The notes under the pieces were generated by a model. It did no database searches. It was not told the DNA's origin and was given only the letters and a program-made list of their open reading frames with translations. A DNA stretch of 64,000 bases from Enterococcus faecium (lineage in GTDB: Bacteria; Bacillota; Bacilli; Lactobacillales; Enterococcaceae): assembly GCF_029023785.1 (NCBI RefSeq), contig NZ_CP118955.1, forward strand, positions 1,610,501 through 1,674,500, in the 5' to 3' direction. Positions 1 to 64,000 of the stretch are shown in pieces. The position numbers and the translations under genes are program-made. Each line of letters opens with the position of its first letter. Within the stretch, counting starts at the first letter, position 1.

Positions 1-796
1 CTAACAATTCCTGTACTGTCCGCAAATCAGCTCCATTTTCTAGCAGATGTGTGGCAAAGCTATGCCGCAGCGTATGTGGTGTTACTTCTTTGTAAATCCC
101 AGCCTCTCGTACTAACTGCTTCAGATTTTTCCAGATTCCTTGCCGAGAAAGACCTTTCCCATGATTATTGACAAATACATGCATTTCAGATGCGTCCTTT
201 ACAAGTAATGGACGTGCTTCGTCTAAGTAGCGTTCCAGCCATTGGATCGCATAATCACCTAAAGGAATGATCCGCTCTTTATCTCCTTTTCCAACTGTCT
301 GTACCAGTCCAAGAGAAAGATGAAGATCTCCCAATTTCAATCCAATCAATTCACTGACGCGCATCCCAGTAGCATACATGACTTCCAAGATTGCACGATC
401 TCTTATCCCTAACGTTTTTGTCGTATCAGGTGCTTCAATCAGCTTTTCTACTTCTGTCAGAGTCAATGTACTTGGTAATTTCTGTGCTTTCTTCGGCGTA
501 TCGATATGTTGCATCGGATCATGATCAGTGATACGCTCTTGCCGTAAAAACTGATGGAATCTTCTGAGACTTGAGATCATCCGAGTAACAGTTGCTGTCG
601 CTTTTTTTTCTTCATGCAACTTCTCCAGAAAACGGATGACTAAAAAGCGATCGACATCCTGCCATGAAGCAATTTTCTGCTCCTGTAGAAAATGCAAGTA
701 CTGTTCCAAATCACGTTCATAGCTTTGTCGTGTATTGGCGGACAATCCCCGTTCAATATTCAAGTAGTGGAGATAATCGTTGATTTGCTCTTTCAT
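1..796 (-). CDS. xerD: Site-specific tyrosine recombinase XerD (3' end cut by window edge)
   Basis: XerD works with XerC at dif to resolve chromosome dimers before division. About 265 codons are visible, against roughly 295 for the family, so only the C-terminal tip with the nucleophilic tyrosine lies outside the window. Residues 1-105 form the SAM-like core-binding domain. The catalytic domain shows the first arginine in ATGMRVSEL and the HTLRHSFATHLLENGADL box that carries the HxxR pair. The ATG at 796 follows a GAGGGGG ribosome site. It lies 95 bases downstream of fur on the same strand, probably co-transcribed; fur next to xerD is a common Firmicute arrangement. XerC or another integrase is less likely given this neighbourhood. 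Confidence 0.9.
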   Translation of the reverse strand, partial: MKEQINDYLHYLNIERGLSANTRQSYERDLEQYLHFLQEQKIASWQDVDRFLVIRFLEKLHEEKKATATVTRMISSLRRFHQFLRQERITDHDPMQHIDTPKKAQKLPSTLTLTEVEKLIEAPDTTKTLGIRDRAILEVMYATGMRVSELIGLKLGDLHLSLGLVQTVGKGDKERIIPLGDYAIQWLERYLDEARPLLVKDASEMHVFVNNHGKGLSRQGIWKNLKQLVREAGIYKEVTPHTLRHSFATHLLENGADLRTVQELL

Positions 797-891
797 AATA
801 ATCCCCCTCATGCCTCTCTATCATATCAGATACCGCTTCATTCTGATAGTCTTTTTCCATAATCTGAGCAAAGAAAAAGCCGTCTAGACAC

Positions 892-1365
892 TCAGACGGA
901 CTGGTTTCTTTTTTCTTTTTCATAGCATTCCTGACAGATTCCATGGAACGTTAGCCGATGATCTTTTACTAAAAAATGATAACGTTCTTCTACTACTTGC
1001 TCCACTTCAAGTAAAAGATCCTCTTCTACTTCCTCGATCGTGCCGCAGTTCAAGCATAGTAAATGATGATGGAAATGTTTGGCGCCTTCTTTTCTCAAAT
1101 CATAACGGGCTAATCCATCATTAAAACTTACTTTATCGACAATTTTCAATTCTGTCAAGATTTCAAGGGTTCGATAAACAGTAGCAAGTCCAATTTCCGG
1201 ACTCTTTTTTTTCACTAAAAAGAAGATTTCTTCTGCAGATAAATGCTCTTTCTCATTTTCCAAAAGCACAAGCAGAGTAGCTTCTCTTTGCGGTGTCAGC
1301 TTAAACCCCGCTTCATGTAGCTGCTGTTTTGTTTTTTTCATCGCCGAAATAGCATTCATGACCAT
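892..1365 (-). CDS. fur: Ferric uptake regulator Fur
   Basis: Fe2+-dependent repressor of iron acquisition genes. The protein has the Fur layout: winged helix at residues 10-85 with KLTPQRE and ATVYRTLEIL, then a dimerisation and metal domain with HFHHHLLCLNCG and a second CxxC in GICQEC (structural zinc site). It resembles Bacillus subtilis Fur almost block for block, more than PerR or Zur. ATG 1365 and ATG 1359 share the same upstream GGGGTTGAG, so the exact start is open by two codons. The 1381-1445 region upstream is very AT-rich and could hold its promoter; I could not define a clear Fur box there. xerD follows downstream. Confidence 0.92.
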   Translation of the reverse strand: MVMNAISAMKKTKQQLHEAGFKLTPQREATLLVLLENEKEHLSAEEIFFLVKKKSPEIGLATVYRTLEILTELKIVDKVSFNDGLARYDLRKEGAKHFHHHLLCLNCGTIEEVEEDLLLEVEQVVEERYHFLVKDHRLTFHGICQECYEKEKRNQSV

Positions 1366-1469
1366 TTACTCAACCCCAACAATTTATAATAATTACAAAT
1401 AAAAAAAGATATAACACTATGTTAATTAAAATTATTATAAGCTAGTTAAGAAAAACATGCAAGGGATTC

Positions 1470-2333
1470 TCAATTAGATTTTTTGACTAGTTTTGTCACA
1501 CCGTTTTCTTGTGTAATCAATCCTTGTTTCAAAAGATTACCTAATGCGCGCTTAAATGCTCCTTTGCTGATACCAAAAGCTTTCATGATTTCTTCTGGAT
1601 CCGATTTATCTGTAAAGTTGATTTGCTGATCTGCAGAACGTTCTAAAATGGTTAAAATCATTTGTGCATCATCTGATATAGCTTCATATGCTCTTGGCTT
1701 CAATGAAAGATTCAGTACACCGTCTGGTCGGACACCAATCACTCGACCTTTTATCTGCTCGCCTAGACGAGGTTCATTATATCGTTCAGAAGGATGGATA
1801 AACCCAAGATAGAAATCTTCCGTTAAAACGTACGTACCTGTTAATTTCAAGCGGTATGCTGTTCCTATCACATCTTTGTTTTTCATTTCTTCTGTTCCAT
1901 ATTTGCTTAAAGATTTGAATATTTTTTCATCTGCTAAACTGCCCCAAATACGGTCTTTTGCATCAACTCTAAGGGAAATCATCAAGCGATCCCCTTTTTT
2001 AGGCCATAGCTCTGTCATTGTCGGCAATTCATCAAGAGATACGACAAAGTCTTTATCTGGAAGACCGATATCGACAAACGCACCTAAATCTTTTCGTGTA
2101 GCAGTAACGATTCCAAAAGCGTAATGACCGATACGGCTTTTAGGAATTTGTGTAGTGATCCGATTTTCATGTTTTTGATTTTGGTAACCGAATCCTTCAA
2201 CTGCTTCACCGATTTTGTGTTCACCTTCTGATTTGCTTAAGCCAAAGGTTTGTCCGTTTTTTTGGACAAAGTAGTTTTTTTCATTTTCATCAATAATAAT
2301 ACCTGTAAATATAGTTGCTAATAAATCGTTCAT
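1470..2333 (-). CDS. cvfB: CvfB-type S1 RNA-binding protein
   Basis: Homologue of conserved virulence factor B, an RNA-binding protein with three S1-like OB folds and a C-terminal winged helix. An N-terminal S1-like segment (1-60), a canonical S1 domain around GAFVDIGLPDKDFVVSLDEL (about 85-140), a third OB region ending in GRVIGVRPDGVLNLSLK, and a winged helix (about 225-285, GISKGAFKRALGNLLKQGLI) are visible. The length of 287 residues is normal. In Staphylococcus aureus CvfB influences expression of secreted virulence factors; that role is family knowledge, not shown here. It is transcribed alone, with fur downstream and mapZ upstream, both on the same strand. Confidence 0.88.
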   Translation of the reverse strand: MNDLLATIFTGIIIDENEKNYFVQKNGQTFGLSKSEGEHKIGEAVEGFGYQNQKHENRITTQIPKSRIGHYAFGIVTATRKDLGAFVDIGLPDKDFVVSLDELPTMTELWPKKGDRLMISLRVDAKDRIWGSLADEKIFKSLSKYGTEEMKNKDVIGTAYRLKLTGTYVLTEDFYLGFIHPSERYNEPRLGEQIKGRVIGVRPDGVLNLSLKPRAYEAISDDAQMILTILERSADQQINFTDKSDPEEIMKAFGISKGAFKRALGNLLKQGLITQENGVTKLVKKSN

Positions 2334-2434
2334 TTTTTTCTCCCTCTATAGTGAAAGGTTTTCTTAATACATTTCTTTGCTATCATAACATAATGTTATC
2401 TACTTGAATAGCTGAGCCTTGGTTTGGAAAGGTG

Positions 2435-2477
2435 AAAAAAGGAGTATGACAACAGTTGTGTCATACTCCCCTTTTTC
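2435..2477 (-). terminator. Intrinsic terminator after mapZ (palindromic repeat core)
   Basis: Stem GGAGTATGACA paired with TGTCATACTCC, with an A-run on one side and CCCCTTTTT on the other, so it could stop transcripts from either strand. It lies between mapZ and cvfB and is the hairpin core of the dispersed repeat described for 2435-2520. Confidence 0.8.
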
Positions 2478-2520
2478 GAATAAACGGTGTTAAACGGCAG
2501 GCTCACAGCCTCTTTCATTT
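2435..2520. repeat. Dispersed palindromic repeat, short form
   Basis: The hairpin is followed by CGAATAAACGGTGTT joined directly to AAACGGCAGGCTCACAGCC. The copies at 26147, 30884 and 46137 carry the same two flanking blocks but with about 110 bases of an additional hairpin module between them. This copy therefore looks like a version lacking the internal module. Confidence 0.7.
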
Positions 2521-2528
2521 GCCTAAAA

Positions 2529-4658
2529 TTAATTGCTCCCATTTCCTCCGAACCATCCAGTTTTACAGTTGATGGTTACGATGTAAAATGGCAAAGCACT
2601 TTCTCCAATGCCTTTCATCAATGCAGATTTTGTTGAAGTGGCATATAGATTATAATAGCCTTCCCCATTTTCGATTCTGGCTTTTTCTAATCTGTAACCT
2701 CCTTCAACGATATATCCACGTTGGATACATGTAGCAATCACTTTGCTTTGGACACCTGGTGCCCACGTCCATGCTGGATTAGATGCATCGGCAATATCAC
2801 TTGCTCTGGCAGATTTGATTGGCTGATTCGCTGAGTTTGAAGAGGAAGGGGTCGAGGATGCCGCTTCTTGCTGTGCTGCTTGTGCGACCGCAGCTTGTTG
2901 AGCGGCTTGAGCTGCAGCTGCTGCTTGAGCGGCTTGAGCTGCAGCTGCTGCTTGAGCGGCTTGTTTTGCTTGTTCTTCAGCTGCTTTTTTCGCTTCTTCT
3001 GCTTTTTTCTTTTCCTCTTCTTCTTTTTTCTCTTTATCAGTGAGCATCTTATCTACTTGTTTCAATTGTTCATTCAACTGAGCAGATAGATCTGTATTTT
3101 TCACTTTTTCTACTGCTTCTTTTGCCGTCTTGTATTGGTCGCGTGTTGCTGAATCCACTACTTTTCCGTCTTTAAAGACTATAGCTGTTTTTTCTTTAGC
3201 TGTTTGCAATTCAGCATATTGATTTTTAGCTTCTGTTTGTGCTTGTTGAATCAATTTTCCAAAATCTGTGTTATCCGTTTCGATTGCTTGGATCTCTTTA
3301 TCTGCTTTCAACTTGATGTCATCTGCTAGATGATCATCGACGATGGCAGGTGCTATGAACCACTCATTCACTTTTTGGATATCTCGGATCTTAGATTGGA
3401 TATCTTGGTAAGTTGTTTCTAACTCTGAATATCCTTTTTCATTCTTAAGACTGGATAAATCATTTTTTAGTTTTGATAAATCTTGATGAATCATATCTGC
3501 ACGAATAAATTGATGGTGATCATCTGTATAAAAGGCAGCAAGTTTCTCATGAAGTTCTTCCATTTGTTGCTGTCTTTTTGCTTCTGCTGCTACTTCGGCT
3601 TCTACTTTTTGATGATGGTCATAATAAGCCCAGCTTCCTCCACCGAGTAGAAGTACTGCTGCTAAAACGAGATAAGGTACTTTTTTTGATTTTTTCTTTT
3701 GCGCTTTATCTGGATCTGTTTTTTCTAAGTTTGATTCTTGATGTGTTTTTTCAGTATCTGGCACGATTGTTATTGATTTCGCTTCTGCTTCAAACAGCTT
3801 AGGCTGGTTCTCTTCTTTTTCTATTTTTGCTTCAAGATCAGTACCCTCTTTGCTTACAGATTGATTTTCAGCATCGGATTCACTATTTATTTCATCGGGT
3901 TCTGTTGACTTTTTGTCTGTGTTTTCGAGTATTTCTTTTTTCTCTGCTTCCGGCAGTTTATTCGTTTTTTCCTTTTCTAATTGTTTTTCAGTAAATACTT
4001 CAGTTTTTTCTGTGATATCCGTTTTTACGTCTTTTATTTTTACTGTTTCTTTACCTGTGGCGTTTTCTCTATCAGAGTCTTTTTCAGTTTCTTGTTCCTT
4101 TTCTGGCTCTACTTTGTTTTCCTGTGCAATTTTTTCACTGATCATTTTGAGCAGCTCTTTCGCGTGCTCTTCTTTTGTATCTTCACGATGTGCTTTGATA
4201 TAAGCGGATAGTATCGAATTTTCTTCCTCATTATCGACGATTTCTTTCAGTTCAGCTACTCTTCTTTTTTGTTTTGATTCAAGCGTTTCTTCTTGATTCT
4301 TTCCTGATTCTTCCGAAGTCTCATGAACAGTTGCTTTCTTCTGTTCATTTTTCTCTATATTAGTTACTTGATCGTGAGCAGGTGGTTCTTCGTCTTCTGG
4401 TTCTGCTTTTTCGAATAATTCCATTACAGATTCTAGAGGTAAATCTTTCAATTCCGACCATTCGATTGGATCGTTTAATTCTGTATCAGGAAAGACTGCA
4501 TCTTCAGTTGATTTATCCTGCATAGCTGCATCTGTATTTGTTTCTTCAATTGATTCTTTTATTTGCTGATCTTCTGCAGTTATTTGATGACCGCAGTCTG
4601 GACAGATAGTATTCTGCTCCATTTTTTTCGATCCGCAATTTGGACATTTTTTCATCAC
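2529..4658 (-). CDS. mapZ: MapZ-type cell-division site-positioning protein
   Basis: Bitopic membrane protein of 709 residues. Residues 5-22 form a zinc ribbon (CPNC and CPDC). A long acidic, low-complexity cytoplasmic region follows, then one transmembrane helix near 326-345 (VPYLVLAAVLLLGGGSWAYY). An extracellular coiled-coil region (350-560) and an Ala/Gln-rich linker lead to a compact C-terminal domain (about 615-709) with WTWAPGVQSKVIATCI, ENGEGYYNLYATSTKSAL and TINCKTGWFGGNG, which I recognise from MapZ/LocZ proteins. In streptococci MapZ forms rings that mark the division plane and binds peptidoglycan through this end. The linker DNA has a 27-base tandem repeat at 2901-2963. It is followed by a terminator at 2435. 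Confidence is lower for the N-terminal half. Confidence 0.78.
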   Translation of the reverse strand: MMKKCPNCGSKKMEQNTICPDCGHQITAEDQQIKESIEETNTDAAMQDKSTEDAVFPDTELNDPIEWSELKDLPLESVMELFEKAEPEDEEPPAHDQVTNIEKNEQKKATVHETSEESGKNQEETLESKQKRRVAELKEIVDNEEENSILSAYIKAHREDTKEEHAKELLKMISEKIAQENKVEPEKEQETEKDSDRENATGKETVKIKDVKTDITEKTEVFTEKQLEKEKTNKLPEAEKKEILENTDKKSTEPDEINSESDAENQSVSKEGTDLEAKIEKEENQPKLFEAEAKSITIVPDTEKTHQESNLEKTDPDKAQKKKSKKVPYLVLAAVLLLGGGSWAYYDHHQKVEAEVAAEAKRQQQMEELHEKLAAFYTDDHHQFIRADMIHQDLSKLKNDLSSLKNEKGYSELETTYQDIQSKIRDIQKVNEWFIAPAIVDDHLADDIKLKADKEIQAIETDNTDFGKLIQQAQTEAKNQYAELQTAKEKTAIVFKDGKVVDSATRDQYKTAKEAVEKVKNTDLSAQLNEQLKQVDKMLTDKEKKEEEEKKKAEEAKKAAEEQAKQAAQAAAAAQAAQAAAAAQAAQQAAVAQAAQQEAASSTPSSSNSANQPIKSARASDIADASNPAWTWAPGVQSKVIATCIQRGYIVEGGYRLEKARIENGEGYYNLYATSTKSALMKGIGESALPFYIVTINCKTGWFGGNGSN
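2901..2963 (-). repeat. 27-bp tandem repeat in the mapZ linker
   Basis: A 27-base unit starting AGCGGCTTGAGCTG begins at 2901, 2928 and 2955 (about 2.3 copies). It encodes the Ala/Gln stretch between the coiled coil and the C-terminal domain of MapZ. The period is a multiple of three, so copy-number change would keep the frame. Confidence 0.8.
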
Positions 4659-4780
4659 TTAGCGATCGGCTCCTTTACTAGGTTTACGCTACCATTTAAT
4701 CTATCATATTCTATACGTCACGCCAATAGCTTATTTTTAGGATTTACTTAAAAATAATGAATGAATTTCCTTCCTATAGA

Positions 4781-4818
4781 AAAAAAAGCTTGAGACTGCG
4801 TAGTCTCAAGCTTTTTTT
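4781..4818. terminator. Bidirectional terminator after rpoD
   Basis: Perfect stem AAGCTTGAGACT / AGTCTCAAGCTT with a GCGT loop, flanked by seven A and seven T. It follows the rpoD stop by about 55 bases and separates dnaG-rpoD from mapZ. Confidence 0.92.
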
Positions 4819-4874
4819 CTTTTAAAATAAACCAAACAGTTTTACTGATTTCTCTTCTGGTCAATAGTCCACGC

Positions 4875-5984
4875 TTATTCTAAGAAATCTTTTAATTGTT
4901 TTGAACGAGAAGGATGGCGCAATTTTCTTAATGCTTTAGCCTCGATCTGACGAATACGTTCCCGAGTAACACCAAATACTTTCCCTACTTCTTCCAATGT
5001 TCTCGTCCGGCCATCATCTAAACCAAAACGTAAGCGAAGGACATTCTCTTCCCGATCAGTCAATGTATCTAGTACATCTTCCAATTGTTCTTTTAGTAAC
5101 TCATAAGCTGCGTGTTCTGCTGGACTTGTTGCTTCCTGGTCTTCTATGAAATCACCTAAGTGAGAGTCATCTTCTTCACCGATTGGCGTTTCAAGGGAAA
5201 CAGGTTCTTGCGCGATTTTCAAGATTTCTCGGACTTTTTCTGTTGGAAGATCCATTTCCGCACCGATTTCTTCTGGCGTAGGTTCTCTTCCAAGGTCTTG
5301 CAGCAATTGACGTTGGATACGTATCAATTTATTAATTGTTTCAACCATATGAACTGGAATACGGATCGTACGTGCTTGGTCAGCGATTGCTCGAGTGATG
5401 GCTTGACGAATCCACCATGTAGCATAGGTTGAAAACTTAAATCCTTTGCGGTAGTCAAATTTTTCAACTGCCTTCATCAGTCCCATGTTTCCTTCTTGGA
5501 TCAAGTCAAGGAACTGCATGCCTCGTCCTACATAACGTTTAGCGATACTTACTACTAAACGAAGGTTTGCTTCTGCCAGACGCTGTTTCGCTTCTTGGTC
5601 GCCTTCTTCGATTTTCAATGCTAACGCTACTTCTTCTTCCGCAGTTAAAAGGGAGACACGGCCAATTTCTTTCAGATACATACGAACCGGGTCATTGATT
5701 TTTACACCGGTTGGCGCAGATAGATCTTCTGTTTTTGCTTGTTCAGCTTTTTTCTCAGCACTCTTCAAGCTGTGAATTGATGGATCACCATTTTCATCCA
5801 CCACACTGATACCTGCGTCTTCAATCTTTTGGATCAATTTGTCCATTTCATCTGCATTCAAAGTGAATGGTGTAGCAAGCTGATTGGATAAATCATCATA
5901 TACAACTTGTCGTTTGGGTTTGTTTTCTTTGATGAAAGCTGCTACTGCTGCTTCATACGTTTTTTTATCTGTTCCATTTGCCAT
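4875..5984 (-). CDS. rpoD: Primary sigma factor SigA (RpoD)
   Basis: Housekeeping sigma-70 subunit of RNA polymerase, 369 residues. Region 1.2 begins at [16 protein letters not shown]. Region 2 has [20 protein letters not shown] and [15 protein letters not shown] for -10 recognition and melting. Region 3 follows near [13 protein letters not shown]. Region 4.2 has [20 protein letters not shown] for -35 binding. The ATG at 5984 is preceded by AAGGGGGGC. It starts 23 bases after dnaG on the same strand, the classic macromolecular-synthesis pair without rpsU. The operon ends in the perfect hairpin at 4781. Confidence 0.97.
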
Positions 5985-6007
5985 AAAAGAAGGCCCCCCT
6001 TGAGTAG

Positions 6008-7849
6008 CTATTTGGCTTGTTTTAACTGTTTCGTTAAATTGATGATTTCAATCGTCAATTCAAGCTCAAGCTGTTTGTTTCCAGTTCGTCTGGCTTCTTG
6101 CTGCATTTGTTTTTTTAATGTTATTTCATCAGCTAAGCCAGATTTGCTGATCACATCTAGCAAGTCTTGGATTTCTCGTGGCGAACTTTCTTCTGCCACC
6201 GGTAAATATTCGATTTCCACCACCAACCGCCTTAAATTTTCATCTTGCAAAAAGTCTAAAAACTCTGCAAGGTTGAATTCATAATGTTGTGAGACATATG
6301 CATCGAATAAAAAATAAACTTCTGCATATGCATCATGAATAAACTGAAATTCTCGTTCTTTTAAAATATTACGGACAGAAACTTCTTTAAATGCACGATA
6401 TAATAGAATCTGCTCTGCCTTTTCTACTTGCGTCAAAGGTCTCTTTTTCCGTGCAGTTTCTTGTCTCGTAACCTGAGTGTGTTGACTTTCCTGAGGTTCT
6501 TGACGATTTTGCTGATTTGTCCTTCGAAGATCGCGCAGTTGTTTTTGTATCGTCTCTCTGCCGATCTGAAACTCTGTTGACAGTTGAGATAGATACATAT
6601 CTTGTTCGATTGGTGAAACAACTCGGCTAAGTTCAACTAGTAATTCTTCGAGGTATTCGATCTTGTCTTTTTCATTATCTAAATTTTTCCCTTGTTTTAA
6701 ATAACGTGATTTAAAAGTAAAGACTGTTTCGCGCCCATGAGCCACTAATTCTTGGAAAGATGCTTCTCCATACTTACGGAGATATTCATCAGGATCAAGC
6801 TTTTCTGGAACGACTACGACAGAAAGTGCTAATCGACTGTTTTGCCGAAGCAATTCAATCCCTCGATTGGTTGCTTCAAAACCTGCGTTGTCTCCGTCAT
6901 AGCAAAAGACCAATTCTTTCGTCAGCTTTTCCATTTGTTGGATCTGTTGAGCTGTTAGACTTGTCCCCATAGAAGCTAATCCAGTTTTGATACCAGCCTG
7001 CCATGCAGCAATCACATCCATAAACCCTTCGAACAACAAAATTTCTCCGTTTTTCCGGATATCGCTTCTTGCTTTATCAAGATTAAATAAAACTTGTCTT
7101 TTATTGAACAGTTCTGTTTCTGGACTATTCAAGTATTTGGGCTGATCTTTTTCCTGCCCTTTTTCAGGTGCAAGCCAGCGTCCTGAAAAACCGATCGTCT
7201 GGCCTTGAGAATTACGAAGTGGAAACATCACTCTTTGATAAAAACGATCAGACATACGGCCATCATCATGCGTGACAAACAATCCAGAGCGTTCTAACAA
7301 TTCATTTGAAATTGATTCATTCTTGAATACTTGCTGAAGAAAAGAACGCTCATTAGGTGCAAAACCTATGTTGAATTCTTCAATTAATTCTAAAGACAAC
7401 CCACGACTTTGCAAATATTCTAAAGCTGGCTGTCCAGCTTTTGTATGCAATAGCATGTGATGATAGATTTCCGCTGCTTTTTCATGAGCAGCAATCAGTT
7501 TCCCCGTAGCAGATTCAGGATTTTGGACAGCTATAGTACGCTGACGCCATTGATCTTCTAACGGTATCTGTTCGAAGTCTGCCACTTTTACCACTGCTTC
7601 TGGAAAACTTAGACCTTCTAGTTCTTGAAGAAAAGTAAACACGTTTCCGCCTTTACCACAACCAAAGCAATGAAAAATCTGCTTGTCTTCTGCAACAGAA
7701 AAAGACGGTGTACGTTCTTCATGAAAAGGACACAGCCCCAAGTAATTTTTACCAGACTTTTTCAACTGGACATATTGTCCAATCACCTCAACGATATTCG
7801 TTTGACTGCGTACTGTTTCGATAACCTCTTGAGGAATCCGTTGAGCCAT
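6008..7849 (-). CDS. dnaG: DNA primase DnaG
   Basis: Synthesises RNA primers for DNA replication and binds the replicative helicase. The N-terminal zinc finger has C40, H43, C61 and C64 (LCPFHEE ... [10 protein letters not shown]). The TOPRIM catalytic core contains [17 protein letters not shown] and [12 protein letters not shown]. The C-terminal helicase-interaction region spans about 450-613. The length of 613 residues is normal. The ATG at 7849 has a GGGGGTG ribosome site. It is the promoter-proximal gene of the dnaG-rpoD operon. Confidence 0.97.
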
Positions 7850-7916
7850 TTTTTCACCCCCTGCTCTATTGATATCTTTTGGGTTTAACAGAAGATATTT
7901 CAGGAGAATAACCGGT

Positions 7917-7951
7917 AAAAAATCGCACTAACTGAAATCAGTGCGATTTTA
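7917..7951 (-). terminator. Terminator after the Exp7-like ATPase
   Basis: Inverted repeat AAATCGCACT / AGTGCGATTT with a 10-base loop and flanking A/T runs, about 80 bases past the ATPase stop and upstream of dnaG. Confidence 0.85.
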
Positions 7952-8030
7952 AAGGACACAATTATACATGTTTGATTGTATCATATTTCATTGCTTTTTC
8001 AAGTATAACACATTTCTATCTCATTAAGCA

Positions 8031-10346
8031 TCAATTTGCTACTCTTTTCAGTAACTGATTTTGAATATCAGCCTTCCAGTACAATACTCGAAGAACAATA
8101 TTTACGAGCATGAATACAAAGAAGTATCCTACGCTCTCTCCCAACCCTAAGTTTACTTCCAAAATTCCATGGAACAGCATTGCAGCTACATATATCCCTA
8201 CGATCGTCGTTACTGCTAGGAAGATGCGCAATGGGTTGAAGGGATAACAAGCTTTTACAACTGCCATGCAACTGATCCCAATCAGCAAGTAATACATCAA
8301 AGTAGTAGTTTCAGCATTTCCCCATGCGAATGTTTTTCCAAGTAGATACACCGCAATGATATTCACTACTACAAGCAAGGCATTTGGTAAAGCATTAATA
8401 AGTGCTGTAGGCAAATAACGGTAAGTGATTTTTCTTTTATCTTGTTCAAAAGATAAAAAGAAGGAAGGATACCCTTCAATCGCTAAATCAATCAGCGTGA
8501 TTTGGATAGGGATAAACGGAAATCCAATTGCTGTAACGGCACATATAATCGATAAAATAAATGAATAAATCGTTTTGATAAAAAAGATGCCTGAGACTTT
8601 CGTCACATTGTTGACCACTCGGCGTCCTTCAAACAGGACTTCTGGCAATGTAGTAAAATCAGAGTCCAACAATACCAGATTCGCAATCTGACGTGTTGCT
8701 CCATCACCTTCTGCCATAGCAATGCTGCAATCTGCTTCTCTTAACGCCAAAACATCATTCACACCGTCGCCTGTCATTGCAACCGTTCTGCCGCTTTCTT
8801 TCAATTCATTTACCAGCAATTTCTTTTGCTGCGGACTCACTCGTCCAAAAACCGTATAGCGATGAGCAGCTTCTCGCACTTCCATTTCTTCAGTAATTTG
8901 AGAAAGATCGACATACGCATCATAATTCGGTAATCCTGCACGTCTAGCGATATTGGAGACAGTAAAAGGATTGTCTCCAGAAATCACTTTCAGATCCACA
9001 CCTTCCTCATGAAGATAAGCTAGTGTTTCTTGAGCGTTTTTTCGGATTGGATCATCGATTTCAAACAGAGCAACCGGCTCAACAAATGCTGGTTTTTCTT
9101 CGTTCAATTGCTGATTTGGAGCGATCCCCAACATAAGTACGCGATAGCCATTCGCTTGGGCTGTTTTTAGACTGTCCGGAAGCCGATCTTCTTCCACCAA
9201 ACGTTCAGGCGCTCCTACGTACACGACTCCCAGTTCTGGAAATTCCATCGCGCCCCATTTGCGATCAGAAGAAAATGCGACTTTGTTTGTCACATCATAC
9301 CGATTAGAAAGCTCAAAATAATCTCTCATAGCCCGCATAGTGATGTTGTTATCACTGCTTTCTGCCAGATACGTCCCCATAATTTCTGGGATGGCTTTCT
9401 CGTACAGCGGATGTAGTGCTTCTACCCGCTGGATACTCATTTTCCCTTCAGTAATGGTCCCTGTTTTATCCAAGCATAATGTATCGACATGGGCCAGCGT
9501 TTCAATTGAATACATGTCTTGAACAAGGATTCGTTTTTTTGCCAGTTTGGTTACCCCTGTCGTTAATGCAATACTTATTAGCAATACCAAACCCTTTGGA
9601 AGCATGCCTAACAAAGCTGCTGCAGATGCAATAACAGAAATTTTGATAGAAGCATCGCGGATGAACAGTGCTTCCAAAAATAGTATGATCCCCAAAGGAA
9701 TAATCACGAAACTAGTGAATTTGGATACTTTGCGAATCGAATCTACAAGTTCAGAACGAATAGCTTTGTGAGTCTTTGCCTCGCTAGTCAAGCGGACAGC
9801 ATAATTATCTGCACCTACTCGGATAACTTCAGCCATGACAGAACCGCTTGTCAAAAAGCTTCCAGAAAGCAATTCAGCTCCAGTTTCTTTGACAATCAAA
9901 TCAGATTCGCCTGTCAAAAGAGCTTCATTTGCTTCTGCCCGTCCAGATATAACCTGTAAATCGGCTGGTATCTGTTCTCCTGCTCCGATTTTTACCAAAT
10001 CTCCTAATACCAGCTCTTTAGTAGAAATCGATTGTTCTTTACCGTCCCGGATCACTAGTACTTCTGATTGGGAAACAATCGATAATTTCCGTACAAGATT
10101 TCTTGCATGTATTTCTTGATAAATTCCAATAACGATATTGACGACAATAATTGCTAAATACGCCATGTTGGAATACGCACCTACAAATAACAGACAAATC
10201 CCAATACCAAAGTTCAGAAAATTGAATAACGTCAATATATTATCGCTGAATATTTGTTTTGTACTTTTTGATGCATCTTCCTGGTAGTCATTTTGCTGGC
10301 CAGAAGCCATTTTCTGAACTACCTCTTGCTGTGTAAGTCCATTCAT
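8031..10346 (-). CDS. Exp7-like cation-transporting P-type ATPase
   Basis: Polytopic P-type ATPase of about 771 residues. Visible motifs are LLTGES in the actuator domain, the phosphorylation site LCLDKTGTITEG, GRVSPQQK and MTGDGVNDVLALREAD in the hinge. Two N-terminal and about six C-terminal membrane helices flank the cytoplasmic domains. The type matches the pneumococcal Exp7 group; the transported ion is unknown. An open frame extends upstream to 10454, but that extension overlaps the popT terminator. ATG 10346 has GGAG nine bases upstream, whereas ATG 10361 has its GGCGGA only two or three bases away, so I choose 10346. Alone in its unit, with a terminator at 7917. Confidence 0.85.
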   Translation of the reverse strand: MNGLTQQEVVQKMASGQQNDYQEDASKSTKQIFSDNILTLFNFLNFGIGICLLFVGAYSNMAYLAIIVVNIVIGIYQEIHARNLVRKLSIVSQSEVLVIRDGKEQSISTKELVLGDLVKIGAGEQIPADLQVISGRAEANEALLTGESDLIVKETGAELLSGSFLTSGSVMAEVIRVGADNYAVRLTSEAKTHKAIRSELVDSIRKVSKFTSFVIIPLGIILFLEALFIRDASIKISVIASAAALLGMLPKGLVLLISIALTTGVTKLAKKRILVQDMYSIETLAHVDTLCLDKTGTITEGKMSIQRVEALHPLYEKAIPEIMGTYLAESSDNNITMRAMRDYFELSNRYDVTNKVAFSSDRKWGAMEFPELGVVYVGAPERLVEEDRLPDSLKTAQANGYRVLMLGIAPNQQLNEEKPAFVEPVALFEIDDPIRKNAQETLAYLHEEGVDLKVISGDNPFTVSNIARRAGLPNYDAYVDLSQITEEMEVREAAHRYTVFGRVSPQQKKLLVNELKESGRTVAMTGDGVNDVLALREADCSIAMAEGDGATRQIANLVLLDSDFTTLPEVLFEGRRVVNNVTKVSGIFFIKTIYSFILSIICAVTAIGFPFIPIQITLIDLAIEGYPSFFLSFEQDKRKITYRYLPTALINALPNALLVVVNIIAVYLLGKTFAWGNAETTTLMYYLLIGISCMAVVKACYPFNPLRIFLAVTTIVGIYVAAMLFHGILEVNLGLGESVGYFFVFMLVNIVLRVLYWKADIQNQLLKRVAN

Positions 10347-10448
10347 TTTCTTTTTCTCCATTTTCCGCCAACTTTCAAAAATAATCACGTGTTTAAGTCT
10401 AGCGTGTTCCAAGATTAAAAACAACTTGTTTTTATAAAATTTATAGAA

Positions 10449-10512
10449 AAACACACGAATGATTTTACAAAAAAGATGCCAACCTTTTTGTTTGAATCAC
10501 CCGTGTGCTGTT
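10449..10512 (-). terminator. Terminator after popT
   Basis: Arms CACACGaATGATT and GAATCAcCCGTGTG close a 30-base loop; read on the minus strand a T-rich run follows. It sits 20 bases after the popT stop and just before the ATPase gene. Confidence 0.7.
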
Positions 10513-10530
10513 TTTATTATCAATCTATCT

Positions 10531-11391
10531 TTACTTATATTTTTCCTCCAAACGGCTCATCCACCAACCTAGTGCTGTACCGGCTATAAAAAGAACAGGA
10601 CAAGCTAGTACCCCAGCAACTCCCAATCCCGCGTAATCGGTAGGAATGATCATAATCGTTGAAGCAAAAACTACACCTAAAATGAAATGGAATAGCTTGC
10701 TATATGCCTTTGAGAAAATGTAATCCATGATTTTTGACAATCCAAGAACACAAAGAATCCCACCAATTCCGATCGGCACAATCACTTCAAGTCGTACTTC
10801 TTTAAATCCGTCAGCCATCGCTTTATACAATCCCATATACACCAAAAAATTAGAAGGGCTCAATCCTGGGACGATCATACCCAAACCAATCAATCCGCCG
10901 GCAATCAGCCATGTTCCAAAATTCTGATCGACTTGCCCGTCAAATAATTGAGCGCCGTATAATAAAAACAAATAAGCCAGAACAAAAGTAACAACCATGA
11001 TGATCACATCAGAAGTATCTCTTCCTTTTTTCCCTGCTTCTTTCCATAACGCAGGAACAGTTCCAGCGATACATCCGACAAAAAACCATAATATCGTTGT
11101 TTCATACGCACCTAATAAAAAACTGACTAAAAAAGAAAGTAGAAAGATGCCTGTCACTCCGCCTAGACCAACAGGCAGAAAAAACAAAACATTTTCTTTG
11201 AAATTTTTTGTAAGGTGGGCTAAAAAAGAAATCAGCCGCTCATACATGCCAAAGACAGCTGCTAATGCACCACCGCTGACTCCTGGCAAGATAAATCCTG
11301 AACCGATAAACATTCCCTTCACAAACCGTAACATCCAGTCTTTGGTTGTGTACCCCACTTCTTGATTTTCCATTTTTTGCCTTTTTTCCAC
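10531..11391 (-). CDS. popT: DUF368 membrane protein, PopT-type undecaprenyl-phosphate transporter
   Basis: Integral membrane protein of 286 residues with about eight to nine hydrophobic segments. The signature GFILPGVSGGALAAVFGMYERLI lies near residues 33-55 and is echoed by GLGMIVPGLSPSNFLVYMG near 165-185, the internal repeat typical of DUF368. DUF368 proteins (PopT) and DedA proteins (UptA) were shown to recycle undecaprenyl phosphate across the membrane for wall synthesis; applying that here is inference from the family. It lies 58 bases downstream of the lysozyme-like gene on the same strand, so two wall-related genes may be co-transcribed. A hairpin at 10449 ends the unit. Confidence 0.85.
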   Translation of the reverse strand: MEKRQKMENQEVGYTTKDWMLRFVKGMFIGSGFILPGVSGGALAAVFGMYERLISFLAHLTKNFKENVLFFLPVGLGGVTGIFLLSFLVSFLLGAYETTILWFFVGCIAGTVPALWKEAGKKGRDTSDVIIMVVTFVLAYLFLLYGAQLFDGQVDQNFGTWLIAGGLIGLGMIVPGLSPSNFLVYMGLYKAMADGFKEVRLEVIVPIGIGGILCVLGLSKIMDYIFSKAYSKLFHFILGVVFASTIMIIPTDYAGLGVAGVLACPVLFIAGTALGWWMSRLEEKYK

Positions 11392-11449
11392 TATTTGCGC
11401 ACTCCTTCTTTCATTTAATTTTATTCATGATTGAACATTTCCTGCTATT

Positions 11450-12082
11450 TTACTTAAAGACTTTTTCATAGGTCTCTATTATTTTTTCATTCATTTTGAC
11501 AATATCAGGATAAAACATGTTACCTCCATTATGATAGAGATAGCCGCCATTGTAAAGCAAGGACTGGATCCGCCAATATCGGTATTGTTTCCCTTCCTCA
11601 TTTCCTAAAAGTGGGCTCAGCACATCTTTAGAATACGCTTCTGCTAATTCTACTGTGTTTTCTCCGCCATGATTTTTTACATAGGCAATATAATCTTTCC
11701 CAAAATTATATGCTTGGACAGCTGTCCATAAATCGCATCCTTGTTTCTTTGCTTCTACTATCATTTCCGCCAAATATTTGACACCTTGATCAATACTGTC
11801 AGCTGGATTATCAATGATCTCAGCTTCTCCATGCAGACTTTCCGAGCTCTGCATGAGATCTGTCCCTTTTCCTTTTGATTCGGTCAATATTATCGCCTTG
11901 ATCAAATTCTCGTAGTTTTCCATATGATAATTTTTTGCAGCTGTTGTTATTTCTATTTGATAGCTTTCCACTCGTTTTACCGAACGATAAGTTCTTCCTC
12001 CTAAAAACAACACCGCACCAATAACCGTCAGAATGATCATGTAAAAAAGAATACGGATAATAGATAATCGTTTTCGCTTCAT
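11450..12082 (-). CDS. Membrane-anchored lysozyme-like protein (PvaA family)
   Basis: 210 residues. One N-terminal transmembrane anchor (about 8-29, ILFYMIILTVIGAVLFLGG) is followed by an extracellular lysozyme-like/SLT fold. The core motifs are AIILTESKGKGTDLMQSSES with the likely catalytic glutamate, DQGVKYLAEM, and LWTAVQAYNFGKDYI. It resembles the pneumococcal surface protein PvaA. It probably cleaves glycan strands or acts as a wall-remodelling factor outside the membrane. It precedes popT on the same strand. The start is supported by an adjacent lysine/arginine-rich N-terminus; no longer frame is open. Confidence 0.78.
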   Translation of the reverse strand: MKRKRLSIIRILFYMIILTVIGAVLFLGGRTYRSVKRVESYQIEITTAAKNYHMENYENLIKAIILTESKGKGTDLMQSSESLHGEAEIIDNPADSIDQGVKYLAEMIVEAKKQGCDLWTAVQAYNFGKDYIAYVKNHGGENTVELAEAYSKDVLSPLLGNEEGKQYRYWRIQSLLYNGGYLYHNGGNMFYPDIVKMNEKIIETYEKVFK

Positions 12083-12290
12083 TTCATCACCTAGTTATTT
12101 TGACATCTTTTTTTATCTTACTATTTCTTTATCTTCTTGGCTATTTCTTCCTTGATTTCTGTGTACGCCTTAAGAAAAAATGAATTTTCCTGTATTTTTT
12201 GACATCTTACGAAAATGATCGTTGTTTTTCAGTAAAAACAATTGCCCAATGACTGATATAATCGTTATACTTTACACAGTAGGTGATTAT

Positions 12291-13010
12291 GTGAAAAAAG
12301 AAAAGAAATATGCAAAAATGCCAGATGGGAGCGAAATTTACTATGAAAAGAGCGGTCAAGGCTTCCCTCTCTTTTTACTGCATGGCAATGACGGCAGCGG
12401 CCGCTTTTTTTCAGAACAGGTCCCTGTACTCGAACGCTACTATACCGTGTATCTAGTAGATAGCCGAGGACATGGTCGTTCGACAAACGAAGCATCTATG
12501 TTGAATTTTCAGTTAATGGCCGAGGATCTGAATACGATCATGTTGCTGGAAAAAATCGATCAGGCAGATTTTCTTGGATTTAGTGATGGAGCAAATCTAG
12601 CACTGGTATTTGCCAGCAGCTTCCCTAAAAAAGTTCATCGATTGATTTTAAATTCTGGAAACACGCTTGTTAAAGGCGTTCGTTTTTCTGCCAGAGTCAT
12701 CAGTAATATTCATTATGCATGGGTATGGTTACTCTCTTTATTTCGCCCAAGTCTTCGCAAAAATCTTTTAGTTATCAAACTTTTGCTGCATGACATCGGG
12801 CTTACAGAAAATGATTTAAAAAAAATCAACTCCCCCACTTTGATCATCGTGGGAAAAAAAGATGTAATCAAGCTAAAACATTCTTTGTATATAGCTAAAA
12901 CTATACCAAAAGCTTCCTTTGTGCTTGTGAAAGAACAAGGACATGAATTAGCTAGAAAAGATCCTGAACGCTTCAATCGAGAAGTTCTTCAATTTCTTTC
13001 TGAAACATAA
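12291..13010 (+). CDS. Alpha/beta hydrolase upstream of mprF
   Basis: Serine hydrolase of the alpha/beta fold, 239 residues from the GTG at 12291, which has AGGTGA five bases upstream. A longer open frame begins at TTG 12222 but has no ribosome site. The oxyanion region is LLHGNDGSGRFF, the nucleophile elbow is LGFSDGANLALVFA, the acid is in IVGKKDVI, and the catalytic histidine is in EQGHELARK. The substrate is not predictable. It ends 25 bases before mprF and is very likely co-transcribed with it, which suggests a role linked to lipid or envelope metabolism (inference). Confidence 0.8.
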   Translation: MKKEKKYAKMPDGSEIYYEKSGQGFPLFLLHGNDGSGRFFSEQVPVLERYYTVYLVDSRGHGRSTNEASMLNFQLMAEDLNTIMLLEKIDQADFLGFSDGANLALVFASSFPKKVHRLILNSGNTLVKGVRFSARVISNIHYAWVWLLSLFRPSLRKNLLVIKLLLHDIGLTENDLKKINSPTLIIVGKKDVIKLKHSLYIAKTIPKASFVLVKEQGHELARKDPERFNREVLQFLSET

Positions 13011-13035
13011 CTATTAGGAATAGAAGGTGATTTAT

Positions 13036-15627
13036 TTGTTAAAAAATACCATACAATGGCTGAAAAACCACCTAGGACTGTTCAAAACAATCTTTTTGAT
13101 TTCTGTCATTGTCATTATTGTCGGTGAATTGATGTCCATCGGTAAAACTCTATCTATCCAGCAATTAGGAGAAACGTTTGCCACTATACCTGTATGGAAA
13201 AGCGGACTAATGCTATTGATTGGTCTTATCTCTGTGTTACCTATGGTTGGTTATGATATTATTTTGAATCGGATGCTTGAACAAAAGCAGAATCCTCGTT
13301 ACCTGTTTGAGACAAGCTGGCTGATCAATACGATCAACAATATTGCCGGTTTCGGCGGGTTTGTTAGTGTGGGGCTTCGCTCTGAACTATATGGACAAAA
13401 GAAAGAGAGCAGAAACGTGATCCAAGCATTATCGAAAGTTTTCTTGTTTTTGATGGCTGGACTTTCTATTTACAGTCTGCTTTCTTTTTTACTTGTAGTC
13501 TTCACGCCAGTTGCTCCTTTTTTGAAGCAATATTGGATATGGTTGATCGGCGGCGGTCTATATTTTCCTGTCGTCTTTTTATTTACTACTTTCAAAAAGA
13601 AAGGATTCCTTGGTGGTACCTCACTTAAAACTCAAGGACAGCTATTGCTAGTTTCATTGTTGGAATGGACCGGTGTCCTGTTTAGTTTCCTTTCTGTTGG
13701 TTATTTAATGGAAATCCGGATTGATCTGTGGCAAACAATTCCATTATTCATTGCTGCTTCAGTGATAGGAATCGTGTCTATGATTCCAGGAGAAATTGGG
13801 AGTTTCGATGTAATGATGATTATCGGGTTGTCCGCTATTGGTGTGCCAAGAGAAATAGTCGTTGTGTGGATCTTGCTCTATCGCCTGTTCTACTACATCA
13901 TTCCGTTTTTGATTGGAATCGTCTTTTTCTTCAAAAATATCGGTTCCACTTTTGATCAGCGTTATTCTGGTATCCCTAAACAATTAGCAACAGAAATTGC
14001 GCATAAAATCGTGGTTGTCTTATTATACTTTTCTGGAATCATGCTAGTACTTTCTGCCACTATCCCGCAAGCTTTTACAGAGTTTCGCTGGCTTCATAGT
14101 TTGAACCCATTGAAATTTCATTTTATTATCCAATTTCCTAGTATACTATTGGGATTTCTTTTAATCATTATGGGCAGAGGGATCGCAGCACGTGTTAAAC
14201 GAGCATATTTGCCTACAATCTTCTTGATTGTTCTAGCTTTACTTTATGTTTTATTAAGTGATTTTAGTTTCACACCGGTGGTTTTCTTGTCTATTCTGCT
14301 TCTGATCATTCTTGCTTCTAAAAACGAATTATTTCGGGAACAATTGATCTATTCATGGGAGTGGCGTACGATCGATGGAATCATTATTGGTGCACTGTCC
14401 TTGCTTTACATCGTTATTGGGGTATACAATCTGCCGGATTTCCCTCATCGGCGTCACCATTTTATTTCCTTTTTCTTATTTCCTTCTGAAAAGATTTGGT
14501 TTTCGGGATTGTTGGCCATCATCGCTGTTAGTTTCATGATCGTTCTATTTGTTCATTTCCTTCAAGGAGAAAAGAAACAGATTGGCGAAGCCTTTAATGA
14601 AGAAAAGGCCCTGAAGATCCTTACAACTTATGGAGGAAACTCCGATAGTCAATTGATCTTCTTAAAAGATAAGCGGATGTTTGCCTATGAAAAAGACGGT
14701 GAACCAACTGTTCTTCTCCAATTCGCTTGCTTCAATAATAAATGTATTGTAATGGGTGATCCTTCTGGTAAGAAAGAAGATTTTCCAGAAGCAATCGAAG
14801 CTTTTATCGAAGAAACAGATCGACTATGCTATTTACCAGTTTTCTACGAAACAAGCGAAGAGATTGTTATGATTTTGCATGAATTCGGCTACGATTTCAT
14901 TAAGATGGGGGAAGAAGCTTATGTAGACCTGAATAGTTTTACAACTTCAGGGAAAAAAATGAAGGGCACTCGTGCTGTCTTGAATCGGATCGAACGAGAA
15001 GGATTTACATTTGATGTCTTACAACCACCATTTTCTACTGAGCAAATGAGTACTTTCAAAAATATCTCTGATAATTGGTTGGGTTCACGAAAGGAAAAAG
15101 GGTTTTCTTTAGGCTTTTTCTCTGAAGATTATCTACAAAGAGCGCCTATTGCAGTTGTCAAAAATACCCAAGAAGAAATTGTCGCTTTTGCAACGATCAT
15201 GCCTACTTACACGAACAATAAAGTAGGAACGATTGATCTGATGCGATATGATTCTAAAAAAGCACCTTCTGGCAGTATGGATTTCTTGTTCTTGCATTTG
15301 TTTGCCTATATGAAAGAAGAACATATCCAATGGTTCAATTTAGGGATGGCCCCTCTTTCAAATGTCGGAACTTCCAGAAAGAGTTTTTTACAGGAAAGGA
15401 TTGCATACTTGGTTTACGAGTTTGGTTCTCATTTTTATTCTTTCCATGGATTAAGAGAATATAAAAGCAAGTACGCTACAAACTGGGTCTCACGTTATAC
15501 TCTATATTCTAGAGATAGTTGGATTGCATATGTTATGATTGCTTTGCTGATTATTGATAATGCGCCAGTTGAGCAGACACAAGGTAGAATAAGTGGTTTG
15601 AAAAAATGGATACGAAGAAAGTATTAA
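13036..15627 (+). CDS. mprF: Phosphatidylglycerol lysyltransferase/flippase MprF
   Basis: Aminoacylates phosphatidylglycerol using charged tRNA and flips the product, which lowers surface negative charge and protects against cationic peptides. The N-terminal 510 residues contain about 14 membrane helices (flippase part, with the UPF0104-like INNIAGFGGFVSVGLR). The C-terminal 330 residues are the cytosolic DUF2156/GNAT-like synthase (MKGTRAVLNRIEREGFTF, WFNLGMAPLSNVG). The open frame begins at GTG 13027, but AAGGTGA at 13024-13030 fits the TTG at 13036 (five-base spacing), giving 863 residues. E. faecium carries more than one mprF paralogue, and I cannot say which copy this is. Confidence 0.92.
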   Translation: MLKNTIQWLKNHLGLFKTIFLISVIVIIVGELMSIGKTLSIQQLGETFATIPVWKSGLMLLIGLISVLPMVGYDIILNRMLEQKQNPRYLFETSWLINTINNIAGFGGFVSVGLRSELYGQKKESRNVIQALSKVFLFLMAGLSIYSLLSFLLVVFTPVAPFLKQYWIWLIGGGLYFPVVFLFTTFKKKGFLGGTSLKTQGQLLLVSLLEWTGVLFSFLSVGYLMEIRIDLWQTIPLFIAASVIGIVSMIPGEIGSFDVMMIIGLSAIGVPREIVVVWILLYRLFYYIIPFLIGIVFFFKNIGSTFDQRYSGIPKQLATEIAHKIVVVLLYFSGIMLVLSATIPQAFTEFRWLHSLNPLKFHFIIQFPSILLGFLLIIMGRGIAARVKRAYLPTIFLIVLALLYVLLSDFSFTPVVFLSILLLIILASKNELFREQLIYSWEWRTIDGIIIGALSLLYIVIGVYNLPDFPHRRHHFISFFLFPSEKIWFSGLLAIIAVSFMIVLFVHFLQGEKKQIGEAFNEEKALKILTTYGGNSDSQLIFLKDKRMFAYEKDGEPTVLLQFACFNNKCIVMGDPSGKKEDFPEAIEAFIEETDRLCYLPVFYETSEEIVMILHEFGYDFIKMGEEAYVDLNSFTTSGKKMKGTRAVLNRIEREGFTFDVLQPPFSTEQMSTFKNISDNWLGSRKEKGFSLGFFSEDYLQRAPIAVVKNTQEEIVAFATIMPTYTNNKVGTIDLMRYDSKKAPSGSMDFLFLHLFAYMKEEHIQWFNLGMAPLSNVGTSRKSFLQERIAYLVYEFGSHFYSFHGLREYKSKYATNWVSRYTLYSRDSWIAYVMIALLIIDNAPVEQTQGRISGLKKWIRRKY

Positions 15628-15729
15628 AAACTGCATACCGATAGATGAACACTCTCATGATGAATAAAAGAGACTGAAGTAAAACGAAAGTTCATGCTTC
15701 TACAATCTCTTCTTATACAATTGAAGAAC

Positions 15730-15772
15730 AAAGAGCGGTCCAAACAGAAATCCTGTTTGGACCGCTCTTTTA
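15730..15772. terminator. Bidirectional terminator between mprF and tufB
   Basis: Stem AAGAGCGGTCCAAACAG / CTGTTTGGACCGCTCTT, 17 base pairs with a five-base loop and T-rich flanks. It serves the convergent mprF and tufB genes. Confidence 0.92.
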
Positions 15773-15814
15773 TTTTAAACATTTTTCATTACCAAAATAT
15801 TCGAGTCGCGTTTC

Positions 15815-17002
15815 TTATGCTTCGATCTCTGTAACGATACCTGAACCTACTGTCCGTCCGCCTTCACGAATTGAGAATGTCGTTCCGTTTTCAACAGCGA
15901 TTGGATGGATCAAGTCAACATCAATCGTCACGTTGTCACCAGGCATGACCATTTCTGTATCTTCTGGCAATGTGATTGTTCCTGTAACATCAGTTGTGCG
16001 GAAGTAGAACTGTGGACGATAGTTGTTGAAGAATGGAGTATGACGTCCACCTTCTTCTTTTGTCAACACGTACACTTCTGCTTTGAATTTTGTATGTGGA
16101 GTAATGGAACCTGGTTTAGCAAGTACTTGTCCACGTTCGATATCGTCACGTTGGATCCCCCGTAACAACACGCCTACGTTATCCCCAGCTTCCCCGTAAT
16201 CTAACGTTTTACGGAACATTTCTACACCTGTTACAACTGCTTTTTGTGTTTCAGGTTTGATCCCTACGATCTCTACCTCATCACCGACACGAACAGCACC
16301 ACGATCAATACGACCTGAGGCAACAGTTCCTCGACCTGTAATTGAGAAGACGTCTTCCACTGGCAATAGTAATGGTTTATCTGTATCACGTTCTGGTGTT
16401 GGGATATATTCATCTACTGTATCCATCAATTCCATAATAGCAGCTTCAGCATCTGGATCGCCTTGCAATGCTTTTAATGCGGAACCTTTGATCACAGGAG
16501 TGTCATCGCCTGGGAAACCATATTCGCTCAATAACTCGCGAACTTCCATTTCTACCAAATCGATCAATTCTTCATCATCGACTAAATCAACTTTGTTCAA
16601 GAAAACAATCAGGTATTTTACACCAACTTGGCGTGACAATAAAATGTGTTCACGTGTTTGAGGCATCGGACCGTCAGTTGCAGAAACAACTAAGATTGCA
16701 CCATCCATTTGTGCTGCCCCTGTAATCATGTTTTTCACATAGTCCGCGTGTCCTGGTGCATCAATATGCGCGTAGTGGCGTTTTTCTGTTTCATATTCTA
16801 CGTGTGCGGTATTGATCGTAATCCCACGTTCACGTTCTTCTGGAGCTGCATCAATACTAGCATAGTCTTGAGGATTTGCTAGGCCTTTTTTGCCTAATAC
16901 TGTAGTGATCGCAGCAGTTAAAGTAGTTTTCCCATGGTCAACGTGTCCAATCGTACCAATGTTAACGTGTGGTTTACTTCTGTCATAATGTTCTTTTGCC
17001 AT
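15815..17002 (-). CDS. tufB: Elongation factor Tu, streptococcal-type second copy (TufB)
   Basis: GTPase that delivers aminoacyl-tRNA to the ribosome, 395 residues. G1 is GHVDHGKT, G3 is DAPGH, G4 is NKVD, and domains 2 and 3 are complete. Several blocks are of streptococcal/lactococcal type: [22 protein letters not shown] (split here as [10 protein letters not shown] and [12 protein letters not shown]) and the C-terminus VTEIEA. Enterococcal TufA instead has NTSHIEYETE, DCPGH and VTEIVK. The gene stands alone, away from rpsL-rpsG-fusA. E. faecium and relatives are known to have such a second tuf gene, thought to come by transfer from a streptococcus-like donor. RBS AGGAGG; strong promoter at 17133-17160. 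Confidence 0.9.
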
Positions 17003-17101
17003 AATTTACAAACCTCCTAAATAATATAGATCACTGAAAAATTTCAGCTCTCACCTTTTTATTATAGTCTTTTTTTGACTAAATCAAAAAGAATACGTCC
17101 G

Positions 17102-17117
17102 ACTTACTTTTTGTAAG
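17102..17117 (-). promoter_or_regulatory. Operator-like inverted repeat in the tufB leader
   Basis: ACTTACTTTTTGTAAG contains TTAC-N5-GTAA. It begins about nine bases after the predicted tufB transcription start. The identical 16-mer lies at the same distance from the promoter of the dioxygenase gene at 39188. It may bind a repressor or fold as a small leader hairpin. Confidence 0.5.
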
Positions 17118-17132
17118 ATTCGAACTAAGCTT

Positions 17133-17160
17133 ATTATACGTCAATATTGGTCAAAGTCAA
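17133..17160 (-). promoter_or_regulatory. tufB promoter
   Basis: On the minus strand, -35 TTGACT and -10 TATAAT with a 16-base spacer, near-consensus SigA. A second weaker TATAAT lies nearer the gene at about 17062-17067. Predicted start of transcription is near 17126, giving a leader of about 125 bases. Confidence 0.7.
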
Positions 17161-17369
17161 CTAAGAGCACTCGTCTGTCTTATACGCGAAAAAAGTACCT
17201 TTTATAAATAAAAAAATGTGTTTTTTGAGAAAAACTTCAAGATAGTCCTTAACTTTCTTTTGAAGCAATAAGAACAAAATGAGGAAAAGTTTAAAATTCA
17301 GCTGTTGCCAACAACTTTCAATAGACGAAATCTTCTATTTCGTTAATAATAAGGAAAGAGGTGAAGTAC

Positions 17370-17726
17370 ATGAAAAAATTAATTGGCGTACTTGTCGTTT
17401 TAGGCATATTTCTCGGCGGAAGTTTTGCAGCTTATCATTATTTTTACGGCGGCGAAGCTTATTATACAAAAATCACGACGAATGGCGAAATGTCAGCTAC
17501 CCAAGCAGATAACGGAGAGAAATTCACGACTTATACCTACAAGCAAGCGGCTTATAATAAAGATGGTGAAAAAAAACAGGTGACGCTTCGCGAAGAAAGA
17601 GAACATCCATTAAAGATGAATGCGTATCTTAAACTCAAAGTCAATCCTCGTAAAGGTGTATTAAGCTGGGAAGAAATAAAGGCTTCTGAAGTGCCTAAAA
17701 ATGCGGCAGAAAAAATCGATAATTAG
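17370..17726 (+). CDS. YxeA family (DUF1093) secreted or membrane-anchored protein
   Basis: 118 residues from the ATG at 17370, which has AGAGGTG six bases upstream; the frame stays open to GTG 17361, which lies inside that ribosome site. An N-terminal hydrophobic segment (about 2-22, LIGVLVVLGIFLGGSFAAY) precedes a small beta-rich domain beginning YYTKITTNGE and ending SWEEIKASEVP, typical of YxeA proteins. In Bacillus and lactic acid bacteria these often accompany bacitracin-type ABC exporters, but none is present here. It is monocistronic, with tufB divergent on the other side. Function is unknown. Confidence 0.75.
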   Translation: MKKLIGVLVVLGIFLGGSFAAYHYFYGGEAYYTKITTNGEMSATQADNGEKFTTYTYKQAAYNKDGEKKQVTLREEREHPLKMNAYLKLKVNPRKGVLSWEEIKASEVPKNAAEKIDN

Positions 17727-17754
17727 TAAATGGTCTTAAAATTTTATTAGATAA

Positions 17755-17880
17755 AAAGAGGCTGGGACAGAAGCGTTTAACTCCAAGAAATAAGAAGGAG
17801 TTGCTTCTGCTTCCGCCGTTTATACGTGTTTAGAGCGTGAGACAAAAGTGTTCTTTACTTTTGTCTCACGCTCTTTTTTT
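17755..17880. repeat. Repeat variant ending in a strong terminator
   Basis: Starts GAGGCTGGGACAGAAGCG, a phrase related to the other hairpin repeats of the window. It contains GTTTAACTCC / GGAGTTGC and GCTTCTGCTTCC arms and ends in the terminator stem AGAGCGTGAGACAAAAGT / ACTTTTGTCTCACGCTCT (17832-17874) plus seven T. It closes yxeA and faces the convergent nucleoid-protein gene. Confidence 0.7.
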
Positions 17881-17966
17881 GTTATATTCGTCTTTTCCGA
17901 TCCTTCTCTTGACACAATTCATTTAACTGATCACTGGTACTTGAACACCTAATATTCTAGTCATTT

Positions 17967-18971
17967 TTATAAACGATTCAATACTTCATCCACATTTTTG
18001 ATCATCACGGATATCGTACCATCCGGATTATTCACAAATTCAATCAAATCTGGGTTGCGATATACATCTACTGGTACGATCAGTTCGATCCCGTTTGATA
18101 GCTTGAATTTTTGTTTTCCAAATTTTTTCTCAGAAATTTCTTGTACTTCTTTTACAGGAGGTGCTTCTGGGACAAATCCTTGCTCTTGTACTTCTTCTTT
18201 AAAAGCCATTTTTGCCGTGATGTTTTCCTTGAAGACTTTTTCCGCAATCATCTCATGATCCAACCGACCTTTTTCTTCTATCGTATCATAGACAGCTTCT
18301 TTCAAATCAGCCATGATATCAAATTCTTCTGTCTCAAATTTTTTTCCAAGATGCTTGGCTACTTTTTGGATCACTTTTACATTTTCTTCTAAAGAAGGTG
18401 CAGGAACACTTTCGATCACTCTTCCAGAAAAATAAAGCTCTTTTTTGCCAGAAAACTCATATTTTTTTTCAATTAATTCGTAGGTCCAATCAGTCAAATT
18501 CACAGCGAATGCTTCATCTGCTTTTTGTGTTTTCGCCCCTAGAATTGCTCGATTCAAAATCAAGCGGTTGTCGATCCCTGCTTCGTCTGCTTCAACAAAG
18601 TGAGTGTAAGCCTCACGATAATTGACTTTCAATAAAGATAAGTACATCACTGTATCTAATTCATACAAGACAACAAATACATCTGCACTAGGTGCTTCTT
18701 CACTTTCTTGGTAGATATCGAACCACCGCTGAACGATTGCTTCACTTGCTTCCACAAAATTTTCTTGAGCGATTTTAAGTGATTCAACGATCATGCTTTC
18801 TTCTGCTAGTTGTCCAGTTTTTGTTTGAGCAGAAGAGATTTTTTGGATCTTCTTTTGAAGAAAATCACGAATATATTCTTTTGTCAGATCCAGCTCTTTT
18901 TGTGAAAAGACTGGAGAACCAGTTTCTCTGTCAATAATATGCAGAATTGCTTTTTTTAAATAGATATCCAT
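17967..18971 (-). CDS. Nucleoid-associated protein, NdpA/YejK family
   Basis: 334 residues matching the 37-kDa nucleoid-associated family (NA37). The N-terminal MDIYLKKAILHIIDRETGSPVFSQ-type opening (first half MDIYLKKAILHI) is characteristic. The central part is acidic and helical, and the C-terminus (about 270-334, FKLSNGIELIVPVDVYRNPD, FVNNPDGTISVMIKNV) forms a beta domain. Bacterial members co-fractionate with the nucleoid; their exact job in Firmicutes is unknown. Monocistronic, flanked by a terminator on the 3' side and the aldo/keto reductase gene divergently on the other. Confidence 0.82.
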   Translation of the reverse strand: MDIYLKKAILHIIDRETGSPVFSQKELDLTKEYIRDFLQKKIQKISSAQTKTGQLAEESMIVESLKIAQENFVEASEAIVQRWFDIYQESEEAPSADVFVVLYELDTVMYLSLLKVNYREAYTHFVEADEAGIDNRLILNRAILGAKTQKADEAFAVNLTDWTYELIEKKYEFSGKKELYFSGRVIESVPAPSLEENVKVIQKVAKHLGKKFETEEFDIMADLKEAVYDTIEEKGRLDHEMIAEKVFKENITAKMAFKEEVQEQGFVPEAPPVKEVQEISEKKFGKQKFKLSNGIELIVPVDVYRNPDLIEFVNNPDGTISVMIKNVDEVLNRL

Positions 18972-19136
18972 TTTCTCATTCCCTTCTGTCTTAGTTTACG
19001 GAAAAAAAATCAAAAATACCAGAATCAAAATCATTTTCTTTTAAACAAAAATTTCAAGAGTAGAAACAAAATGGATTCTTTTTTTCGAAAAATGCGCTAC
19101 ACTTATAGTTGAACGAATAAAAAAGGAGCTGAAAGT

Positions 19137-19988
19137 ATGAATTCATTAACAAGCACTTATCGTCTATCAAATGGTTACGAAATCCCGGTAGTAGGATTCG
19201 GCACATGGCAAACACCTGATGGGGATGTCGCTGTTTCCTCTGTTAAAGAAGCGCTGGCTGCAGGTTATCGCCATATCGATACTGCCCAAGGATACAAGAA
19301 TGAAGAAAGCGTCGGCCAAGCGATTAAGGAAAGTGGAATTCCTAGAGAAGAGATATTCTTGACAACAAAATTATGGAATGCAAACCACAGCTATGAACTT
19401 GTGATGTCTTCTTTTGAAGAATCATTGAAGAAGCTCCAAACAGATTATTTAGATCTGTTTTTGATCCACTGGCCAAACCCTGTTGCTTTTCGTGATAATT
19501 GGGAACAAGCAAATGCAGATACATGGCGAGCATTTGAAGAACTGTATGAAGCAGGTAAAATCAAAGCAATCGGTGTGAGCAATTTCTTACCCCACCATCT
19601 AGATACACTAGCAAAAACAGCAAAAATTATGCCGATGGTCAATCAAGTTTTCCTTGCACCAGGCGAATTACAGACAACTGTAGTTGAGTATGCAAAAAAA
19701 CATGATATGATCCTCGAAGCATATAGTCCATTAGGCACTGGTAAAATCTTCGATGTGCCTGAAATGAAACAAATCGCTGAAGCACATGACAAGACGATTG
19801 CACAAGTTGCTTTGCGTTGGTCGCTGCAACACGAATTCCTTCCTCTTCCTAAGTCAGTGACACCAAGCAGAATCAAAGAAAATACTGAATTATTTGATTT
19901 TGAATTAACAGAAGAAGAAATGAAACAAATCGATCAGTTAGATGGTGTAGTCGGCAAAGCAAAAGACCCAGATACTACCCAATTTTAA
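19137..19988 (+). CDS. Aldo/keto reductase
   Basis: NADPH-dependent oxidoreductase with a TIM-barrel fold, 283 residues. The catalytic tetrad is visible: Asp in HIDTAQGY, Tyr in the same block, Lys in LTTKLW and His in FLIHWPNP. The cofactor site is near LPKSVTPSRIKENTELF. It resembles the YvgN/YtbE group that reduces methylglyoxal and other aldehydes. RBS AAAGGAG precedes the ATG. A small orphan gene follows after 16 bases and a terminator lies at 20252. Substrate remains unknown. Confidence 0.9.
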   Translation: MNSLTSTYRLSNGYEIPVVGFGTWQTPDGDVAVSSVKEALAAGYRHIDTAQGYKNEESVGQAIKESGIPREEIFLTTKLWNANHSYELVMSSFEESLKKLQTDYLDLFLIHWPNPVAFRDNWEQANADTWRAFEELYEAGKIKAIGVSNFLPHHLDTLAKTAKIMPMVNQVFLAPGELQTTVVEYAKKHDMILEAYSPLGTGKIFDVPEMKQIAEAHDKTIAQVALRWSLQHEFLPLPKSVTPSRIKENTELFDFELTEEEMKQIDQLDGVVGKAKDPDTTQF

Positions 19989-20004
19989 GTCGAAAGGTGA
20001 TTTT

Positions 20005-20250
20005 ATGGATCCAATCGAACGCTTGAATTCTCTCTCGGAAGAAGTTACCCAGACTTTTCATTCCGATTTTGTCTTTTTGATCGATGCAGAGAAAATCCAA
20101 CATTTTCCTGCAAGAAACTGGACACATGATCAAATCATCGAAGAACTGAAAAAACGGTTCGATCATTCGCTAATGGTCAAACCCTGGCACGAACATGAAG
20201 TCATTTATTCACCTGAACTACCTGTTTTTGCCTTGATACCGAAAAAATAG
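20005..20250 (+). CDS. Small hypothetical protein downstream of the aldo/keto reductase
   Basis: 81 residues, acidic to neutral, no membrane segment. The ATG has AAAGGTGA upstream and the gene starts 16 bases after the reductase, so it is probably translated from the same mRNA. The sequence has a conserved-looking block NWTHDQIIEELKKRFDHS and ends PVFALIPKK. I do not recognise a family. A perfect palindromic terminator follows immediately. Confidence 0.7.
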   Translation: MDPIERLNSLSEEVTQTFHSDFVFLIDAEKIQHFPARNWTHDQIIEELKKRFDHSLMVKPWHEHEVIYSPELPVFALIPKK

Positions 20251-20251
20251 A

Positions 20252-20302
20252 AAGAATGGAACGGATTATGTATATATACATAATCCGTTCCATTTTTTAT
20301 TT
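20252..20302 (+). terminator. Terminator built on a 40-bp perfect palindrome
   Basis: The left arm AATGGAACGGATTATGTATA (20255-20274) is followed with no loop base by its exact reverse complement (20275-20294), then TTTTTATTTTT. It ends the aldo/keto reductase unit. Confidence 0.88.
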
Positions 20303-20323
20303 TTCTTTCAAAAAACGGGAAAA

Positions 20324-20366
20324 TACGCAAATTTTTCTGTTGTAATTTGCGTATACGCAAGTTTTT
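20324..20366 (+). promoter_or_regulatory. Palindromic operator candidate upstream of the 234-residue orphan gene
   Basis: TTGCGTATACGCAA at 20347-20360 is a perfect 14-base palindrome. The half TACGCAA(A/G)TTTTT occurs twice as a direct repeat (20324 and 20354), and AATTTGCGT pairs with the upstream ACGCAAATT. A TATAAT at 20402-20407 with TTTTCA 17 bases before it lies just downstream. Confidence 0.5.
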
Positions 20367-20436
20367 TTGCATTACTCCTTTTCATTTGGCTGTTTTTTTC
20401 TTATAATCGAAAGGGTATGAGCGAAGGAGAGAACAT

Positions 20437-21141
20437 ATGAAGAAAAAACAGAAACAAAAATTATTAAATCAATTCCGTCCTTCATTGGATGGTGTAAGAG
20501 GACAATTATTCCGTTCTCTAGAAGAAGAGAGCTTGCGACGTTATGGTTTGCCGTTACAAGTCATGCTTGATCCCAAAAACCGTCAAATCTTAACGATCGG
20601 ATTAGCTGGGAAAACAAATGAAGATACACGGATCAACGTGCCAATCGATGACAACTTCAATACTGTATTAAAGAGAATTCGTTCAGGAGAAAACGGGATT
20701 TTCGAACGATTCCGTGACAATCTTCTTATTGAAATCGTGTCTTACTGGAATGATCAACGATTGAAAAACGATGAACCAACTGCGCAAGCTGTTGCGACAC
20801 CAGTTACAGAAGAAACAGTCAGTGTGCCAGAAGAAAAAACGGAAAAACCAAAAGCGGACACAACTGAAAATACACGCTCAACTGATACGAATGCCGCTTT
20901 AAGTTTTGCTGATTTTTCAAAAGCCGTTGCTGAGTATCCTAAATTTTACACAGAACAAAATGAACATGAAGTAGTTATTAATGAAAAAAATGCTGATGAA
21001 CCTCGTAAATTAGCAACTATTTCTATGACTACTGAAAATGAGTTCGTTATCGAAAAAGCACTCGAACGGAAATACAAAGTCAAATTGACTTTGATTCCTT
21101 TGATCGAACAATTTGCAGCGACAGCGATTACTGATCGATAA
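20437..21141 (+). CDS. Conserved enterococcal hypothetical protein, two domains with acidic linker
   Basis: 234 residues, no signal peptide or membrane helix. Residues 1-110 form a basic, probably folded N-terminal domain (FRPSLDGVRGQLFRSLEEES, MLDPKNRQILTIGLAG). A Thr/Glu/Pro-rich linker (about 112-150) leads to a C-terminal domain (151-234) beginning LSFADFSKAVAEYPKFY. I do not recognise a family. GGAGAGAA lies upstream of the ATG. It is monocistronic, has the palindrome at 20347 upstream and a terminator at 21158 downstream. Confidence 0.75.
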   Translation: MKKKQKQKLLNQFRPSLDGVRGQLFRSLEEESLRRYGLPLQVMLDPKNRQILTIGLAGKTNEDTRINVPIDDNFNTVLKRIRSGENGIFERFRDNLLIEIVSYWNDQRLKNDEPTAQAVATPVTEETVSVPEEKTEKPKADTTENTRSTDTNAALSFADFSKAVAEYPKFYTEQNEHEVVINEKNADEPRKLATISMTTENEFVIEKALERKYKVKLTLIPLIEQFAATAITDR

Positions 21142-21157
21142 AAATTCTATTTGTCAT

Positions 21158-21189
21158 AAAAGGCTGGGATTTAAAATCCCAGCCTTTTT
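21158..21189 (+). terminator. Terminator
   Basis: AAAAGGCTGGGATTT / AAATCCCAGCCTTTTT, nearly loop-less stem with T-run, 17 bases past the orphan gene. The stretch 21190-21400 holds no gene or clear signal. Confidence 0.9.
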
Positions 21190-21400
21190 AGTCATATAAT
21201 AATTTCTACAGCAAGTAAAAAGAAATTCCTTCTAACATCAGGCTCAAATATCAGCTTGACCTGTCCAACAAATCACCTATGATCCTACAATGTTAGGCGA
21301 CTTCTCTTCTACCTGAAGATATCTTGGAGTTGCCTGATTTCTTAAGATGCCTAACCTTAACTATAAAAAATTCTAATAATAAACATATTTTCTGATAGAG

Positions 21401-21447
21401 AAAAAAGCAAGATCTGCAGTAAATAAAATAACTGTAAATCTTGCTTT
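21401..21447 (-). terminator. Terminator after mvaE
   Basis: AAAGCAAGAT-TGCAGT pairs with ACTGTAAATCTTGCTTT across a short AT loop; on the minus strand a TTTTTT run follows. 24 bases past the mvaE stop. Confidence 0.82.
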
Positions 21448-21470
21448 ATTCTTCTAAAGATATTGCTTTT

Positions 21471-23912
21471 TTATTTTTCCCGGATTTTTTCCAATATTTG
21501 TATAGCTGTCTGCTGGTTCATCTTTTCTGCTTCACGTAATTTTTTCGCAACTTGCTCGATTTCCTCACCAATAGCCCCAATTGAGATCGCTAATGAACGA
21601 GCTTGAAGTCCCATGTGGCCTTTTTGGATTCCTTCTGTAACTAATGCACGCAAAGCAGCCAGGTTTTGAGCTAACCCTACTGCAGCAATTACTTGTGCTA
21701 GTTCCTTGGCTGAATCAATATCTAACATAGCTAAAGATGCTTTTGCTTTTGGCAGGATATTGGAAGCTCCGCCTACTGTGGCAACAGCCAAAGGCACCGT
21801 TAGTTTTCCAACTAGTTTATCCCCTTTGATCTGCCAGTCTGTTAATCCTTGGTATAATCCATTTCTTGCCGCGTAGGCGTGGATCGAAGCGCTAACCGCA
21901 CGTGTATCATTTCCTGTAGCTGCCACTACAGCTTCTATACCATTCATGATCCCTTTGTTGTGCGTTGCTGCACGGTAAGGGTCAAGCTTCGCATATTCCC
22001 CTGCCTGTTGGATTTTTTTGGCAATTTGTTCACCGATTTCTTTGTTTCTCCCTAAGCGTTCGAATGGGATTTCACAACAGGCAGAAGCCAATGATTCTGT
22101 AGCAAAATTACTTAAAATACTGAATAGAATCTCTTCTTCAGGGAACCACTCCTGTAACTTGTTTGCCACACTCTCAAGAATCGAGTTGATCATGTTAGCG
22201 CCCATTGCATCTTTTACATCCACTAAAAAATCAATAGATAAGTATGCATGGAAACTCCCCATGAATTCCCGAGTAGAGATATCTTGAACACCGCCCCCGC
22301 GTTTCACGATTGAAGGATAACTTTCATTTGCACAAAGAATCAGCTCTTCTTTTCGATGATTAACTGCATTGATCACTGCTTGATACTCCGATTTTCCTGA
22401 TAGAACGATTTGCCCTCGCATCAGCCGCTGAGGTGTTTCTGCGCAGATATTTCCACAGATTTTTGCACCATTACTTGCAGCTGCAATGACAGATGGTTCC
22501 TCTGTTGCCATCGGAATCCATTTTTTCTTGCCATTGATTTGAAAATTCTGCGCGATCCCCATTGGGATTTCCACTTCACTCACTTGGTTTTCGATCATGT
22601 GATCGGAGAGCTCTTCAGAAAGTGTTTGTTCCTGAAAAATCAACGCAGTTTCTTGTGTCAATACATTTTTTTCTATTAATTGACTGCGCCGTTCAGATGG
22701 CGTAAGCTGATAAAACTTTTTTTTTTGCACATCCTTATGTGTTTGCTCCATATTCGCTTCTAACAAGACTGCCAAGCCTAAACCTCCACCAATACATAAT
22801 GAAGCAATACCGTATCTCTTCTGTTCACGAAGCAATCCGTAAGCTAATGTAGTCAAGATACGTGCACCGCTTGCACCAATTGGATGGCCTAATGCGATTG
22901 CTCCTCCATATATATTGACCTTTTCTTCATCTAACTGCAGTTCTTGGCTAACTACGATAGAAGAAGCTGCAAATGCTTCATTGATCTCAAAAAGATCGAT
23001 TGTTGATAAATTCATTCCTGATCTATCTGTCAATTTTTGAATGGCTTTGATTGGAGCGATTCCCATGATACTTGGGTCAATACCGACCTCCGCTACTTCT
23101 TTGATGGTTGCTAAATAAGGCAGATTATTATTTTCTGCGTATTCTTTGGATGCAAGGATCACCACAGAGGCACCGTCATTCAACGGGGAAGCATTTCCTG
23201 CTGTTACAGTTCCTTCTTCTGAGAATACTGTACGTAACGTGCCCAGTTTTTCCAATGTACTATTTCCACGAACTGCTTCATCCTCAGATAACACGTCTTC
23301 ATCAGAAATCTTGACTGGGATGATCTCCTCAGAAAATACACCGGCTTCGACAGCATGTGCTGCTTTCAACTGGGACGACAAGGCATAGCGATCCTGCTCT
23401 TCTCTGCTCACAGAAAATTGTGTTGCAACATTCTCTGCGGTTAATCCCATATGTGCATTTGAAAATGCGTCAGTCAATCCGTCGTTGACCATACTGGAAA
23501 TTGGTTCACCATATTCATTTGTTTCTGACTGATACTGTTTCAGCATAGGTGCTTGAGACATACTCTCTGTTCCGCCGGCTATCACAAGTTCTGCTTCACC
23601 TAATTGGATCAGCTGGCGTGCTAAGATCACTGCTTTCATACCAGATCCGCAAACTTCATTGATCGTCATTGCTGGGACATCTACAGGGAGACCGCTGTTC
23701 AAAGCAATCTGTCTGGCAACATTTTGACCATTACCAGCTTGCAGGACATTTCCAAATATTACTTGATCGATTTTATCTTTTTTCAGTTTTGTTTTATCTA
23801 ATAATCCTTTAGTCACAAGTGTGCCTAATTCAACTGCAGTAAATGGACTTAAACTTCCGCGATACTTTCCTATCGGCGTTCTTGCAGCATCTATCATAAC
23901 GACTTCTTTCAA
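21471..23912 (-). CDS. mvaE: Bifunctional acetyl-CoA acetyltransferase/HMG-CoA reductase MvaE
   Basis: Fusion enzyme for the first and third steps of the mevalonate route to isoprenoids. The thiolase half (about 1-390) has the acyl-accepting cysteine in NEVCGSGMKAV and the C-terminal ASLCIGGGLGLA. The class II HMG-CoA reductase half has ENQVSEVEIPMGIAQ, MATEEPSVIAAASNGAKI, VDVKDAMGANM and THNKGIMNGIEA. This fusion is typical of enterococci. The open frame reaches GTG 23921, but AGGAGGTGG fits the TTG at 23912, which also aligns with the E. faecalis MKxVVxIDAxRTP start, giving 813 residues. It is divergent from mvaS and ends in the hairpin at 21401. Confidence 0.95.
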   Translation of the reverse strand: MKEVVMIDAARTPIGKYRGSLSPFTAVELGTLVTKGLLDKTKLKKDKIDQVIFGNVLQAGNGQNVARQIALNSGLPVDVPAMTINEVCGSGMKAVILARQLIQLGEAELVIAGGTESMSQAPMLKQYQSETNEYGEPISSMVNDGLTDAFSNAHMGLTAENVATQFSVSREEQDRYALSSQLKAAHAVEAGVFSEEIIPVKISDEDVLSEDEAVRGNSTLEKLGTLRTVFSEEGTVTAGNASPLNDGASVVILASKEYAENNNLPYLATIKEVAEVGIDPSIMGIAPIKAIQKLTDRSGMNLSTIDLFEINEAFAASSIVVSQELQLDEEKVNIYGGAIALGHPIGASGARILTTLAYGLLREQKRYGIASLCIGGGLGLAVLLEANMEQTHKDVQKKKFYQLTPSERRSQLIEKNVLTQETALIFQEQTLSEELSDHMIENQVSEVEIPMGIAQNFQINGKKKWIPMATEEPSVIAAASNGAKICGNICAETPQRLMRGQIVLSGKSEYQAVINAVNHRKEELILCANESYPSIVKRGGGVQDISTREFMGSFHAYLSIDFLVDVKDAMGANMINSILESVANKLQEWFPEEEILFSILSNFATESLASACCEIPFERLGRNKEIGEQIAKKIQQAGEYAKLDPYRAATHNKGIMNGIEAVVAATGNDTRAVSASIHAYAARNGLYQGLTDWQIKGDKLVGKLTVPLAVATVGGASNILPKAKASLAMLDIDSAKELAQVIAAVGLAQNLAALRALVTEGIQKGHMGLQARSLAISIGAIGEEIEQVAKKLREAEKMNQQTAIQILEKIREK

Positions 23913-24096
23913 GTAAGCCACCTCCTACAAAAATATACCATTCTTTGCTGTAAAAACAAATAGCTCTTGTTCCAGTTATTTTTTTCTAAGATTAAATTTT
24001 AACAATCCTTAAATATTCTCTTTTTTATATTTCTTTTAATCTTTTTATGATACCTTAGTAAAGTAAGTTTTTTATCATAAGTAAAGAGGTGTTGAA

Positions 24097-25251
24097 ATGA
24101 AAATAGGGATTGATCGTCTTTCCTTTTTTATTCCTAATTTATATTTAGATATGACAGAGTTGGCAGAAAGCCGTGGGGATGATCCTGCAAAATACCATAT
24201 AGGGATTGGTCAAGACCAAATGGCAGTCAATCGTGCAAATGAAGACATCATTACACTAGGAGCAAATGCTGCCAGCAAAATCGTAACAGAAAAAGACCGT
24301 GAGCTAATCGACATGGTCATCGTCGGAACAGAATCCGGGATTGATCATTCAAAAGCGAGTGCGGTAATTATCCACCATTTACTGAAAATCCAATCTTTTG
24401 CTCGTTCTTTTGAAGTAAAAGAGGCTTGCTACGGTGGCACCGCAGCTTTGCACATGGCGAAAGAATATGTCAAAAATCATCCAGAACGAAAAGTACTAGT
24501 CATAGCAAGTGATATTGCTCGTTACGGCTTGGCAAGCGGTGGTGAAGTGACGCAAGGTGTCGGTGCTGTTGCGATGATGATCACTCAAAACCCGCGTATT
24601 TTATCGATTGAAGACGACAGCGTATTTCTGACAGAAGATATCTATGATTTCTGGCGTCCAGATTATAGCGAATTTCCTGTTGTTGATGGTCCTTTATCTA
24701 ATTCTACGTATATCGAATCATTCCAAAAAGTTTGGAATCGACATAAAGAATTGTCGGGTCGAGGACTCGAAGATTATCAGGCGATTGCTTTCCATATTCC
24801 GTATACTAAGATGGGAAAAAAGGCATTGCAAAGCGTATTAGACCAAACAGACGAAGAAAATCAGGAACGTCTTATGGCTCGCTATGAAGAAAGCATCCGT
24901 TACAGCCGACGAATCGGTAATCTTTACACTGGTTCATTATACCTGGGGCTAACTTCTCTACTGGAAAATTCGAAATCACTACAGCCAGGAGATCGCATCG
25001 GTCTATTCAGCTACGGTTCTGGTGCAGTAAGTGAATTTTTTACAGGTTATCTGGAAGAAAACTATCAAGAATATCTCTTCGCACAATCTCATCAAGAGAT
25101 GCTAGATTCTCGAACACGGATCACTGTTGACGAATATGAAACGATTTTCAGTGAGACGCTTCCTGAACACGGAGAATGTGCAGAATATACTTCAGATGTA
25201 CCTTTTTCGATTACAAAGATCGAAAATGATATTCGTTACTACAAAATATAA
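24097..25251 (+). CDS. mvaS: Hydroxymethylglutaryl-CoA synthase MvaS
   Basis: Condenses acetyl-CoA with acetoacetyl-CoA to HMG-CoA, the second mevalonate step. 384 residues, normal for the bacterial enzyme. The nucleophilic cysteine lies in FEVKEACYGGTAALHMA, the general-base glutamate in VIVGTESGIDHSKAS, and the histidine in AIAFHIPYTKMGKKA. AAAGAGGTG precedes the ATG. It is divergent from mvaE across 175-185 bases that must hold both promoters. The gene ends at a bidirectional terminator shared with the methyltransferase gene. Confidence 0.95.
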   Translation: MKIGIDRLSFFIPNLYLDMTELAESRGDDPAKYHIGIGQDQMAVNRANEDIITLGANAASKIVTEKDRELIDMVIVGTESGIDHSKASAVIIHHLLKIQSFARSFEVKEACYGGTAALHMAKEYVKNHPERKVLVIASDIARYGLASGGEVTQGVGAVAMMITQNPRILSIEDDSVFLTEDIYDFWRPDYSEFPVVDGPLSNSTYIESFQKVWNRHKELSGRGLEDYQAIAFHIPYTKMGKKALQSVLDQTDEENQERLMARYEESIRYSRRIGNLYTGSLYLGLTSLLENSKSLQPGDRIGLFSYGSGAVSEFFTGYLEENYQEYLFAQSHQEMLDSRTRITVDEYETIFSETLPEHGECAEYTSDVPFSITKIENDIRYYKI

Positions 25252-25260
25252 TAAAATCAT

Positions 25261-25299
25261 AAAAAGAACCCTTCACGAGTCGTGAAAGGTTCTTTTTTT
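25261..25299. terminator. Bidirectional terminator
   Basis: AAAGAACCcTTCACGA / TCGTGAAAGGTTCTTT with A and T runs, between convergent mvaS and the methyltransferase gene. Confidence 0.9.
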
Positions 25300-26025
25300 A
25301 TCTGCGGACCAAAGGAGCAGTCTATAGGTCAGCTTAGTCGTACTAAGGATTTCTCGTTTTTCACTGAATAGTTTGCGAATGTACCTGGTCACAACAGGAT
25401 CTTTTGCGTACGCGTCATAGTATAGCTTCATCAATTCTTCAGTAATTGATTCCTGTGTAAAATAAGTAAAATCTTTTTTCTTCACTTTGAATCCTTCATC
25501 AATTAAGTATGTTTCAAATTGATCCATTACAACTGGCGATGTATTAGGATCTTCTTCTATCATTCCTAGTTGCTTTTCGATAGGATAAAAAACATCATCG
25601 ATTGATTCCACTACTCTGATTATCACGCACCATTTGCTTGACTTTTTCATCAATTTTTCTAATTGAATAAGATGTACCAATGCTGGATTTGCTGCTGTAA
25701 AAACCATTTCATATGTCTCATTTGATTGGATAAATTCTTCTAACGACTGTTTGATAAAGGAAACATTTGGCAACTCATTTTTTTCTGCTTCTTTTTTTGC
25801 ATTTTCTAGCATTCCTGAAGAAAAATCGATCAAATCATAGCGATTAATTTCTTTTGCTAAGGAAAGAAATCTGCCAGATCCTCCAGCAACGTCTGCTGCT
25901 GTTTCAGCAGGCAGGACTTTCTCCGTTTTCAGATAATTTTTTACATCTTCAGCAATAGTTACTTGCGATTCTTGCTGGATTTCATAATATTCTTCAGCAA
26001 ATTCATCCCATTCTTTTTCATTCAT
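25273..26025 (-). CDS. SAM-dependent methyltransferase (class I)
   Basis: 250 residues with a Rossmann-like methyltransferase fold. Motif I is AADVAGGSGRFLSLA (about 38-52), motif II includes DLIDFSSGMLENAKK, and MVFTAANPALVHL is the post-motif strand. The substrate cannot be told from sequence; small-molecule methylation is likely. The 3' end overlaps the terminator with mvaS. Upstream is the repeat block 26147-26385. Confidence 0.8.
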   Translation of the reverse strand: MNEKEWDEFAEEYYEIQQESQVTIAEDVKNYLKTEKVLPAETAADVAGGSGRFLSLAKEINRYDLIDFSSGMLENAKKEAEKNELPNVSFIKQSLEEFIQSNETYEMVFTAANPALVHLIQLEKLMKKSSKWCVIIRVVESIDDVFYPIEKQLGMIEEDPNTSPVVMDQFETYLIDEGFKVKKKDFTYFTQESITEELMKLYYDAYAKDPVVTRYIRKLFSEKREILSTTKLTYRLLLWSADKKRTFHDS

Positions 26026-26146
26026 TTGATTTCCTCTAATTTTTTGTTATATGTTTTCACTTTTCGGAATAAATCATTCTCCTCTTTTATCTATTCTATC
26101 TCTTTTGATGAATAATAAAATGATTGGCTTTCCGTCTATCATAAAT

Positions 26147-26385
26147 AAAAAAAGGGACTGTGACCAAAGTCGTGTCAAAGTCCCTCTTTCCGAATAAACA
26201 GTGTCCAATCAGATGACCCTCAGTATTAGCTCAAAATGCTGATTTTACAACTTCTTCCTTAAACGGTGTTCTCCTGCCAACTCTTCGGTCACAAGTCACA
26301 ATATTCAACAAACATGAGAAGCTGTTTGTTGAAATTGCACCTTGTGACTCAGAATTAAACGGCAGGCTCACAACCTCGTTGATTC
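26147..26385. repeat. Composite dispersed hairpin repeat
   Basis: Begins with the hairpin GGGACTGTGAC / GTGTCAAAGTCCC, then an AAACAGTGT block. A second module follows with TCAGTATTAGCTCAAAATGCTG and ACAACTTCTTCC. A third module then starts AAACGGTGTTCTCCTGCC and ends GGCAGGCTCACAACCTC. Inside the third module TTCAACAAAC and GTTTGTTGAA form a perfect stem enclosed by TCACAAG/CTTGTGA. It fills nearly all the gap between the methyltransferase and the P2 ATPase genes; no coding sequence is seen in it. Confidence 0.8.
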
Positions 26386-26388
26386 GTT

Positions 26389-29055
26389 TTATTTATTTCC
26401 TTGTACTCGTACAATGATCAATTTAGTGATTTCCATCAAAACAATTGTCACAAGTGCGATTCCCATACATGTAAAGACTTCTGTCAATCCAAATGCTGAT
26501 GGGATAGAGAAGACTTCTTTCAGTCCTGGGATCATTGTTAAGCAGTAAAGCGCGCTACATACAACTACAGCTAGTAAGACACTTCTGTTAGAGAAGAACC
26601 CTGCTTGGATAGCTGTTTGTGTGTTTGAACGTGCTGGGAATGTTTGCAATGTCCGACACCAAATCAATGTTGAAAATGACATGGCTACACCGAATTCAGG
26701 TGAATGCTGCATGCCAAGCCATTGAGCAAAGATAACAGCAATCCCAATCAGCACACCACGATACGTTACAGAAATCAATGTTTTGTCCGTAAAGATTCCT
26801 GAATTTGGATCTCTTGGCGGGCGGTTCATCGTAGCAGGTTCAGCTTTTTCTGTACCTAATGCAATTGCTGGCAGTGAATCATTGACTAAATTGATGAACA
26901 ACAGTTGTAATGCTGTAAATGGATTGGACCAGTCAGCAACTAAGGCAAAGATGATCGCAATGATCGCACCTAAATTTCCTGCAAATAGATAAGAAATAGC
27001 TTTCTTGATATTATCAAACACATTACGTCCTACTTCTACTGCGCTGACAATAGAAGCAAAGTTATCATCCGTCAATACCATCGCTGCTGCATCTTTTGCC
27101 ACATCTGTACCCGTTCCCATAGCAATTCCGATGTCTGCTTGTTTCAATGCTGGTGCGTCATTTACACCATCACCTGTCATAGCTGAGATATGACCTTTAT
27201 TTTGCCAAGCACGAACGATACGAATTTTATTCTCAGGTGAAACACGTGCATAAACAGTGACTTTTTCTAAAACTTCGTTTAGTTGATCTTCTGTCAATTC
27301 ATCTAGTTCCGTCCCGGTCAAAGCCAGGTTTCCTTCTTCAAAAATCCCGATTTGTTTTGCGATAGCAACAGCTGTTGTTTTGTGGTCACCAGTAATCATG
27401 ATTGTTTTGATTCCTGCACTTCTTGCTTCTGTTACCGCCTGAGTCACTTCAGCACGTGGAGGATCGATCATAGCAAGCAAACCAACAAGGATCAAATCGT
27501 CTTCATCTTCAAATGATAAATCAAAATTATCAAGTGGACGGTAAGCAAAAGCTAGTACACGTAATGCGCGTGTTGAAAAAGCTTCATTTTGCTCTTGGAA
27601 TTTTTTCATCAATTCATCCGTCATCGGAACGACTTCACCATTTAGCAATACTTTTTTACTGCGTTGGAAGACGATATCTGGTCCGCCTTTAACAAACAAG
27701 TAATTTTTGTTATCAATTGTGTGTCCAGTAGACATTAATTTTCGATCTGAGTCAAAAGGAAGTTCTGCTTGTCTTGGGTAGTTGTTTCGGATTTCCTGAT
27801 AAGGCTGGTTTAATTTTTCACTAAAGTCGATAAACGCTACTTCCGTAGGGTCGCCCAATTTAGTACCGTCTTCACTGATCGATGCATCATTCGCTAAAAC
27901 ACTGATTTCGATCAAGCGACGTTCGTCAGCTGTCCATTTTGAAGGGTCATTTGTGAAATCCCCAGTATCGCCATTACCTAAAAAGTAGTCAACAACTGTC
28001 ATTTTGTTTTGTGTCAATGTACCAGTCTTATCTGTACAGATGATACTTGTCGAACCAAGTGTTTCAACTGCTGGAAGCTTCCGAATAATGGCATGACGTT
28101 TTGCCATTTTATTCGTTCCCAAAGATAACACGATTGTTACGATAGACTGTAATGCTTCTGGAATAGCAGCTACGGCTACGGCTACGGCAAACATCACTGC
28201 GCTGACGATATCTGCAGTCATATCTCCTGTACCTTCTCCAAGATAAATACGAAACAGTTGGATACCTAAAATCAATAAAGACAATGCCAAAATAGCCAAA
28301 CTTAGTTTTTTACTGAATTTATCCAGACCTCGTTGTAACGGAGTGACTTGCTCAGTTGTTGATTCCAAAAGGCCAGCAACTTGTCCGATCTCCGTATTAT
28401 TCCCAGTTGAAGTCACTAAGAATTTACCGCGTCCGTAAGTTACGATCGTTCCACTGAATACCATATTTGTACGATCTCCGATTGGTACCGTACTTGTGAT
28501 ATCCGTTACTTCTTTTTCTGCAGAAGTCGACTCTCCTGTCAGCATACCTTCATCTACTTTTAATGATCCCGCATCTAGTAAACGTCCATCAGCAGGTACA
28601 TAATCGCCTGCGTCTAACAACACGATATCTCCTACCACAAGTTCGTTTGCCGGAATCGTTTTTTCCTTACCATCACGAATCACTCGAGCATCGGGCGCTG
28701 AAAGGTTTTTCAACGCTTCTAAAGAACCTTCTGCTTTTTTTGTTTGGACAACACTGATTATAGAATTCAACATCAATACTGCAAAAATAACTAAGAATTC
28801 GATGTAGTCACCCATGACCATCTGAATCAGTGCGACAATCAGCAATACGATAACCATTGCATCTTTGAAAGTTTCTAAGAACAATTTCCAAGTTGGCTTC
28901 TTCGGCTTTTCTTTTAGCTGGTTCAAGCCATCTCTTTCTAATTTTTCCTTCGCTTGCGTGGTGCTCAATCCATCGGTTGAGCTCTGCGTTTGCTGCATCA
29001 ACGAGTCGATCGTTTCTTTATAGACCGCTTGTTGTGCTTGTTCCTTGTTTTCCAA
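26389..29055 (-). CDS. P2-type cation ATPase, probable Mn2+/Ca2+ exporter (MgtA/YoaB type)
   Basis: 888-residue P-type ATPase of the calcium-pump class. It has MLTGESTSAEKEV, the phosphorylation site ICTDKTGTLTQNKMT, TGDHKTTAVAIAKQIG, MTGDGVNDAPALKQADIG, and ten predicted membrane helices. The ion-site helix reads AAIPEALQSIVTIVLSLG, close to Listeria LMCA1. By sequence alone it would be called a Ca2+ pump. However, the leader at 29098-29240 looks like a yybP-ykoY Mn2+ riboswitch, as in Lactococcus yoaB and pneumococcal mgtA, so Mn2+ export (perhaps with Ca2+) is the better guess. It is monocistronic and followed by the repeat block. Confidence 0.88.
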   Translation of the reverse strand: MENKEQAQQAVYKETIDSLMQQTQSSTDGLSTTQAKEKLERDGLNQLKEKPKKPTWKLFLETFKDAMVIVLLIVALIQMVMGDYIEFLVIFAVLMLNSIISVVQTKKAEGSLEALKNLSAPDARVIRDGKEKTIPANELVVGDIVLLDAGDYVPADGRLLDAGSLKVDEGMLTGESTSAEKEVTDITSTVPIGDRTNMVFSGTIVTYGRGKFLVTSTGNNTEIGQVAGLLESTTEQVTPLQRGLDKFSKKLSLAILALSLLILGIQLFRIYLGEGTGDMTADIVSAVMFAVAVAVAAIPEALQSIVTIVLSLGTNKMAKRHAIIRKLPAVETLGSTSIICTDKTGTLTQNKMTVVDYFLGNGDTGDFTNDPSKWTADERRLIEISVLANDASISEDGTKLGDPTEVAFIDFSEKLNQPYQEIRNNYPRQAELPFDSDRKLMSTGHTIDNKNYLFVKGGPDIVFQRSKKVLLNGEVVPMTDELMKKFQEQNEAFSTRALRVLAFAYRPLDNFDLSFEDEDDLILVGLLAMIDPPRAEVTQAVTEARSAGIKTIMITGDHKTTAVAIAKQIGIFEEGNLALTGTELDELTEDQLNEVLEKVTVYARVSPENKIRIVRAWQNKGHISAMTGDGVNDAPALKQADIGIAMGTGTDVAKDAAAMVLTDDNFASIVSAVEVGRNVFDNIKKAISYLFAGNLGAIIAIIFALVADWSNPFTALQLLFINLVNDSLPAIALGTEKAEPATMNRPPRDPNSGIFTDKTLISVTYRGVLIGIAVIFAQWLGMQHSPEFGVAMSFSTLIWCRTLQTFPARSNTQTAIQAGFFSNRSVLLAVVVCSALYCLTMIPGLKEVFSIPSAFGLTEVFTCMGIALVTIVLMEITKLIIVRVQGNK

Positions 29056-29097
29056 ATTTCATCCCCCATTTTTTGATCTTGGCCCTAGTCCTGTCTG

Positions 29098-29240
29098 AAA
29101 AAAAAGAGACCTAAGACAAATACGCATTTGTCTTAGGTCTCACCATTTCATACAATACCAGAAAACCATTTGGTTAACTTACTGTTGATATTATCGCAAC
29201 AAACGTTGCCGGTTACTCCCCTAAGGAGATATTCAACTGT
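29098..29240 (-). ncRNA. yybP-ykoY-type Mn2+ riboswitch with expression platform
   Basis: Read on the minus strand the leader contains CTTAGGGGAGTAACCGG (the conserved GGGGAGUA loop), a stem-loop GCAACGTTTGTTGC, and near its 3' end GGTGAGACCTAAGAC, like the AGACC closing strand of the yoaB aptamer. CTTAGG and CCTAAG close stem P1. The same CCTAAG is part of a 16-bp terminator stem (29106-29141, GAGACCTAAGACAAAT) followed by nine T. P1 and terminator are therefore mutually exclusive: ligand binding should stabilise P1 and allow read-through into the ATPase. Family identification is from memory of the consensus. Confidence 0.78.
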
Positions 29241-29246
29241 ACTAAT

Positions 29247-29275
29247 ATCCTACCTTATTAACCTACAAAAAGCAA
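29247..29275 (-). promoter_or_regulatory. Promoter of the riboswitch-controlled ATPase
   Basis: Minus strand -35 TTGCTT, 17-base spacer, -10 TAGGAT. The predicted start near 29240 places the whole aptamer and terminator in the leader. Confidence 0.55.
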
Positions 29276-29395
29276 CTACTTTAGCCCGATTTACCTACAT
29301 TTTCATGAAAGGAGTGAAAAGTATATTCACCTTGGTAGGCTTCTTTCTTCTATCATGCTATACTAATGTTATTGTATGTAAGGAGGAACATTTTT

Positions 29396-30847
29396 GTGGT
29401 ATCTAGTATTATAACCGCCCTTTATCTATTAAATGCACTTATTGCTTTGGTGGCTATTTTGATCAAACCCCGAGATGTAGCAGCCATTTGGGCATGGCTC
29501 TTAGTATTGTTTGCCCTTCCTGGGGTGGGTTTTGTATTATATTTATTTTTCGGACGTGGATTAACGGATAAGAAAAAATTCTATCTCCGACAAAGTGACT
29601 TGAAAGAATTAGAAAACTTTCAGTCTTTTAGAGGAGATACCATTGAACATTACGATCCTGACATGGGCGATAAAGACAAACAGCAATTTGTCGACTTCTT
29701 CTCTTCATTAAATCGTATGCCGCTGACAAGAATGAATTCTGTCACTCTTCTCACAGACGGACAAGAGAAATTGGATTCACTGCTTCAAGATCTAAAAAAA
29801 GCCAAACATTCGATCCATATCGAATATTACGCATTTGTGACAGATAATATCGGCCAGCAAGTCTTACATGTTTTAGAAGAAAAAGCCGCAGAAGGCGTGG
29901 AAGTTCGAATATTATATGATGCATTTGGCTCTCATGGCACAAAAGCAAAAGATTTCAATCGTCTAATCAAAAATGGTGGACATGTCCATACATTTGTTAC
30001 CTCACAAAAGGCATTACTTCGTTTCCGATTGAATTACCATGATCACCGAAAAATCGTTGTGATCGATGGAAAGATTAGTTATACCGGTGGTTTCAATATT
30101 GCCAATCAATATGTAAATACAACAAAAAAATTCGGCTATTGGCGCGATACGCATATACGGATTTTCGGTGCCGCTTCTTCTTTGCTCCAGCTTCGCTTCT
30201 TAACAGACTGGAACGTCTCGGTACCTGAAGAAAAAAAGGTCGGCTATCATTTGAATTATTTCTTTAAAAAAGCAGATCGAGATGAATCTAAGCTTGCTGA
30301 TACATCCATCCAGCTTGTTTCAAGCGGACCGAATAACGAAAGGGAACAAATCAAGCTTTCATTTATCAAATTGATTACTTCTGCTAAAAAACGTGTTTGG
30401 ATACAGACACCTTACCTTGTTCCTGATGAAAGTGTCATTGCTGCTTTAAAAATCGCAACTGCCTCTGGTGTAGATGTGAAAATCATGATTCCCAACAAAC
30501 CGGATCATCCTTTTATTTATCGAGCAACACAATATTATGCTCGGCAGCTGATCAAGGAAAATGTACAAATCCTTGTCTATGAGAACGGCTTCCTCCATGC
30601 AAAAACATTGATAATGGATGATGAAATCTGCATGGTAGGTTCAGCAAATCAAGATATTCGTAGCTACCGATTGAATTTTGAAACAAGTGCTGTCATTTAC
30701 GATCCTGAGTTTTTAGAAGAACTTGCTACTCAGTTCAAAGAAGATGAGACACATTGTTCATCCATGACAACTGAAACAGTCAAGGAAATGTCTAACTGGC
30801 TATTATTCAAGCAACAAATTTCTCGATTATTTTCTCCAATCCTATAA
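29396..30847 (+). CDS. cls: Cardiolipin synthase
   Basis: Phospholipase-D-type enzyme that joins phosphatidylglycerol molecules into cardiolipin at the membrane. Two N-terminal membrane helices (1-22, 30-52) precede two HKD motifs: HDHRKIVVIDGKISYTGGFN and HAKTLIMDDEICMVGSANQD. AAGGAGGAA sits correctly for the GTG at 29396; the frame upstream to 29366 has no such support. This gives 483 residues, and residues N13, A20, D27, K60, R211, H215 and R218 then fall exactly where E. faecium daptomycin-resistance substitutions are numbered. All are in the unmutated state. It is divergent from the Mn2+-ATPase leader. Confidence 0.95.
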   Translation: MVSSIITALYLLNALIALVAILIKPRDVAAIWAWLLVLFALPGVGFVLYLFFGRGLTDKKKFYLRQSDLKELENFQSFRGDTIEHYDPDMGDKDKQQFVDFFSSLNRMPLTRMNSVTLLTDGQEKLDSLLQDLKKAKHSIHIEYYAFVTDNIGQQVLHVLEEKAAEGVEVRILYDAFGSHGTKAKDFNRLIKNGGHVHTFVTSQKALLRFRLNYHDHRKIVVIDGKISYTGGFNIANQYVNTTKKFGYWRDTHIRIFGAASSLLQLRFLTDWNVSVPEEKKVGYHLNYFFKKADRDESKLADTSIQLVSSGPNNEREQIKLSFIKLITSAKKRVWIQTPYLVPDESVIAALKIATASGVDVKIMIPNKPDHPFIYRATQYYARQLIKENVQILVYENGFLHAKTLIMDDEICMVGSANQDIRSYRLNFETSAVIYDPEFLEELATQFKEDETHCSSMTTETVKEMSNWLLFKQQISRLFSPIL

Positions 30848-30883
30848 TTTTTTTATTCAAGTAGAGAAAAATATACTAAGATT

Positions 30884-31050
30884 AAAGGGACTGTGACAAA
30901 AATCTTGTCACAGTCCCTTCTTCCGAACAAACGGTGTTCTCCTGCCAACTCCTCGGTCACAAGTCACAATATTCAACAAACATGAGAAGCTGTTTTTTGA
31001 ACTTGTTCCTTGTGACTCGGAGCTGGACGGCAGGCTCACGACCTCTTTCT
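30884..31050. repeat. Composite dispersed hairpin repeat
   Basis: Opens with a terminator-like stem AAGGGACTGTGACAA / TTGTCACAGTCCCTT (30884-30919), then CGAACAAACGGTGTTCTCC and the same roughly 110-base module as at 26270-26385 (GCCAACTCCTCGGTCACAAG ... GGCAGGCTCACGACCTC). It separates convergent cls and the kinase gene and may terminate both. Confidence 0.8.
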
Positions 31051-31051
31051 T

Positions 31052-31870
31052 TTACTCTAATTCACCAGCTGCCCAATGATTGATGGGTCCATATTTGTGC
31101 CCTACATTTATTTCTTCACGAATTGCACGGTTTACATAGTCTTTTGCCAATCGGATCGCTTGTTCAACTGTTTTTCCTTTCGCTAACTCAGCTGCAATAC
31201 ATGCAGATAGCGAATCGCCAGTTCCGTTGATCCGGTCGGTAGGATAAAATGGTGCATTTAACCAAAATGATTTTCCTGATTCGAGCAATACGTAGTCATT
31301 GACTGTTTCTTGCTGCGCATCTTTAGCATGATGTCCTTTGATCATAACGTTTTTTGCACCCATATCTTGCAGTTCTTTTGCTGCTTGCACAAAATCTTCT
31401 TCAGCTGCTAATGTCCGTCCAGTCAGCTTTTCTGCTTCATAAAAATTAGGTGTCAGTACTTCGGCCAAAGGGACAAGCTTTTCTTTCAAGCTTTGCAAAG
31501 CAGATTCTTCTAGTAAAAGATTTCCATGTTTCGTTACGATTACGGGATCCACGACTAATGGTCCAAATTCATATTTTTGGTAATTTTTTACAACTGTCTC
31601 AATCAACTTTGAATCTGCTAGCATACCTGTTTTAGCTGCACGTATTTGAAAGTCCTTCGCAATCAGTTCAAATTCTTTGTCGATAAAATCTGTTGGCAAT
31701 GTCACACTTGCTCCGATTCCGTAAGAATTACCTGCAACACATGCGGTCATGACAGAAACACCGTAAACATTTCTTGTAAAGAATGTATGCATATCTGCTT
31801 GCATCCCTGCGCTTCCATCGCTATCTGATCCTGCGATCGTCATTGCTTGTACATACTGATCTTCCATCAA
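31052..31870 (-). CDS. Phosphomethylpyrimidine/pyridoxine kinase (ThiD/PdxK family)
   Basis: Ribokinase-fold kinase of about 272 residues. The N-terminal MTIAGSDSDGSAGMQADMHT and C-terminal GTGDSLSACIAAELAKG (anion hole and catalytic base) define the ThiD/PdxK group, acting on hydroxymethylpyrimidine(-P) or pyridoxal/pyridoxine. VDPVIVTKHGNLLL and NGTGDS are intact. Which substrate is preferred cannot be decided here; no other thiamine or B6 gene is nearby. The start may be TTG 31870 or the adjacent ATG 31867, both served by GGAGGAA. Monocistronic; the 3' end abuts the repeat. Confidence 0.82.
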   Translation of the reverse strand: MMEDQYVQAMTIAGSDSDGSAGMQADMHTFFTRNVYGVSVMTACVAGNSYGIGASVTLPTDFIDKEFELIAKDFQIRAAKTGMLADSKLIETVVKNYQKYEFGPLVVDPVIVTKHGNLLLEESALQSLKEKLVPLAEVLTPNFYEAEKLTGRTLAAEEDFVQAAKELQDMGAKNVMIKGHHAKDAQQETVNDYVLLESGKSFWLNAPFYPTDRINGTGDSLSACIAAELAKGKTVEQAIRLAKDYVNRAIREEINVGHKYGPINHWAAGELE

Positions 31871-32096
31871 ATCGATTCCTCCATTTTTATAAAAAGATTT
31901 TTCATAATGCTGTTACTGTTTCTATCATATGTTTTTCAAAGTATCCCTCAGTAAATATACCACTACCTTTTCTTGGTAATCAAATTTATTTGAAAAAACA
32001 TTTGTAATAAATCAGAAAATAGTTGTCATTTGTTTGTATTCGCTATTCTAATAATAAATAACCACTATTTGATTTATATATATTTCAGTATCCTTC

Positions 32097-32126
32097 TTGT
32101 TTTCATATAACCAAAGGCGCTATGAT
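32097..32126 (+). promoter_or_regulatory. Promoter of the 91-residue orphan gene
   Basis: TTGTTT, 18-base spacer, TATGAT, about 35 bases before the start codon. Confidence 0.45.
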
Positions 32127-32160
32127 TTCCATATGAAAAAAATAAAGTCAGGTGAAAAAA

Positions 32161-32436
32161 ATGAAACTTGAGGATAAAAAAGTCATTTTGAAGAAAATCA
32201 AACGACTACCAGACCAAATAGATGGCTATACGATCTGTTCTTTCAAAAAAGACAGGAGTATAAAAGCTTATACGCAAAACACAGAAAAAGGAATAATCTA
32301 TTTCCTACATGAAGAAGGTTACGATACCCAAACCTTTATGTTTACTGAAAAAAAAGAATTTCATAAACAGATGAAAAAACTGATTGAAAAAGAATTTCCA
32401 AGAAGTCATAAACTCTATGTGAATCAGCAATTTTAA
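32161..32436 (+). CDS. Small basic hypothetical protein
   Basis: 91 residues from the ATG at 32161, which follows CAGGTGA with good spacing (the frame itself opens nine bases earlier at a GTG inside that ribosome site). It is rich in lysine and aromatic residues, with no membrane helix: MKLEDKKVILKKIKRLP at the start and FHKQMKKLIEKEFPRSHKLY near the end. No family recognised. It lies alone between the kinase gene and the spx-like leader. Confidence 0.65.
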   Translation: MKLEDKKVILKKIKRLPDQIDGYTICSFKKDRSIKAYTQNTEKGIIYFLHEEGYDTQTFMFTEKKEFHKQMKKLIEKEFPRSHKLYVNQQF

Positions 32437-32529
32437 CTTCTAACTGTTCTTTATTAATTAAAAATGTTCTGTAATAAAATAAAACTTTATAACAACTATA
32501 ACAAAACCAAATACAAAACAGAAGTTCTA

Positions 32530-32862
32530 TAAGTTATAATCATAGTTGTTAGGTGATTCATCTAGTAAAAACACCAGATTTCAAATTTCACACAATTTAA
32601 ACTAGATCAATCATCAACCTTCTTCAAATTGTTAGAACCCTTTCCCGAGGAGCTGCAGCATAAGCAAAAAAACAAACAGGAAGCCAAATGGCTAAGACAT
32701 TTTTTCTATTAGTCTAGTTGTTTCTCGTCGCAAGTTTAAGACTTTAGAAAGTTATTTCTAATGATGTTTGGGTTGTTTTGATCAATGCTTATGCACAGCT
32801 CCTTACCTATTATTTATCTCAACAGATCTAACAAATTAATGGACTATTTAAGGAGTTTTTTT
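32530..32862 (+). ncRNA. Long structured leader of the Spx-like gene
   Basis: More than 300 bases without a coding sequence. Two inverted repeats are clear: TGATTCATCTAGT (32552) with ACTAGATCAATCA (32601), and AGGAGCTGCAGCATAAGCA (32648-32666) with TGCTTATGCACAGCTCCT (32786-32803). The second 3' arm, CTCCTTA (32799-32805), is also exactly complementary to the ribosome site TAAGGAG (32849-32855) of the downstream gene. The two pairings exclude each other. It could be a translational riboswitch, an sRNA or both; this is inference from base complementarity. Confidence 0.5.
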
Positions 32863-33318
32863 ATGCTTACGATCTATTCTTCTCGCACACATAGTTACCA
32901 TCTGATGGCAAACTGGCTGAAAGACCATCAAATGCCTTACAGAGAACGAATTTTCACACCTAAACAGCCTTTAACAAGGAAAGAGATATTTTATTTATTG
33001 TCATTAACAGAAAACGGATTTGACGATCTATTAGCTAAACGCTCGATTGATTATAAAAATTTGAAAGACCAAATCGACCAATGTACGACCTCAGAGCTTG
33101 TCGATCTGATCGTCTCGCATTTTACTTTGTTACAACGTCCCATCATTACTGACGGAAAGAAATTATTAGTCGGATTCAATGAAGATAGCATGCGTCTTTT
33201 TATCCCTGTACAATGGCGCAGAAGTCAACTGAAATCTGTCTATAACGATTTTACATGGGTAAGCAATCTAGAAAATTCTACGGATTTAGATGATGAATTT
33301 TTAAATTATTATATATAA
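32863..33318 (+). CDS. Spx/ArsC-family regulator with HxxH in place of CxxC
   Basis: 151 residues. Spx proteins bind the RNA polymerase alpha subunit and reprogram transcription under thiol stress. The alignment to Spx is clear: MLTIYSSRTHSYHLMANWL at the N-terminus, the AKRSIDYK arginine region, and LLQRPIITDGKKLLVGFNED. The redox switch cysteines 10 and 13 are replaced by His10 and His13. The C-terminus is about 20 residues longer and acidic (NSTDLDDEFLNYY). The ATG at 32863 has AAGGAG; the frame is open to 32785 but lacks a ribosome site there. The leader may control translation. Confidence 0.8.
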   Translation: MLTIYSSRTHSYHLMANWLKDHQMPYRERIFTPKQPLTRKEIFYLLSLTENGFDDLLAKRSIDYKNLKDQIDQCTTSELVDLIVSHFTLLQRPIITDGKKLLVGFNEDSMRLFIPVQWRRSQLKSVYNDFTWVSNLENSTDLDDEFLNYYI

Positions 33319-33356
33319 AAAAGACTGTGACAAAAGCGTGTCACAGTCTTTTTTTC
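33317..33356. terminator. Bidirectional terminator of the repeat family
   Basis: AAAGACTGTGACA / TGTCACAGTCTTT, six-base loop, long A and T flanks. Minimal hairpin form of the dispersed repeat; serves the spx-like gene and the convergent membrane-protein gene. Confidence 0.9.
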
Positions 33357-33397
33357 TACGCCGGATAAATAGAATATTTTTACAAATCTGAATACAT

Positions 33398-34147
33398 TCA
33401 CCAGTAATAAGCGCTTTGAGTGAATTGACGATAAGAATGACGGACTAGACTGCCATAAATGATCAAGAAGACACCCGTTCCTACCGTAACAAAAAATATA
33501 GAGGCACCGATACTACCATCCATATACCACATTAAAGAAGCCAAAAGTGGGAAAAGTGAAAAAATACATAATCCAATTCCTGCAATCAGTGAGAAGCCAA
33601 AACTTCGCTGATACTCTTCTTCTTTTTCTTTTGCTTCTGCTAATACTTTTTCAGGTATTTTCCGATGGTGCAAAAAGTGATTTAAACGTGTGATTTTCAT
33701 ACCAGAAGCAATAAAAAAACCGACAGCTAATGCTATACCGAAAATCAGACAAGAAATACCCATGAACACATATCCTGCTGAACAAAAGAAAAGAAAACTT
33801 GCAAAAGATAAGCTAATGAATAGAACACCTGATGCCACTTGGAGACTTGCCGCTCTGTATTCTTTCCAGTAGTTTTCTGCTTCGCTTAAATAAATAGAAG
33901 CTGTGTTTGTTTCCGTCTCGTCAGCTTGATGTTTTTTTTCGACATCTAGTTCTTCTAATAATTCATCGATTGAACCAAATGTCGAAATTACTGTACCGAT
34001 GGCCTCCTGTTCATTTTTTCCTTCTCCCATCAATTCATGATAATGGTCTTCCATATTTGCCAACAAATCAGTTTTCAGCTTATCTATCTCGGTACTTTGA
34101 GGTACTCCGATAAAAAGACTGTCTAAATAATTACGGATTGTATCCAT
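33398..34147 (-). CDS. HAAS/DUF1700-type membrane protein paired with PadR
   Basis: 249 residues. The N-terminal 75 residues (MDTIRNYLDSLFIG, LANMEDHYHELMGEGKNEQE, TVISTFGSIDELLEEL) form the helical HAAS/permease-prefix domain typical of proteins encoded next to PadR regulators. Four membrane helices follow in two pairs (about 95-145 and 180-235). Such pairs usually sense or respond to envelope signals, but the mechanism is not known. The ATG abuts the PadR stop codon without a gap, so translation is coupled. Confidence 0.72.
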   Translation of the reverse strand: MDTIRNYLDSLFIGVPQSTEIDKLKTDLLANMEDHYHELMGEGKNEQEAIGTVISTFGSIDELLEELDVEKKHQADETETNTASIYLSEAENYWKEYRAASLQVASGVLFISLSFASFLFFCSAGYVFMGISCLIFGIALAVGFFIASGMKITRLNHFLHHRKIPEKVLAEAKEKEEEYQRSFGFSLIAGIGLCIFSLFPLLASLMWYMDGSIGASIFFVTVGTGVFLIIYGSLVRHSYRQFTQSAYYW

Positions 34148-34474
34148 TTAATTTCCCTCCAAAAATTGATCGACTACGTCTTTCGTCGTCAGCCACTCTT
34201 GCTTTTTTTCTTCTAAAAGATTACGCCCTATTTCAGTGATTTTATAATATGTCCGCTTTTTTCCATGAGTCACTTCTCCAGGATACGAAACAATCAGTTG
34301 ATTCTTTTCTAAACGGGCAAAAACGGAGTAAAGTGTTGTCTCTTTGATCACATAGGAATCATTTGTCCTCTCACGAATCGTTTTAGAAATTTCATATCCA
34401 TAAGAATCGTTTTTGTTAAGGATCGATAAAATAATCGCATCATTGTATCCGCGTATTCCATCACTTGAAATCAT
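34148..34474 (-). CDS. PadR family transcriptional regulator
   Basis: 108 residues, a winged-helix repressor. The DNA-binding part includes AIILSILNKNDSYGYEISK and TTLYSVFARLEKNQLI, and the wing is GKKRTYYKITEIGRNLLEE. The C-terminal dimer helix is short, as in the small PadR group. It is the first gene of a two-gene unit with the membrane protein and probably represses its own promoter in 34475-34560. Confidence 0.85.
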   Translation of the reverse strand: MISSDGIRGYNDAIILSILNKNDSYGYEISKTIRERTNDSYVIKETTLYSVFARLEKNQLIVSYPGEVTHGKKRTYYKITEIGRNLLEEKKQEWLTTKDVVDQFLEGN

Positions 34475-34562
34475 TTTCTTTCCTCCATATTACTCCATCT
34501 GTCGTTGTAATTAGAATAGCATGATTACTTCATCAGGTAAAGTAATTTTTTACAAAAAAATA

Positions 34563-34615
34563 AAAGGAACAGAAAGCAAAAGAAGCGTTATGCTTTTTTG
34601 CTTTCTGTTCCCTTA
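34563..34615 (-). terminator. Terminator after the universal stress protein gene
   Basis: GGAACAGAAAGCAAAA / TTTTTTGCTTTCTGTTCC around a short loop. Confidence 0.85.
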
Positions 34616-34621
34616 ATTTAT

Positions 34622-35062
34622 TTATTTTACAACCATGACGTTACATGATGCGTGGTTGACTACATAGGAAGTAGTGGAACCTACTAGTGCACGTTCTACC
34701 GCATTCAGACCTGTCGCCCCCATGACAATCAGATCGATTGGTTCTTTCGATTCATGGAAATTAGCAATCAGTGTCTTTGGATAACCGTAAAGAACATATG
34801 TCTCGATATCTGTCAGGCCTTTTTCAATTGCCAAGTTTCGATGTTCTTTCATCTGGTTTTCCGCAACCTCATCCAATTCTTCCTGAAGGCTTGTTGTAAC
34901 AAATGCAAAATCACCAAAGTAATTGCCTGTTACTTCATTGACATACAGGATGTGCAACGTTGCCTGATTTCGTTTGGCAATCGTGATTGCCTCAAGAAAT
35001 GCTTTTTCTGCCTTTTCAGAACCATCAATTGCTACTAAAATATTACGATAAGTATCTACCAT
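34622..35062 (-). CDS. Universal stress protein UspA family
   Basis: 146 residues from the ATG at 35062, which has GAAGGAGGCG six bases upstream; the frame opens six codons earlier without a ribosome site. The ATP-binding type motif is IVMGATGLNAVERALVGSTT with G-2x-G-9x-G(S/T), and the N-terminus is YRNILVAIDGSEKAEKAF. Probably a nucleotide-binding cytosolic dimer expressed in stress or stationary phase. Monocistronic. Confidence 0.9.
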   Translation of the reverse strand: MVDTYRNILVAIDGSEKAEKAFLEAITIAKRNQATLHILYVNEVTGNYFGDFAFVTTSLQEELDEVAENQMKEHRNLAIEKGLTDIETYVLYGYPKTLIANFHESKEPIDLIVMGATGLNAVERALVGSTTSYVVNHASCNVMVVK

Positions 35063-35142
35063 TGTAAACGCCTCCTTCACTGTTAGTGTAGCACGATTAC
35101 AGTGTTAGAACAAACATTTTGTGAACGTTTTATCAAAAAATA

Positions 35143-36540
35143 TCAGGCATCAAATCCGTTTTTTTCAGAGACCGTTTTAAACCAGCGACCTGATTTTTTG
35201 ATCGTCCGTTTACCGTCTTGTGCCAAATCAACAGCGATAAAGCCATAGCGATTCTTATAAGCATTTGTCCAAGACCAGTTGTCCATACATGTCCACATGT
35301 GGTAACCCACACAATTGGTTCCTTCTTGGATTGCTTGATGGACGTATTTCAAATGATCCGTAACAAACTCGATCCGGTAATCATCTTCAATAATTCCTTC
35401 GCTGTTAACAAATCGTTCTTCTCCTTCGACCCCCATCCCATTTTCAGAAATATAGCATTTGATATTACCATAGTTTTCTCTTGTATTCGTTAAAATATCA
35501 TAGATTCCTTTTTCGTAAATTTCCCATCCACGATATGGATTCATTTTTTTATTGGGCATGTCGTAATTATCAAAATAATCATCTGGCATGGGGCTATGTT
35601 CGTGATTGATTGGAGTTTCTTTTGCTTTGATTCGACGAGGCTGATAGTAATTGATTCCTAGCAGGTCAATCGTGTTTTCACGGATGAGTTCTAGGTCTCC
35701 TTCATGGATCTCTGGCATTATAGCCAATTCTTTGACAATTTCGATCAACTCTTGTGGAAACTCTCCTTTCACTGCAGGGTCAAGGAATGATCGGTTGAAG
35801 AATGCGTCAGCGATCTTCGCCGCTTTTACATCTTCTGGGTTCGTTTCATCTCTCGGATAGCTTGGTGTCAGATTCAAGATGATTCCGATCTCACCATCAT
35901 GTCCGCCTTCATGGTAGGCTTTGATTACCTTTGCGCTTGCTAGATTCTCATGATAGCCTACTTGGACCGCTTCTTTCATATTGATATGATTTGGATAGTG
36001 GAATTGATACAAGTAGCCTCCTTCTACAGGTACGATTGGTTCATTATGAGTAAACCATTTTTTGACCAGATCTCCAAACAGTTCAAAGCACGCTGCTGCA
36101 TAAGAAACATAAGCGTCGACCGTTTCTCTTGATAACCATCCGCCTTTTTCTTGCAGTGGTAGTGGCATATCGAAATGGTAAAGGTTCACAAAAGGTTCAA
36201 TACCATTATCCAGCAATTCAGTAAAATAATCTCGATAAAAAGAAACAGCTTTTTGATTGATTTCACCTGTCCCTTCTGGAATCAAACGACTCCATTGGAT
36301 AGATGTACGAAATGTGTTATGGCCAGTTTCTTTCATTAACTGAACATCTTCTTTGTATTTTGTGTAAACTTGCGAAGTTTTTTCAGGTCCTACTTGATCG
36401 AAGAATTTTTCAGGCTCTAATTCATACCAATGATCCCAAATATTTTCTCCTTTACCATCATCACTTACTCTTCCTTCTGTTTGCGGTCCGCTAGCAGCAG
36501 AACCCCACCAAAAATTTTCTGGGAATGTGTAGGTTTTCAT
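35143..36540 (-). CDS. 6-phospho-beta-glucosidase, glycoside hydrolase family 1
   Basis: 465 residues, cytosolic TIM-barrel enzyme. It hydrolyses phosphorylated beta-glucosides delivered by a PTS. The acid/base glutamate is in FTHNEPIVPVEG and the nucleophile in CYISENGMGVEG. FPENFWWGSAASGPQTEG is the family N-terminus. ATG 36540 follows GAGGAAG; the longer frame to 36603 is not supported. It is divergent from the EIIC gene, with a shared 150-base control region that contains a consensus cre site. Whether cellobiose, gentiobiose or an aryl glucoside is the natural substrate is open. Confidence 0.9.
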   Translation of the reverse strand: MKTYTFPENFWWGSAASGPQTEGRVSDDGKGENIWDHWYELEPEKFFDQVGPEKTSQVYTKYKEDVQLMKETGHNTFRTSIQWSRLIPEGTGEINQKAVSFYRDYFTELLDNGIEPFVNLYHFDMPLPLQEKGGWLSRETVDAYVSYAAACFELFGDLVKKWFTHNEPIVPVEGGYLYQFHYPNHINMKEAVQVGYHENLASAKVIKAYHEGGHDGEIGIILNLTPSYPRDETNPEDVKAAKIADAFFNRSFLDPAVKGEFPQELIEIVKELAIMPEIHEGDLELIRENTIDLLGINYYQPRRIKAKETPINHEHSPMPDDYFDNYDMPNKKMNPYRGWEIYEKGIYDILTNTRENYGNIKCYISENGMGVEGEERFVNSEGIIEDDYRIEFVTDHLKYVHQAIQEGTNCVGYHMWTCMDNWSWTNAYKNRYGFIAVDLAQDGKRTIKKSGRWFKTVSEKNGFDA

Positions 36541-36645
36541 TTTTTTACTTCCTCTCTTTTTTCTTGATACCGTAATCATAACGAACCCTAAAAAATAAAT
36601 CAATACTTTTTATGAAAATGACTAGACATTTAAAATTTTTGGCGT

Positions 36646-36670
36646 TATACTTTGTATGTAATCGATTGCA
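36646..36670 (+). promoter_or_regulatory. Promoter -10 and consensus cre site of the beta-glucoside EIIC gene
   Basis: TGTAATCGATTGCA at 36657-36670 matches the CcpA consensus TGNAANCGNWNNCA at every defined position. A -10 element TATACT (36646-36651) ends five bases upstream, so CcpA bound here should block transcription of the EIIC gene. The site could also affect the divergent glucosidase gene. Confidence 0.78.
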
Positions 36671-36692
36671 AATAAATTTGAGGTGAATAAAA

Positions 36693-37964
36693 ATGAACGG
36701 TTTTATGGACAAGCTTTCTGAGAAAATCATGCCCTTAGCTAATTTATTAGGGCAAAATCGTTACCTTACAGTGCTGCGGGATGCTTTCATGCTTTCCTTC
36801 CCTTTAACGATGTTCGGTTCGATCGTTGTCGTTATCAATAACTTGCCTTTTTTCAGTGACGCAACAAAGGGAACTTTATCGAATTTATTCGGTAATGGGC
36901 AAAATGCAACAATGAGCATCATGTCGGTTTTTGTTACTTTTGGTATCGGCTATTATTTATCAAAATCTTATGACGTTGAAGGTATTTTCGGTGGTGCCGT
37001 GTCTTTTGCCAGCTTCTTGATTCTTACGCCTTTTGCAATGAAAACCGCTGGCGGTGAAGATGTGACTGGTGTGCTTTCACTTGATCGTCTTGGCGCAAAA
37101 GGAATGTTCATTGGAATGATCGCTGCTTTCTTGGCTGGAGAAATCTACTGCAGAATCACGAAACGCGGCTGGCAGATCAAAATGCCTGATGGAGTTCCGC
37201 CTGCAGTAACAAAATCATTTGCCGCTTTGATCCCTGCTGTAGTGACACTAACTATTTTCTTAGTAATCAATGCTGTGATGACTGGTATTTTCAATGCTAA
37301 CTTACATGACGTCGTTTATGAAGTGATCCAAAAACCATTAACTGGTTTGGGAAGTAGTTTACCTGCAACATTGATTGCTTTGTTCTTTGTCCAATTCTTA
37401 TGGTTCTTCGGACTTCACGGACAAATCATCGTCAACTCTGTAATGGACCCGATTTGGAATACACTGATGCTTGATAACTTAGAAGCTTATCAACATGGAA
37501 AAGAATTACCACACATCATCACAAAACCATTCATGGAAACCTTCACTGTTGGTATTGGTGGCTCTGGAATGACTTTAGCTGTCGTTTTATTGATGGCCTT
37601 TGTTCTTAAAAAGAAACAGTATCGTGATGTTGGACGATTAGCTTTAGCACCTGGTATTTTCAATGTAAATGAACCAGCGATCTTCGGTCTACCGATCGTA
37701 TTGAATGCAACAATCCTTATTCCTTGGGTTGTGGCACCTCTAATCGTAACGACGTTCAATTATTTGGTAATGGCTGCTGGACTTGTCCCTGCACCAACTG
37801 GCGTCTCTGTTCCATGGACTGTGCCAATCATTGCAAGCGGTGTCTTAGCAACAAATTCATGGCTTGGTGGTATGCTGCAAGTCATCGACTTTGTCATCGT
37901 TGCCTTTATCTGGTACCCATTCCTGAAAGTACTAGATAAACAACCAGATTTAGATATTGCTTAA
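36693..37964 (+). CDS. PTS lactose/cellobiose-family enzyme IIC
   Basis: 423-residue membrane permease of the cellobiose/lactose family, with about ten helices. Recognisable blocks are LANLLGQNRYLTVLRDAFML, FNVNEPAIFGLPIVLNATI (substrate-binding region) and LGGMLQVIDFVIVAFIWYPF. It moves and phosphorylates beta-glucosides together with EIIA and EIIB, which are not encoded in this window, so those must be borrowed from another locus. AGGTGA precedes the ATG. Neighbours are the 6-phospho-beta-glucosidase (divergent) and a GntR regulator (downstream). Confidence 0.88.
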   Translation: MNGFMDKLSEKIMPLANLLGQNRYLTVLRDAFMLSFPLTMFGSIVVVINNLPFFSDATKGTLSNLFGNGQNATMSIMSVFVTFGIGYYLSKSYDVEGIFGGAVSFASFLILTPFAMKTAGGEDVTGVLSLDRLGAKGMFIGMIAAFLAGEIYCRITKRGWQIKMPDGVPPAVTKSFAALIPAVVTLTIFLVINAVMTGIFNANLHDVVYEVIQKPLTGLGSSLPATLIALFFVQFLWFFGLHGQIIVNSVMDPIWNTLMLDNLEAYQHGKELPHIITKPFMETFTVGIGGSGMTLAVVLLMAFVLKKKQYRDVGRLALAPGIFNVNEPAIFGLPIVLNATILIPWVVAPLIVTTFNYLVMAAGLVPAPTGVSVPWTVPIIASGVLATNSWLGGMLQVIDFVIVAFIWYPFLKVLDKQPDLDIA

Positions 37965-37974
37965 TAGATCATTA

Positions 37975-38030
37975 AGGGGTTGTGACAAAAACTTGTCATG
38001 ACCTCTTTTTTCGAATAAACAATGTTCCAG
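37975..38030. repeat. Hairpin repeat, short form, after the EIIC gene
   Basis: GGGGTTGTGACAA / TTGTCATGACCTC with a T-run (37975-38011), then TCGAATAAACAATGTTC. It acts as a plausible terminator for the EIIC gene and shares the flanking block of the longer repeats. Confidence 0.7.
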
Positions 38031-38043
38031 ATGCTACTTCGAG

Positions 38044-38072
38044 TTGTCGGAAGCATAATCTTTCGTTATACT
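38044..38072 (+). promoter_or_regulatory. Promoter of the GntR regulator gene
   Basis: TTGTCG, 17-base spacer, TATACT, followed 19 bases later by the GTG start. It makes the regulator independent of the EIIC transcript. Confidence 0.65.
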
Positions 38073-38090
38073 CTAGAAGAGGTGAATAAC

Positions 38091-38810
38091 GTGCCAAAAT
38101 ACGAAGAAATCGCAAATATTTTAAGAGAACGTATCCGTTCAAAAGAGTATCCTCCCGATAGTTTTTTGCCTAATCAAGTCGACTTGGTAAAAGAATTTGG
38201 TGCGAGCCGGATGACAATCAAAAAAGCCATCAATATCTTAGCAATGGAAGGACTTGTCTATTCGCAGCGAGGATCAGGAACGAAAATCTTGAATCATCCA
38301 TTTATGCAAAAAGACACATCGCCCGCTAACGAGTATGAAGGTTTGAGTCTCCAAATGAAACGCAGACATCGTTCTTTGAAGAGTCAAATCATTCATTTTG
38401 ATGTTGAATTCCCTAATCAATATATCCAAGAACGATTGATGATCGATGCCGAGCAACCTGTCTACAATATTCACCGGTTAAGGATCTTAGATGGCGAGCC
38501 ATATGTTTTAGAGCATACCTTTATGCCAGTCCATCTTGTGCCGGGTTTAAAAAAAGAACATTTGTTAGCCTCTATCTATGATCATCTTCATCAAGAATTG
38601 AATGTCCATTTTGCAGGGGCTTATCGTGCTATTTCTGCAGATAAAAGTGATGAATATGATCAGCAATATTTGAACTGTGCAGAAAACGATCCTGTACTGG
38701 AAGTTCAGCAAGTCGTCTATCTCAAAGATGGACAGCCGATTGAATATTCTTCCAGCCGAAACCGATTTGATGTTCGGAACTATTCTGTGCTGGATGTGCG
38801 TTCAACTTAA
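38091..38810 (+). CDS. GntR/HutC-family regulator with UTRA domain
   Basis: 239 residues from GTG 38091, which has AGAGGTGA five bases upstream; the open frame continues upstream through the promoter and is not used. The winged helix spans 1-70 (MTIKKAINILAMEGLVYSQR, GSGTKI) and the ligand-binding UTRA domain 85-235 (HRLRILDGEPYVLEHTFMP, DPVLEVQQVVYLKDGQPIEY). UTRA regulators of this kind sense a phosphosugar and control the adjacent sugar genes, here the beta-glucoside EIIC and glucosidase (inference). Confidence 0.88.
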   Translation: MPKYEEIANILRERIRSKEYPPDSFLPNQVDLVKEFGASRMTIKKAINILAMEGLVYSQRGSGTKILNHPFMQKDTSPANEYEGLSLQMKRRHRSLKSQIIHFDVEFPNQYIQERLMIDAEQPVYNIHRLRILDGEPYVLEHTFMPVHLVPGLKKEHLLASIYDHLHQELNVHFAGAYRAISADKSDEYDQQYLNCAENDPVLEVQQVVYLKDGQPIEYSSSRNRFDVRNYSVLDVRST

Positions 38811-38814
38811 CCAA

Positions 38815-38935
38815 AGAGGTTGTGAAAAAGCCGTTTACCAAGAGATCGTGACAGTGGTAAGCAGTTTCAAGTAACAAGAAGAGATCGTGAAATCAACATT
38901 CTATTCTATCCTAAGCATTAGCTCAAAAATGAAAA
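38815..38935. repeat. Degraded copy of the dispersed repeat, opposite orientation
   Basis: AAAGAGGTTGTGAAAAAGCC is the reverse complement of the module end GGCTTTTTCACAACCTCTT seen at 46470. GAAGAGATCGTGAAATCAAC and GCATTAGCTCAAAA are related to the middle module at 26220-26265. No coding sequence is seen in 38811-39187. Confidence 0.55.
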
Positions 38936-38946
38936 AATAACTCAGC

Positions 38947-39045
38947 ATAAAAAGACTTATGACCACCCGTAATGATTCTAAAGTTAGCTTTTTAAAGCTA
39001 GTTTTTTTGAAATCGATACAGCTAGTCGTAAGTCTTTTTATTTTA
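38947..39045. terminator. Long stem-loop before the dioxygenase operon
   Basis: AAAAAGACTTATGAC and GTCGTAAGTCTTTTT are complementary across about 65 bases; the interior contains AGCTTTTTAAAGCT. Probably a terminator for the regulator gene. Confidence 0.5.
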
Positions 39046-39107
39046 TTGATCCGTCCCTCCTCTTTTCCATTCTTGATTCCTTCCTGATACTTTAGAAGAC
39101 AAATTAA

Positions 39108-39136
39108 TTGCAAAATAGAGATGCACCCTCTATACT
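39108..39136 (+). promoter_or_regulatory. Promoter of the dioxygenase-hydrolase operon
   Basis: TTGCAA, 17-base spacer, TATACT; predicted start near 39143. Confidence 0.7.
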
Positions 39137-39151
39137 ATGTCTAAATCAACT

Positions 39152-39167
39152 ACTTACTTTTTGTAAG
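39152..39167 (+). promoter_or_regulatory. TTAC-N5-GTAA operator of the dioxygenase operon
   Basis: ACTTACTTTTTGTAAG, about nine bases after the predicted transcription start, contains TTAC-N5-GTAA. As I recall, the MarR/DUF24 repressors CatR and YodB of Bacillus subtilis recognise this consensus at the catechol dioxygenase gene catE. That fits the downstream gene here. No DUF24 regulator is encoded nearby. Confidence 0.6.
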
Positions 39168-39187
39168 TTAACAGGAGGAAATTTATC

Positions 39188-40162
39188 ATGGATACACAAA
39201 TCAGAGGAATTCACCACGTCACAGCAATGACATCTAGCGCTACAAAAATCTACCGCTTTTTTACAGATATTTTAGGAATGCGCTTAATCAAAAAAACAGT
39301 TAACCAAGATGACATCGAAACTTACCATCTTTACTTTACAGACGATACTGGTGCGCCAGGAACAGATATGACTTTCTTTGATTTTCCAAATCAGCCAAAA
39401 GGAAAAAAAGGAACAGATACGATCTCTCGTGCTTCTTTCCGTGTGCCAAGTGACGCAGCATTAGACTTTTGGTTGGAACGTTTTGAAAAATATGACGTTA
39501 CTCATTCAGCAATCAATGAACGTTTCGGCAAAAAATATATCGAATTTGAAGATTTCGATAATCAGTATTATCAATTGATCTCTGACGAAAACAATCAAGG
39601 TGTAGCAGCTGGCATTCCTTGGAAAAACAGCAATGTACCGACAGAGTTTGCGATCACAGGACTTGGACCTGTCTTTGTCCGTGTCAGTCAATTAGAGCAT
39701 ATCCGCTTGATTCTTGAAAAAATCTTAGGATTCAAAGAAACAGACCATTCAGGAGATTTCTACTTATTTGAAATCGGTGAAGGGGGAAATGGTGCAAGCA
39801 TCATTATTGAACATCGGACAGACTTGCCAAAAGCAATCGAAGGATTTGGAAATATCCATCACTTAGCATTGCGTGTAGCAGACAAAGAAGCATTGGAATA
39901 CTGGATTCAAGTAATCAATAAGATTGAATTGCCAAATTCTGGTTTCGTCGATCGTTTCTATTTCCAATCTGAGTACTTCCTAGCCGCTCATCACGTACTG
40001 TTTGAATTAGCAACTGATGGTCCTGGATTCCTTGAAGATGAACCAGCAGAATCAGCAGGAGAAAAACTATCTCTTCCTCCATTCTTAGAAGAACGTCGTG
40101 AAGCCATTGAAGCTTATGTCCGTCCTTTCGATACAAGTGATGCAAATAAAAAACGTGAATAA
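39188..40162 (+). CDS. Ring-cleaving dioxygenase of the glyoxalase superfamily (MhqO/CatE-like)
   Basis: 324 residues, two tandem vicinal-oxygen-chelate domains (1-140 and 150-300). Metal ligands are suggested by RGIHHVTAM at the N-terminus, GNIHHLALRV in the second domain and a glutamate in HVLFELATDGPGF. In Bacillus and Staphylococcus such enzymes (MhqA, MhqE, MhqO) open hydroquinone or catechol rings and protect from quinones. AGGAGGAAA precedes the ATG. It is co-transcribed with the hydrolase 52 bases downstream, the usual mhq pairing. Confidence 0.88.
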   Translation: MDTQIRGIHHVTAMTSSATKIYRFFTDILGMRLIKKTVNQDDIETYHLYFTDDTGAPGTDMTFFDFPNQPKGKKGTDTISRASFRVPSDAALDFWLERFEKYDVTHSAINERFGKKYIEFEDFDNQYYQLISDENNQGVAAGIPWKNSNVPTEFAITGLGPVFVRVSQLEHIRLILEKILGFKETDHSGDFYLFEIGEGGNGASIIIEHRTDLPKAIEGFGNIHHLALRVADKEALEYWIQVINKIELPNSGFVDRFYFQSEYFLAAHHVLFELATDGPGFLEDEPAESAGEKLSLPPFLEERREAIEAYVRPFDTSDANKKRE

Positions 40163-40214
40163 TCTCTTCATGCTACTTCATTTGCATCTATAGAAACAGA
40201 AAAGAGGGAACAAA

Positions 40215-40820
40215 ATGACCTACATTTTTGAAAAAGGAACAAGTGGCAAGCATTTGATCTTACTTCATGGCACAGGTGGCGATGAACATTCTTTACTGGA
40301 TATCGCTCACTTTCTTGCACCAAACAGTACATTGCTTTCTTTTCGTGGCACGGTCCAAGAAGATGGGATGAATCGTTTTTTCAAGCGTAATGGATTGAAT
40401 CAATTCGACCTGGACAGTTTGGAAAAAGAAACAGATAAACTCCATGAAAAAATCAAAGAAATCAGCGAAAAAGAACTGATACCGTTAAGTGACTGGCTGC
40501 TTGTCGGCTATTCAAATGGCGCAAACATCGCTGCTCATTTATTATTGGAGCGTGAGACCGAGCTAAATAAAGGGTTGTTTTTCCATCCGATGTCTCTAGG
40601 TGTTCATCAAAGCCGTTCCACATTAGAGGATAAAACCGTCTGGATTTCTTATGGTGATAACGATCCAATCGTTTCCCCTGCTTCCTTTAAAGAATTGGCC
40701 GATCAATTCGAAACACGCCAAGCAAATGTGACTATTCAGCTAACTGTAACAGGTCATCAGTTGACGATGGACGAAATCGAGCAAGCGAGGGAATGGACAG
40801 ACCACCTCTTAACTAAATAA
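40215..40820 (+). CDS. MhqD-like carboxylesterase
   Basis: 201 residues, alpha/beta hydrolase of the phospholipase/carboxylesterase group. LLHGTGGDEHSLLDIA gives the oxyanion site, LVGYSNGANIAAHLL the nucleophile, GDNDPIVSP the acid, and VTGHQLTMDEI the catalytic histidine. MhqD proteins are induced by quinones with the dioxygenase and may cleave ring-opening products. AAGAGGG precedes the ATG. It is the last gene of the pair; a long hairpin follows. Confidence 0.87.
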   Translation: MTYIFEKGTSGKHLILLHGTGGDEHSLLDIAHFLAPNSTLLSFRGTVQEDGMNRFFKRNGLNQFDLDSLEKETDKLHEKIKEISEKELIPLSDWLLVGYSNGANIAAHLLLERETELNKGLFFHPMSLGVHQSRSTLEDKTVWISYGDNDPIVSPASFKELADQFETRQANVTIQLTVTGHQLTMDEIEQAREWTDHLLTK

Positions 40821-40825
40821 AAGAA

Positions 40826-40902
40826 AAGAACTACGACTTACATAATACAACCTGAAGCAGATATCGATCTGGATCAGATTTTGTGAAAGTCGTAGTTTTT
40901 TG
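40826..40902. terminator. Terminator between convergent genes
   Basis: GAACTACGACTT pairs with AAAGTCGTAGTTTTTTG across a 45-base interior. Confidence 0.7.
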
Positions 40903-40913
40903 TGTCAGATAGG

Positions 40914-41666
40914 TTAGTCTCCACCAGCTGCAATAACAGATTTATTATAAATAGCCGTTTTATGTTTCAACTCTTCCAATCCCCCGATTTTCTCACCTTT
41001 TGAATAAAAACCGTCAGTAATCCCTAATGCTTGAAAAATCGTCTGCTTGTAGGCAATTTCTGCATTCCATTCAACTGTATCAAGGATTTGCAGTGCTTTA
41101 TGGATAGCTTCGATTCCTGATTCTCCACCTGTGTTGATCAATACGCCATGAGAGTTGAGCAGCAACATATGCGGTAATTCGAGATGCTGTTTTTTTACAT
41201 AGTCGCTTGTCAATTCAGCAAGTTCTTCAGAGCAATTAGGCTCAAAGTCCATGACAGGGATCTCTTTTACTTTAGCTGTGGCTTCAGTCAAATTAGGCAT
41301 AGGCAACCCAGTAGTCGCCCAGAACATTGCATTAGGCGCATGAGCATGTAGGACAGCTTTGATAGCTGGATTAGTCTCATACATCGCTTCATGCATATTG
41401 ATTTCACGAGTTAAATGACCGACTCCGTCAACGATTCTACGCGTTCTTGGTTCTACTACTAGAACCTGTGCAGGAGAAATCTCTCCTAGATAGGCTTCTG
41501 ACATCATGGTCGGCGTCATGATGATGTAGTCTTTCCCTTGATCATCAGTGGTTTTAAAGGAAAAATTCCCTCCTGCGACATTTGTGTTTTTCCTTTCGAA
41601 AATCACTCTTACGATACGTGCCATGTCCTGTCGTTCTCTCTCAAATAACATACGTCCATCTGACAT
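40914..41666 (-). CDS. Class II aldolase (FucA/AraD family)
   Basis: 250 residues. Zn2+-dependent aldolases and epimerases of this family act on phosphorylated ketoses. The phosphate-binding GGNFSFK, the zinc histidines in VLHAHAPNAMFWATTG and LLNSHGVLINTGGES, and the acid-rich loop MHEAMYETNPAI are visible. In this operon it follows a galactitol-type PTS and probably splits a ketose-1-phosphate to dihydroxyacetone phosphate and an aldehyde (inference). It is the last gene of the unit, 13 bases after the small membrane protein. Confidence 0.82.
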   Translation of the reverse strand: MSDGRMLFERERQDMARIVRVIFERKNTNVAGGNFSFKTTDDQGKDYIIMTPTMMSEAYLGEISPAQVLVVEPRTRRIVDGVGHLTREINMHEAMYETNPAIKAVLHAHAPNAMFWATTGLPMPNLTEATAKVKEIPVMDFEPNCSEELAELTSDYVKKQHLELPHMLLLNSHGVLINTGGESGIEAIHKALQILDTVEWNAEIAYKQTIFQALGITDGFYSKGEKIGGLEELKHKTAIYNKSVIAAGGD

Positions 41667-41679
41667 AATGACCCCTCCA

Positions 41680-41940
41680 TTATCTTTTTATAAAACTTTT
41701 TTCTCTCAATATTTCTTTGGTAGCTTCTTTTATTTTCATTGATTCTTCTATTTTCCGTTTTCTTTTTTCATCGTACTCTCTGAATAAAACGTGATTTCCA
41801 TATTTATAGATCACTAGTGCGAAAAAAATGACCAATAGATTGATGATGATATTCTGAGTAAAGAGTCCATATAGAAATAGCAGAAGTGTACCACAAAGAG
41901 CGACTGTCCATTTTATTTTATCTGTCTCTTCTCTTTTCAT
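41680..41940 (-). CDS. Small membrane protein of the gat-type operon
   Basis: 86 residues with two transmembrane helices (about 10-26 and 31-48: WTVALCGTLLLFLYGLF, IIINLLVIFFALVIYKYG) and a highly charged lysine/glutamate C-terminal tail. It sits between the EIIC and aldolase genes with tight spacing on both sides, so it is part of the operon. I recognise no family. It may be an accessory subunit of the permease (speculation). Confidence 0.65.
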   Translation of the reverse strand: MKREETDKIKWTVALCGTLLLFLYGLFTQNIIINLLVIFFALVIYKYGNHVLFREYDEKRKRKIEESMKIKEATKEILREKSFIKR

Positions 41941-41961
41941 TACTTTCCCACCATTTCAATG

Positions 41962-43323
41962 CTATTTTTGTAGTTCAGCATAACGTTCACTCGGTACTTT
42001 CGCTTTTATCATATATTTATAAAGTAGAACAAACAGTCCTAGAAAAATCACGCATCCTACAATAGCGAGAATATTCCTATTAAATGCCTCCGCAAATAAA
42101 ACCCTGAACTCCGGTCCTTCTATGGATGACCATGTGATCAACTGTCCTTTCTTGATTCCCTCGACTGCTCCGCTTTTTTCTGCTAAATCACTGAGTATTG
42201 GCGCAAGGTAAGTGGCCCCGTACAAATAAATAGGCATCGTGAGGATTCCCAAGATCAGCATACGAGCCAAGTTTCCTCCTGTTAAAAGTAATCCGCCGAC
42301 CGCAATCGAATAGTTGATAATCCCTGCTAATGGTAATACTTGGTTTCCTGGCAAAATAATGGCATAACCAATAAACACAGGAACAAGTAAAATAGCAGTA
42401 ACCCAAATTTCTGAACGACCAGCTAATATCGGCCAGTCCAATCCGATATATACTTCACGATCCTTAAACCGCTTTTTCATAAATTCTGACATAGCGTCTG
42501 CTAGAGGAGACAAAGATTGCATGAACATTTTAGAGATCATAGGAAACAAACTTAATGCTGTAGCTGTTTGGATCGCTAGATTAAGAGAACCTGAAACGCC
42601 ATACGCAGCAGCAAAGCCAAGCCCCAATCCAATAATGAATCCCATTACAGAGTTTTCAGAGAAGATCCCAATTTTCTTCTTCAATGCATTCGTATCCGCT
42701 CGTTTATTTAAAGCAGGAATTTTATCCATGATCATATTGAAAGGCAGCAATAAGACAGCGGCAGATGTCATAAAATGAGTCACTGTTACTAATGGAATCC
42801 CTGTGAGATCTTGTATATGTTTTTGAAACATATCACCAAGCTTTAATTCCAATATAACTTGGACCATTGCAGTAAGAAAGCCTGCAGCCAAACTACCGGA
42901 AACATAATAAACTAAATAAGCAGTTAAAGCTTTCCCCCAAACATTCCACATATCAACATTTAACGTCTTCGTCCAATTAAAAAGTAACAGTACAAAATTG
43001 ACCCCAATCGTTACTGCAAAAAATATAAAAGCATAACTCCACGACCATGTGATGCTTGCTGCACCTGTCCACCCAAGATCAAGTGCAGGCAAACTGATTC
43101 CCGTATTTTTAGCCAATGCTTCTGATGCTGGACTTACTGCGTTAGACATATAGCCAATGACCATAGACATTCCGCTAAAAGCAATCCCTAAAGTCAAAGC
43201 AGACATGAATGCTTTTTTTAATTTCATCCCTGCCAACAATCCAAGTATCAAAATAATCAGGGGAACAAAAATGGCTGATCCTAAGTTCAAAACATAATTG
43301 ATAATGGTTTGGAAAACTTCCAT
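41962..43323 (-). CDS. PTS galactitol-family enzyme IIC
   Basis: 453-residue permease of the galactitol/SgcC family with about eleven helices. FQTIINYVLNLGSAIFVPL at the N-terminus, MKLKKAFMSALTLGIAFSGM and NFVLLLFNWTKTLNVDMWN are typical. It receives phosphate from the EIIA and EIIB encoded just upstream. The gap to the EIIB gene is 72 bases. The real substrate could be galactitol, another polyol or a ketose; no polyol-phosphate dehydrogenase is present in the operon. Confidence 0.88.
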   Translation of the reverse strand: MEVFQTIINYVLNLGSAIFVPLIILILGLLAGMKLKKAFMSALTLGIAFSGMSMVIGYMSNAVSPASEALAKNTGISLPALDLGWTGAASITWSWSYAFIFFAVTIGVNFVLLLFNWTKTLNVDMWNVWGKALTAYLVYYVSGSLAAGFLTAMVQVILELKLGDMFQKHIQDLTGIPLVTVTHFMTSAAVLLLPFNMIMDKIPALNKRADTNALKKKIGIFSENSVMGFIIGLGLGFAAAYGVSGSLNLAIQTATALSLFPMISKMFMQSLSPLADAMSEFMKKRFKDREVYIGLDWPILAGRSEIWVTAILLVPVFIGYAIILPGNQVLPLAGIINYSIAVGGLLLTGGNLARMLILGILTMPIYLYGATYLAPILSDLAEKSGAVEGIKKGQLITWSSIEGPEFRVLFAEAFNRNILAIVGCVIFLGLFVLLYKYMIKAKVPSERYAELQK

Positions 43324-43395
43324 AAATAAACCTTCTTTCTTTCGAAATATAGTAAATAAAACTATGAACCAACTTTTTTATCCAACAATCCTCCT

Positions 43396-43695
43396 TTACT
43401 GTACTAACTCTTTGATACTGTCATAAATAGGTTCTACACCCATTCCAGTTAAAAATGGAATTCCTGGAAATACTTCAATACCCAAATCTTTTGCTTGTTC
43501 AAGTACTTCCTCATCAGGTTGTGCGACATACACATAGATTCCAGCAGTTAGAAGCTCATTTTGAATCGATTTGTAATCAACTGCTTCTACAGGAAATGCG
43601 ATGCCGTCATCCTCTAACATACTTTGGATCTTACTAGCGATTGTCTGACTCGTTGCTACTCCACTTCCACATGCGACAATTAACCGATTTTTCAT
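43396..43695 (-). CDS. PTS galactitol-family enzyme IIB
   Basis: 99 residues, cytosolic. The phosphocysteine is Cys9 in LIVACGSGVATSQTIAS, the hallmark of the GatB/LacB-like fold. Normal length. It accepts phosphate from the EIIA of the same operon and passes it to sugar at EIIC. RBS AGGAGGAAG; 12 bases after EIIA. Confidence 0.92.
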   Translation of the reverse strand: MKNRLIVACGSGVATSQTIASKIQSMLEDDGIAFPVEAVDYKSIQNELLTAGIYVYVAQPDEEVLEQAKDLGIEVFPGIPFLTGMGVEPIYDSIKELVQ

Positions 43696-43707
43696 TTTTT
43701 CTTCCTC

Positions 43708-44166
43708 CTAAATATAATTTGTAATAAGTTCGTATATGTTTTGCGGTGTTTCTTGTTTCTTATAATTTTCCACGAATGTTTCATCCATGAATAAATTCAT
43801 AAACGCTTGAAGTAATCCTACTTGTTCTTTTGGTTCTTTGATTCCTAAAAAAAATAGATTTTCTACAGTCATTTCCTGACTATCCCCCATTTGATAAAAA
43901 TAAATTGGGTTCTTCAGCTGCATAACAAAAACAAATGGCTTTTCGACATATTCACATTCCGAATGTGGCAGCGCGATATTTAAATACTTAGTAATCAATC
44001 CAGTAGGAAATTCTCTTTCTCTTGCAATCAGTCCATTCAAATAATTCTCATTGACGTACCCCATTTTTTCTAATCGTTGTGCAGCGATTAAAAAAGCTTC
44101 TTCTTTATTTTTTACTTCTACCGCTAATTGAATCAAACTAGGAACGAACATCTCTTTATATTTCAT
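43708..44166 (-). CDS. PTS fructose/galactitol-type enzyme IIA
   Basis: 152 residues of the EIIA-2 fold. The phosphohistidine is in LNIALPHSECEYVEKP; LIAREREFPTGL is the preceding conserved block. First gene of the minus-strand operon EIIA-EIIB-EIIC-small protein-aldolase. AGGAGGAGG precedes the ATG. It faces the DeoR gene across 223 bases that contain a cre-like site. Confidence 0.92.
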   Translation of the reverse strand: MKYKEMFVPSLIQLAVEVKNKEEAFLIAAQRLEKMGYVNENYLNGLIAREREFPTGLITKYLNIALPHSECEYVEKPFVFVMQLKNPIYFYQMGDSQEMTVENLFFLGIKEPKEQVGLLQAFMNLFMDETFVENYKKQETPQNIYELITNYI

Positions 44167-44261
44167 TCCAACCTCCTCCTTTTTGATTAAGTTTGTTAAT
44201 TTATTGTTCTACTAAGTTCATCTTTGTTTTACAAGAACATTATATTTCTGTTAGTTTGTTT

Positions 44262-44275
44262 TGTCAACGCTTTCA
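44262..44275. promoter_or_regulatory. cre-like CcpA site in the divergent gat/deoR control region
   Basis: TGTCAACGCTTTCA matches TGNAANCGNWNNCA with one mismatch. It sits between the two divergent units and suggests glucose repression of one or both. Confidence 0.6.
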
Positions 44276-44389
44276 AAAGAAATTTATTTTGTTAAATTTG
44301 ATCTACTTGAAAATAAAATCGTTTATCTATATAATTAAGAAGAACAAAGTCGAACAAAAATTGACTTTTATGTTAAAGGAGTAATTCAT

Positions 44390-45181
44390 ATGCTGAAAAA
44401 AGAAAGACAAGAACGAATCATTACGTTATTAGAGAAAGATTTTTATTTAACTAATTCAGAAATCGCTAACAAATTAGGCGTATCAGAAATGACCATACGC
44501 CGAGATGTCACTGAATTAGCAAAAAAAAATAAAGTAAAAAAGCTATATGGTGGCGTTGAACGAAAGGAACCTTATAATCGAGAACTATCGACTCAAGAAA
44601 AGATTGATACGAATGTAGCCGAAAAAAAATATATTGGTCAAGTCATGAACAGTATGATTCCCGATAATTCTACTATTTATGTCGGTGCTGGAACAACGAT
44701 CCTATATGCACTCCCTTTCATTCAAAAGAAAAATCTATTTGTAATTACAAATAGTTTGATTGCTTTCAACTATTTAAAGAATCATACAAGTTATCGAATT
44801 TTACTTACTGGTGGCGAATTTTCTCCTATTACAGAAGAGTTCATTGGGGAAGTTGCAGAAAGATCTTTTGAAAGTTTGAATGTCGATATCTCTTTCGCTG
44901 CAACAAACGGCATATTTGATAACAATGTGACAACCGCTCAATTTATTGAGGGAAATATTCAGAACGCAGCGCTCAATGCAGCAAAAATCAAATGTATTGT
45001 TGCAGATTATTCAAAATTAAATAAATCAGATGTCTATACTTTTAGAAAATTAACCGATTTTGATTATCTAATAACCGATAATCATTTATCAAAACAAGAT
45101 TTCCATCATTATTCAAAATACTTAACCATATTAAAGGAGCCAAAAAATGATACTGACAATCACGATGAACCCATCCATTGA
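44390..45181 (+). CDS. DeoR-family sugar operon regulator
   Basis: 263 residues. N-terminal helix-turn-helix (NSEIANKLGVSEMTIRRDVT) and a C-terminal phosphosugar-sensing domain (IYVGAGTTILYALPF, ITNSLIAFNYL, LLTGGEFSP). Such proteins repress sugar operons until a phosphorylated intermediate binds. It is divergent from the gat-type operon and overlaps the kinase gene by 35 bases, so both the PTS operon and kinase are likely targets. AAAGGAG precedes the ATG. Confidence 0.9.
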   Translation: MLKKERQERIITLLEKDFYLTNSEIANKLGVSEMTIRRDVTELAKKNKVKKLYGGVERKEPYNRELSTQEKIDTNVAEKKYIGQVMNSMIPDNSTIYVGAGTTILYALPFIQKKNLFVITNSLIAFNYLKNHTSYRILLTGGEFSPITEEFIGEVAERSFESLNVDISFAATNGIFDNNVTTAQFIEGNIQNAALNAAKIKCIVADYSKLNKSDVYTFRKLTDFDYLITDNHLSKQDFHHYSKYLTILKEPKNDTDNHDEPIH

Positions 45182-46100
45182 TTCCATTTATTTTACAAAA
45201 CACTTTGAATTAGGTACGATGACACGCTTTGCTTCTCCGGTACGCTATGTAGGCGGCAAGGGAATCAATTGCGGACGAGCTTCTGCTCTACTAGGTTCAT
45301 CAGTTATTTTAACGGGGTTTTTGGGCGGTTATTTTGGCAGTATGATTCAAGATATGCTGAAAAATGAAAATTTGTTTGATTTGCATTTTTTACCTATTGC
45401 AGAAGAATCAAGAGGTGCCGTCACGATCATGCATGATGATGAAACGCAGACAGAGCTAGTGGAAGCTGGTCCTGAAATAGCAGATACTACTATCAAAAAA
45501 TTAATGAATGATATCAAACAAATCAGTAAAAATAATTACCTTTCAGTCATTACAATAAATGGTTCTGTTAACAATCCAGATCCCTTTTTGTATGCTAAAT
45601 TATTACAATATATCAAAGAACAAATAGATCCTTCCACCTATATATTAATGGATATATCTGGACAACATCTCCGTGAAGTCTTAGCAAATAAGTATAAACC
45701 GATGTTCATCAAACCTAATATCCATGAGTTTTCAGATATCATCCATCAAAAAATTACTCAAAAAAGCGACATAAAACACCATCTAAAAACAAATCCACTA
45801 TTTAAAGATATTGATGTTATCATGATTTCTTGCGGCTCGTATGGTGCAGTAGTCAAAGTAAAAGAAGAATTTTGGAATGTTGAGATCCCTAAGATTCCTA
45901 TCATTAATACAACAGGCTCTGGGGATGCCACTGTTGGAGGTTTTGCTCATTCATTAGAACAGAATTATCCTTTAAAAGAATGTGTAAGGTACGCAATGGC
46001 TTGCGGCATGTCGAATGCACAGCAATCAGAAGTCGGGAAAGTTATTCCAGCTGATGTAAAAAATTTAGCAAAAAGCATTAAAATCACAGAAATGAAATAA
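45147..46100 (+). CDS. PfkB-family ketose-phosphate kinase (1-phosphofructokinase/tagatose-6-P kinase type)
   Basis: 317 residues, ribokinase fold. MILTITMNPSIDSIYF and GGKGINCGRASALLGS are the family N-terminal signature, and NTTGSGDATVGGFAH carries the catalytic aspartate. It phosphorylates a hexose monophosphate to a bisphosphate. With the class II aldolase on the other side it can complete a ketose-phosphate route. AAAGGAG inside the deoR end supports the overlapping start. A repeat block follows. Confidence 0.88.
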   Translation: MILTITMNPSIDSIYFTKHFELGTMTRFASPVRYVGGKGINCGRASALLGSSVILTGFLGGYFGSMIQDMLKNENLFDLHFLPIAEESRGAVTIMHDDETQTELVEAGPEIADTTIKKLMNDIKQISKNNYLSVITINGSVNNPDPFLYAKLLQYIKEQIDPSTYILMDISGQHLREVLANKYKPMFIKPNIHEFSDIIHQKITQKSDIKHHLKTNPLFKDIDVIMISCGSYGAVVKVKEEFWNVEIPKIPIINTTGSGDATVGGFAHSLEQNYPLKECVRYAMACGMSNAQQSEVGKVIPADVKNLAKSIKITEMK

Positions 46101-46136
46101 ATAGTACAAAGTAAATAATTGTTTATATGAAATGAG

Positions 46137-46610
46137 ACACAAAGAGACTGTGACAAAAAACGTGTGTACCGACCCCCAAAAGTTAGATTTTTTGGTCTAA
46201 CTTTTGGGAGTCGGTACAGTGTCACAGTCCTTTTTTCGAATAAACGGTGTTCTCATGCCAACTCCTCGGTCACAAGTCACAATATTCAACAAACATGAGA
46301 AGCTATTTTTTGAAATTGCTACTTGTGACTCAGAGTTAAACGGCAGGCTCACGACCTCTTGGTATAAACGGTGTTCAAAAGCCAGTTTCTCGGTATTAAG
46401 CCAAATTTATGCAAAAATGTGGAAAGCCATTTTCACAAAATTTTTCTTAATACTCGAAACTAAGCGGCTTTTTCACAACCTCTTCTTTAAACGGTGCTCA
46501 AAAGCTTGCATCTGCGCTAATGAGTCCAACCAAGTCAAAAATGAGGAGCTTTTTTGGCTGTCCTTATTACTTGATGCAGGGCAGTTTTTTCATAATCTCT
46601 TTTAGATTAA
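46137..46610. repeat. Largest composite repeat block, at least four modules
   Basis: The first hairpin (GAGACTGTGACA / GTGTCACAGTCC) is split by an inserted palindrome at 46165-46217. The 110-base module (46245-46360) follows, ending GGCAGGCTCACGACCTCTT. A third module runs from AAACGGTGTTCAAAAGCC to GGCTTTTTCACAACCTCTT, and a fourth begins AAACGGTGCTCAAAAGC. Each module starts AAACGGTGYTC and ends TCAC(A/G)ACCTCTT. The open frames inside are not believable genes. Confidence 0.8.
46165..46217. mobile_element. Palindromic insert resembling fused IS3-type ends
   Basis: GTACCGACCCCCAAAAGTTAG on one side and CTAACTTTTGGGAGTCGGTAC on the other, with a short ATTTTTTGGT centre. It sits inside the loop side of the repeat hairpin, flanked by GTGT on both sides, which reads as a four-base target duplication. 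The arms resemble terminal repeats of IS3/IS150-group elements. No transposase is present. Confidence 0.55.
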
Positions 46611-46620
46611 ATCCTTTTGG

Positions 46621-47595
46621 TTACACAAGGTTCTCTTCAAAGAATGTTGCCATTTTTTCAAATGGAATGATGTCTGTCTGGTCGTATAGATCTGTATGGG
46701 ATGCTCCCGGAATGATCATGAGTTCCTTGTTGTCACCTTTTAGTTCTTTGAAAGCGTCCTCCCCAAAGTAACGTGAATGAGCTTTTTCCCCGTGAATGAC
46801 TAAGACTGCATGACGGATTTCTGGAATATAATGCAATAGTTTTGCATTCATAAGTGACAACCCTGATGTCCTATTCCAACCATCATTGGAGTTTAAAGAA
46901 CGGACATGATATCCGCGGTCTGTTTTATAATACGCATGATAGTCTTTGACAAATTGAGGAGCATCTTCAGGCAACGGATCAACCACACCTCCAGCACGTG
47001 CGTAGTCCCCTTGTTTGAAATCAATGATGCGTTGTGCATTTAATTCTTCACGCATTTCATATCGGGCATTTTCATCCATAACATCGAAGTAGCCATTTGC
47101 TGTTACTCGAGTCATGTCATACATTGTGGAAACAACTGTTGCTTTGACCCGCGTATCGATAGCTGCTGCATTCAATGCCATACCTCCCCATCCACAAATA
47201 CCAATGATTCCGATTCTCTCAGGGTTTACATTTTTTTGTACAGATAAAAAGTCTACTGCCGCTTGGAAATCTTCCGTATTGATATCAGGCGAAGCAACAT
47301 ATCGAGGTACTCCTCCGCTTTCTCCTGTAAACGATGGATCAAACGCAATCGTTAAAAAGCCTCTTTCAGCCATCGTCTGCGCATATAGACCAGACGATTG
47401 TTCCTTCACTGCACCAAATGGCCCGCTCACAGCGATTGCCGGCAATTTCTTTTCACTTACTTCTTTTGGTTCATATAAATCAGCGACTAATGTGATACCA
47501 AAACGATTCGGGAAGCTCACCTTTCGATGATTGACTTGATTGCTTTTTGGAAATACTTTGTCCCATTCTTGTGTGATGTTTAATTCTTTATTCAT
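46621..47595 (-). CDS. Dienelactone-hydrolase-like alpha/beta hydrolase
   Basis: 324 residues. The elbow reads IIGICGWGGMALNAAAID, with Cys in place of Ser (GxCxG), as in dienelactone hydrolases. AVSGPFGAVKEQSSGLYAQ and FDPSFTGESGGVPRY are conserved in a family often annotated as acetylxylan-esterase or Xaa-Pro-peptidase-like. The histidine lies in IIPGASHTDLYDQ. The natural substrate is unknown. It is divergent from a MerR regulator and its promoter has the 19-base spacer of MerR-activated promoters. Confidence 0.8.
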   Translation of the reverse strand: MNKELNITQEWDKVFPKSNQVNHRKVSFPNRFGITLVADLYEPKEVSEKKLPAIAVSGPFGAVKEQSSGLYAQTMAERGFLTIAFDPSFTGESGGVPRYVASPDINTEDFQAAVDFLSVQKNVNPERIGIIGICGWGGMALNAAAIDTRVKATVVSTMYDMTRVTANGYFDVMDENARYEMREELNAQRIIDFKQGDYARAGGVVDPLPEDAPQFVKDYHAYYKTDRGYHVRSLNSNDGWNRTSGLSLMNAKLLHYIPEIRHAVLVIHGEKAHSRYFGEDAFKELKGDNKELMIIPGASHTDLYDQTDIIPFEKMATFFEENLV

Positions 47596-47647
47596 ATTCT
47601 AGACTCTCCTTTGATCAAAATTGACATTTGCTTTTGAATGTATTATT

Positions 47648-47678
47648 ATGATAAAACTTAAACTTAACTTTAGGTCAA
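47648..47678 (-). promoter_or_regulatory. MerR-type promoter (19-base spacer) of the hydrolase gene
   Basis: Minus strand TTGACC, 19-base spacer, TATCAT. The spacer is dyad-symmetric (CTAAAGTTAAGTTTAAG). MerR regulators distort such over-long spacers to activate, and the divergent gene encodes one. Confidence 0.7.
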
Positions 47679-47709
47679 GGTAAAAATTTTATTTTAGGAG
47701 GATTTTTTT

Positions 47710-48144
47710 ATGTATTCCATTGGACAAGTGTCTGAAATGTTTGGATTGCCTGTTTCTACTTTACGTTATTACGACAAAGAGGGATTATTTCCTGATATCC
47801 AGCGTGTTTCTGGTATTAGAAAATTTTCAGAGAATGAGTTAGAGGCTTTAAGAGTCATTGACTGTTTGAAAAAATCTGGTTTAGAAATAAAAGACATTAA
47901 GCAATTCATGGAATGGAGCAAAGAAGGCAGTAAGACATTTGAGGTTCGTAAAGAACTATTTGAAAAACAAAAAGAAGTAGTAGAAAAAGAAATAGCAAAA
48001 TTAGAAAGAGTACTCGCTATGCTAAACTACAAAAGCTGGTACTATGAAGAAGCAATAAAAGCCGGCAATGAAGAAGCCGTATTGACAATGATTCCTGATG
48101 ATTTACCCCAACATGTAAAAGAAGCTTATGAACATTCTCATTGA
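47710..48144 (+). CDS. MerR family transcriptional regulator
   Basis: 144 residues. The N-terminal winged helix is YSIGQVSEMFGLPVSTLRYY followed by DKEGLFPDIQR. A long dimerisation coiled coil (about 75-115) and a short effector tail without cysteines follow, so it is unlikely to be a metal sensor. It probably senses an organic molecule and activates the divergent hydrolase gene. AGGAGGA precedes the ATG. Confidence 0.9.
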   Translation: MYSIGQVSEMFGLPVSTLRYYDKEGLFPDIQRVSGIRKFSENELEALRVIDCLKKSGLEIKDIKQFMEWSKEGSKTFEVRKELFEKQKEVVEKEIAKLERVLAMLNYKSWYYEEAIKAGNEEAVLTMIPDDLPQHVKEAYEHSH

Positions 48145-48194
48145 ACAAACGGATAACTCGCTTTCCTTCTCTATGAACTTCATGAAAACATGAA

Positions 48195-48230
48195 TAAACA
48201 CCTCTAACTGATTGTTAGAAGTGTTTATTT
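48195..48230. terminator. Terminator between merR and the monooxygenase gene
   Basis: TAAACACcTCTAAC / GTTAGAAGTGTTTA with a five-base loop and a T-run. Confidence 0.85.
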
Positions 48231-48268
48231 TTTCACTCAAGTATCCTGCACTTACAGAAATATCCTTT

Positions 48269-49291
48269 TTACCGCCATCCTAATTCTGGAGCGATATCTT
48301 TTACGATTGTTTCAAGCAAGTGCATGTTGTATTCTACCCCCAAAGTATTAGGAATCGTGACAAGTACTGTGTCTGCTTCTTTGATTGCTTCATCTTCAGC
48401 TAGCTCCTTGATTAATTGATCAGGTTCACCAGCAAAAGTTTTTCCAAAAATCGTCGGGTTCCGGTGATAAGCAAGATAGCCGACAGCATCTTGTTGCGGA
48501 CTACCGTCTTGTCCAAATAAGCGTCGATCCAAATCAGTGGTGATTGGCTGAATCGAGCGAGTAACTAATGTTCTTGGTTCAAAATCATGACCTGCTTGCT
48601 TCCACGCTTCTTTATACGCACGTAATTGGTTTGCTTGTTGGATATGGAATGGCTCATGGGATTCGTAATTGACTAATGTAGATGATTGCAGATTCATTCC
48701 ATGTTGTGCTGCCCAGATTGCCGTTTGCTGCGAACCAGCTCCCCACCAGATTCTTTGTCGTAATCCTTCTGAATAAGGTTCTATCCGTAATTTTCCTGAT
48801 CCTTGTGGGAACATTGGTTGAGGATTTGGTTCTGCAAATGGTTTTCCTTCAAGTAATTCCAAGAATTCAAGGCTGCGTTCCCGTGTTACCACTTTGATTT
48901 CTTCTTCACTGTAATCATAACCAAAGTATTTCCAGCCATCTAGAACTTGTTCAGGTGAACCACGCCCCACTCCTAGTTGCACTCTTCCTTGCGTGATGAT
49001 ATCTGTCAATCCGGCATTTTCTGCCATATAATAAGGGTTTTCATATCGCATATCAATAAGTCCTGTACCGATTTCAATCTTACTTGTCTTTGCGCCGATT
49101 GCCGCTAGCAAAGGAAACGGCGACCCAATCTGAGGGGCAAAATGATGTACGCGGAAAAACGCTCCGTCCACTCCGATTTTTTCTGCTTCCACTGCTAAAT
49201 CGATTGATTGCAAATAAGCATCTTGAGCTGTTTTCACGAGCGATCCTTGCTCCATCCAATGTCCAAAGCTTAAAAAGCCGATTTTTTTCAA
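48269..49291 (-). CDS. LLM-class flavin-dependent oxidoreductase
   Basis: About 340 residues, luciferase-like TIM barrel using FMNH2 or F420-like chemistry; in Firmicutes FMN is expected. LGFLSFGHW-like start (KKIGFLSFGHWMEQGS), VQLGVGRGSPEQVLDGWKYF and RIWWGAGSQQTAIWAAQHG are characteristic. The open frame begins at TTG 49309, but GGAGGAGGT lies seven bases before the TTG at 49291, which is the better start. Substrate unknown. Monocistronic. Confidence 0.85.
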   Translation of the reverse strand: MKKIGFLSFGHWMEQGSLVKTAQDAYLQSIDLAVEAEKIGVDGAFFRVHHFAPQIGSPFPLLAAIGAKTSKIEIGTGLIDMRYENPYYMAENAGLTDIITQGRVQLGVGRGSPEQVLDGWKYFGYDYSEEEIKVVTRERSLEFLELLEGKPFAEPNPQPMFPQGSGKLRIEPYSEGLRQRIWWGAGSQQTAIWAAQHGMNLQSSTLVNYESHEPFHIQQANQLRAYKEAWKQAGHDFEPRTLVTRSIQPITTDLDRRLFGQDGSPQQDAVGYLAYHRNPTIFGKTFAGEPDQLIKELAEDEAIKEADTVLVTIPNTLGVEYNMHLLETIVKDIAPELGWR

Positions 49292-49683
49292 GGTATTGAC
49301 CTCCTCCAACCCTACAAAAATGGAAGGTTTTTTATTTTTAATATGAACTGATTCTACTACTTTTTTTCTTAAAAGACGAATAATTGTTCTCGCGTCATAT
49401 TCAAGAAATCTATCGGCTTACAATCACCCTGCTTTCTTCATCATCTGCCATGTCTTAATCTCTTTTAATAGTCTTTCCCATCGTTGTTTTTTGACTCAAA
49501 ATGATTGTTTCTAACGTGTATTTATGGTAAAAAAGACAGGATGAGTTCTTTGTACACATCAATTTATACGCTGAACAACAAGAAACATATAAACTAAGAA
49601 ACCCATTGTTTTTTTCGCTCCATCATATAGAGTTTTCTTTAGATAAACAGTTACATTTACTAATATATAACGGAGGAAATCAA

Positions 49684-50106
49684 ATGAAAAAAATTTATTT
49701 TTTATGTACAGGCAATTCTTGCCGCAGTCAAATAGCAGAAGGCTACGCGCGTAAATATCTGCCTCCTTCAAAGTTTGAGATAAGAAGTGCGGGGATCGAG
49801 ACACATGGTTTGAATCCAAGAGCTGTAAAAATCATGGCAGAAGACGGCATCGATATTTCCAAACAAACGTCTGATTTGATTGATAGATATTACTTTGCTC
49901 AGGCAGACTTGATTATTACACTTTGTGGTGATGCCAAAGACAAGTGCCCTGCCGTTCCAAACAATCACGAACACCTTCACTGGGACCTAAAAGATCCTGC
50001 ACAAGCTGTCGGGAGCGAAGAAGAAATATTAGCGGAATTCAGAAAAGTCAGAGAAGTAATCAAAAGAAAAGTTTTAGATTTAAATCAACGTACATCGATT
50101 GTATAA
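49684..50106 (+). CDS. Thioredoxin-dependent arsenate reductase / LMW phosphatase family
   Basis: 140 residues. The phosphatase loop CTGNSCRS begins at Cys8 with Arg14, and Cys81 and Cys88 lie in [11 protein letters not shown]. This three-cysteine relay is that of thioredoxin-coupled ArsC (Cys10, Cys82, Cys89 in Staphylococcus), so arsenate reduction is more likely than protein-tyrosine dephosphorylation. No arsR or arsB is nearby. CGGAGGAAA precedes the ATG at 49684; the frame upstream to 49606 is unsupported. The 370 bases before it hold no clear gene or promoter. Confidence 0.85.
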
Positions 50107-50272
50107 AAAAGTATTCAAAATGATTTTTCAAGCACTAAGAAACAAGGTTAGAAAATAGTTTTCCATATTTTACAAAATTGTGCCTTATTGCCGACAGATT
50201 GTCTCTTGAACACCGTTTACCAGTAGTCAAGACAATGTAAGCAACTATTAAAAATTATAAGAAACTCAAAAT

Positions 50273-50312
50273 AAAAGGATGTGACCAACTTGGGCCACAT
50301 CCCCTTTTTTTG
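50273..50312. terminator. Terminator between arsC and the PRD regulator
   Basis: AAGGATGTG / CACATCCCC stem with a T-run. Nearby TGAACACCGTTTA (50207) is the reverse of the AAACGGTGTTCA block of the dispersed repeats. Confidence 0.7.
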
Positions 50313-50383
50313 TATTTAGTTTTTCAACTTCAAATAAATAGATAGAATTATTATAAATATAAAGGCAGTTTTTTAATATCTAC

Positions 50384-52306
50384 TTATTCATAACTAGACA
50401 ACAACGTTAAAATCTCTAGTGGATGATTGGATTGCATCAACTGTGCCATTTGTTCTGGTTGCTTTTCTAAATAATGAATAACAGAAAAAATTTTTTTGAA
50501 CTCTGCATGTTTCAAATCCTTTCTCTTTATTGCTAACAGCAGTACGATACGTATCTGTTCCCCATGCCATAGGATCGGTTCTTTCATTGTTGCAATAGAA
50601 ATCATCGAATGTTTTACATACAGCGGATTACCGTGAGGAATCGTTACAAATGGTGCCACTCTAGTACTGGCGTGACGGTCTCGTTCCAAGACAGAATCGA
50701 CGAATTCCGGCTCCACATAATGATGTTCTGCTAAGACATTCCCCATAAAGTTTAAAATATCTACTGGGTCAGTCCATTCAAGCTGAGGAAAGATCAAAAA
50801 TGGATGAGTAAAGCTTGCTAGATCAAACGTTTTTTTCTTCTTGATAGGTACATGTTCCAGCATATATTTTGTCAAATAGGCCAGATCAGTTTCTGTGATC
50901 ATGGGTGAAATCTCGATTACTGGAATATTTTCATGTTTAAACGGTAATGTAGCCAAAATAAAATCAACAGGTGGAAAGTCTTCCCTCTCTAGTTCTGGCT
51001 TATATTCAATTAAATCTATAATCGTTAATTCAGGAAGTTCTCTGTTCAGCCGTGCTTCAAGAAAAGTAGCCATAGCTTTCGAATATTCACTAACTAAAAC
51101 GGCTTGGTATCTTCTACTTTTCTGATGTTTGTGTCGCTCGATCGCCGCTTGAAAATGGATCGTTAAATAAGCTGTCTCATCTTGCGGAACATAAAAATTT
51201 TCTTTCTCAAAATAATCTTCTAGAATCAACTGTAAAACTAAAAAAAGTTGTGTGTACGTACTAAATACGTTTTTCGTCAATGGATTAGAAATCTGCAAGC
51301 CATAATGGAGTCGAAAATAGGTCGAAGATAAATGAGACCTTAAGTTTTGTTTCAGTAACTGATCTTCTTTCAATGAATAACCTAAAAACTGCTCCACTTG
51401 TACAATCAAATGATCAGCAAGTGCGCTAGATTCCTTTTGAAAACGTGTGGCTGCTTGTGAATTTGTAAAAAGATTGGCGATACGCAAAGCCAGATAATTG
51501 ATTTCATCAGGAGAAAATTCAATTGGATAGATGGTGGCTAGTTTTGCTAATATTTGACTACTTAACTTTTGTGCTTGGGTGTGTTCCACGACTTCGTTTT
51601 CGTCTTTACTTAATTTCACTTTCTGGTACTGTTTCATTCGCTCGAGCATAAAGTAGATGTGAATCTCCACACTAGCCAGTCCATTCGGCTGTTCTAAATG
51701 ATTTTCATAAAAAACATCTTGTAATGTATGTTGGATAACTTTTAATGTATCTTTAGCGAAGAATTCTTTCAACGACGGACTTTGCGGATCTTCTTTCTGC
51801 ATATTTCGTAATGTCTTAACAAGCAACTGTCTTTTTTCTTGTTCATCGCCTTTAAGAAAAGTTCCTAGTTTTGTTTTGGATACTAGCTGTAAATGGTGAT
51901 ACTCAAAAAAGCTTTGCAACTCTGTCAATTCTTTACGAATCGTACGTTTTCCAACATATAGTTTTTCTGAAAGTTCTTCAAGACTAAATCCGTCTTTTGC
52001 TACTAGCAGATGGAAAATCAATAACTGACGAAGCTGTTTTTTATCCATTTCTGTTTGAGTCTCTTCATTAAGCGCTCGTTTCAGTTGTTCCCTTTCGTGA
52101 GGCAGACCATTCAACAAGATACCTGTACCTTTTTTTCTTTCAAACATTAAAGGCAGATGTTTGTCTCTCAACCAAGTTTCAATGGTATTCAAATCGCTAT
52201 GAATCGTTCTTTCTGACACATGGAAATGCTCTGCTAGCTTTTTTGTTGTTATATAATTATTGTTCTCACTTAATTGATAGATCAAAGATTGCTGACGCTG
52301 ATTCAT
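50384..52306 (-). CDS. PRD-containing PTS transcription regulator (MtlR/LicR type)
   Basis: About 640 residues from the ATG at 52306. Two N-terminal helix-turn-helix domains (TTKKLAEHFHVSERTIHSDL, SLEELSEKLYVGKRTIRKEL), two PRD domains (about 180-400), an EIIB-like segment (410-480) and a C-terminal EIIA domain with the histidine in VTIPHGNPLYVKHS. Activity is tuned by phosphorylation from HPr and the PTS. It starts 87 bases after the fructose-type PTS gene on the same strand and probably activates it. Confidence 0.88.
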   Translation of the reverse strand: MNQRQQSLIYQLSENNNYITTKKLAEHFHVSERTIHSDLNTIETWLRDKHLPLMFERKKGTGILLNGLPHEREQLKRALNEETQTEMDKKQLRQLLIFHLLVAKDGFSLEELSEKLYVGKRTIRKELTELQSFFEYHHLQLVSKTKLGTFLKGDEQEKRQLLVKTLRNMQKEDPQSPSLKEFFAKDTLKVIQHTLQDVFYENHLEQPNGLASVEIHIYFMLERMKQYQKVKLSKDENEVVEHTQAQKLSSQILAKLATIYPIEFSPDEINYLALRIANLFTNSQAATRFQKESSALADHLIVQVEQFLGYSLKEDQLLKQNLRSHLSSTYFRLHYGLQISNPLTKNVFSTYTQLFLVLQLILEDYFEKENFYVPQDETAYLTIHFQAAIERHKHQKSRRYQAVLVSEYSKAMATFLEARLNRELPELTIIDLIEYKPELEREDFPPVDFILATLPFKHENIPVIEISPMITETDLAYLTKYMLEHVPIKKKKTFDLASFTHPFLIFPQLEWTDPVDILNFMGNVLAEHHYVEPEFVDSVLERDRHASTRVAPFVTIPHGNPLYVKHSMISIATMKEPILWHGEQIRIVLLLAIKRKDLKHAEFKKIFSVIHYLEKQPEQMAQLMQSNHPLEILTLLSSYE

Positions 52307-52392
52307 AATGTGCAGAAACTCCCTTCTAAATAAAAAATCGATCATGATAACACATCTATTATGTCTCATCACGGTCGATTTTTCATCTTATG

Positions 52393-54333
52393 TTACATTT
52401 CGCTTAATAATTGGTGAACTGCTGTTTTATCTGGCGCTTCCATCAGTGCTTGACGGAAGTCATCATCCATCAATTTACGTGATAGACGTTGCAGTATTTT
52501 CAAGTGCATATCACCTTGGCTGTTTTCAGGTACAGCAATCATAAAGATCATATGTGCAGGTTTTCCATCTAAAGAATGCCAATCTACCCCAGATTGACTT
52601 CTGGCAAATGCCACTGTTGGTTTAAGAACATAAGCTGATTTTCCATGTGGAATAGCAATCCCCATACCGATTCCCGTTGTACTTTCATGTTCTCTATCAT
52701 AGATGACTTCTTTAAATCTGGTTTTATCTGTGATCGCCGCTGTTTTTTCTAAACGTTGGACTAAATCTTCGATTACTCCGTCTTTTGTTGTTGCTGTTTC
52801 ACCTAAAACGATTGCTTCATCTGACATAATATCCGTGATAGAATCAAAAGTTTCAGTTTTCGTATAAACATCACTTGTTTCAGTCTCTGATAGATCTGCT
52901 ACTGTCACACCATTTGCTGCAGCAACCGCAGTTTGTTGTAATGTCGGTTTAAGGATTCTTAACATTAGCACGGTTACAGCAATACCAGCAATCACTGCTA
53001 CAAAAAACATGGCTACGTGATCCACTGCTCCTAAAACCGCTACGATCGGACCGCCATGAGCTACATGATCTGTCACTCCTGAAAGCATCGCGATCACACT
53101 TCCTGTCATTGCCCCGATTACAATGCTTGGAATCACCCGTAGTGGATCTGTTGAAGCAAACGGAATAGCGCCTTCTGTAATCCCAAACAGTCCCATTGCT
53201 AAGGACGCCTTACCAGCTTCTCGTTCTGTTTTCGTAAATTTGGTTTTTAAAATCAATGATGCCAGCCCCAATGCTAATGGAGGGATACAGATAGCTACAG
53301 CAATTGGCCCCATAATGGAATAATTGCCTTCTGCAATCAAGCCAGATCCGAACAAAAAGGCTACTTTATTGAACGGCCCCCCCATATCAAAAGCAATCAT
53401 CGCTCCTAAGATCATAGCTAGAACAATTTCGCTTCCTCCTTGCATCCCTGCTAAAAAGTGAGTCAATGAACTAAATAGAAGAGCTACTGGTTCTCCAATA
53501 ACATAGATAAACACAAAACCAACTGCCAATGATCCTAAAATTGGGATAACAATAATTGGCATGATCGATTGTAAAGCTTTCGGTACTCGCACTTTCTTGA
53601 TTCCTAAAGCAATGAATCCTGCTAAAAATCCAGTGATGATCCCGCCTAAGAATCCCGCATTCGCATCACTACCATATAATGCTCCGTTTGCCGCTAACAT
53701 CCCACCAACAAATCCAGGAACAAGTCCTGGACGATCTGCAATACTTTGCGCAATAAATGCAGATAGAATTGGAACCATCAACCCCATAGCGATACTTCCG
53801 ATACTATTCATCGTTGCCCAAATCGTTCCTTCTGGTATCTTGATCCCTTCAGGTGTAGCTGTTCCTCCTAATGTTAAAGAAATCGCGATCAATAACCCTC
53901 CTGTAACTACGAAAGGTACCATGTACGAAACGCCATTCATCAAACTCTTATAGATTTTTTTACCTAAATTTTCTGATTCACTTTTATTTTCGGAAGAAAT
54001 AATTGCCTCCGTACTTTTATAGACTGGCGCTTTTCCTGCTAAAATATCTCTCACCAACTCATCTGCATGGTGGATTCCTTCTTGCACACCTACGGTTATC
54101 AAAGGTTTACCGCCGAATCGTGATTTATCTATTTTAGTATCTGCTGCGATGATTACACCAGCTGCTTCTTCGATATCTCTTGCAGTCAATTCATTTTCAA
54201 TACCGATGGAACCATGTGTTTCGACTTTTACCTCGGCGCCAACTGCTTTCCCCGCTTTCTCTAAGTTTTCTGCTGCCATGTATGTATGGGCAATACCAAC
54301 TGGACAGGATGTGATTGCAATAATTTTTTTCAT
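52393..54333 (-). CDS. PTS fructose-family enzyme IIBCA
   Basis: 646-residue fusion in the order IIB-IIC-IIA. IIB (1-100) has the phosphocysteine in AITSCPVGIAHTYMAAENLE-type motif (Cys10). IIC (about 130-460) has ten membrane helices with GGPFNKVAFLFGSGL and ITEGAIPFASTDPLRV. IIA (about 500-646) has its histidine in GIAIPHGKSAYV. It imports fructose or a related sugar such as a mannosyl compound. No 1-phosphofructokinase lies beside it, so the substrate may not be fructose. It heads a two-gene unit with the PRD regulator. Confidence 0.9.
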   Translation of the reverse strand: MKKIIAITSCPVGIAHTYMAAENLEKAGKAVGAEVKVETHGSIGIENELTARDIEEAAGVIIAADTKIDKSRFGGKPLITVGVQEGIHHADELVRDILAGKAPVYKSTEAIISSENKSESENLGKKIYKSLMNGVSYMVPFVVTGGLLIAISLTLGGTATPEGIKIPEGTIWATMNSIGSIAMGLMVPILSAFIAQSIADRPGLVPGFVGGMLAANGALYGSDANAGFLGGIITGFLAGFIALGIKKVRVPKALQSIMPIIVIPILGSLAVGFVFIYVIGEPVALLFSSLTHFLAGMQGGSEIVLAMILGAMIAFDMGGPFNKVAFLFGSGLIAEGNYSIMGPIAVAICIPPLALGLASLILKTKFTKTEREAGKASLAMGLFGITEGAIPFASTDPLRVIPSIVIGAMTGSVIAMLSGVTDHVAHGGPIVAVLGAVDHVAMFFVAVIAGIAVTVLMLRILKPTLQQTAVAAANGVTVADLSETETSDVYTKTETFDSITDIMSDEAIVLGETATTKDGVIEDLVQRLEKTAAITDKTRFKEVIYDREHESTTGIGMGIAIPHGKSAYVLKPTVAFARSQSGVDWHSLDGKPAHMIFMIAVPENSQGDMHLKILQRLSRKLMDDDFRQALMEAPDKTAVHQLLSEM

Positions 54334-54566
54334 TTTCCTACCGCCTTTCTACATTTATAGTATATAAAAACGGTTTCTTTTTATTAAGCACAAAATGATT
54401 CCGTAATAACTGAAATTCTTGGAATAAATAGAAATTTCGCTAAAAAAATTGATATACGATTTATTATGTTGAATAAAATAATATTGGAAAATCTTACATT
54501 TCTGTACTTCTGCTTACGTACATCTAAATTATTATCTACATTAACAATTTCCGTAATTAATTATAA

Positions 54567-54606
54567 AAAGCTTATTCCATTTAATTTCATTCTGGAATAA
54601 GCTTCT
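54567..54606 (-). terminator. Terminator of the nine-gene SFCGS/DUF4310/Dga operon
   Basis: AAGCTTATTCCA / TGGAATAAGCTT with a 13-base loop; on the minus strand TTTTTAT follows. 15-50 bases past the aldolase stop. Confidence 0.88.
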
Positions 54607-54620
54607 TATTTTCTAATGAG

Positions 54621-55361
54621 TTAGTGAATAATTTTTTTTACCATGCTTAATAGTATCTTTACGTCTCCTATACGCGTATCTCCTGTTTCTTTATCTATAA
54701 TTGAACTATAAACATGAGGAATCACTTTTTTTACACCTGCATCGATTGCAATTTTCAGAATTTCTTCAAAGTTTGAAAGATCAATTCCTCCTGTTGGCTC
54801 TAAATAGAATTCATATTTTGCGCAAGCTTCCGCAACTGCTTTAAATTCTTCCCTATGTGCTAAGCCTTTCATCGGGAAATACTTGATTGAAGTACCTCCC
54901 ATGTCTTGCAGCATTTGAATGGCAGTTTCAATAGGCACTTCAGCTGCTGGCGCTTGTGAACTTAACGGACCTGTAGCAATATTGACATAGCCGATCTTAC
55001 CTGTTGGTGAAACCAATCCATTGATGACTGTATCATTTTGGCCCAATAAAGCACGAGAAGTCCCCACGCCAGTAAATACTTGATTGACATGTTGTGGTTG
55101 TAAAACCCCAGATAAACGCGAAACTATCTGACTTTGGTTTGGATCTCCAGCGCCTAATCCAACTGACAACGCATTATTGGTTGCGTCTTGGTACCTTTTC
55201 ATATCTTCGATTGCTGCTTCATCGCTAGCATAATTTTTCGATAGCACACCTAGCACGACATGCCCTTCCGCTGCTTCATAGCATGCTTTTGCATTTTCAA
55301 CTGAATGAGCTAATACATTTAAACATACACGATTTTTATAATAATTTGGGATAACTGACAA
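54621..55361 (-). CDS. dgaF: DgaF-like 2-keto-3-deoxy-6-phosphogluconate aldolase
   Basis: 246 residues of the KDGP aldolase family found in the glucosaminate (dga) pathway of Salmonella. It cleaves KDGP to pyruvate and glyceraldehyde 3-phosphate. The Schiff-base lysine is probably in GGTSIKYFPMKGL, and FYLEPTGGIDLSNFEEIL closes the barrel. TTG 55361 is the start, with GGAGGC seven bases upstream. Last gene of the operon, 12 bases after dgaE. Homologues sit in the same order in E. faecalis (as I recall, EF0829-EF0839). Confidence 0.85.
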   Translation of the reverse strand: MSVIPNYYKNRVCLNVLAHSVENAKACYEAAEGHVVLGVLSKNYASDEAAIEDMKRYQDATNNALSVGLGAGDPNQSQIVSRLSGVLQPQHVNQVFTGVGTSRALLGQNDTVINGLVSPTGKIGYVNIATGPLSSQAPAAEVPIETAIQMLQDMGGTSIKYFPMKGLAHREEFKAVAEACAKYEFYLEPTGGIDLSNFEEILKIAIDAGVKKVIPHVYSSIIDKETGDTRIGDVKILLSMVKKIIH

Positions 55362-55373
55362 TTTAAAAGCCTC

Positions 55374-56465
55374 CTACATGATTTCTCTCAATCTTTTTAT
55401 AATTTTTTCCATTTCGTTTTGGCTGACGGAACGAATGTCGAACTCAATGATTCCGTTATTTGCTTGATATTCTCGGGTGTAGACTGCTGGATTTCGTGCT
55501 TTTAATTCCTGAATGACTTCTTTCGCACTTTTATCGCCATTAATCGTTACACTTGCTCGATAAATATCTCTGCCGGCACCATCTTGAACTATTTTCGCTG
55601 AAAGGTCAGGAAGTTGATTGATTGCGTTAACAAAAGGCGCTAATCGTTGCTTCATGGAGTCACCGGATTCGCTCCCATTTTTTAAATAATCTTCTAGTGC
55701 CTGGGTAAAGCCTAAAATATTATCTTTACCGATTTTCATTGCTCGGCCAATACCTTTAGACTGTAGCCGAATCCATTGAATATACTTCTTTTTTCCTATG
55801 ACCAGTCCGGCACTCGGACCTTCGATTGCTTTTGCACCAGAGTAAATCACTAAGTCAACGCCCATTTCGCTATATTTGAATAAATCTTCTTCCGCAGCTG
55901 CATCAACGATCAATGGCAAACGATGAGCTTTGGCAACTTCTACCATTTCTGCCACCGTCAGCATACTTTTCTGAACTGCATGATGACTTTTAATATATAG
56001 AAGCGCAGCAGTTTTTTCCGTAATCATCATGGAAACATGTTCCGGTGTACACATATTTGCATAGCCAGCTTCTATGACTTTTCCTCCACCTTGAGCAACC
56101 ATTACTTCAACCGGTGTCCCATAATCTACATTATGTCCCTTAGGTATGATGATTTCCCGTCTAGCGATTTTTTCTGTATAGGGATGATAGACATGGTACA
56201 TGTCGCCTTGTCCGATTAAAGCAGCAACAGATTGAGCAATCCCTGCTGAAGCAGAAGAAACGATTTGCGCATCTTCCACTTTCAGTAATTGAGAAAGATA
56301 AGCGCCGGTTTTGATGGCAAGATCACTCATCTCAAAAAAATGCTCGCCTCCAAATCGTTGTGCTGCTAGGACACTTTCAGATACCTTAGAAACCCCTAGG
56401 ATCGTCATTTTTCCCGATGCATTAATGACTTCTTTTAAATCAAACTTTCCATAGCTAATTGTCAT
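55374..56465 (-). CDS. dgaE: DgaE-like PLP-dependent amino-sugar-acid ammonia-lyase
   Basis: About 363 residues, fold type I PLP enzyme of the SelA-like/DgaE group. DgaE converts 2-amino-2-deoxygluconate 6-phosphate to KDGP plus ammonia. The PLP lysine is in IYSGAKAIEGPSAGLV, and IVSSASAGIAQSVAALIGQG and LIVDAAAEEDL shape the cofactor site. The ATG at 56465 has GGAGGCG upstream; it overlaps the amidohydrolase end by 11 bases, so translation is coupled. Substrate could be a stereoisomer of glucosaminate. Confidence 0.85.
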   Translation of the reverse strand: MTISYGKFDLKEVINASGKMTILGVSKVSESVLAAQRFGGEHFFEMSDLAIKTGAYLSQLLKVEDAQIVSSASAGIAQSVAALIGQGDMYHVYHPYTEKIARREIIIPKGHNVDYGTPVEVMVAQGGGKVIEAGYANMCTPEHVSMMITEKTAALLYIKSHHAVQKSMLTVAEMVEVAKAHRLPLIVDAAAEEDLFKYSEMGVDLVIYSGAKAIEGPSAGLVIGKKKYIQWIRLQSKGIGRAMKIGKDNILGFTQALEDYLKNGSESGDSMKQRLAPFVNAINQLPDLSAKIVQDGAGRDIYRASVTINGDKSAKEVIQELKARNPAVYTREYQANNGIIEFDIRSVSQNEMEKIIKRLREIM

Positions 56466-57561
56466 ATATGACGCCTCCAATAATTGTTTTAATCGGTAAA
56501 ATTTGTTCTTTAGCTATACGTGTAAATCCGTTGGAATCTTTCAATTCCTTTTCATTTTCAACAATCTCAAATATCGTCAAATCTGCATCATAATTGACAG
56601 CTAACTGGCCCTTATTCTTCAAATGAAAATTCCGTGCAGGAACTGCTGTAACTTTTTCAATGATTTCTTCCCAAGAATAGCCGACTACCCTCAATTTTTC
56701 TAAAGTAGTTGCTAGATCAAAAACTGGGCCATTTGTACGATTGCGGATGTAGATATCCGTACTAATAGAGGTAGCTTTCATTCCTGCTTTTAGTGCGGTT
56801 TCTGCCACATGGAAATTAAAGCTATCCGTCCCATGTCCAATATCAAAGACAACACCATTATTGTAAGCATCCCAGACAAAGTTTTTAATTTGATCTGTCT
56901 TTGGATCTAAAATACCGTTTGGTTTTCCATTAAAACAATGGGTCAATACATCGCCTCTTTCCATTCTTGACAATACTTCTTCTAACTCAGGAGGTGCAGA
57001 ACCGATATGAACCATCAATGGCAGATCATTGTTTTCTGACTGGATTTTTTTAGCTAATTCTAATGGCTTAATGCCATTTTCACCAACAACTGTCTTACTC
57101 ATTCTCGCTTTGATCCCGACAATAAATTCCGGCAGTTCTGCTAACGCAGTACTTACTAGATCTTCTTGAATCTTTGTTAGATCAGCAAGTTCATCTTGTT
57201 TGACAATGCCCCATTTAGAGATATTCATTAGCGCATACACATTTGTCTTGACCGATTTCGTCAATTGATAAAATTCACGGATGTTTTCTGCTCCCGTAGT
57301 TCCAGCATCAATGACCGTCGTCACACCTTTTTCGACCCCTATCTGATCAGGATAGTCATAATAAAGACTCATCTTTTCATAGCAGTGGACATGATCATCG
57401 ATCCACCCAGCGGATAAATAATACTTTCCCTCCAAGTCAACTACTTCTTGCGCCGGCTGATTTATTTCTGCTGCAACTGCTTTAATCATGCCTTTTTCTA
57501 TAGCGACCTCTATTTTAGATCCATCAACCAACCTTCCATTTTTAATCAAAGTATCAAACAT
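56455..57561 (-). CDS. Amidohydrolase-superfamily metallo-deacetylase
   Basis: 368 residues, TIM-barrel metal hydrolase. Metal ligands visible: HxH in GWIDDHVHCYEK, the probably carboxylated lysine in FIVGIKARMSK, histidines in LMVHIGSAPP and LTHCFNGKPNG, and the aspartate in SISTDIYIRN. The family is named after E. faecalis EF0837 and Aeromonas AHA_3915. In this operon it likely removes an acyl or carbamoyl group from the amino-sugar acid before DgaE acts (inference). Dihydroorotase is excluded by context. It lies between DUF4310 and dgaE. Confidence 0.85.
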   Translation of the reverse strand: MFDTLIKNGRLVDGSKIEVAIEKGMIKAVAAEINQPAQEVVDLEGKYYLSAGWIDDHVHCYEKMSLYYDYPDQIGVEKGVTTVIDAGTTGAENIREFYQLTKSVKTNVYALMNISKWGIVKQDELADLTKIQEDLVSTALAELPEFIVGIKARMSKTVVGENGIKPLELAKKIQSENNDLPLMVHIGSAPPELEEVLSRMERGDVLTHCFNGKPNGILDPKTDQIKNFVWDAYNNGVVFDIGHGTDSFNFHVAETALKAGMKATSISTDIYIRNRTNGPVFDLATTLEKLRVVGYSWEEIIEKVTAVPARNFHLKNKGQLAVNYDADLTIFEIVENEKELKDSNGFTRIAKEQILPIKTIIGGVIYDN

Positions 57562-57579
57562 TTAATGACCCTCTTTCTA

Positions 57580-58257
57580 TTAATTTACTGCCGGGAAGAT
57601 TGCTCCTAAAATCATTGCTCCTAAAATAGCACCTCCAGCAATTGGTTTTTTCCAAGCATAGAATCCTAGTGCTCCTAATGTAGCGCCAATGCCGATTGGA
57701 ATAGATGCTGCACACGCGCTTAATATAATTAATGGACCCAAAAAACGTCCAGATGAATTTCCTGCCCCCATCATGACGTCAGCACCAAAAGTGGAATTTG
57801 ATTGATTGATCGTAAATTTACGAATCAAGACAATGATGCCACCAACAATCAAACCTAGAACCAAACCAGTCAATAAAGAGAGTGCAAAATTATCGATTGG
57901 TGCCGCTATTTTCATACTTAAGAGAATTGCTGGTACCCCAATTCCGATCCCAGTTAGGATCGAACCGCCTAAGTCCAAGATCCCAACTAAAGAGCCTTCT
58001 AAAATTCTGGCAAATAAGAAACTAGCACCAAACGCTGCCGCTGCGCCATAGGATCCGCCATCCAGCCCGGCTTTTAACATCGCCACGATCGAAACTTCAT
58101 TGAATGCACCCACACCATACATCACATACATGTGTGTTCCTGCAAATACAGCAGCGGACATAATTCCTACGATTAGCGGAAAAGACCAGTCTGCAAACCA
58201 AAAGCTCTTTTGCCGCTTTGCTTCTAATACTTTTGCTTGTTCTTCTGTTGTCTCCAT
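57580..58257 (-). CDS. DUF4310 membrane protein
   Basis: 225 residues with about six transmembrane helices after a charged 20-residue N-terminus. Glycine-rich helices such as LDLGGSILTGIGIGVPAILL and IPIGIGATLGALGFYAW suggest a permease-type packing. I recognise it as DUF4310 (family of E. faecalis EF0833 type), known only in this gene cluster. With DUF4311 it probably forms the membrane part of a transporter. It starts 10 bases after DUF4311. Confidence 0.82.
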   Translation of the reverse strand: METTEEQAKVLEAKRQKSFWFADWSFPLIVGIMSAAVFAGTHMYVMYGVGAFNEVSIVAMLKAGLDGGSYGAAAAFGASFLFARILEGSLVGILDLGGSILTGIGIGVPAILLSMKIAAPIDNFALSLLTGLVLGLIVGGIIVLIRKFTINQSNSTFGADVMMGAGNSSGRFLGPLIILSACAASIPIGIGATLGALGFYAWKKPIAGGAILGAMILGAIFPAVN

Positions 58258-58267
58258 GATTCTCCTC

Positions 58268-59047
58268 CTATTTCACACTAAAGATGTTGTGCAAGTTATC
58301 AAGCCAATTAGGCACTTGAAGCTGGAAGCTCTTGATCATTTCCATATCAAATCCACGGAAAAATCCACTGAAAATAAATAATAAAACAATAGCGATCATC
58401 ATGCTCTTCGTGACGCGATTCCAACCGCTCTCATCGACGCCTTTACCAATCAAGATTCCTAGAACAACACCAGGTACCGCATTTCCCATAATCAATTGCG
58501 CGATACCACCAAAAAGAGTGCCCCAAAAACCAGTTCGTTTCCCTGCGTCTAAAGCTGCCAACCAAAAAATAACTGGCATTACTGTATTGATCAGAATCGT
58601 CGCTGCTGGTACCAAAACGGAAACCGCCGTCACTTGTAACGCCTCTGGAATTGCTGCAGCTGTTGTGTTTAAGAAGGCTACCACCACTGCCCCGATAACC
58701 GCTCCAATGATCCCCATTTTTTTCGGATCATGCATGGTCTGGGTGACATCTTTGTTTTTTGCTAGAAGTGCTGCCGCTGCCCAATTGGGAATGATTCGAT
58801 GCGTCACATCTTGTGTGAATGCACCAGCACCAACTGAAGAAGCCCATGCATTAAAGAAAAAGCCTAAACCAAATGAAAAATGAGAAGCTGGATCACCCAT
58901 GCAGGCATTCATTTCGCCTAATGTTCTAAAAGCTCCTAAACCTTGTGTATTAGGTGCATGAAACATTCGAGCTGCCCCGACAGATGCTGCAAAACCAAGT
59001 AATCCCCCGATAATGACCGATTTGACTAGAATGATTACGAAATCCAC
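58268..59047 (-). CDS. DUF4311 membrane protein
   Basis: 259 residues, about six to seven helices. Conserved-looking soluble stretches between helices (MFHAPNTQGLGAFRTLGEM, CMGDPASHFSFGLGFFFNAW) include histidines that could bind substrate or phosphate. DUF4311 occurs with DUF4310, DUF4312 and SFCGS proteins. No sequence likeness to known EIIC or EIID proteins is visible to me. Member of the operon, 28 bases after DUF4312. Confidence 0.82.
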   Translation of the reverse strand: MDFVIILVKSVIIGGLLGFAASVGAARMFHAPNTQGLGAFRTLGEMNACMGDPASHFSFGLGFFFNAWASSVGAGAFTQDVTHRIIPNWAAAALLAKNKDVTQTMHDPKKMGIIGAVIGAVVVAFLNTTAAAIPEALQVTAVSVLVPAATILINTVMPVIFWLAALDAGKRTGFWGTLFGGIAQLIMGNAVPGVVLGILIGKGVDESGWNRVTKSMMIAIVLLFIFSGFFRGFDMEMIKSFQLQVPNWLDNLHNIFSVK

Positions 59048-59075
59048 GTTATTCTTTCCCCCTTATGATTCAAAA

Positions 59076-59426
59076 TTAGATTTTTTTAGTTACAAATGGA
59101 ATGGCAATCCCATTTGGATCTTCAATCATTTGCTGGCTGAACGATATGTCTGCCAATTTTATTTCTGTTACAGCCACAGTAACAGAGAGTTCGACTTCAT
59201 AGCTAATACGTTGCCGTGGGAAGAAGAAAAATAGAAAGCGTTCTGTGTATTTGTTTTCGACCGCCTTTAAAATATCCACATTGACTGGTTCGATTCGCAA
59301 TAATACGTTTGATTGTTCCATTATTTTGTTTTGAATTTCTGCTAACGCTGATGCAAAAGCATGTTGCTTTGTTTCCCCTTTACCGGAGACGATAACTTTT
59401 TGCTGAATTGTCTTTTGAACGCTCAT
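59076..59426 (-). CDS. DUF4312 protein
   Basis: 116 residues, probably soluble or membrane-peripheral. It has alternating beta strands (VIVSGKGETKQHAFASALAE, YEVELSVTVAVTEIKLAD) and a hydrophobic FLFFFFPRQR patch near residue 68 that could touch the membrane. I know the family only from this cluster; no function is described to my knowledge. Spacing to SFCGS is 15 bases. Confidence 0.78.
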   Translation of the reverse strand: MSVQKTIQQKVIVSGKGETKQHAFASALAEIQNKIMEQSNVLLRIEPVNVDILKAVENKYTERFLFFFFPRQRISYEVELSVTVAVTEIKLADISFSQQMIEDPNGIAIPFVTKKI

Positions 59427-59441
59427 TTCATGTCCCTCTTT

Positions 59442-59798
59442 CTATTTTCCATGCTTTTTGATAAATTCTTCTGTCAGACGTTTCCCTAATTCCTCTTGAT
59501 CCATAAAGCCGAAACCTAGAACAGTTTTGCCATCCTTGATAGCTGTGATCCCTTCTTCAATCGAACGCATACCATGTCGTTCTGGATAGCCATATTTTGT
59601 TGCTGCTGTTAATGCACCTGCACCACCACTACCACAAAAAGAGATACCCATATCTGCATGCTCTTGTTGCATCACATCGCCCAAACGCATATCTGCCCCC
59701 ATTCCTGGTACGACAACTGCTTTTCCACCAGCTGCTTCTACCCCTTTGGCCACATTTTGTCCTTTACCCATACGGTCTGCAATAACTACTTTAATCAT
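59442..59798 (-). CDS. Glycine-rich SFCGS-family protein
   Basis: 118 residues, cytosolic. The family hallmark GISFCGSGGAGALTAATKYG (about 52-71) places one cysteine in a glycine loop, and VVIADRMGKGQNVAKGVEA and GMGADMRLGDVM precede it. The CGSG loop recalls the phosphocysteine loop of GatB-type EIIB (ACGSGVATS at 43670 in this window), though it is not at the N-terminus. A phosphocarrier role is a hypothesis only. First structural gene after the regulators. RBS AGGAGGAA. Confidence 0.82.
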   Translation of the reverse strand: MIKVVIADRMGKGQNVAKGVEAAGGKAVVVPGMGADMRLGDVMQQEHADMGISFCGSGGAGALTAATKYGYPERHGMRSIEEGITAIKDGKTVLGFGFMDQEELGKRLTEEFIKKHGK

Positions 59799-59817
59799 GA
59801 TTGTTTCCTCCTAAATA

Positions 59818-60150
59818 TTAATTATTTTTTGCTGTTTCAAAATGAATCGACAAAACATATATTTCATCATCGGTTAAATTACCGATACTTCTAACTATTT
59901 CATCAGAAATAGTTATGGCTTCTTTGGATACTTCTTTGAACAAATCCCGATCGACTACGGGAATCGTTTCCTTTCTTTGAGAACGTTTCAGCATCTCATT
60001 CAAGTGATTAATTAGAATGGTCCACTGCAACTCGGTTGGTACAATAGCATGTTCTACTAATCGCTCTTCAATTAGATCAATCACTTGTTTTAACTTTTCC
60101 CGATTTTGACTTTCCTCGATAATTTTTAAAGCCTCGTCTGACATTTTCAC
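59818..60150 (-). CDS. Stand-alone PRD-domain protein
   Basis: 110 residues, a single PTS-regulation domain without DNA-binding part. HLNEMLKRSQRKETIPVVDR and DDEIYVLSIHFETAKNN carry the helix pattern and a histidine that could be phosphorylated. The start is GTG 60150, overlapping the stop of the antiterminator gene (TAGTG) and served by AAGGAGCG; ATG 60144 is an alternative. It may modulate the neighbouring regulator or sense PTS flux in trans. Confidence 0.78.
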   Translation of the reverse strand: MKMSDEALKIIEESQNREKLKQVIDLIEERLVEHAIVPTELQWTILINHLNEMLKRSQRKETIPVVDRDLFKEVSKEAITISDEIVRSIGNLTDDEIYVLSIHFETAKNN

Positions 60151-62012
60151 TAACTTGACGCTCCTTCTTTTATATATGAGAATAATGCACTGATTTCTGA
60201 CTGATTGATTCCTAAATTATTTTCTGCAAAAACTGCTTCGATTTTTCCTACCAGTGTTCCTTTGTCTAAAATAATCTGGTCTGCTTGACGACCTTCTGCC
60301 ATATATTGTTGATCAAATGTGATACGATGAACCATTAAGAATACATGAAGCAAAAAAGCTTCTCGATATTCTTGGATCAATTCTGCTTCCAAAATGACAA
60401 GTAAACGTTCATAAATCGTATAAGCTTTCAAAATCAATTCCTTGCTAAAGTCTTCTAAAGTATCTTTATTGATGGACGTTTCTCTAAGATTCAAGTTATG
60501 CCTTTCCTGCTGATTGGAAGAAGCAAGTATTTTTTTTATTATTTGTTGAATTTTTTTCAAGTCCTGTTCAGTGGGTAATGGATGGACTTTGATGAAAGGA
60601 CGATCGATGCCATTGATTGGAAAAATACTAATCACCAAATCAGGATCTTTGGTGGCAATCATTTCTTGCGCATTCAATACTGAAGCAAATGCTACGATAG
60701 TGATATTATTTAATTCTTCATTGATCTTTTGCTTGATCAGACTAGTCACACCCAACCCTGTTGAACAAATGTAGACGGCTCTAACGCTTCGTAGATCTTC
60801 TTCTCTTTCGTAGGAAACCAAAAAGTGTAAGGCAATATATGCCACGAAAGAATCATTGATCAGAATATTTTGTTCACTTATTTCTTGTCGAACTGCTTGC
60901 TTGATCGCATCAAATAATTCCGGGTATTTCTGCTTGATATCTTCTTTAAAAGGATTATATTCATTGACAAATTTTTTCTTTCTCGATAATCGCATGGATA
61001 AATGAGCATACAGATTCGTCAACAATTGTGGATCTTGATAAAAAGAATGGTTGATTGCTTTACTTACTTTATAAATCACATTCTCAACTAGTTTCATGAC
61101 GTCTTGCTGGTGAATCGTGTCGAATGTATCACTATAGATATAATGATATTCATCCTCGAACAGTGGCAACTGATAATAATCAAAGACCTGCTGCATGACG
61201 CGATAAGAAAGATCGTTTTTGTCTAATTCTTGTTCAGCAACCAATTGATAACGACCAATCGTAGCCTCTTTGCGTAAGCGAACGGTAGCAATTGTCACTC
61301 GAATCAGAATATTTAGTAATTCCGCGTAATTCAGTTTCTCTAGATTTTCAAATTCCAGTAAGTGCCGCATTCGAATGATTACTTGATTAAATACCTCTTG
61401 GATAGGTGTAGCAGTAGCAGAATACATTTCAAAGTATTCAGTCTCACCGCCATTCAATAACAATGACATTAATTTATAAATGTCATAATCCGTGAACTCT
61501 TTTTGAAGAATCTCTTCAATCGTTAATCGAACTAGACGTTCTTCTCCTGTGATCCAAAAACCCTTTCGCGCCTGACGATTCAAGGTCAATCCTTCCTTAA
61601 GAAAATTATTTTCCAGCACATCTAAATCATTCATGATCGTATCTTTGCTGACATCTAATGCGTTGGCCATTTTCATTCCAGTAATAGCTTCTTTTGTTAC
61701 TAAAAGCATAATTAGTAAACGTTTGATTCGGAGACTTTGATCTGCAAATATTTCAAAACGATTAACATCCATCAATTCGCTTTTTAATTTGATTCGATCA
61801 GAGCTACTAATATTCATCCAAATTCCCTGACTACGTTTGCTATATAGGACTTGCTTCCGCTCATTCAGCCACTCTCTTATATCATCTAGATCGTATTTTA
61901 TCGTCCGAACACTAACATTTTCTTTTTCAGCCAACTTTTTGATTGTTACCGGTTCAGACATTTCCACCAAGTAAATCAAAAGCTGCCTTTCTCTTTTTGT
62001 TAGCTGCTGCAT
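60150..62012 (-). CDS. BglG/MtlR-type regulator of the SFCGS/Dga operon
   Basis: About 620 residues. Two helix-turn-helix domains (PVTIKKLAEKENVSVRTIKY, MANALDVSKDTIMNDLDVLE), two PRDs (about 180-390) and an EIIB-like domain with the cysteine in AVYICSTGLGVTSLIKQK. A short C-terminal helical domain replaces a full EIIA. Its presence shows the operon answers to PTS phosphorylation. ATG 62012 has AAGGAGAG upstream (the frame opens six bases earlier). It is the first gene after the promoter at 62130. Confidence 0.88.
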   Translation of the reverse strand: MQQLTKRERQLLIYLVEMSEPVTIKKLAEKENVSVRTIKYDLDDIREWLNERKQVLYSKRSQGIWMNISSSDRIKLKSELMDVNRFEIFADQSLRIKRLLIMLLVTKEAITGMKMANALDVSKDTIMNDLDVLENNFLKEGLTLNRQARKGFWITGEERLVRLTIEEILQKEFTDYDIYKLMSLLLNGGETEYFEMYSATATPIQEVFNQVIIRMRHLLEFENLEKLNYAELLNILIRVTIATVRLRKEATIGRYQLVAEQELDKNDLSYRVMQQVFDYYQLPLFEDEYHYIYSDTFDTIHQQDVMKLVENVIYKVSKAINHSFYQDPQLLTNLYAHLSMRLSRKKKFVNEYNPFKEDIKQKYPELFDAIKQAVRQEISEQNILINDSFVAYIALHFLVSYEREEDLRSVRAVYICSTGLGVTSLIKQKINEELNNITIVAFASVLNAQEMIATKDPDLVISIFPINGIDRPFIKVHPLPTEQDLKKIQQIIKKILASSNQQERHNLNLRETSINKDTLEDFSKELILKAYTIYERLLVILEAELIQEYREAFLLHVFLMVHRITFDQQYMAEGRQADQIILDKGTLVGKIEAVFAENNLGINQSEISALFSYIKEGASS

Positions 62013-62036
62013 TATCATCTCTCCTTACATTGCTAA

Positions 62037-62050
62037 TATAAGCGTTTTCT
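62037..62050. promoter_or_regulatory. Weak cre-like site before the operon
   Basis: TATAAGCGTTTTCT, two mismatches to the CcpA consensus, just upstream of the regulator start. Confidence 0.35.
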
Positions 62051-62073
62051 AAACTAACGACAATATGAAATGT

Positions 62074-62093
62074 TTGCACTTAACTAAGTGCAA
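62074..62093. promoter_or_regulatory. 20-bp palindromic operator candidate
   Basis: TTGCACTTAACTAAGTGCAA has nine-base perfect arms around AC. It lies 30-50 bases downstream of the predicted start of the nine-gene operon and 62 bases before its first codon. Confidence 0.6.
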
Positions 62094-62129
62094 CTTATAG
62101 CTTTTTAACTAATACTACAGAGTTTATCT

Positions 62130-62158
62130 ATTATAAAGACGACTACATGTACTGTTAA
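62130..62158 (-). promoter_or_regulatory. Promoter of the nine-gene operon
   Basis: Minus strand TTAACA, 17-base spacer, TATAAT (five of six and six of six consensus bases). Predicted start near 62123. Confidence 0.72.
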
Positions 62159-62235
62159 AAAGCGTTTTTTATTGCACTAAGTCGTAATATAAATAATCAA
62201 ACGCTTTTTCAAATTTTTTAAATCGCCGTTTGTAT

Positions 62236-63275
62236 AATTAAGCGAGACAAATAAAAAAGCCATTTATGTTACACTCAAATTGTAATACCCGCTAAAGCAT
62301 ACAAGGAGAGTGAACATAAATGACTTATACCCATCTTACACCAAACGAGCTTGTAATGATAGAAGCATATTTTCATCAAGAAACTCCGGTTGCTATCGTT
62401 GCGAAGCAGCTTAAACGTGGACGCCAAACAATTTACAATGTCTATAACTTTCTCAAATGTGGTGGAACAGCACTTGAATACTTTGAACAATACAAAGAAA
62501 ATAAGCGACGTTGTGGGAGAACCGAAATCATTTTTCCTGCTGAGGAAAAAGAATACATTGAAAAAAGATCAACTGAAGGTTGGACCCCAGACGTCATTAT
62601 TGGCCGTGCAGAGCGAACCTTCTCTTGTTCAGTAAGTACCCTCTATCGCCGGTTTAAGACGGGAGAATTCAATGTTTTACATTTACCGATGCAAGGAAAA
62701 CGAAAACCAAATGGTTATAAGGAAAAACGTGGAAAACAGGCATTCAAAAGAAATATTTCTGAACGTAAAAAAGATTATGTCGTTTTCGAAGAAGAATTTG
62801 GACATTTAGAGGGTGATACGATTGTCGGCATCCACCATAAAAGTGCCGTCATCACACTCGTTGAGCGACTTTCAAAAGCCATTATCGCCTTGAAACCAGA
62901 AGGCCGTAAGGCAGTTGATATTGAAAATTCGATTAATGAATGGCTTCAATCCGTACCCAAAAATCTTTTCAAATCAATTACCTTTGATTGTGGAAAAGAA
63001 TTCTCTAATTGGAAAAGTATTAGTAATACGAATGATATTGATATTTATTTCGCAGACCCAGGAACGCCTTCCCAACGGGGATTAAATGAACATTCAAACG
63101 GACTCCTCCGAAAAGATGGACTACCAAAAGAAATGGAATTCAACCAAGTCAATCAAGGATTCATCTCATCCGTTGCGTCTAAAAGAAACCATATCCCTAG
63201 AAAATCACTAAATTACCAAACACCATTAGAAGTTTTTTTGAGTTACGTAAATGGAAAGTTTTGTCTCGCTTAATT
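62236..63275 (+). mobile_element. IS30-family insertion sequence
   Basis: Terminal inverted repeats AATTAAGCGAGACAAA at 62236 and TTTGTCTCGCTTAATT at 63260-63275, with a second inner match CCATTTATG / CGTAAATGG. About 1.04 kb, one transposase gene, resembling IS6770-type enterococcal elements. Ends are set by the repeats; the exact target duplication is unclear. Confidence 0.85.
62320..63273 (+). CDS. IS30-family transposase
   Basis: 317 residues, apparently intact. The N-terminal HTH is HLTPNELVMIEAYFHQ and KQLKRGRQTIYNVYN. The DDE core shows Asp in HLEGDTIVGIHHKS, Asp in SITFDCGKEFSNWK and Glu in RGLNEHSNGLLRKDG, the IS30 signature. CAAGGAGAG precedes the ATG. The end overlaps the right inverted repeat, as usual for this family. 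Confidence 0.93.
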   Translation: MTYTHLTPNELVMIEAYFHQETPVAIVAKQLKRGRQTIYNVYNFLKCGGTALEYFEQYKENKRRCGRTEIIFPAEEKEYIEKRSTEGWTPDVIIGRAERTFSCSVSTLYRRFKTGEFNVLHLPMQGKRKPNGYKEKRGKQAFKRNISERKKDYVVFEEEFGHLEGDTIVGIHHKSAVITLVERLSKAIIALKPEGRKAVDIENSINEWLQSVPKNLFKSITFDCGKEFSNWKSISNTNDIDIYFADPGTPSQRGLNEHSNGLLRKDGLPKEMEFNQVNQGFISSVASKRNHIPRKSLNYQTPLEVFLSYVNGKFCLA

Positions 63276-63732
63276 TGACAAATAATAAACAAAAAACAAT
63301 AGCACTAAACAGACCAAAATAGTTATGACTCTCAACGCGGGAGTAAACAGCAATGCTATCATTAAATTAGCAAGTTCACTGACGATTGAGGAATTTGATT
63401 CGTATAATACAAATAAAGGTTCTGCAAATAAATTCACATGTCTATAAACAAATTCTGTAAATAAATATACGGTTAAGCCTAAACCAATTATGGTGATATT
63501 TTTTTTAGATTTTGACATTTTTTCTCTCCTATAATAATTTTTTCAGTTATTCATTTCCTTTTTTATAAAAAATGTAGATTGTTTTGAAGTAATAATATGC
63601 TGTAGTTTCAAGAAAATTTACAGGAAATTTGATAACTGATATTATTTACTTTTTGACCACCATATACATGACTTTTATTTTTGTTTCTTTTTTAGAATCA
63701 AATGTGATTAAATAGAAAATTTTACAATAATA

Positions 63733-63789
63733 TGCACATATAAATAATAAGATGATATAATCAACAAAGAAAATGTGATTTTTTTCACT
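63733..63789 (+). promoter_or_regulatory. Promoter and CRP/FNR-type box of the formate/nitrite channel gene
   Basis: TGCACA, 17-base spacer, TATAAT (63733-63761), followed at 63774-63789 by TGTGATTTTTTTCACT, a TGTGA-N6-TCACt dyad as bound by CRP/FNR/Flp/ArcR proteins. Further half sites TGTGATTAAA (63699) and TTATCACA (63794). Position after the -10 suggests repression. Confidence 0.55.
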
Positions 63790-63837
63790 ATATTTTATCA
63801 CATGAAAATTCATTAAGAAAGTAGGAATCGAAGTATT

Positions 63838-64000
63838 ATGCACACACCAGAAGAAATTATGGAACTCAGTATTCATCTTGGAACAAAAAAAATACATAAA
63901 CCTATCTTAGCTAAACTGATTTTAGGTTTTATCGGAGGAGCCATGATTTCTCTAGGTTATTTGGCATACGTACGAGTCTCTGCTTCTATCCCAGAATCTA
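63838..64000 (+). CDS. Formate/nitrite transporter family protein (5' end only)
   Basis: 54 codons are visible. HTPEEIMELSIHLGTKKIHK and LILGFIGGAMISLGYLAYV form the N-terminal helix and first membrane helix of FocA/NirC channels. The pentameric channel exports formate or moves nitrite; which one cannot be told from this fragment. GTAGGAA lies upstream of the ATG. The gene runs off the window. Confidence 0.82.
   Translation, partial: MHTPEEIMELSIHLGTKKIHKPILAKLILGFIGGAMISLGYLAYVRVSASIPES

Follow-up and report, generated by a model that had tools for sequence, protein, structure and literature searches.

How an amino-sugar acid would be imported and phosphorylated is the question raised by nine consecutive genes of Enterococcus faecium, among which Pfam/NCBIfam matching finds no kinase and no known PTS enzyme II, in line with a preliminary description of this DNA. 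We addressed it by computation, through gene content, protein families, the fold of the SFCGS protein, active-site conservation and the distribution of kinase genes. The window analysed is a stretch of 64,000 nucleotides (contig NZ_CP118955.1, positions 1,610,501 to 1,674,500), to which coordinates refer unless stated otherwise.

The operon and its boundaries

The operon (54621..62018) is confirmed as real and intact: all nine ORFs are open, lie on the minus strand in the order first described, and each product is named by Pfam/NCBIfam models. A PRD-type transcriptional regulator of 622 aa (60150..62018; also traced by tblastn) is followed by a stand-alone single PRD-domain protein (59818..60150; TIGR03582), the SFCGS protein (59442..59798; PF14272/TIGR03577), DUF4312 (59076..59426; PF14189/TIGR03578) and the membrane proteins DUF4311 (58268..59047; PF14188/TIGR03580) and DUF4310 (57580..58257; PF14187/TIGR03579). 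The remaining genes encode an amidohydrolase of the EF_0837 family (56455..57561; TIGR03583, PDB 2ics), a DgaE-type PLP ammonia-lyase (55374..56465; TIGR01437) and a DgaF-type 2-dehydro-3-deoxy-phosphogluconate (KDPG) aldolase (54621..55361; TIGR03581/NF047796). The genes overlap slightly or are separated by 10–28 bases, as the reported limit of 30 bases had implied, provided that the lyase starts at ATG 56465 (TTG 56480 is also open), in which case it overlaps the amidohydrolase gene by 11 bases; the small PRD gene and the regulator gene share one base.

The terminator proposed earlier (54567..54606, minus strand) held up well, since folding of 54560–54612 gave a 17-bp stem (–20.6 kcal/mol, z –7.0) that none of 200 shuffles equalled. 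For the promoter, the candidate sigma-70 site TTAACA-17-TATAAT (62130..62158, minus strand) is the best match in a consensus scan of 54000–63000, agreeing at 11 of 12 positions, but the 27 matches in total are at chance level (26.8 in shuffles); a promoter at this position is plausible. Just past the terminator lies a gene for a fructose-family EIIABC (52393–54333; Pfam/NCBIfam), a counterpart of which was not found in 80 related loci (tblastn, E 1e-30; some loci end early).

Distribution of the island

The operon is the EF_0829-0839 / AHA_3910-3917 island of NCBIfam, having the same gene set, and the eight models TIGR03577, TIGR03578, TIGR03579, TIGR03580, TIGR03581, TIGR03582, TIGR03583 and TIGR01437 all score over cut-off. 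These models are mostly labelled 'conserved hypothetical' and give the DUF genes no function or mechanism, and a literature search found no functional description of those genes. SFCGS-like proteins number 901 (E ≤ 0.001), and 348 island loci were confirmed, the best 80 of which were used for gene-content counts. All 80 contain SFCGS, DUF4312, DUF4311, DUF4310, the amidohydrolase, DgaE and the small PRD protein; 78 contain the aldolase, the other two being cut off by a contig end. The regulator was located by tblastn in 74 loci, 30 times upstream of SFCGS and 44 times downstream; in the other 6 it was not found. This gene arrangement is conserved far beyond chance. The island is widespread, in enterococci, lactobacilli, Salmonella, Serratia, Yersinia, Providencia and Aeromonas, yet its transport genes are known by DUF names only.

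Co-occurrence with the PTS, a check suggested in the preliminary description, was seen for enzyme I, which is present in 15/15 carrier genomes compared with 118/299 sampled genomes, although it looks to be family-wide and common in the carrier families regardless. One genome (G159) has HPr and enzyme I genes 0.3 kb beyond the last cluster gene. Within 10-kb flanks, enzyme I was near the operon in 2 of 95 loci, about what chance would give (~0.7 by our estimate).

Catabolic enzymes

The catabolic half of the operon is legible from its families, as an amidohydrolase, DgaE-type PLP lyase and KDPG aldolase. The amidohydrolase, for which we propose a role as N-deacylase, keeps D55, H57, H59, K151, H185, H208 and D269 in 85/85 sequences. 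The aldolase scores 395.4 bits against the cut-off of 300 of the KDPG aldolase equivalog NF047796, and the lyase falls below that of the D-glucosaminate-pathway lyase equivalog (369.7 against 600 bits). For the solved lyase, a docked model places R301, 332 and 346 near the 6-phosphate (PMC9529869). The aligned residues of the operon lyase, R303, R331 and R345, are present in 82–83 of 83 lyases (two cut-off sequences excluded), and His161, His162 and Lys212 are also conserved. The pathway suggested earlier for these enzymes is supported by their families, the phosphate-site arginines and the aldolase score. The same arginines, however, occur in the five lyases that adjoin the kinase gene, and most lyases further removed have them too; they are therefore no proof that the incoming substrate is phosphorylated.

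The PRD and SFCGS proteins

The regulator has HTH domains and a PRD at residues 313–400 (Pfam), and by eye an EIIB-like stretch with a Cys and a C-terminal PRD-like stretch. The small PRD protein matches PF00874 (35.6 bits) and retains both canonical histidines, H49 and H103, in 81/81 sequences; together with the presence of enzyme I in all carriers examined, this upholds the suggested PRD/PTS linkage. We propose that it is a phosphoryl carrier. At one locus (L115) it is naturally fused to SFCGS; an in-frame TAG within DUF4311 of that genome suggests that the cluster may be decaying. At another (L114), the DUF module stands without the enzymes, which indicates that SFCGS and the PRD protein travel with the membrane genes.

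SFCGS contains a single Cys, C55, in a Gly-rich CGSG loop, as first noted, and this residue is invariant in 91/91 sequences. The protein had been taken for an EIIB-like phosphocarrier. Its predicted structure (pLDDT 93) instead matches ribose-5-phosphate isomerase B (RpiB): RpiB-type chains top both structure-search lists, and no EIIB chain is among the 50 best rows of either. This match speaks against an EIIB-like fold, and on the model the fold of SFCGS is that of RpiB, a new observation. A fold unrelated to phosphocarriers, joined with a lack of HPr-dependent phosphorylation, had been named beforehand as what would speak against the earlier proposal, and the first of these is what the model gave. 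SFCGS and DUF4310–4312 matched no PTS family in Pfam/NCBIfam at E 0.001, nor in Pfam at E 10 (HMMER filters on).

Profile comparisons connect both proteins to the E. coli yhf operon. PF10941 (DUF2620/YhfU) scores only 14.1 bits on the operon SFCGS (E 0.056; cut-off 25 bits). In a 32-protein set, however, the SFCGS family HMM matches 9/9 YhfU proteins (E 8e-8 to 0.002) and the YhfU family HMM matches SFCGS (E 1e-7), and these reciprocal matches identify SFCGS as a sister family of YhfU. The HMM of the small PRD protein likewise matches YhfY (5/5). By sequence comparison, each member of the PRD-SFCGS pair has a sister in E. coli, YhfU for SFCGS and YhfY for the small PRD protein; both relationships are new.

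The membrane proteins and DUF4312

DUF4311, modelled as nearly all helix with moderate confidence (pLDDT 80, pTM 0.58), gives no fold match above noise, and neither its sequence nor this model reveals a relation to any EIIC, the class with which a comparison had been suggested. Sequence comparison likewise detected no relative of DUF4310 and no EIIC relation. We propose that the two are the halves of a channel. DUF4312 lacks a conserved His or Cys, has an invariant aromatic/Arg motif (ExFxFxFxxR) and is presumed to be an accessory part.

Proposed route of uptake and alternatives

In 5/5 amidohydrolase-lyase-aldolase clusters without a nearby DUF module (L158–L162), the gene immediately after the aldolase encodes a KDG-kinase-like PfkB protein. 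Among the 76 DUF-module loci (of the 80) that extend 1 kb past the aldolase, such a gene occupies this place in three (L005, L008 and L020, the only three of the 80 that also carry MupG and the matching EIIC) and was not found in the neighbourhood of the other 73. The module looks as if it were in place of the kinase, and this complementary distribution, a further new observation, strengthens the earlier observation that the operon encodes none. The contrast spans few lineages, as L159–L162 belong to one family and L005 and L008 are sisters. Nor was the gene found in the neighbourhood of L111, L113, L115, L116 or L157; at L111 and L113, a neighbouring unit contains a gene for a DUF1537-type kinase. 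A HAD-type hydrolase gene follows the aldolase at L111, L113, L115 and L116.

The reading that we favour, at slightly less than an even chance, is import of an N-acyl amino-hexonate with PTS-dependent phosphorylation through the PRD histidines and the SFCGS cysteine, followed by catabolism. Transport itself, the exact substrate, and the direction and sequence in which phosphate is passed on are our inferences. An acid such as N-acetyl-D-glucosaminate or an epimer would pass through DUF4310 and DUF4311, with DUF4312 as accessory, and be delivered as the 6-phosphate. HPr would phosphorylate a histidine of the small PRD protein, which would hand the phosphate on to Cys55 of the RpiB-fold SFCGS, and SFCGS would phosphorylate the substrate. 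The amidohydrolase would next remove the acyl group, the DgaE-type lyase would form KDPG by stripping ammonia, and cleavage of KDPG by the DgaF-type aldolase would yield pyruvate and glyceraldehyde-3-phosphate. This scheme is favoured by the phosphate-site arginines of the lyase and the aldolase score, by the invariance of the PRD histidines and the SFCGS Cys, by the PRD-SFCGS fusion and the module of L114, by enzyme I in all carrier genomes examined and its place beside the cluster in G159, and by the kinase contrast; we also count for it the occurrence of YhfY and YhfU in one E. coli cluster with a membrane protein and enzymes. Counted against it are the isomerase fold of SFCGS, which is no known phosphocarrier fold, the lack of a detectable EIIC relation for DUF4311 and DUF4310, the few lineages behind the kinase contrast, the DUF1537-type kinase and HAD-type hydrolase genes at some loci, the arginines kept beside the kinase gene, the family-wide look of enzyme I and the possible decay of the fusion cluster. 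If true, it would represent a new mode of sugar-acid phosphorylation upon uptake and a new role for PRD domains.

It is somewhat unlikely that DUF4310–4312 form an ordinary secondary transporter or channel, that the unphosphorylated acid is deacylated and deaminated to KDG, which a kinase encoded elsewhere converts to KDPG, and that SFCGS and the small PRD protein have regulatory roles. In Pseudoalteromonas the ong pathway runs in this manner, through GlcNAc1A, GlcN1A, KDG and KdgK (PMC9537276), and lyases from clusters with the KDG-kinase-like gene keep the same arginines. The kinase distribution argues against such a division of labour, as does L114, where the PRD protein and SFCGS remain with the membrane genes, away from the enzymes.

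SFCGS might alternatively be an enzyme or sensor that isomerizes or binds a phosphorylated sugar acid via Cys55 and signals to the PRD protein and the regulator, transport being independent; we consider this improbable. Besides the predicted fold and the fusion, the Pfam RpiB model PF02502 (cut-off 24.7 bits) points this way, scoring 23.7 bits on an SFCGS gene in G055 and 17.7 on the SFCGS part of the L115 fusion, the best-scoring SFCGS relatives among those examined, though the operon protein itself is unlisted. An hhalign alignment sets the RpiB CGTG over the SFCGS CGSG, but weakly (E 0.018, against E 0.014 for a PRD control). RpiB and LacAB have an Asp-His following strand 1, and towards the C terminus they carry arginines that bind phosphate. 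SFCGS, by eye, has Asp-Arg where the Asp-His is expected and ends early: it is ~30 residues shorter than RpiB, and neither the catalytic His region nor the C-terminal extension of RpiB/LacAB was recognized in it. YhfU shares the Cys and Gly loop, but the charged residues that SFCGS has after its first strand are, by eye, missing from YhfU. The pathway, moreover, requires no isomerase.

As a variant of the favoured route, the physiological substrate could be N-acetyl-D-glucosaminate from chitin ends oxidized by lytic polysaccharide monooxygenase, a possible but weakly supported origin that we regard as quite unlikely: the chemistry resembles the ong pathway (PMC9537276), the genome of the window has an LPMO_10 gene (contig positions 1766717–1767205), and at L005, L008, L020 and L158 a MupG-type glycosidase and a cellobiose/lactose-family EIIC that would suit an oxidized disaccharide lie beside the same enzymes, but LPMO_10 was found in only 1/7 genomes with DUF4311, against 1/5 with the lyase but without DUF4311 and 1/68 others.

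Comparison with known systems

The Salmonella dga pathway for D-glucosaminate (mannose-family PTS, DgaE and DgaF; PMC9529869) resembles the operon in the families of its lyase and aldolase and in the chemistry expected of them. The operon, in contrast, lacks a mannose-family PTS permease (by gene list and Pfam), has an additional amidohydrolase, and its lyase is not the dga equivalog. The oxidative ong pathway also takes an N-acyl aminohexonate through deacylation and deamination to KDPG, but its PLP enzyme, OngC, is of fold type III, unlike the operon lyase, inner-membrane transport is assigned to a protein of the SSS family, and phosphorylation, by KdgK, comes after deamination (PMC9537276). 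The operon suggests an amino-sugar acid route, possibly including oxidized chitin ends, that differs from the ong pathway.

PTS enzyme II complexes resemble the operon in proposed logic only, with a carrier chain, a small soluble subunit with an invariant Cys, a membrane pair and PRD regulation; no operon subunit matches their sequence families. A more far-reaching reading, which we think unlikely, is a new PTS branch in which phosphate would pass from HPr to a PRD protein in the role of EIIA, to an RpiB-fold Cys in that of EIIB, and to a membrane component unrelated to known EIIC (DUF4311/DUF4310 or YhfT), with the operon and E. coli yhf as two sister lineages. PRD domains would then serve as phosphocarriers in transport besides being targets of regulation, and the recruitment of a sugar-isomerase fold would have produced a second carrier of phosphate.

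The yhf operon (yhfZYXW-php-yhfUTS) encodes homologues of the PRD-SFCGS pair in YhfY and the RpiB-like YhfU; genes nearby code for a membrane protein, a hydrolase of the phosphotriesterase family and PLP enzymes. It differs in that YhfY and YhfU are non-adjacent within the cluster, that its single 434-aa membrane protein YhfT has no detectable similarity to DUF4310 or DUF4311, and that it has no DUF4312 and different enzymes and regulator. The yhf genes are named only as uncharacterized or putative in E. coli K-12, and the YhfU/YhfY link opens the way to testing in that organism.

Operon architecture and conservation

The nine-gene operon was re-read from the window sequence, and its gene order, strand and gaps agreed with the preliminary description. 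Folding gave a strong hairpin at the claimed terminator; in a promoter scan the claimed promoter position stood as a candidate, plausible but no stronger. A named family was assigned to each of the nine proteins by Pfam/NCBIfam profiles, and the gene set corresponds to the EF_0829-0839/AHA_3910-3917 island of NCBIfam. As judged from titles and abstract openings, with subscription journals mostly outside the scope, the literature searched gave no account of a function for the DUF genes or for yhfT/yhfU of the E. coli yhf operon.

Immediately upstream and divergent lies an IS30-like transposase gene (named by eye; window 62320-63273, plus strand), ~160 bases from the candidate promoter. The region upstream of the regulator (62040-62209) contains AAGCGTTT-type repeats in direct and inverted copies, which are possible operators. 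Just past the terminator (50384-54333, minus strand) are a second PRD-type regulator, recognized by eye, and a fructose-family EIIABC, of which no counterpart was found in the 80 related loci. A separate cluster at 40914-46100 contains, by eye, a GatC-type PTS subunit, an EIIA-like protein, a DeoR-type regulator, a PfkB-type kinase and an aldolase-like protein.

Across the species genomes scanned, 348 DUF4311 relatives were confirmed. At each of the best 80 loci, tblastn detected SFCGS, DUF4310, DUF4311, DUF4312, lyase and amidohydrolase genes (80/80 each); it also detected an aldolase gene at 78 of them and a PRD regulator gene at 74. The small PRD protein is immediately upstream of SFCGS in all 80. 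With the regulator and small PRD protein set aside, the commonest other neighbour within 4.5 kb occurs in 32/80 loci. DUF4311 scored over the cut-off in 7/398 sampled Bacillota genomes, the window's own included. In Providencia stuartii (L027:9296-9958), one 220-residue frame spans SFCGS and DUF4312, either a fusion or a frameshift.

Catabolic enzymes and substrate

At 395.4 bits, the aldolase clears the 300-bit cut-off of the KDPG aldolase equivalog. The lyase is of the DgaE family, with a score (369.7) below the 600-bit cut-off of the D-glucosaminate-6-phosphate equivalog. Alignment of the lyase to PDB 7lc0 (164 identities over 354 aligned residues) showed that the 6-phosphate-site arginines, catalytic histidines and PLP lysine are all retained, and the same holds for 82-83 of the 83 sequences compared, from which two truncated ones were left out; the arginines are placed near the 6-phosphate in a docking model of the solved lyase (PMC9529869). 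The amidohydrolase has a solved counterpart in 2ics, a member of the EF_0837 family, and its set of His, Asp and Lys residues does not vary (85/85). The enzyme set likely catalyses deacylation, ammonia elimination and aldol cleavage. PMC7396535 lists one dgaE and one dgaF gene of E. faecalis V583 as duplicated, and cites both as necessary when the amino acid of glucose is the growth substrate.

An N-acyl amino-hexonate fits these enzymes as substrate. The ong pathway (PMC9537276) takes N-acetyl-D-glucosaminate from LPMO-cut chitin through deacylation and deamination to KDG. LPMO-cut chitin is only one possible source here, since LPMO_10 is present in the window's genome but in just 1/7 DUF4311 genomes overall.

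Kinase distribution

A PfkB gene, nearest to the KDPG aldolase/sugar kinase fusion family and KDG kinases, follows the aldolase in 5/5 amidohydrolase-lyase-aldolase clusters without a nearby DUF module (L158-L162). In contrast, among the 76 of 80 DUF-module loci extending 1 kb beyond the aldolase, it is present in 3 and was not found at the locus in 73; nor was it found at five further loci (L111, L113, L115, L116 and L157). MupG together with a close EIIC occurs at no locus of the 80 other than these three (L005, L008, L020); the EIIC downstream at L017 is a distant one (27% identity). Fisher tests on this contrast gave 3e-8 and 1e-5, but its true strength is lower because few lineages are involved: L159-L162 belong to a single family, and L005 and L008, with 95% identical DUF4311 proteins, are sisters. 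At L114 the regulator, PRD, SFCGS and DUF4312-4310 genes occur without the enzyme set, which in that genome sits elsewhere (L158), next to genes for an EIIC, a MupG-type glycosidase and a PfkB kinase. In one reading, the acid that a PTS disaccharide importer and glycosidase release is unphosphorylated and needs a kinase, but is already phosphorylated when it comes through the DUF module.

More distant lyase clusters have a mannose-family PTS (L163) or FGGY kinases (L164, L166, L167), and at L111 and L113 a DUF1537-type kinase gene lies in a neighbouring unit. At L161:6124-15177, a glucose-type EIIBC, an EIIA, a SIS-domain MurQ-like protein and a MupG-type glycosidase flank amidohydrolase-lyase-aldolase-PfkB. 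In four Bacillota clusters a HAD-type hydrolase gene directly follows the aldolase, identified by Pfam (L111:12669-13469, L116:6046-6840) or by eye (L113:6062-6862, L115:5578-6384).

Assessment as a proposed phosphorylating importer

The preliminary description proposed a phosphorylating importer with SFCGS as an EIIB-like carrier and DUF4311 as part of the membrane channel. The structure model of SFCGS has the RpiB-type fold, which is not one known for phosphocarriers, and no EIIB stood among the fold matches listed for it; the DUF4311 model, of moderate quality only, gave no fold match. By PF02502 no RpiB/LacAB gene was found in the window's genome, one that 94/101 sampled genomes possess.

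Four lines of evidence bear on the importer itself: the split at L114, the kinase complementarity, the PRD histidines with a gene fusion, and enzyme I. Both histidines of the small PRD protein are invariant (81/81), and one genome (G274, locus L115) encodes a 249-aa PRD-SFCGS fusion (Pfam E 2e-9 and 7e-60); in the same cluster, an in-frame TAG interrupts DUF4311 (L115:9342-10883). Enzyme I is present in 15/15 genomes carrying DUF4311 or YhfT vs 118/299 sampled, but this is weak support because many members of the same families also have it. HPr and enzyme I genes lie 0.3 kb after the cluster on the same strand in G159, and ptsHI immediately upstream in E. ratti; such proximity in 2/95 loci is near chance. 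Against the importer stand the SFCGS fold, the DUF4311 model without a fold match, the DUF1537-type kinase gene near the L111 and L113 clusters, and the phosphate-site arginines, which lyases in kinase-bearing clusters also retain. The proposal of the preliminary description finds partial support: we tentatively favour, as the best explanation, a module that may import and phosphorylate its substrate, with SFCGS, of RpiB fold and not EIIB-like, as the presumed carrier in a putative phosphotransfer.

Relationship to the E. coli yhf operon

The link to the yhf operon is, with the kinase complementarity, the strongest addition to the preliminary description. SFCGS matches DUF2620 weakly in Pfam, across almost its full length. 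In a 32-protein set, an SFCGS profile built here found YhfU in 9/9 cases (E 8e-8 to 0.002) and the reverse YhfU profile found SFCGS (E 1e-7), with all non-relatives at E 0.44 or worse; hhalign gave 94% for SFCGS-YhfU vs <1% for controls. The small PRD profile found YhfY in 5/5 cases (E 2e-9 to 1e-5) and did not recover the PRD regulator (E 0.69). All five YhfY proteins have the first PRD histidine; the second, by eye, is absent from that of E. coli.

The YhfY and YhfU genes are within one cluster but non-adjacent in E. coli, and are adjacent in 6/7 Bacillota yhf clusters, with an unlabelled small protein as neighbour in the seventh. The E. coli operon also differs in being without an extra ~370-codon gene found beside php in 5/7 Bacillota yhf clusters (L118:8555-9673, L119:8341-9453, L120:8012-9124, L122:7529-8608 and L123:11910-13049). 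Sequence and profile comparison detected no similarity of YhfT to DUF4310 or DUF4311. Because the SFCGS/YhfU and small PRD/YhfY profiles match while YhfT does not, our main new finding is a pair of a PRD protein and a predicted RpiB-fold protein common to two systems with differing membrane proteins and differing enzymes.
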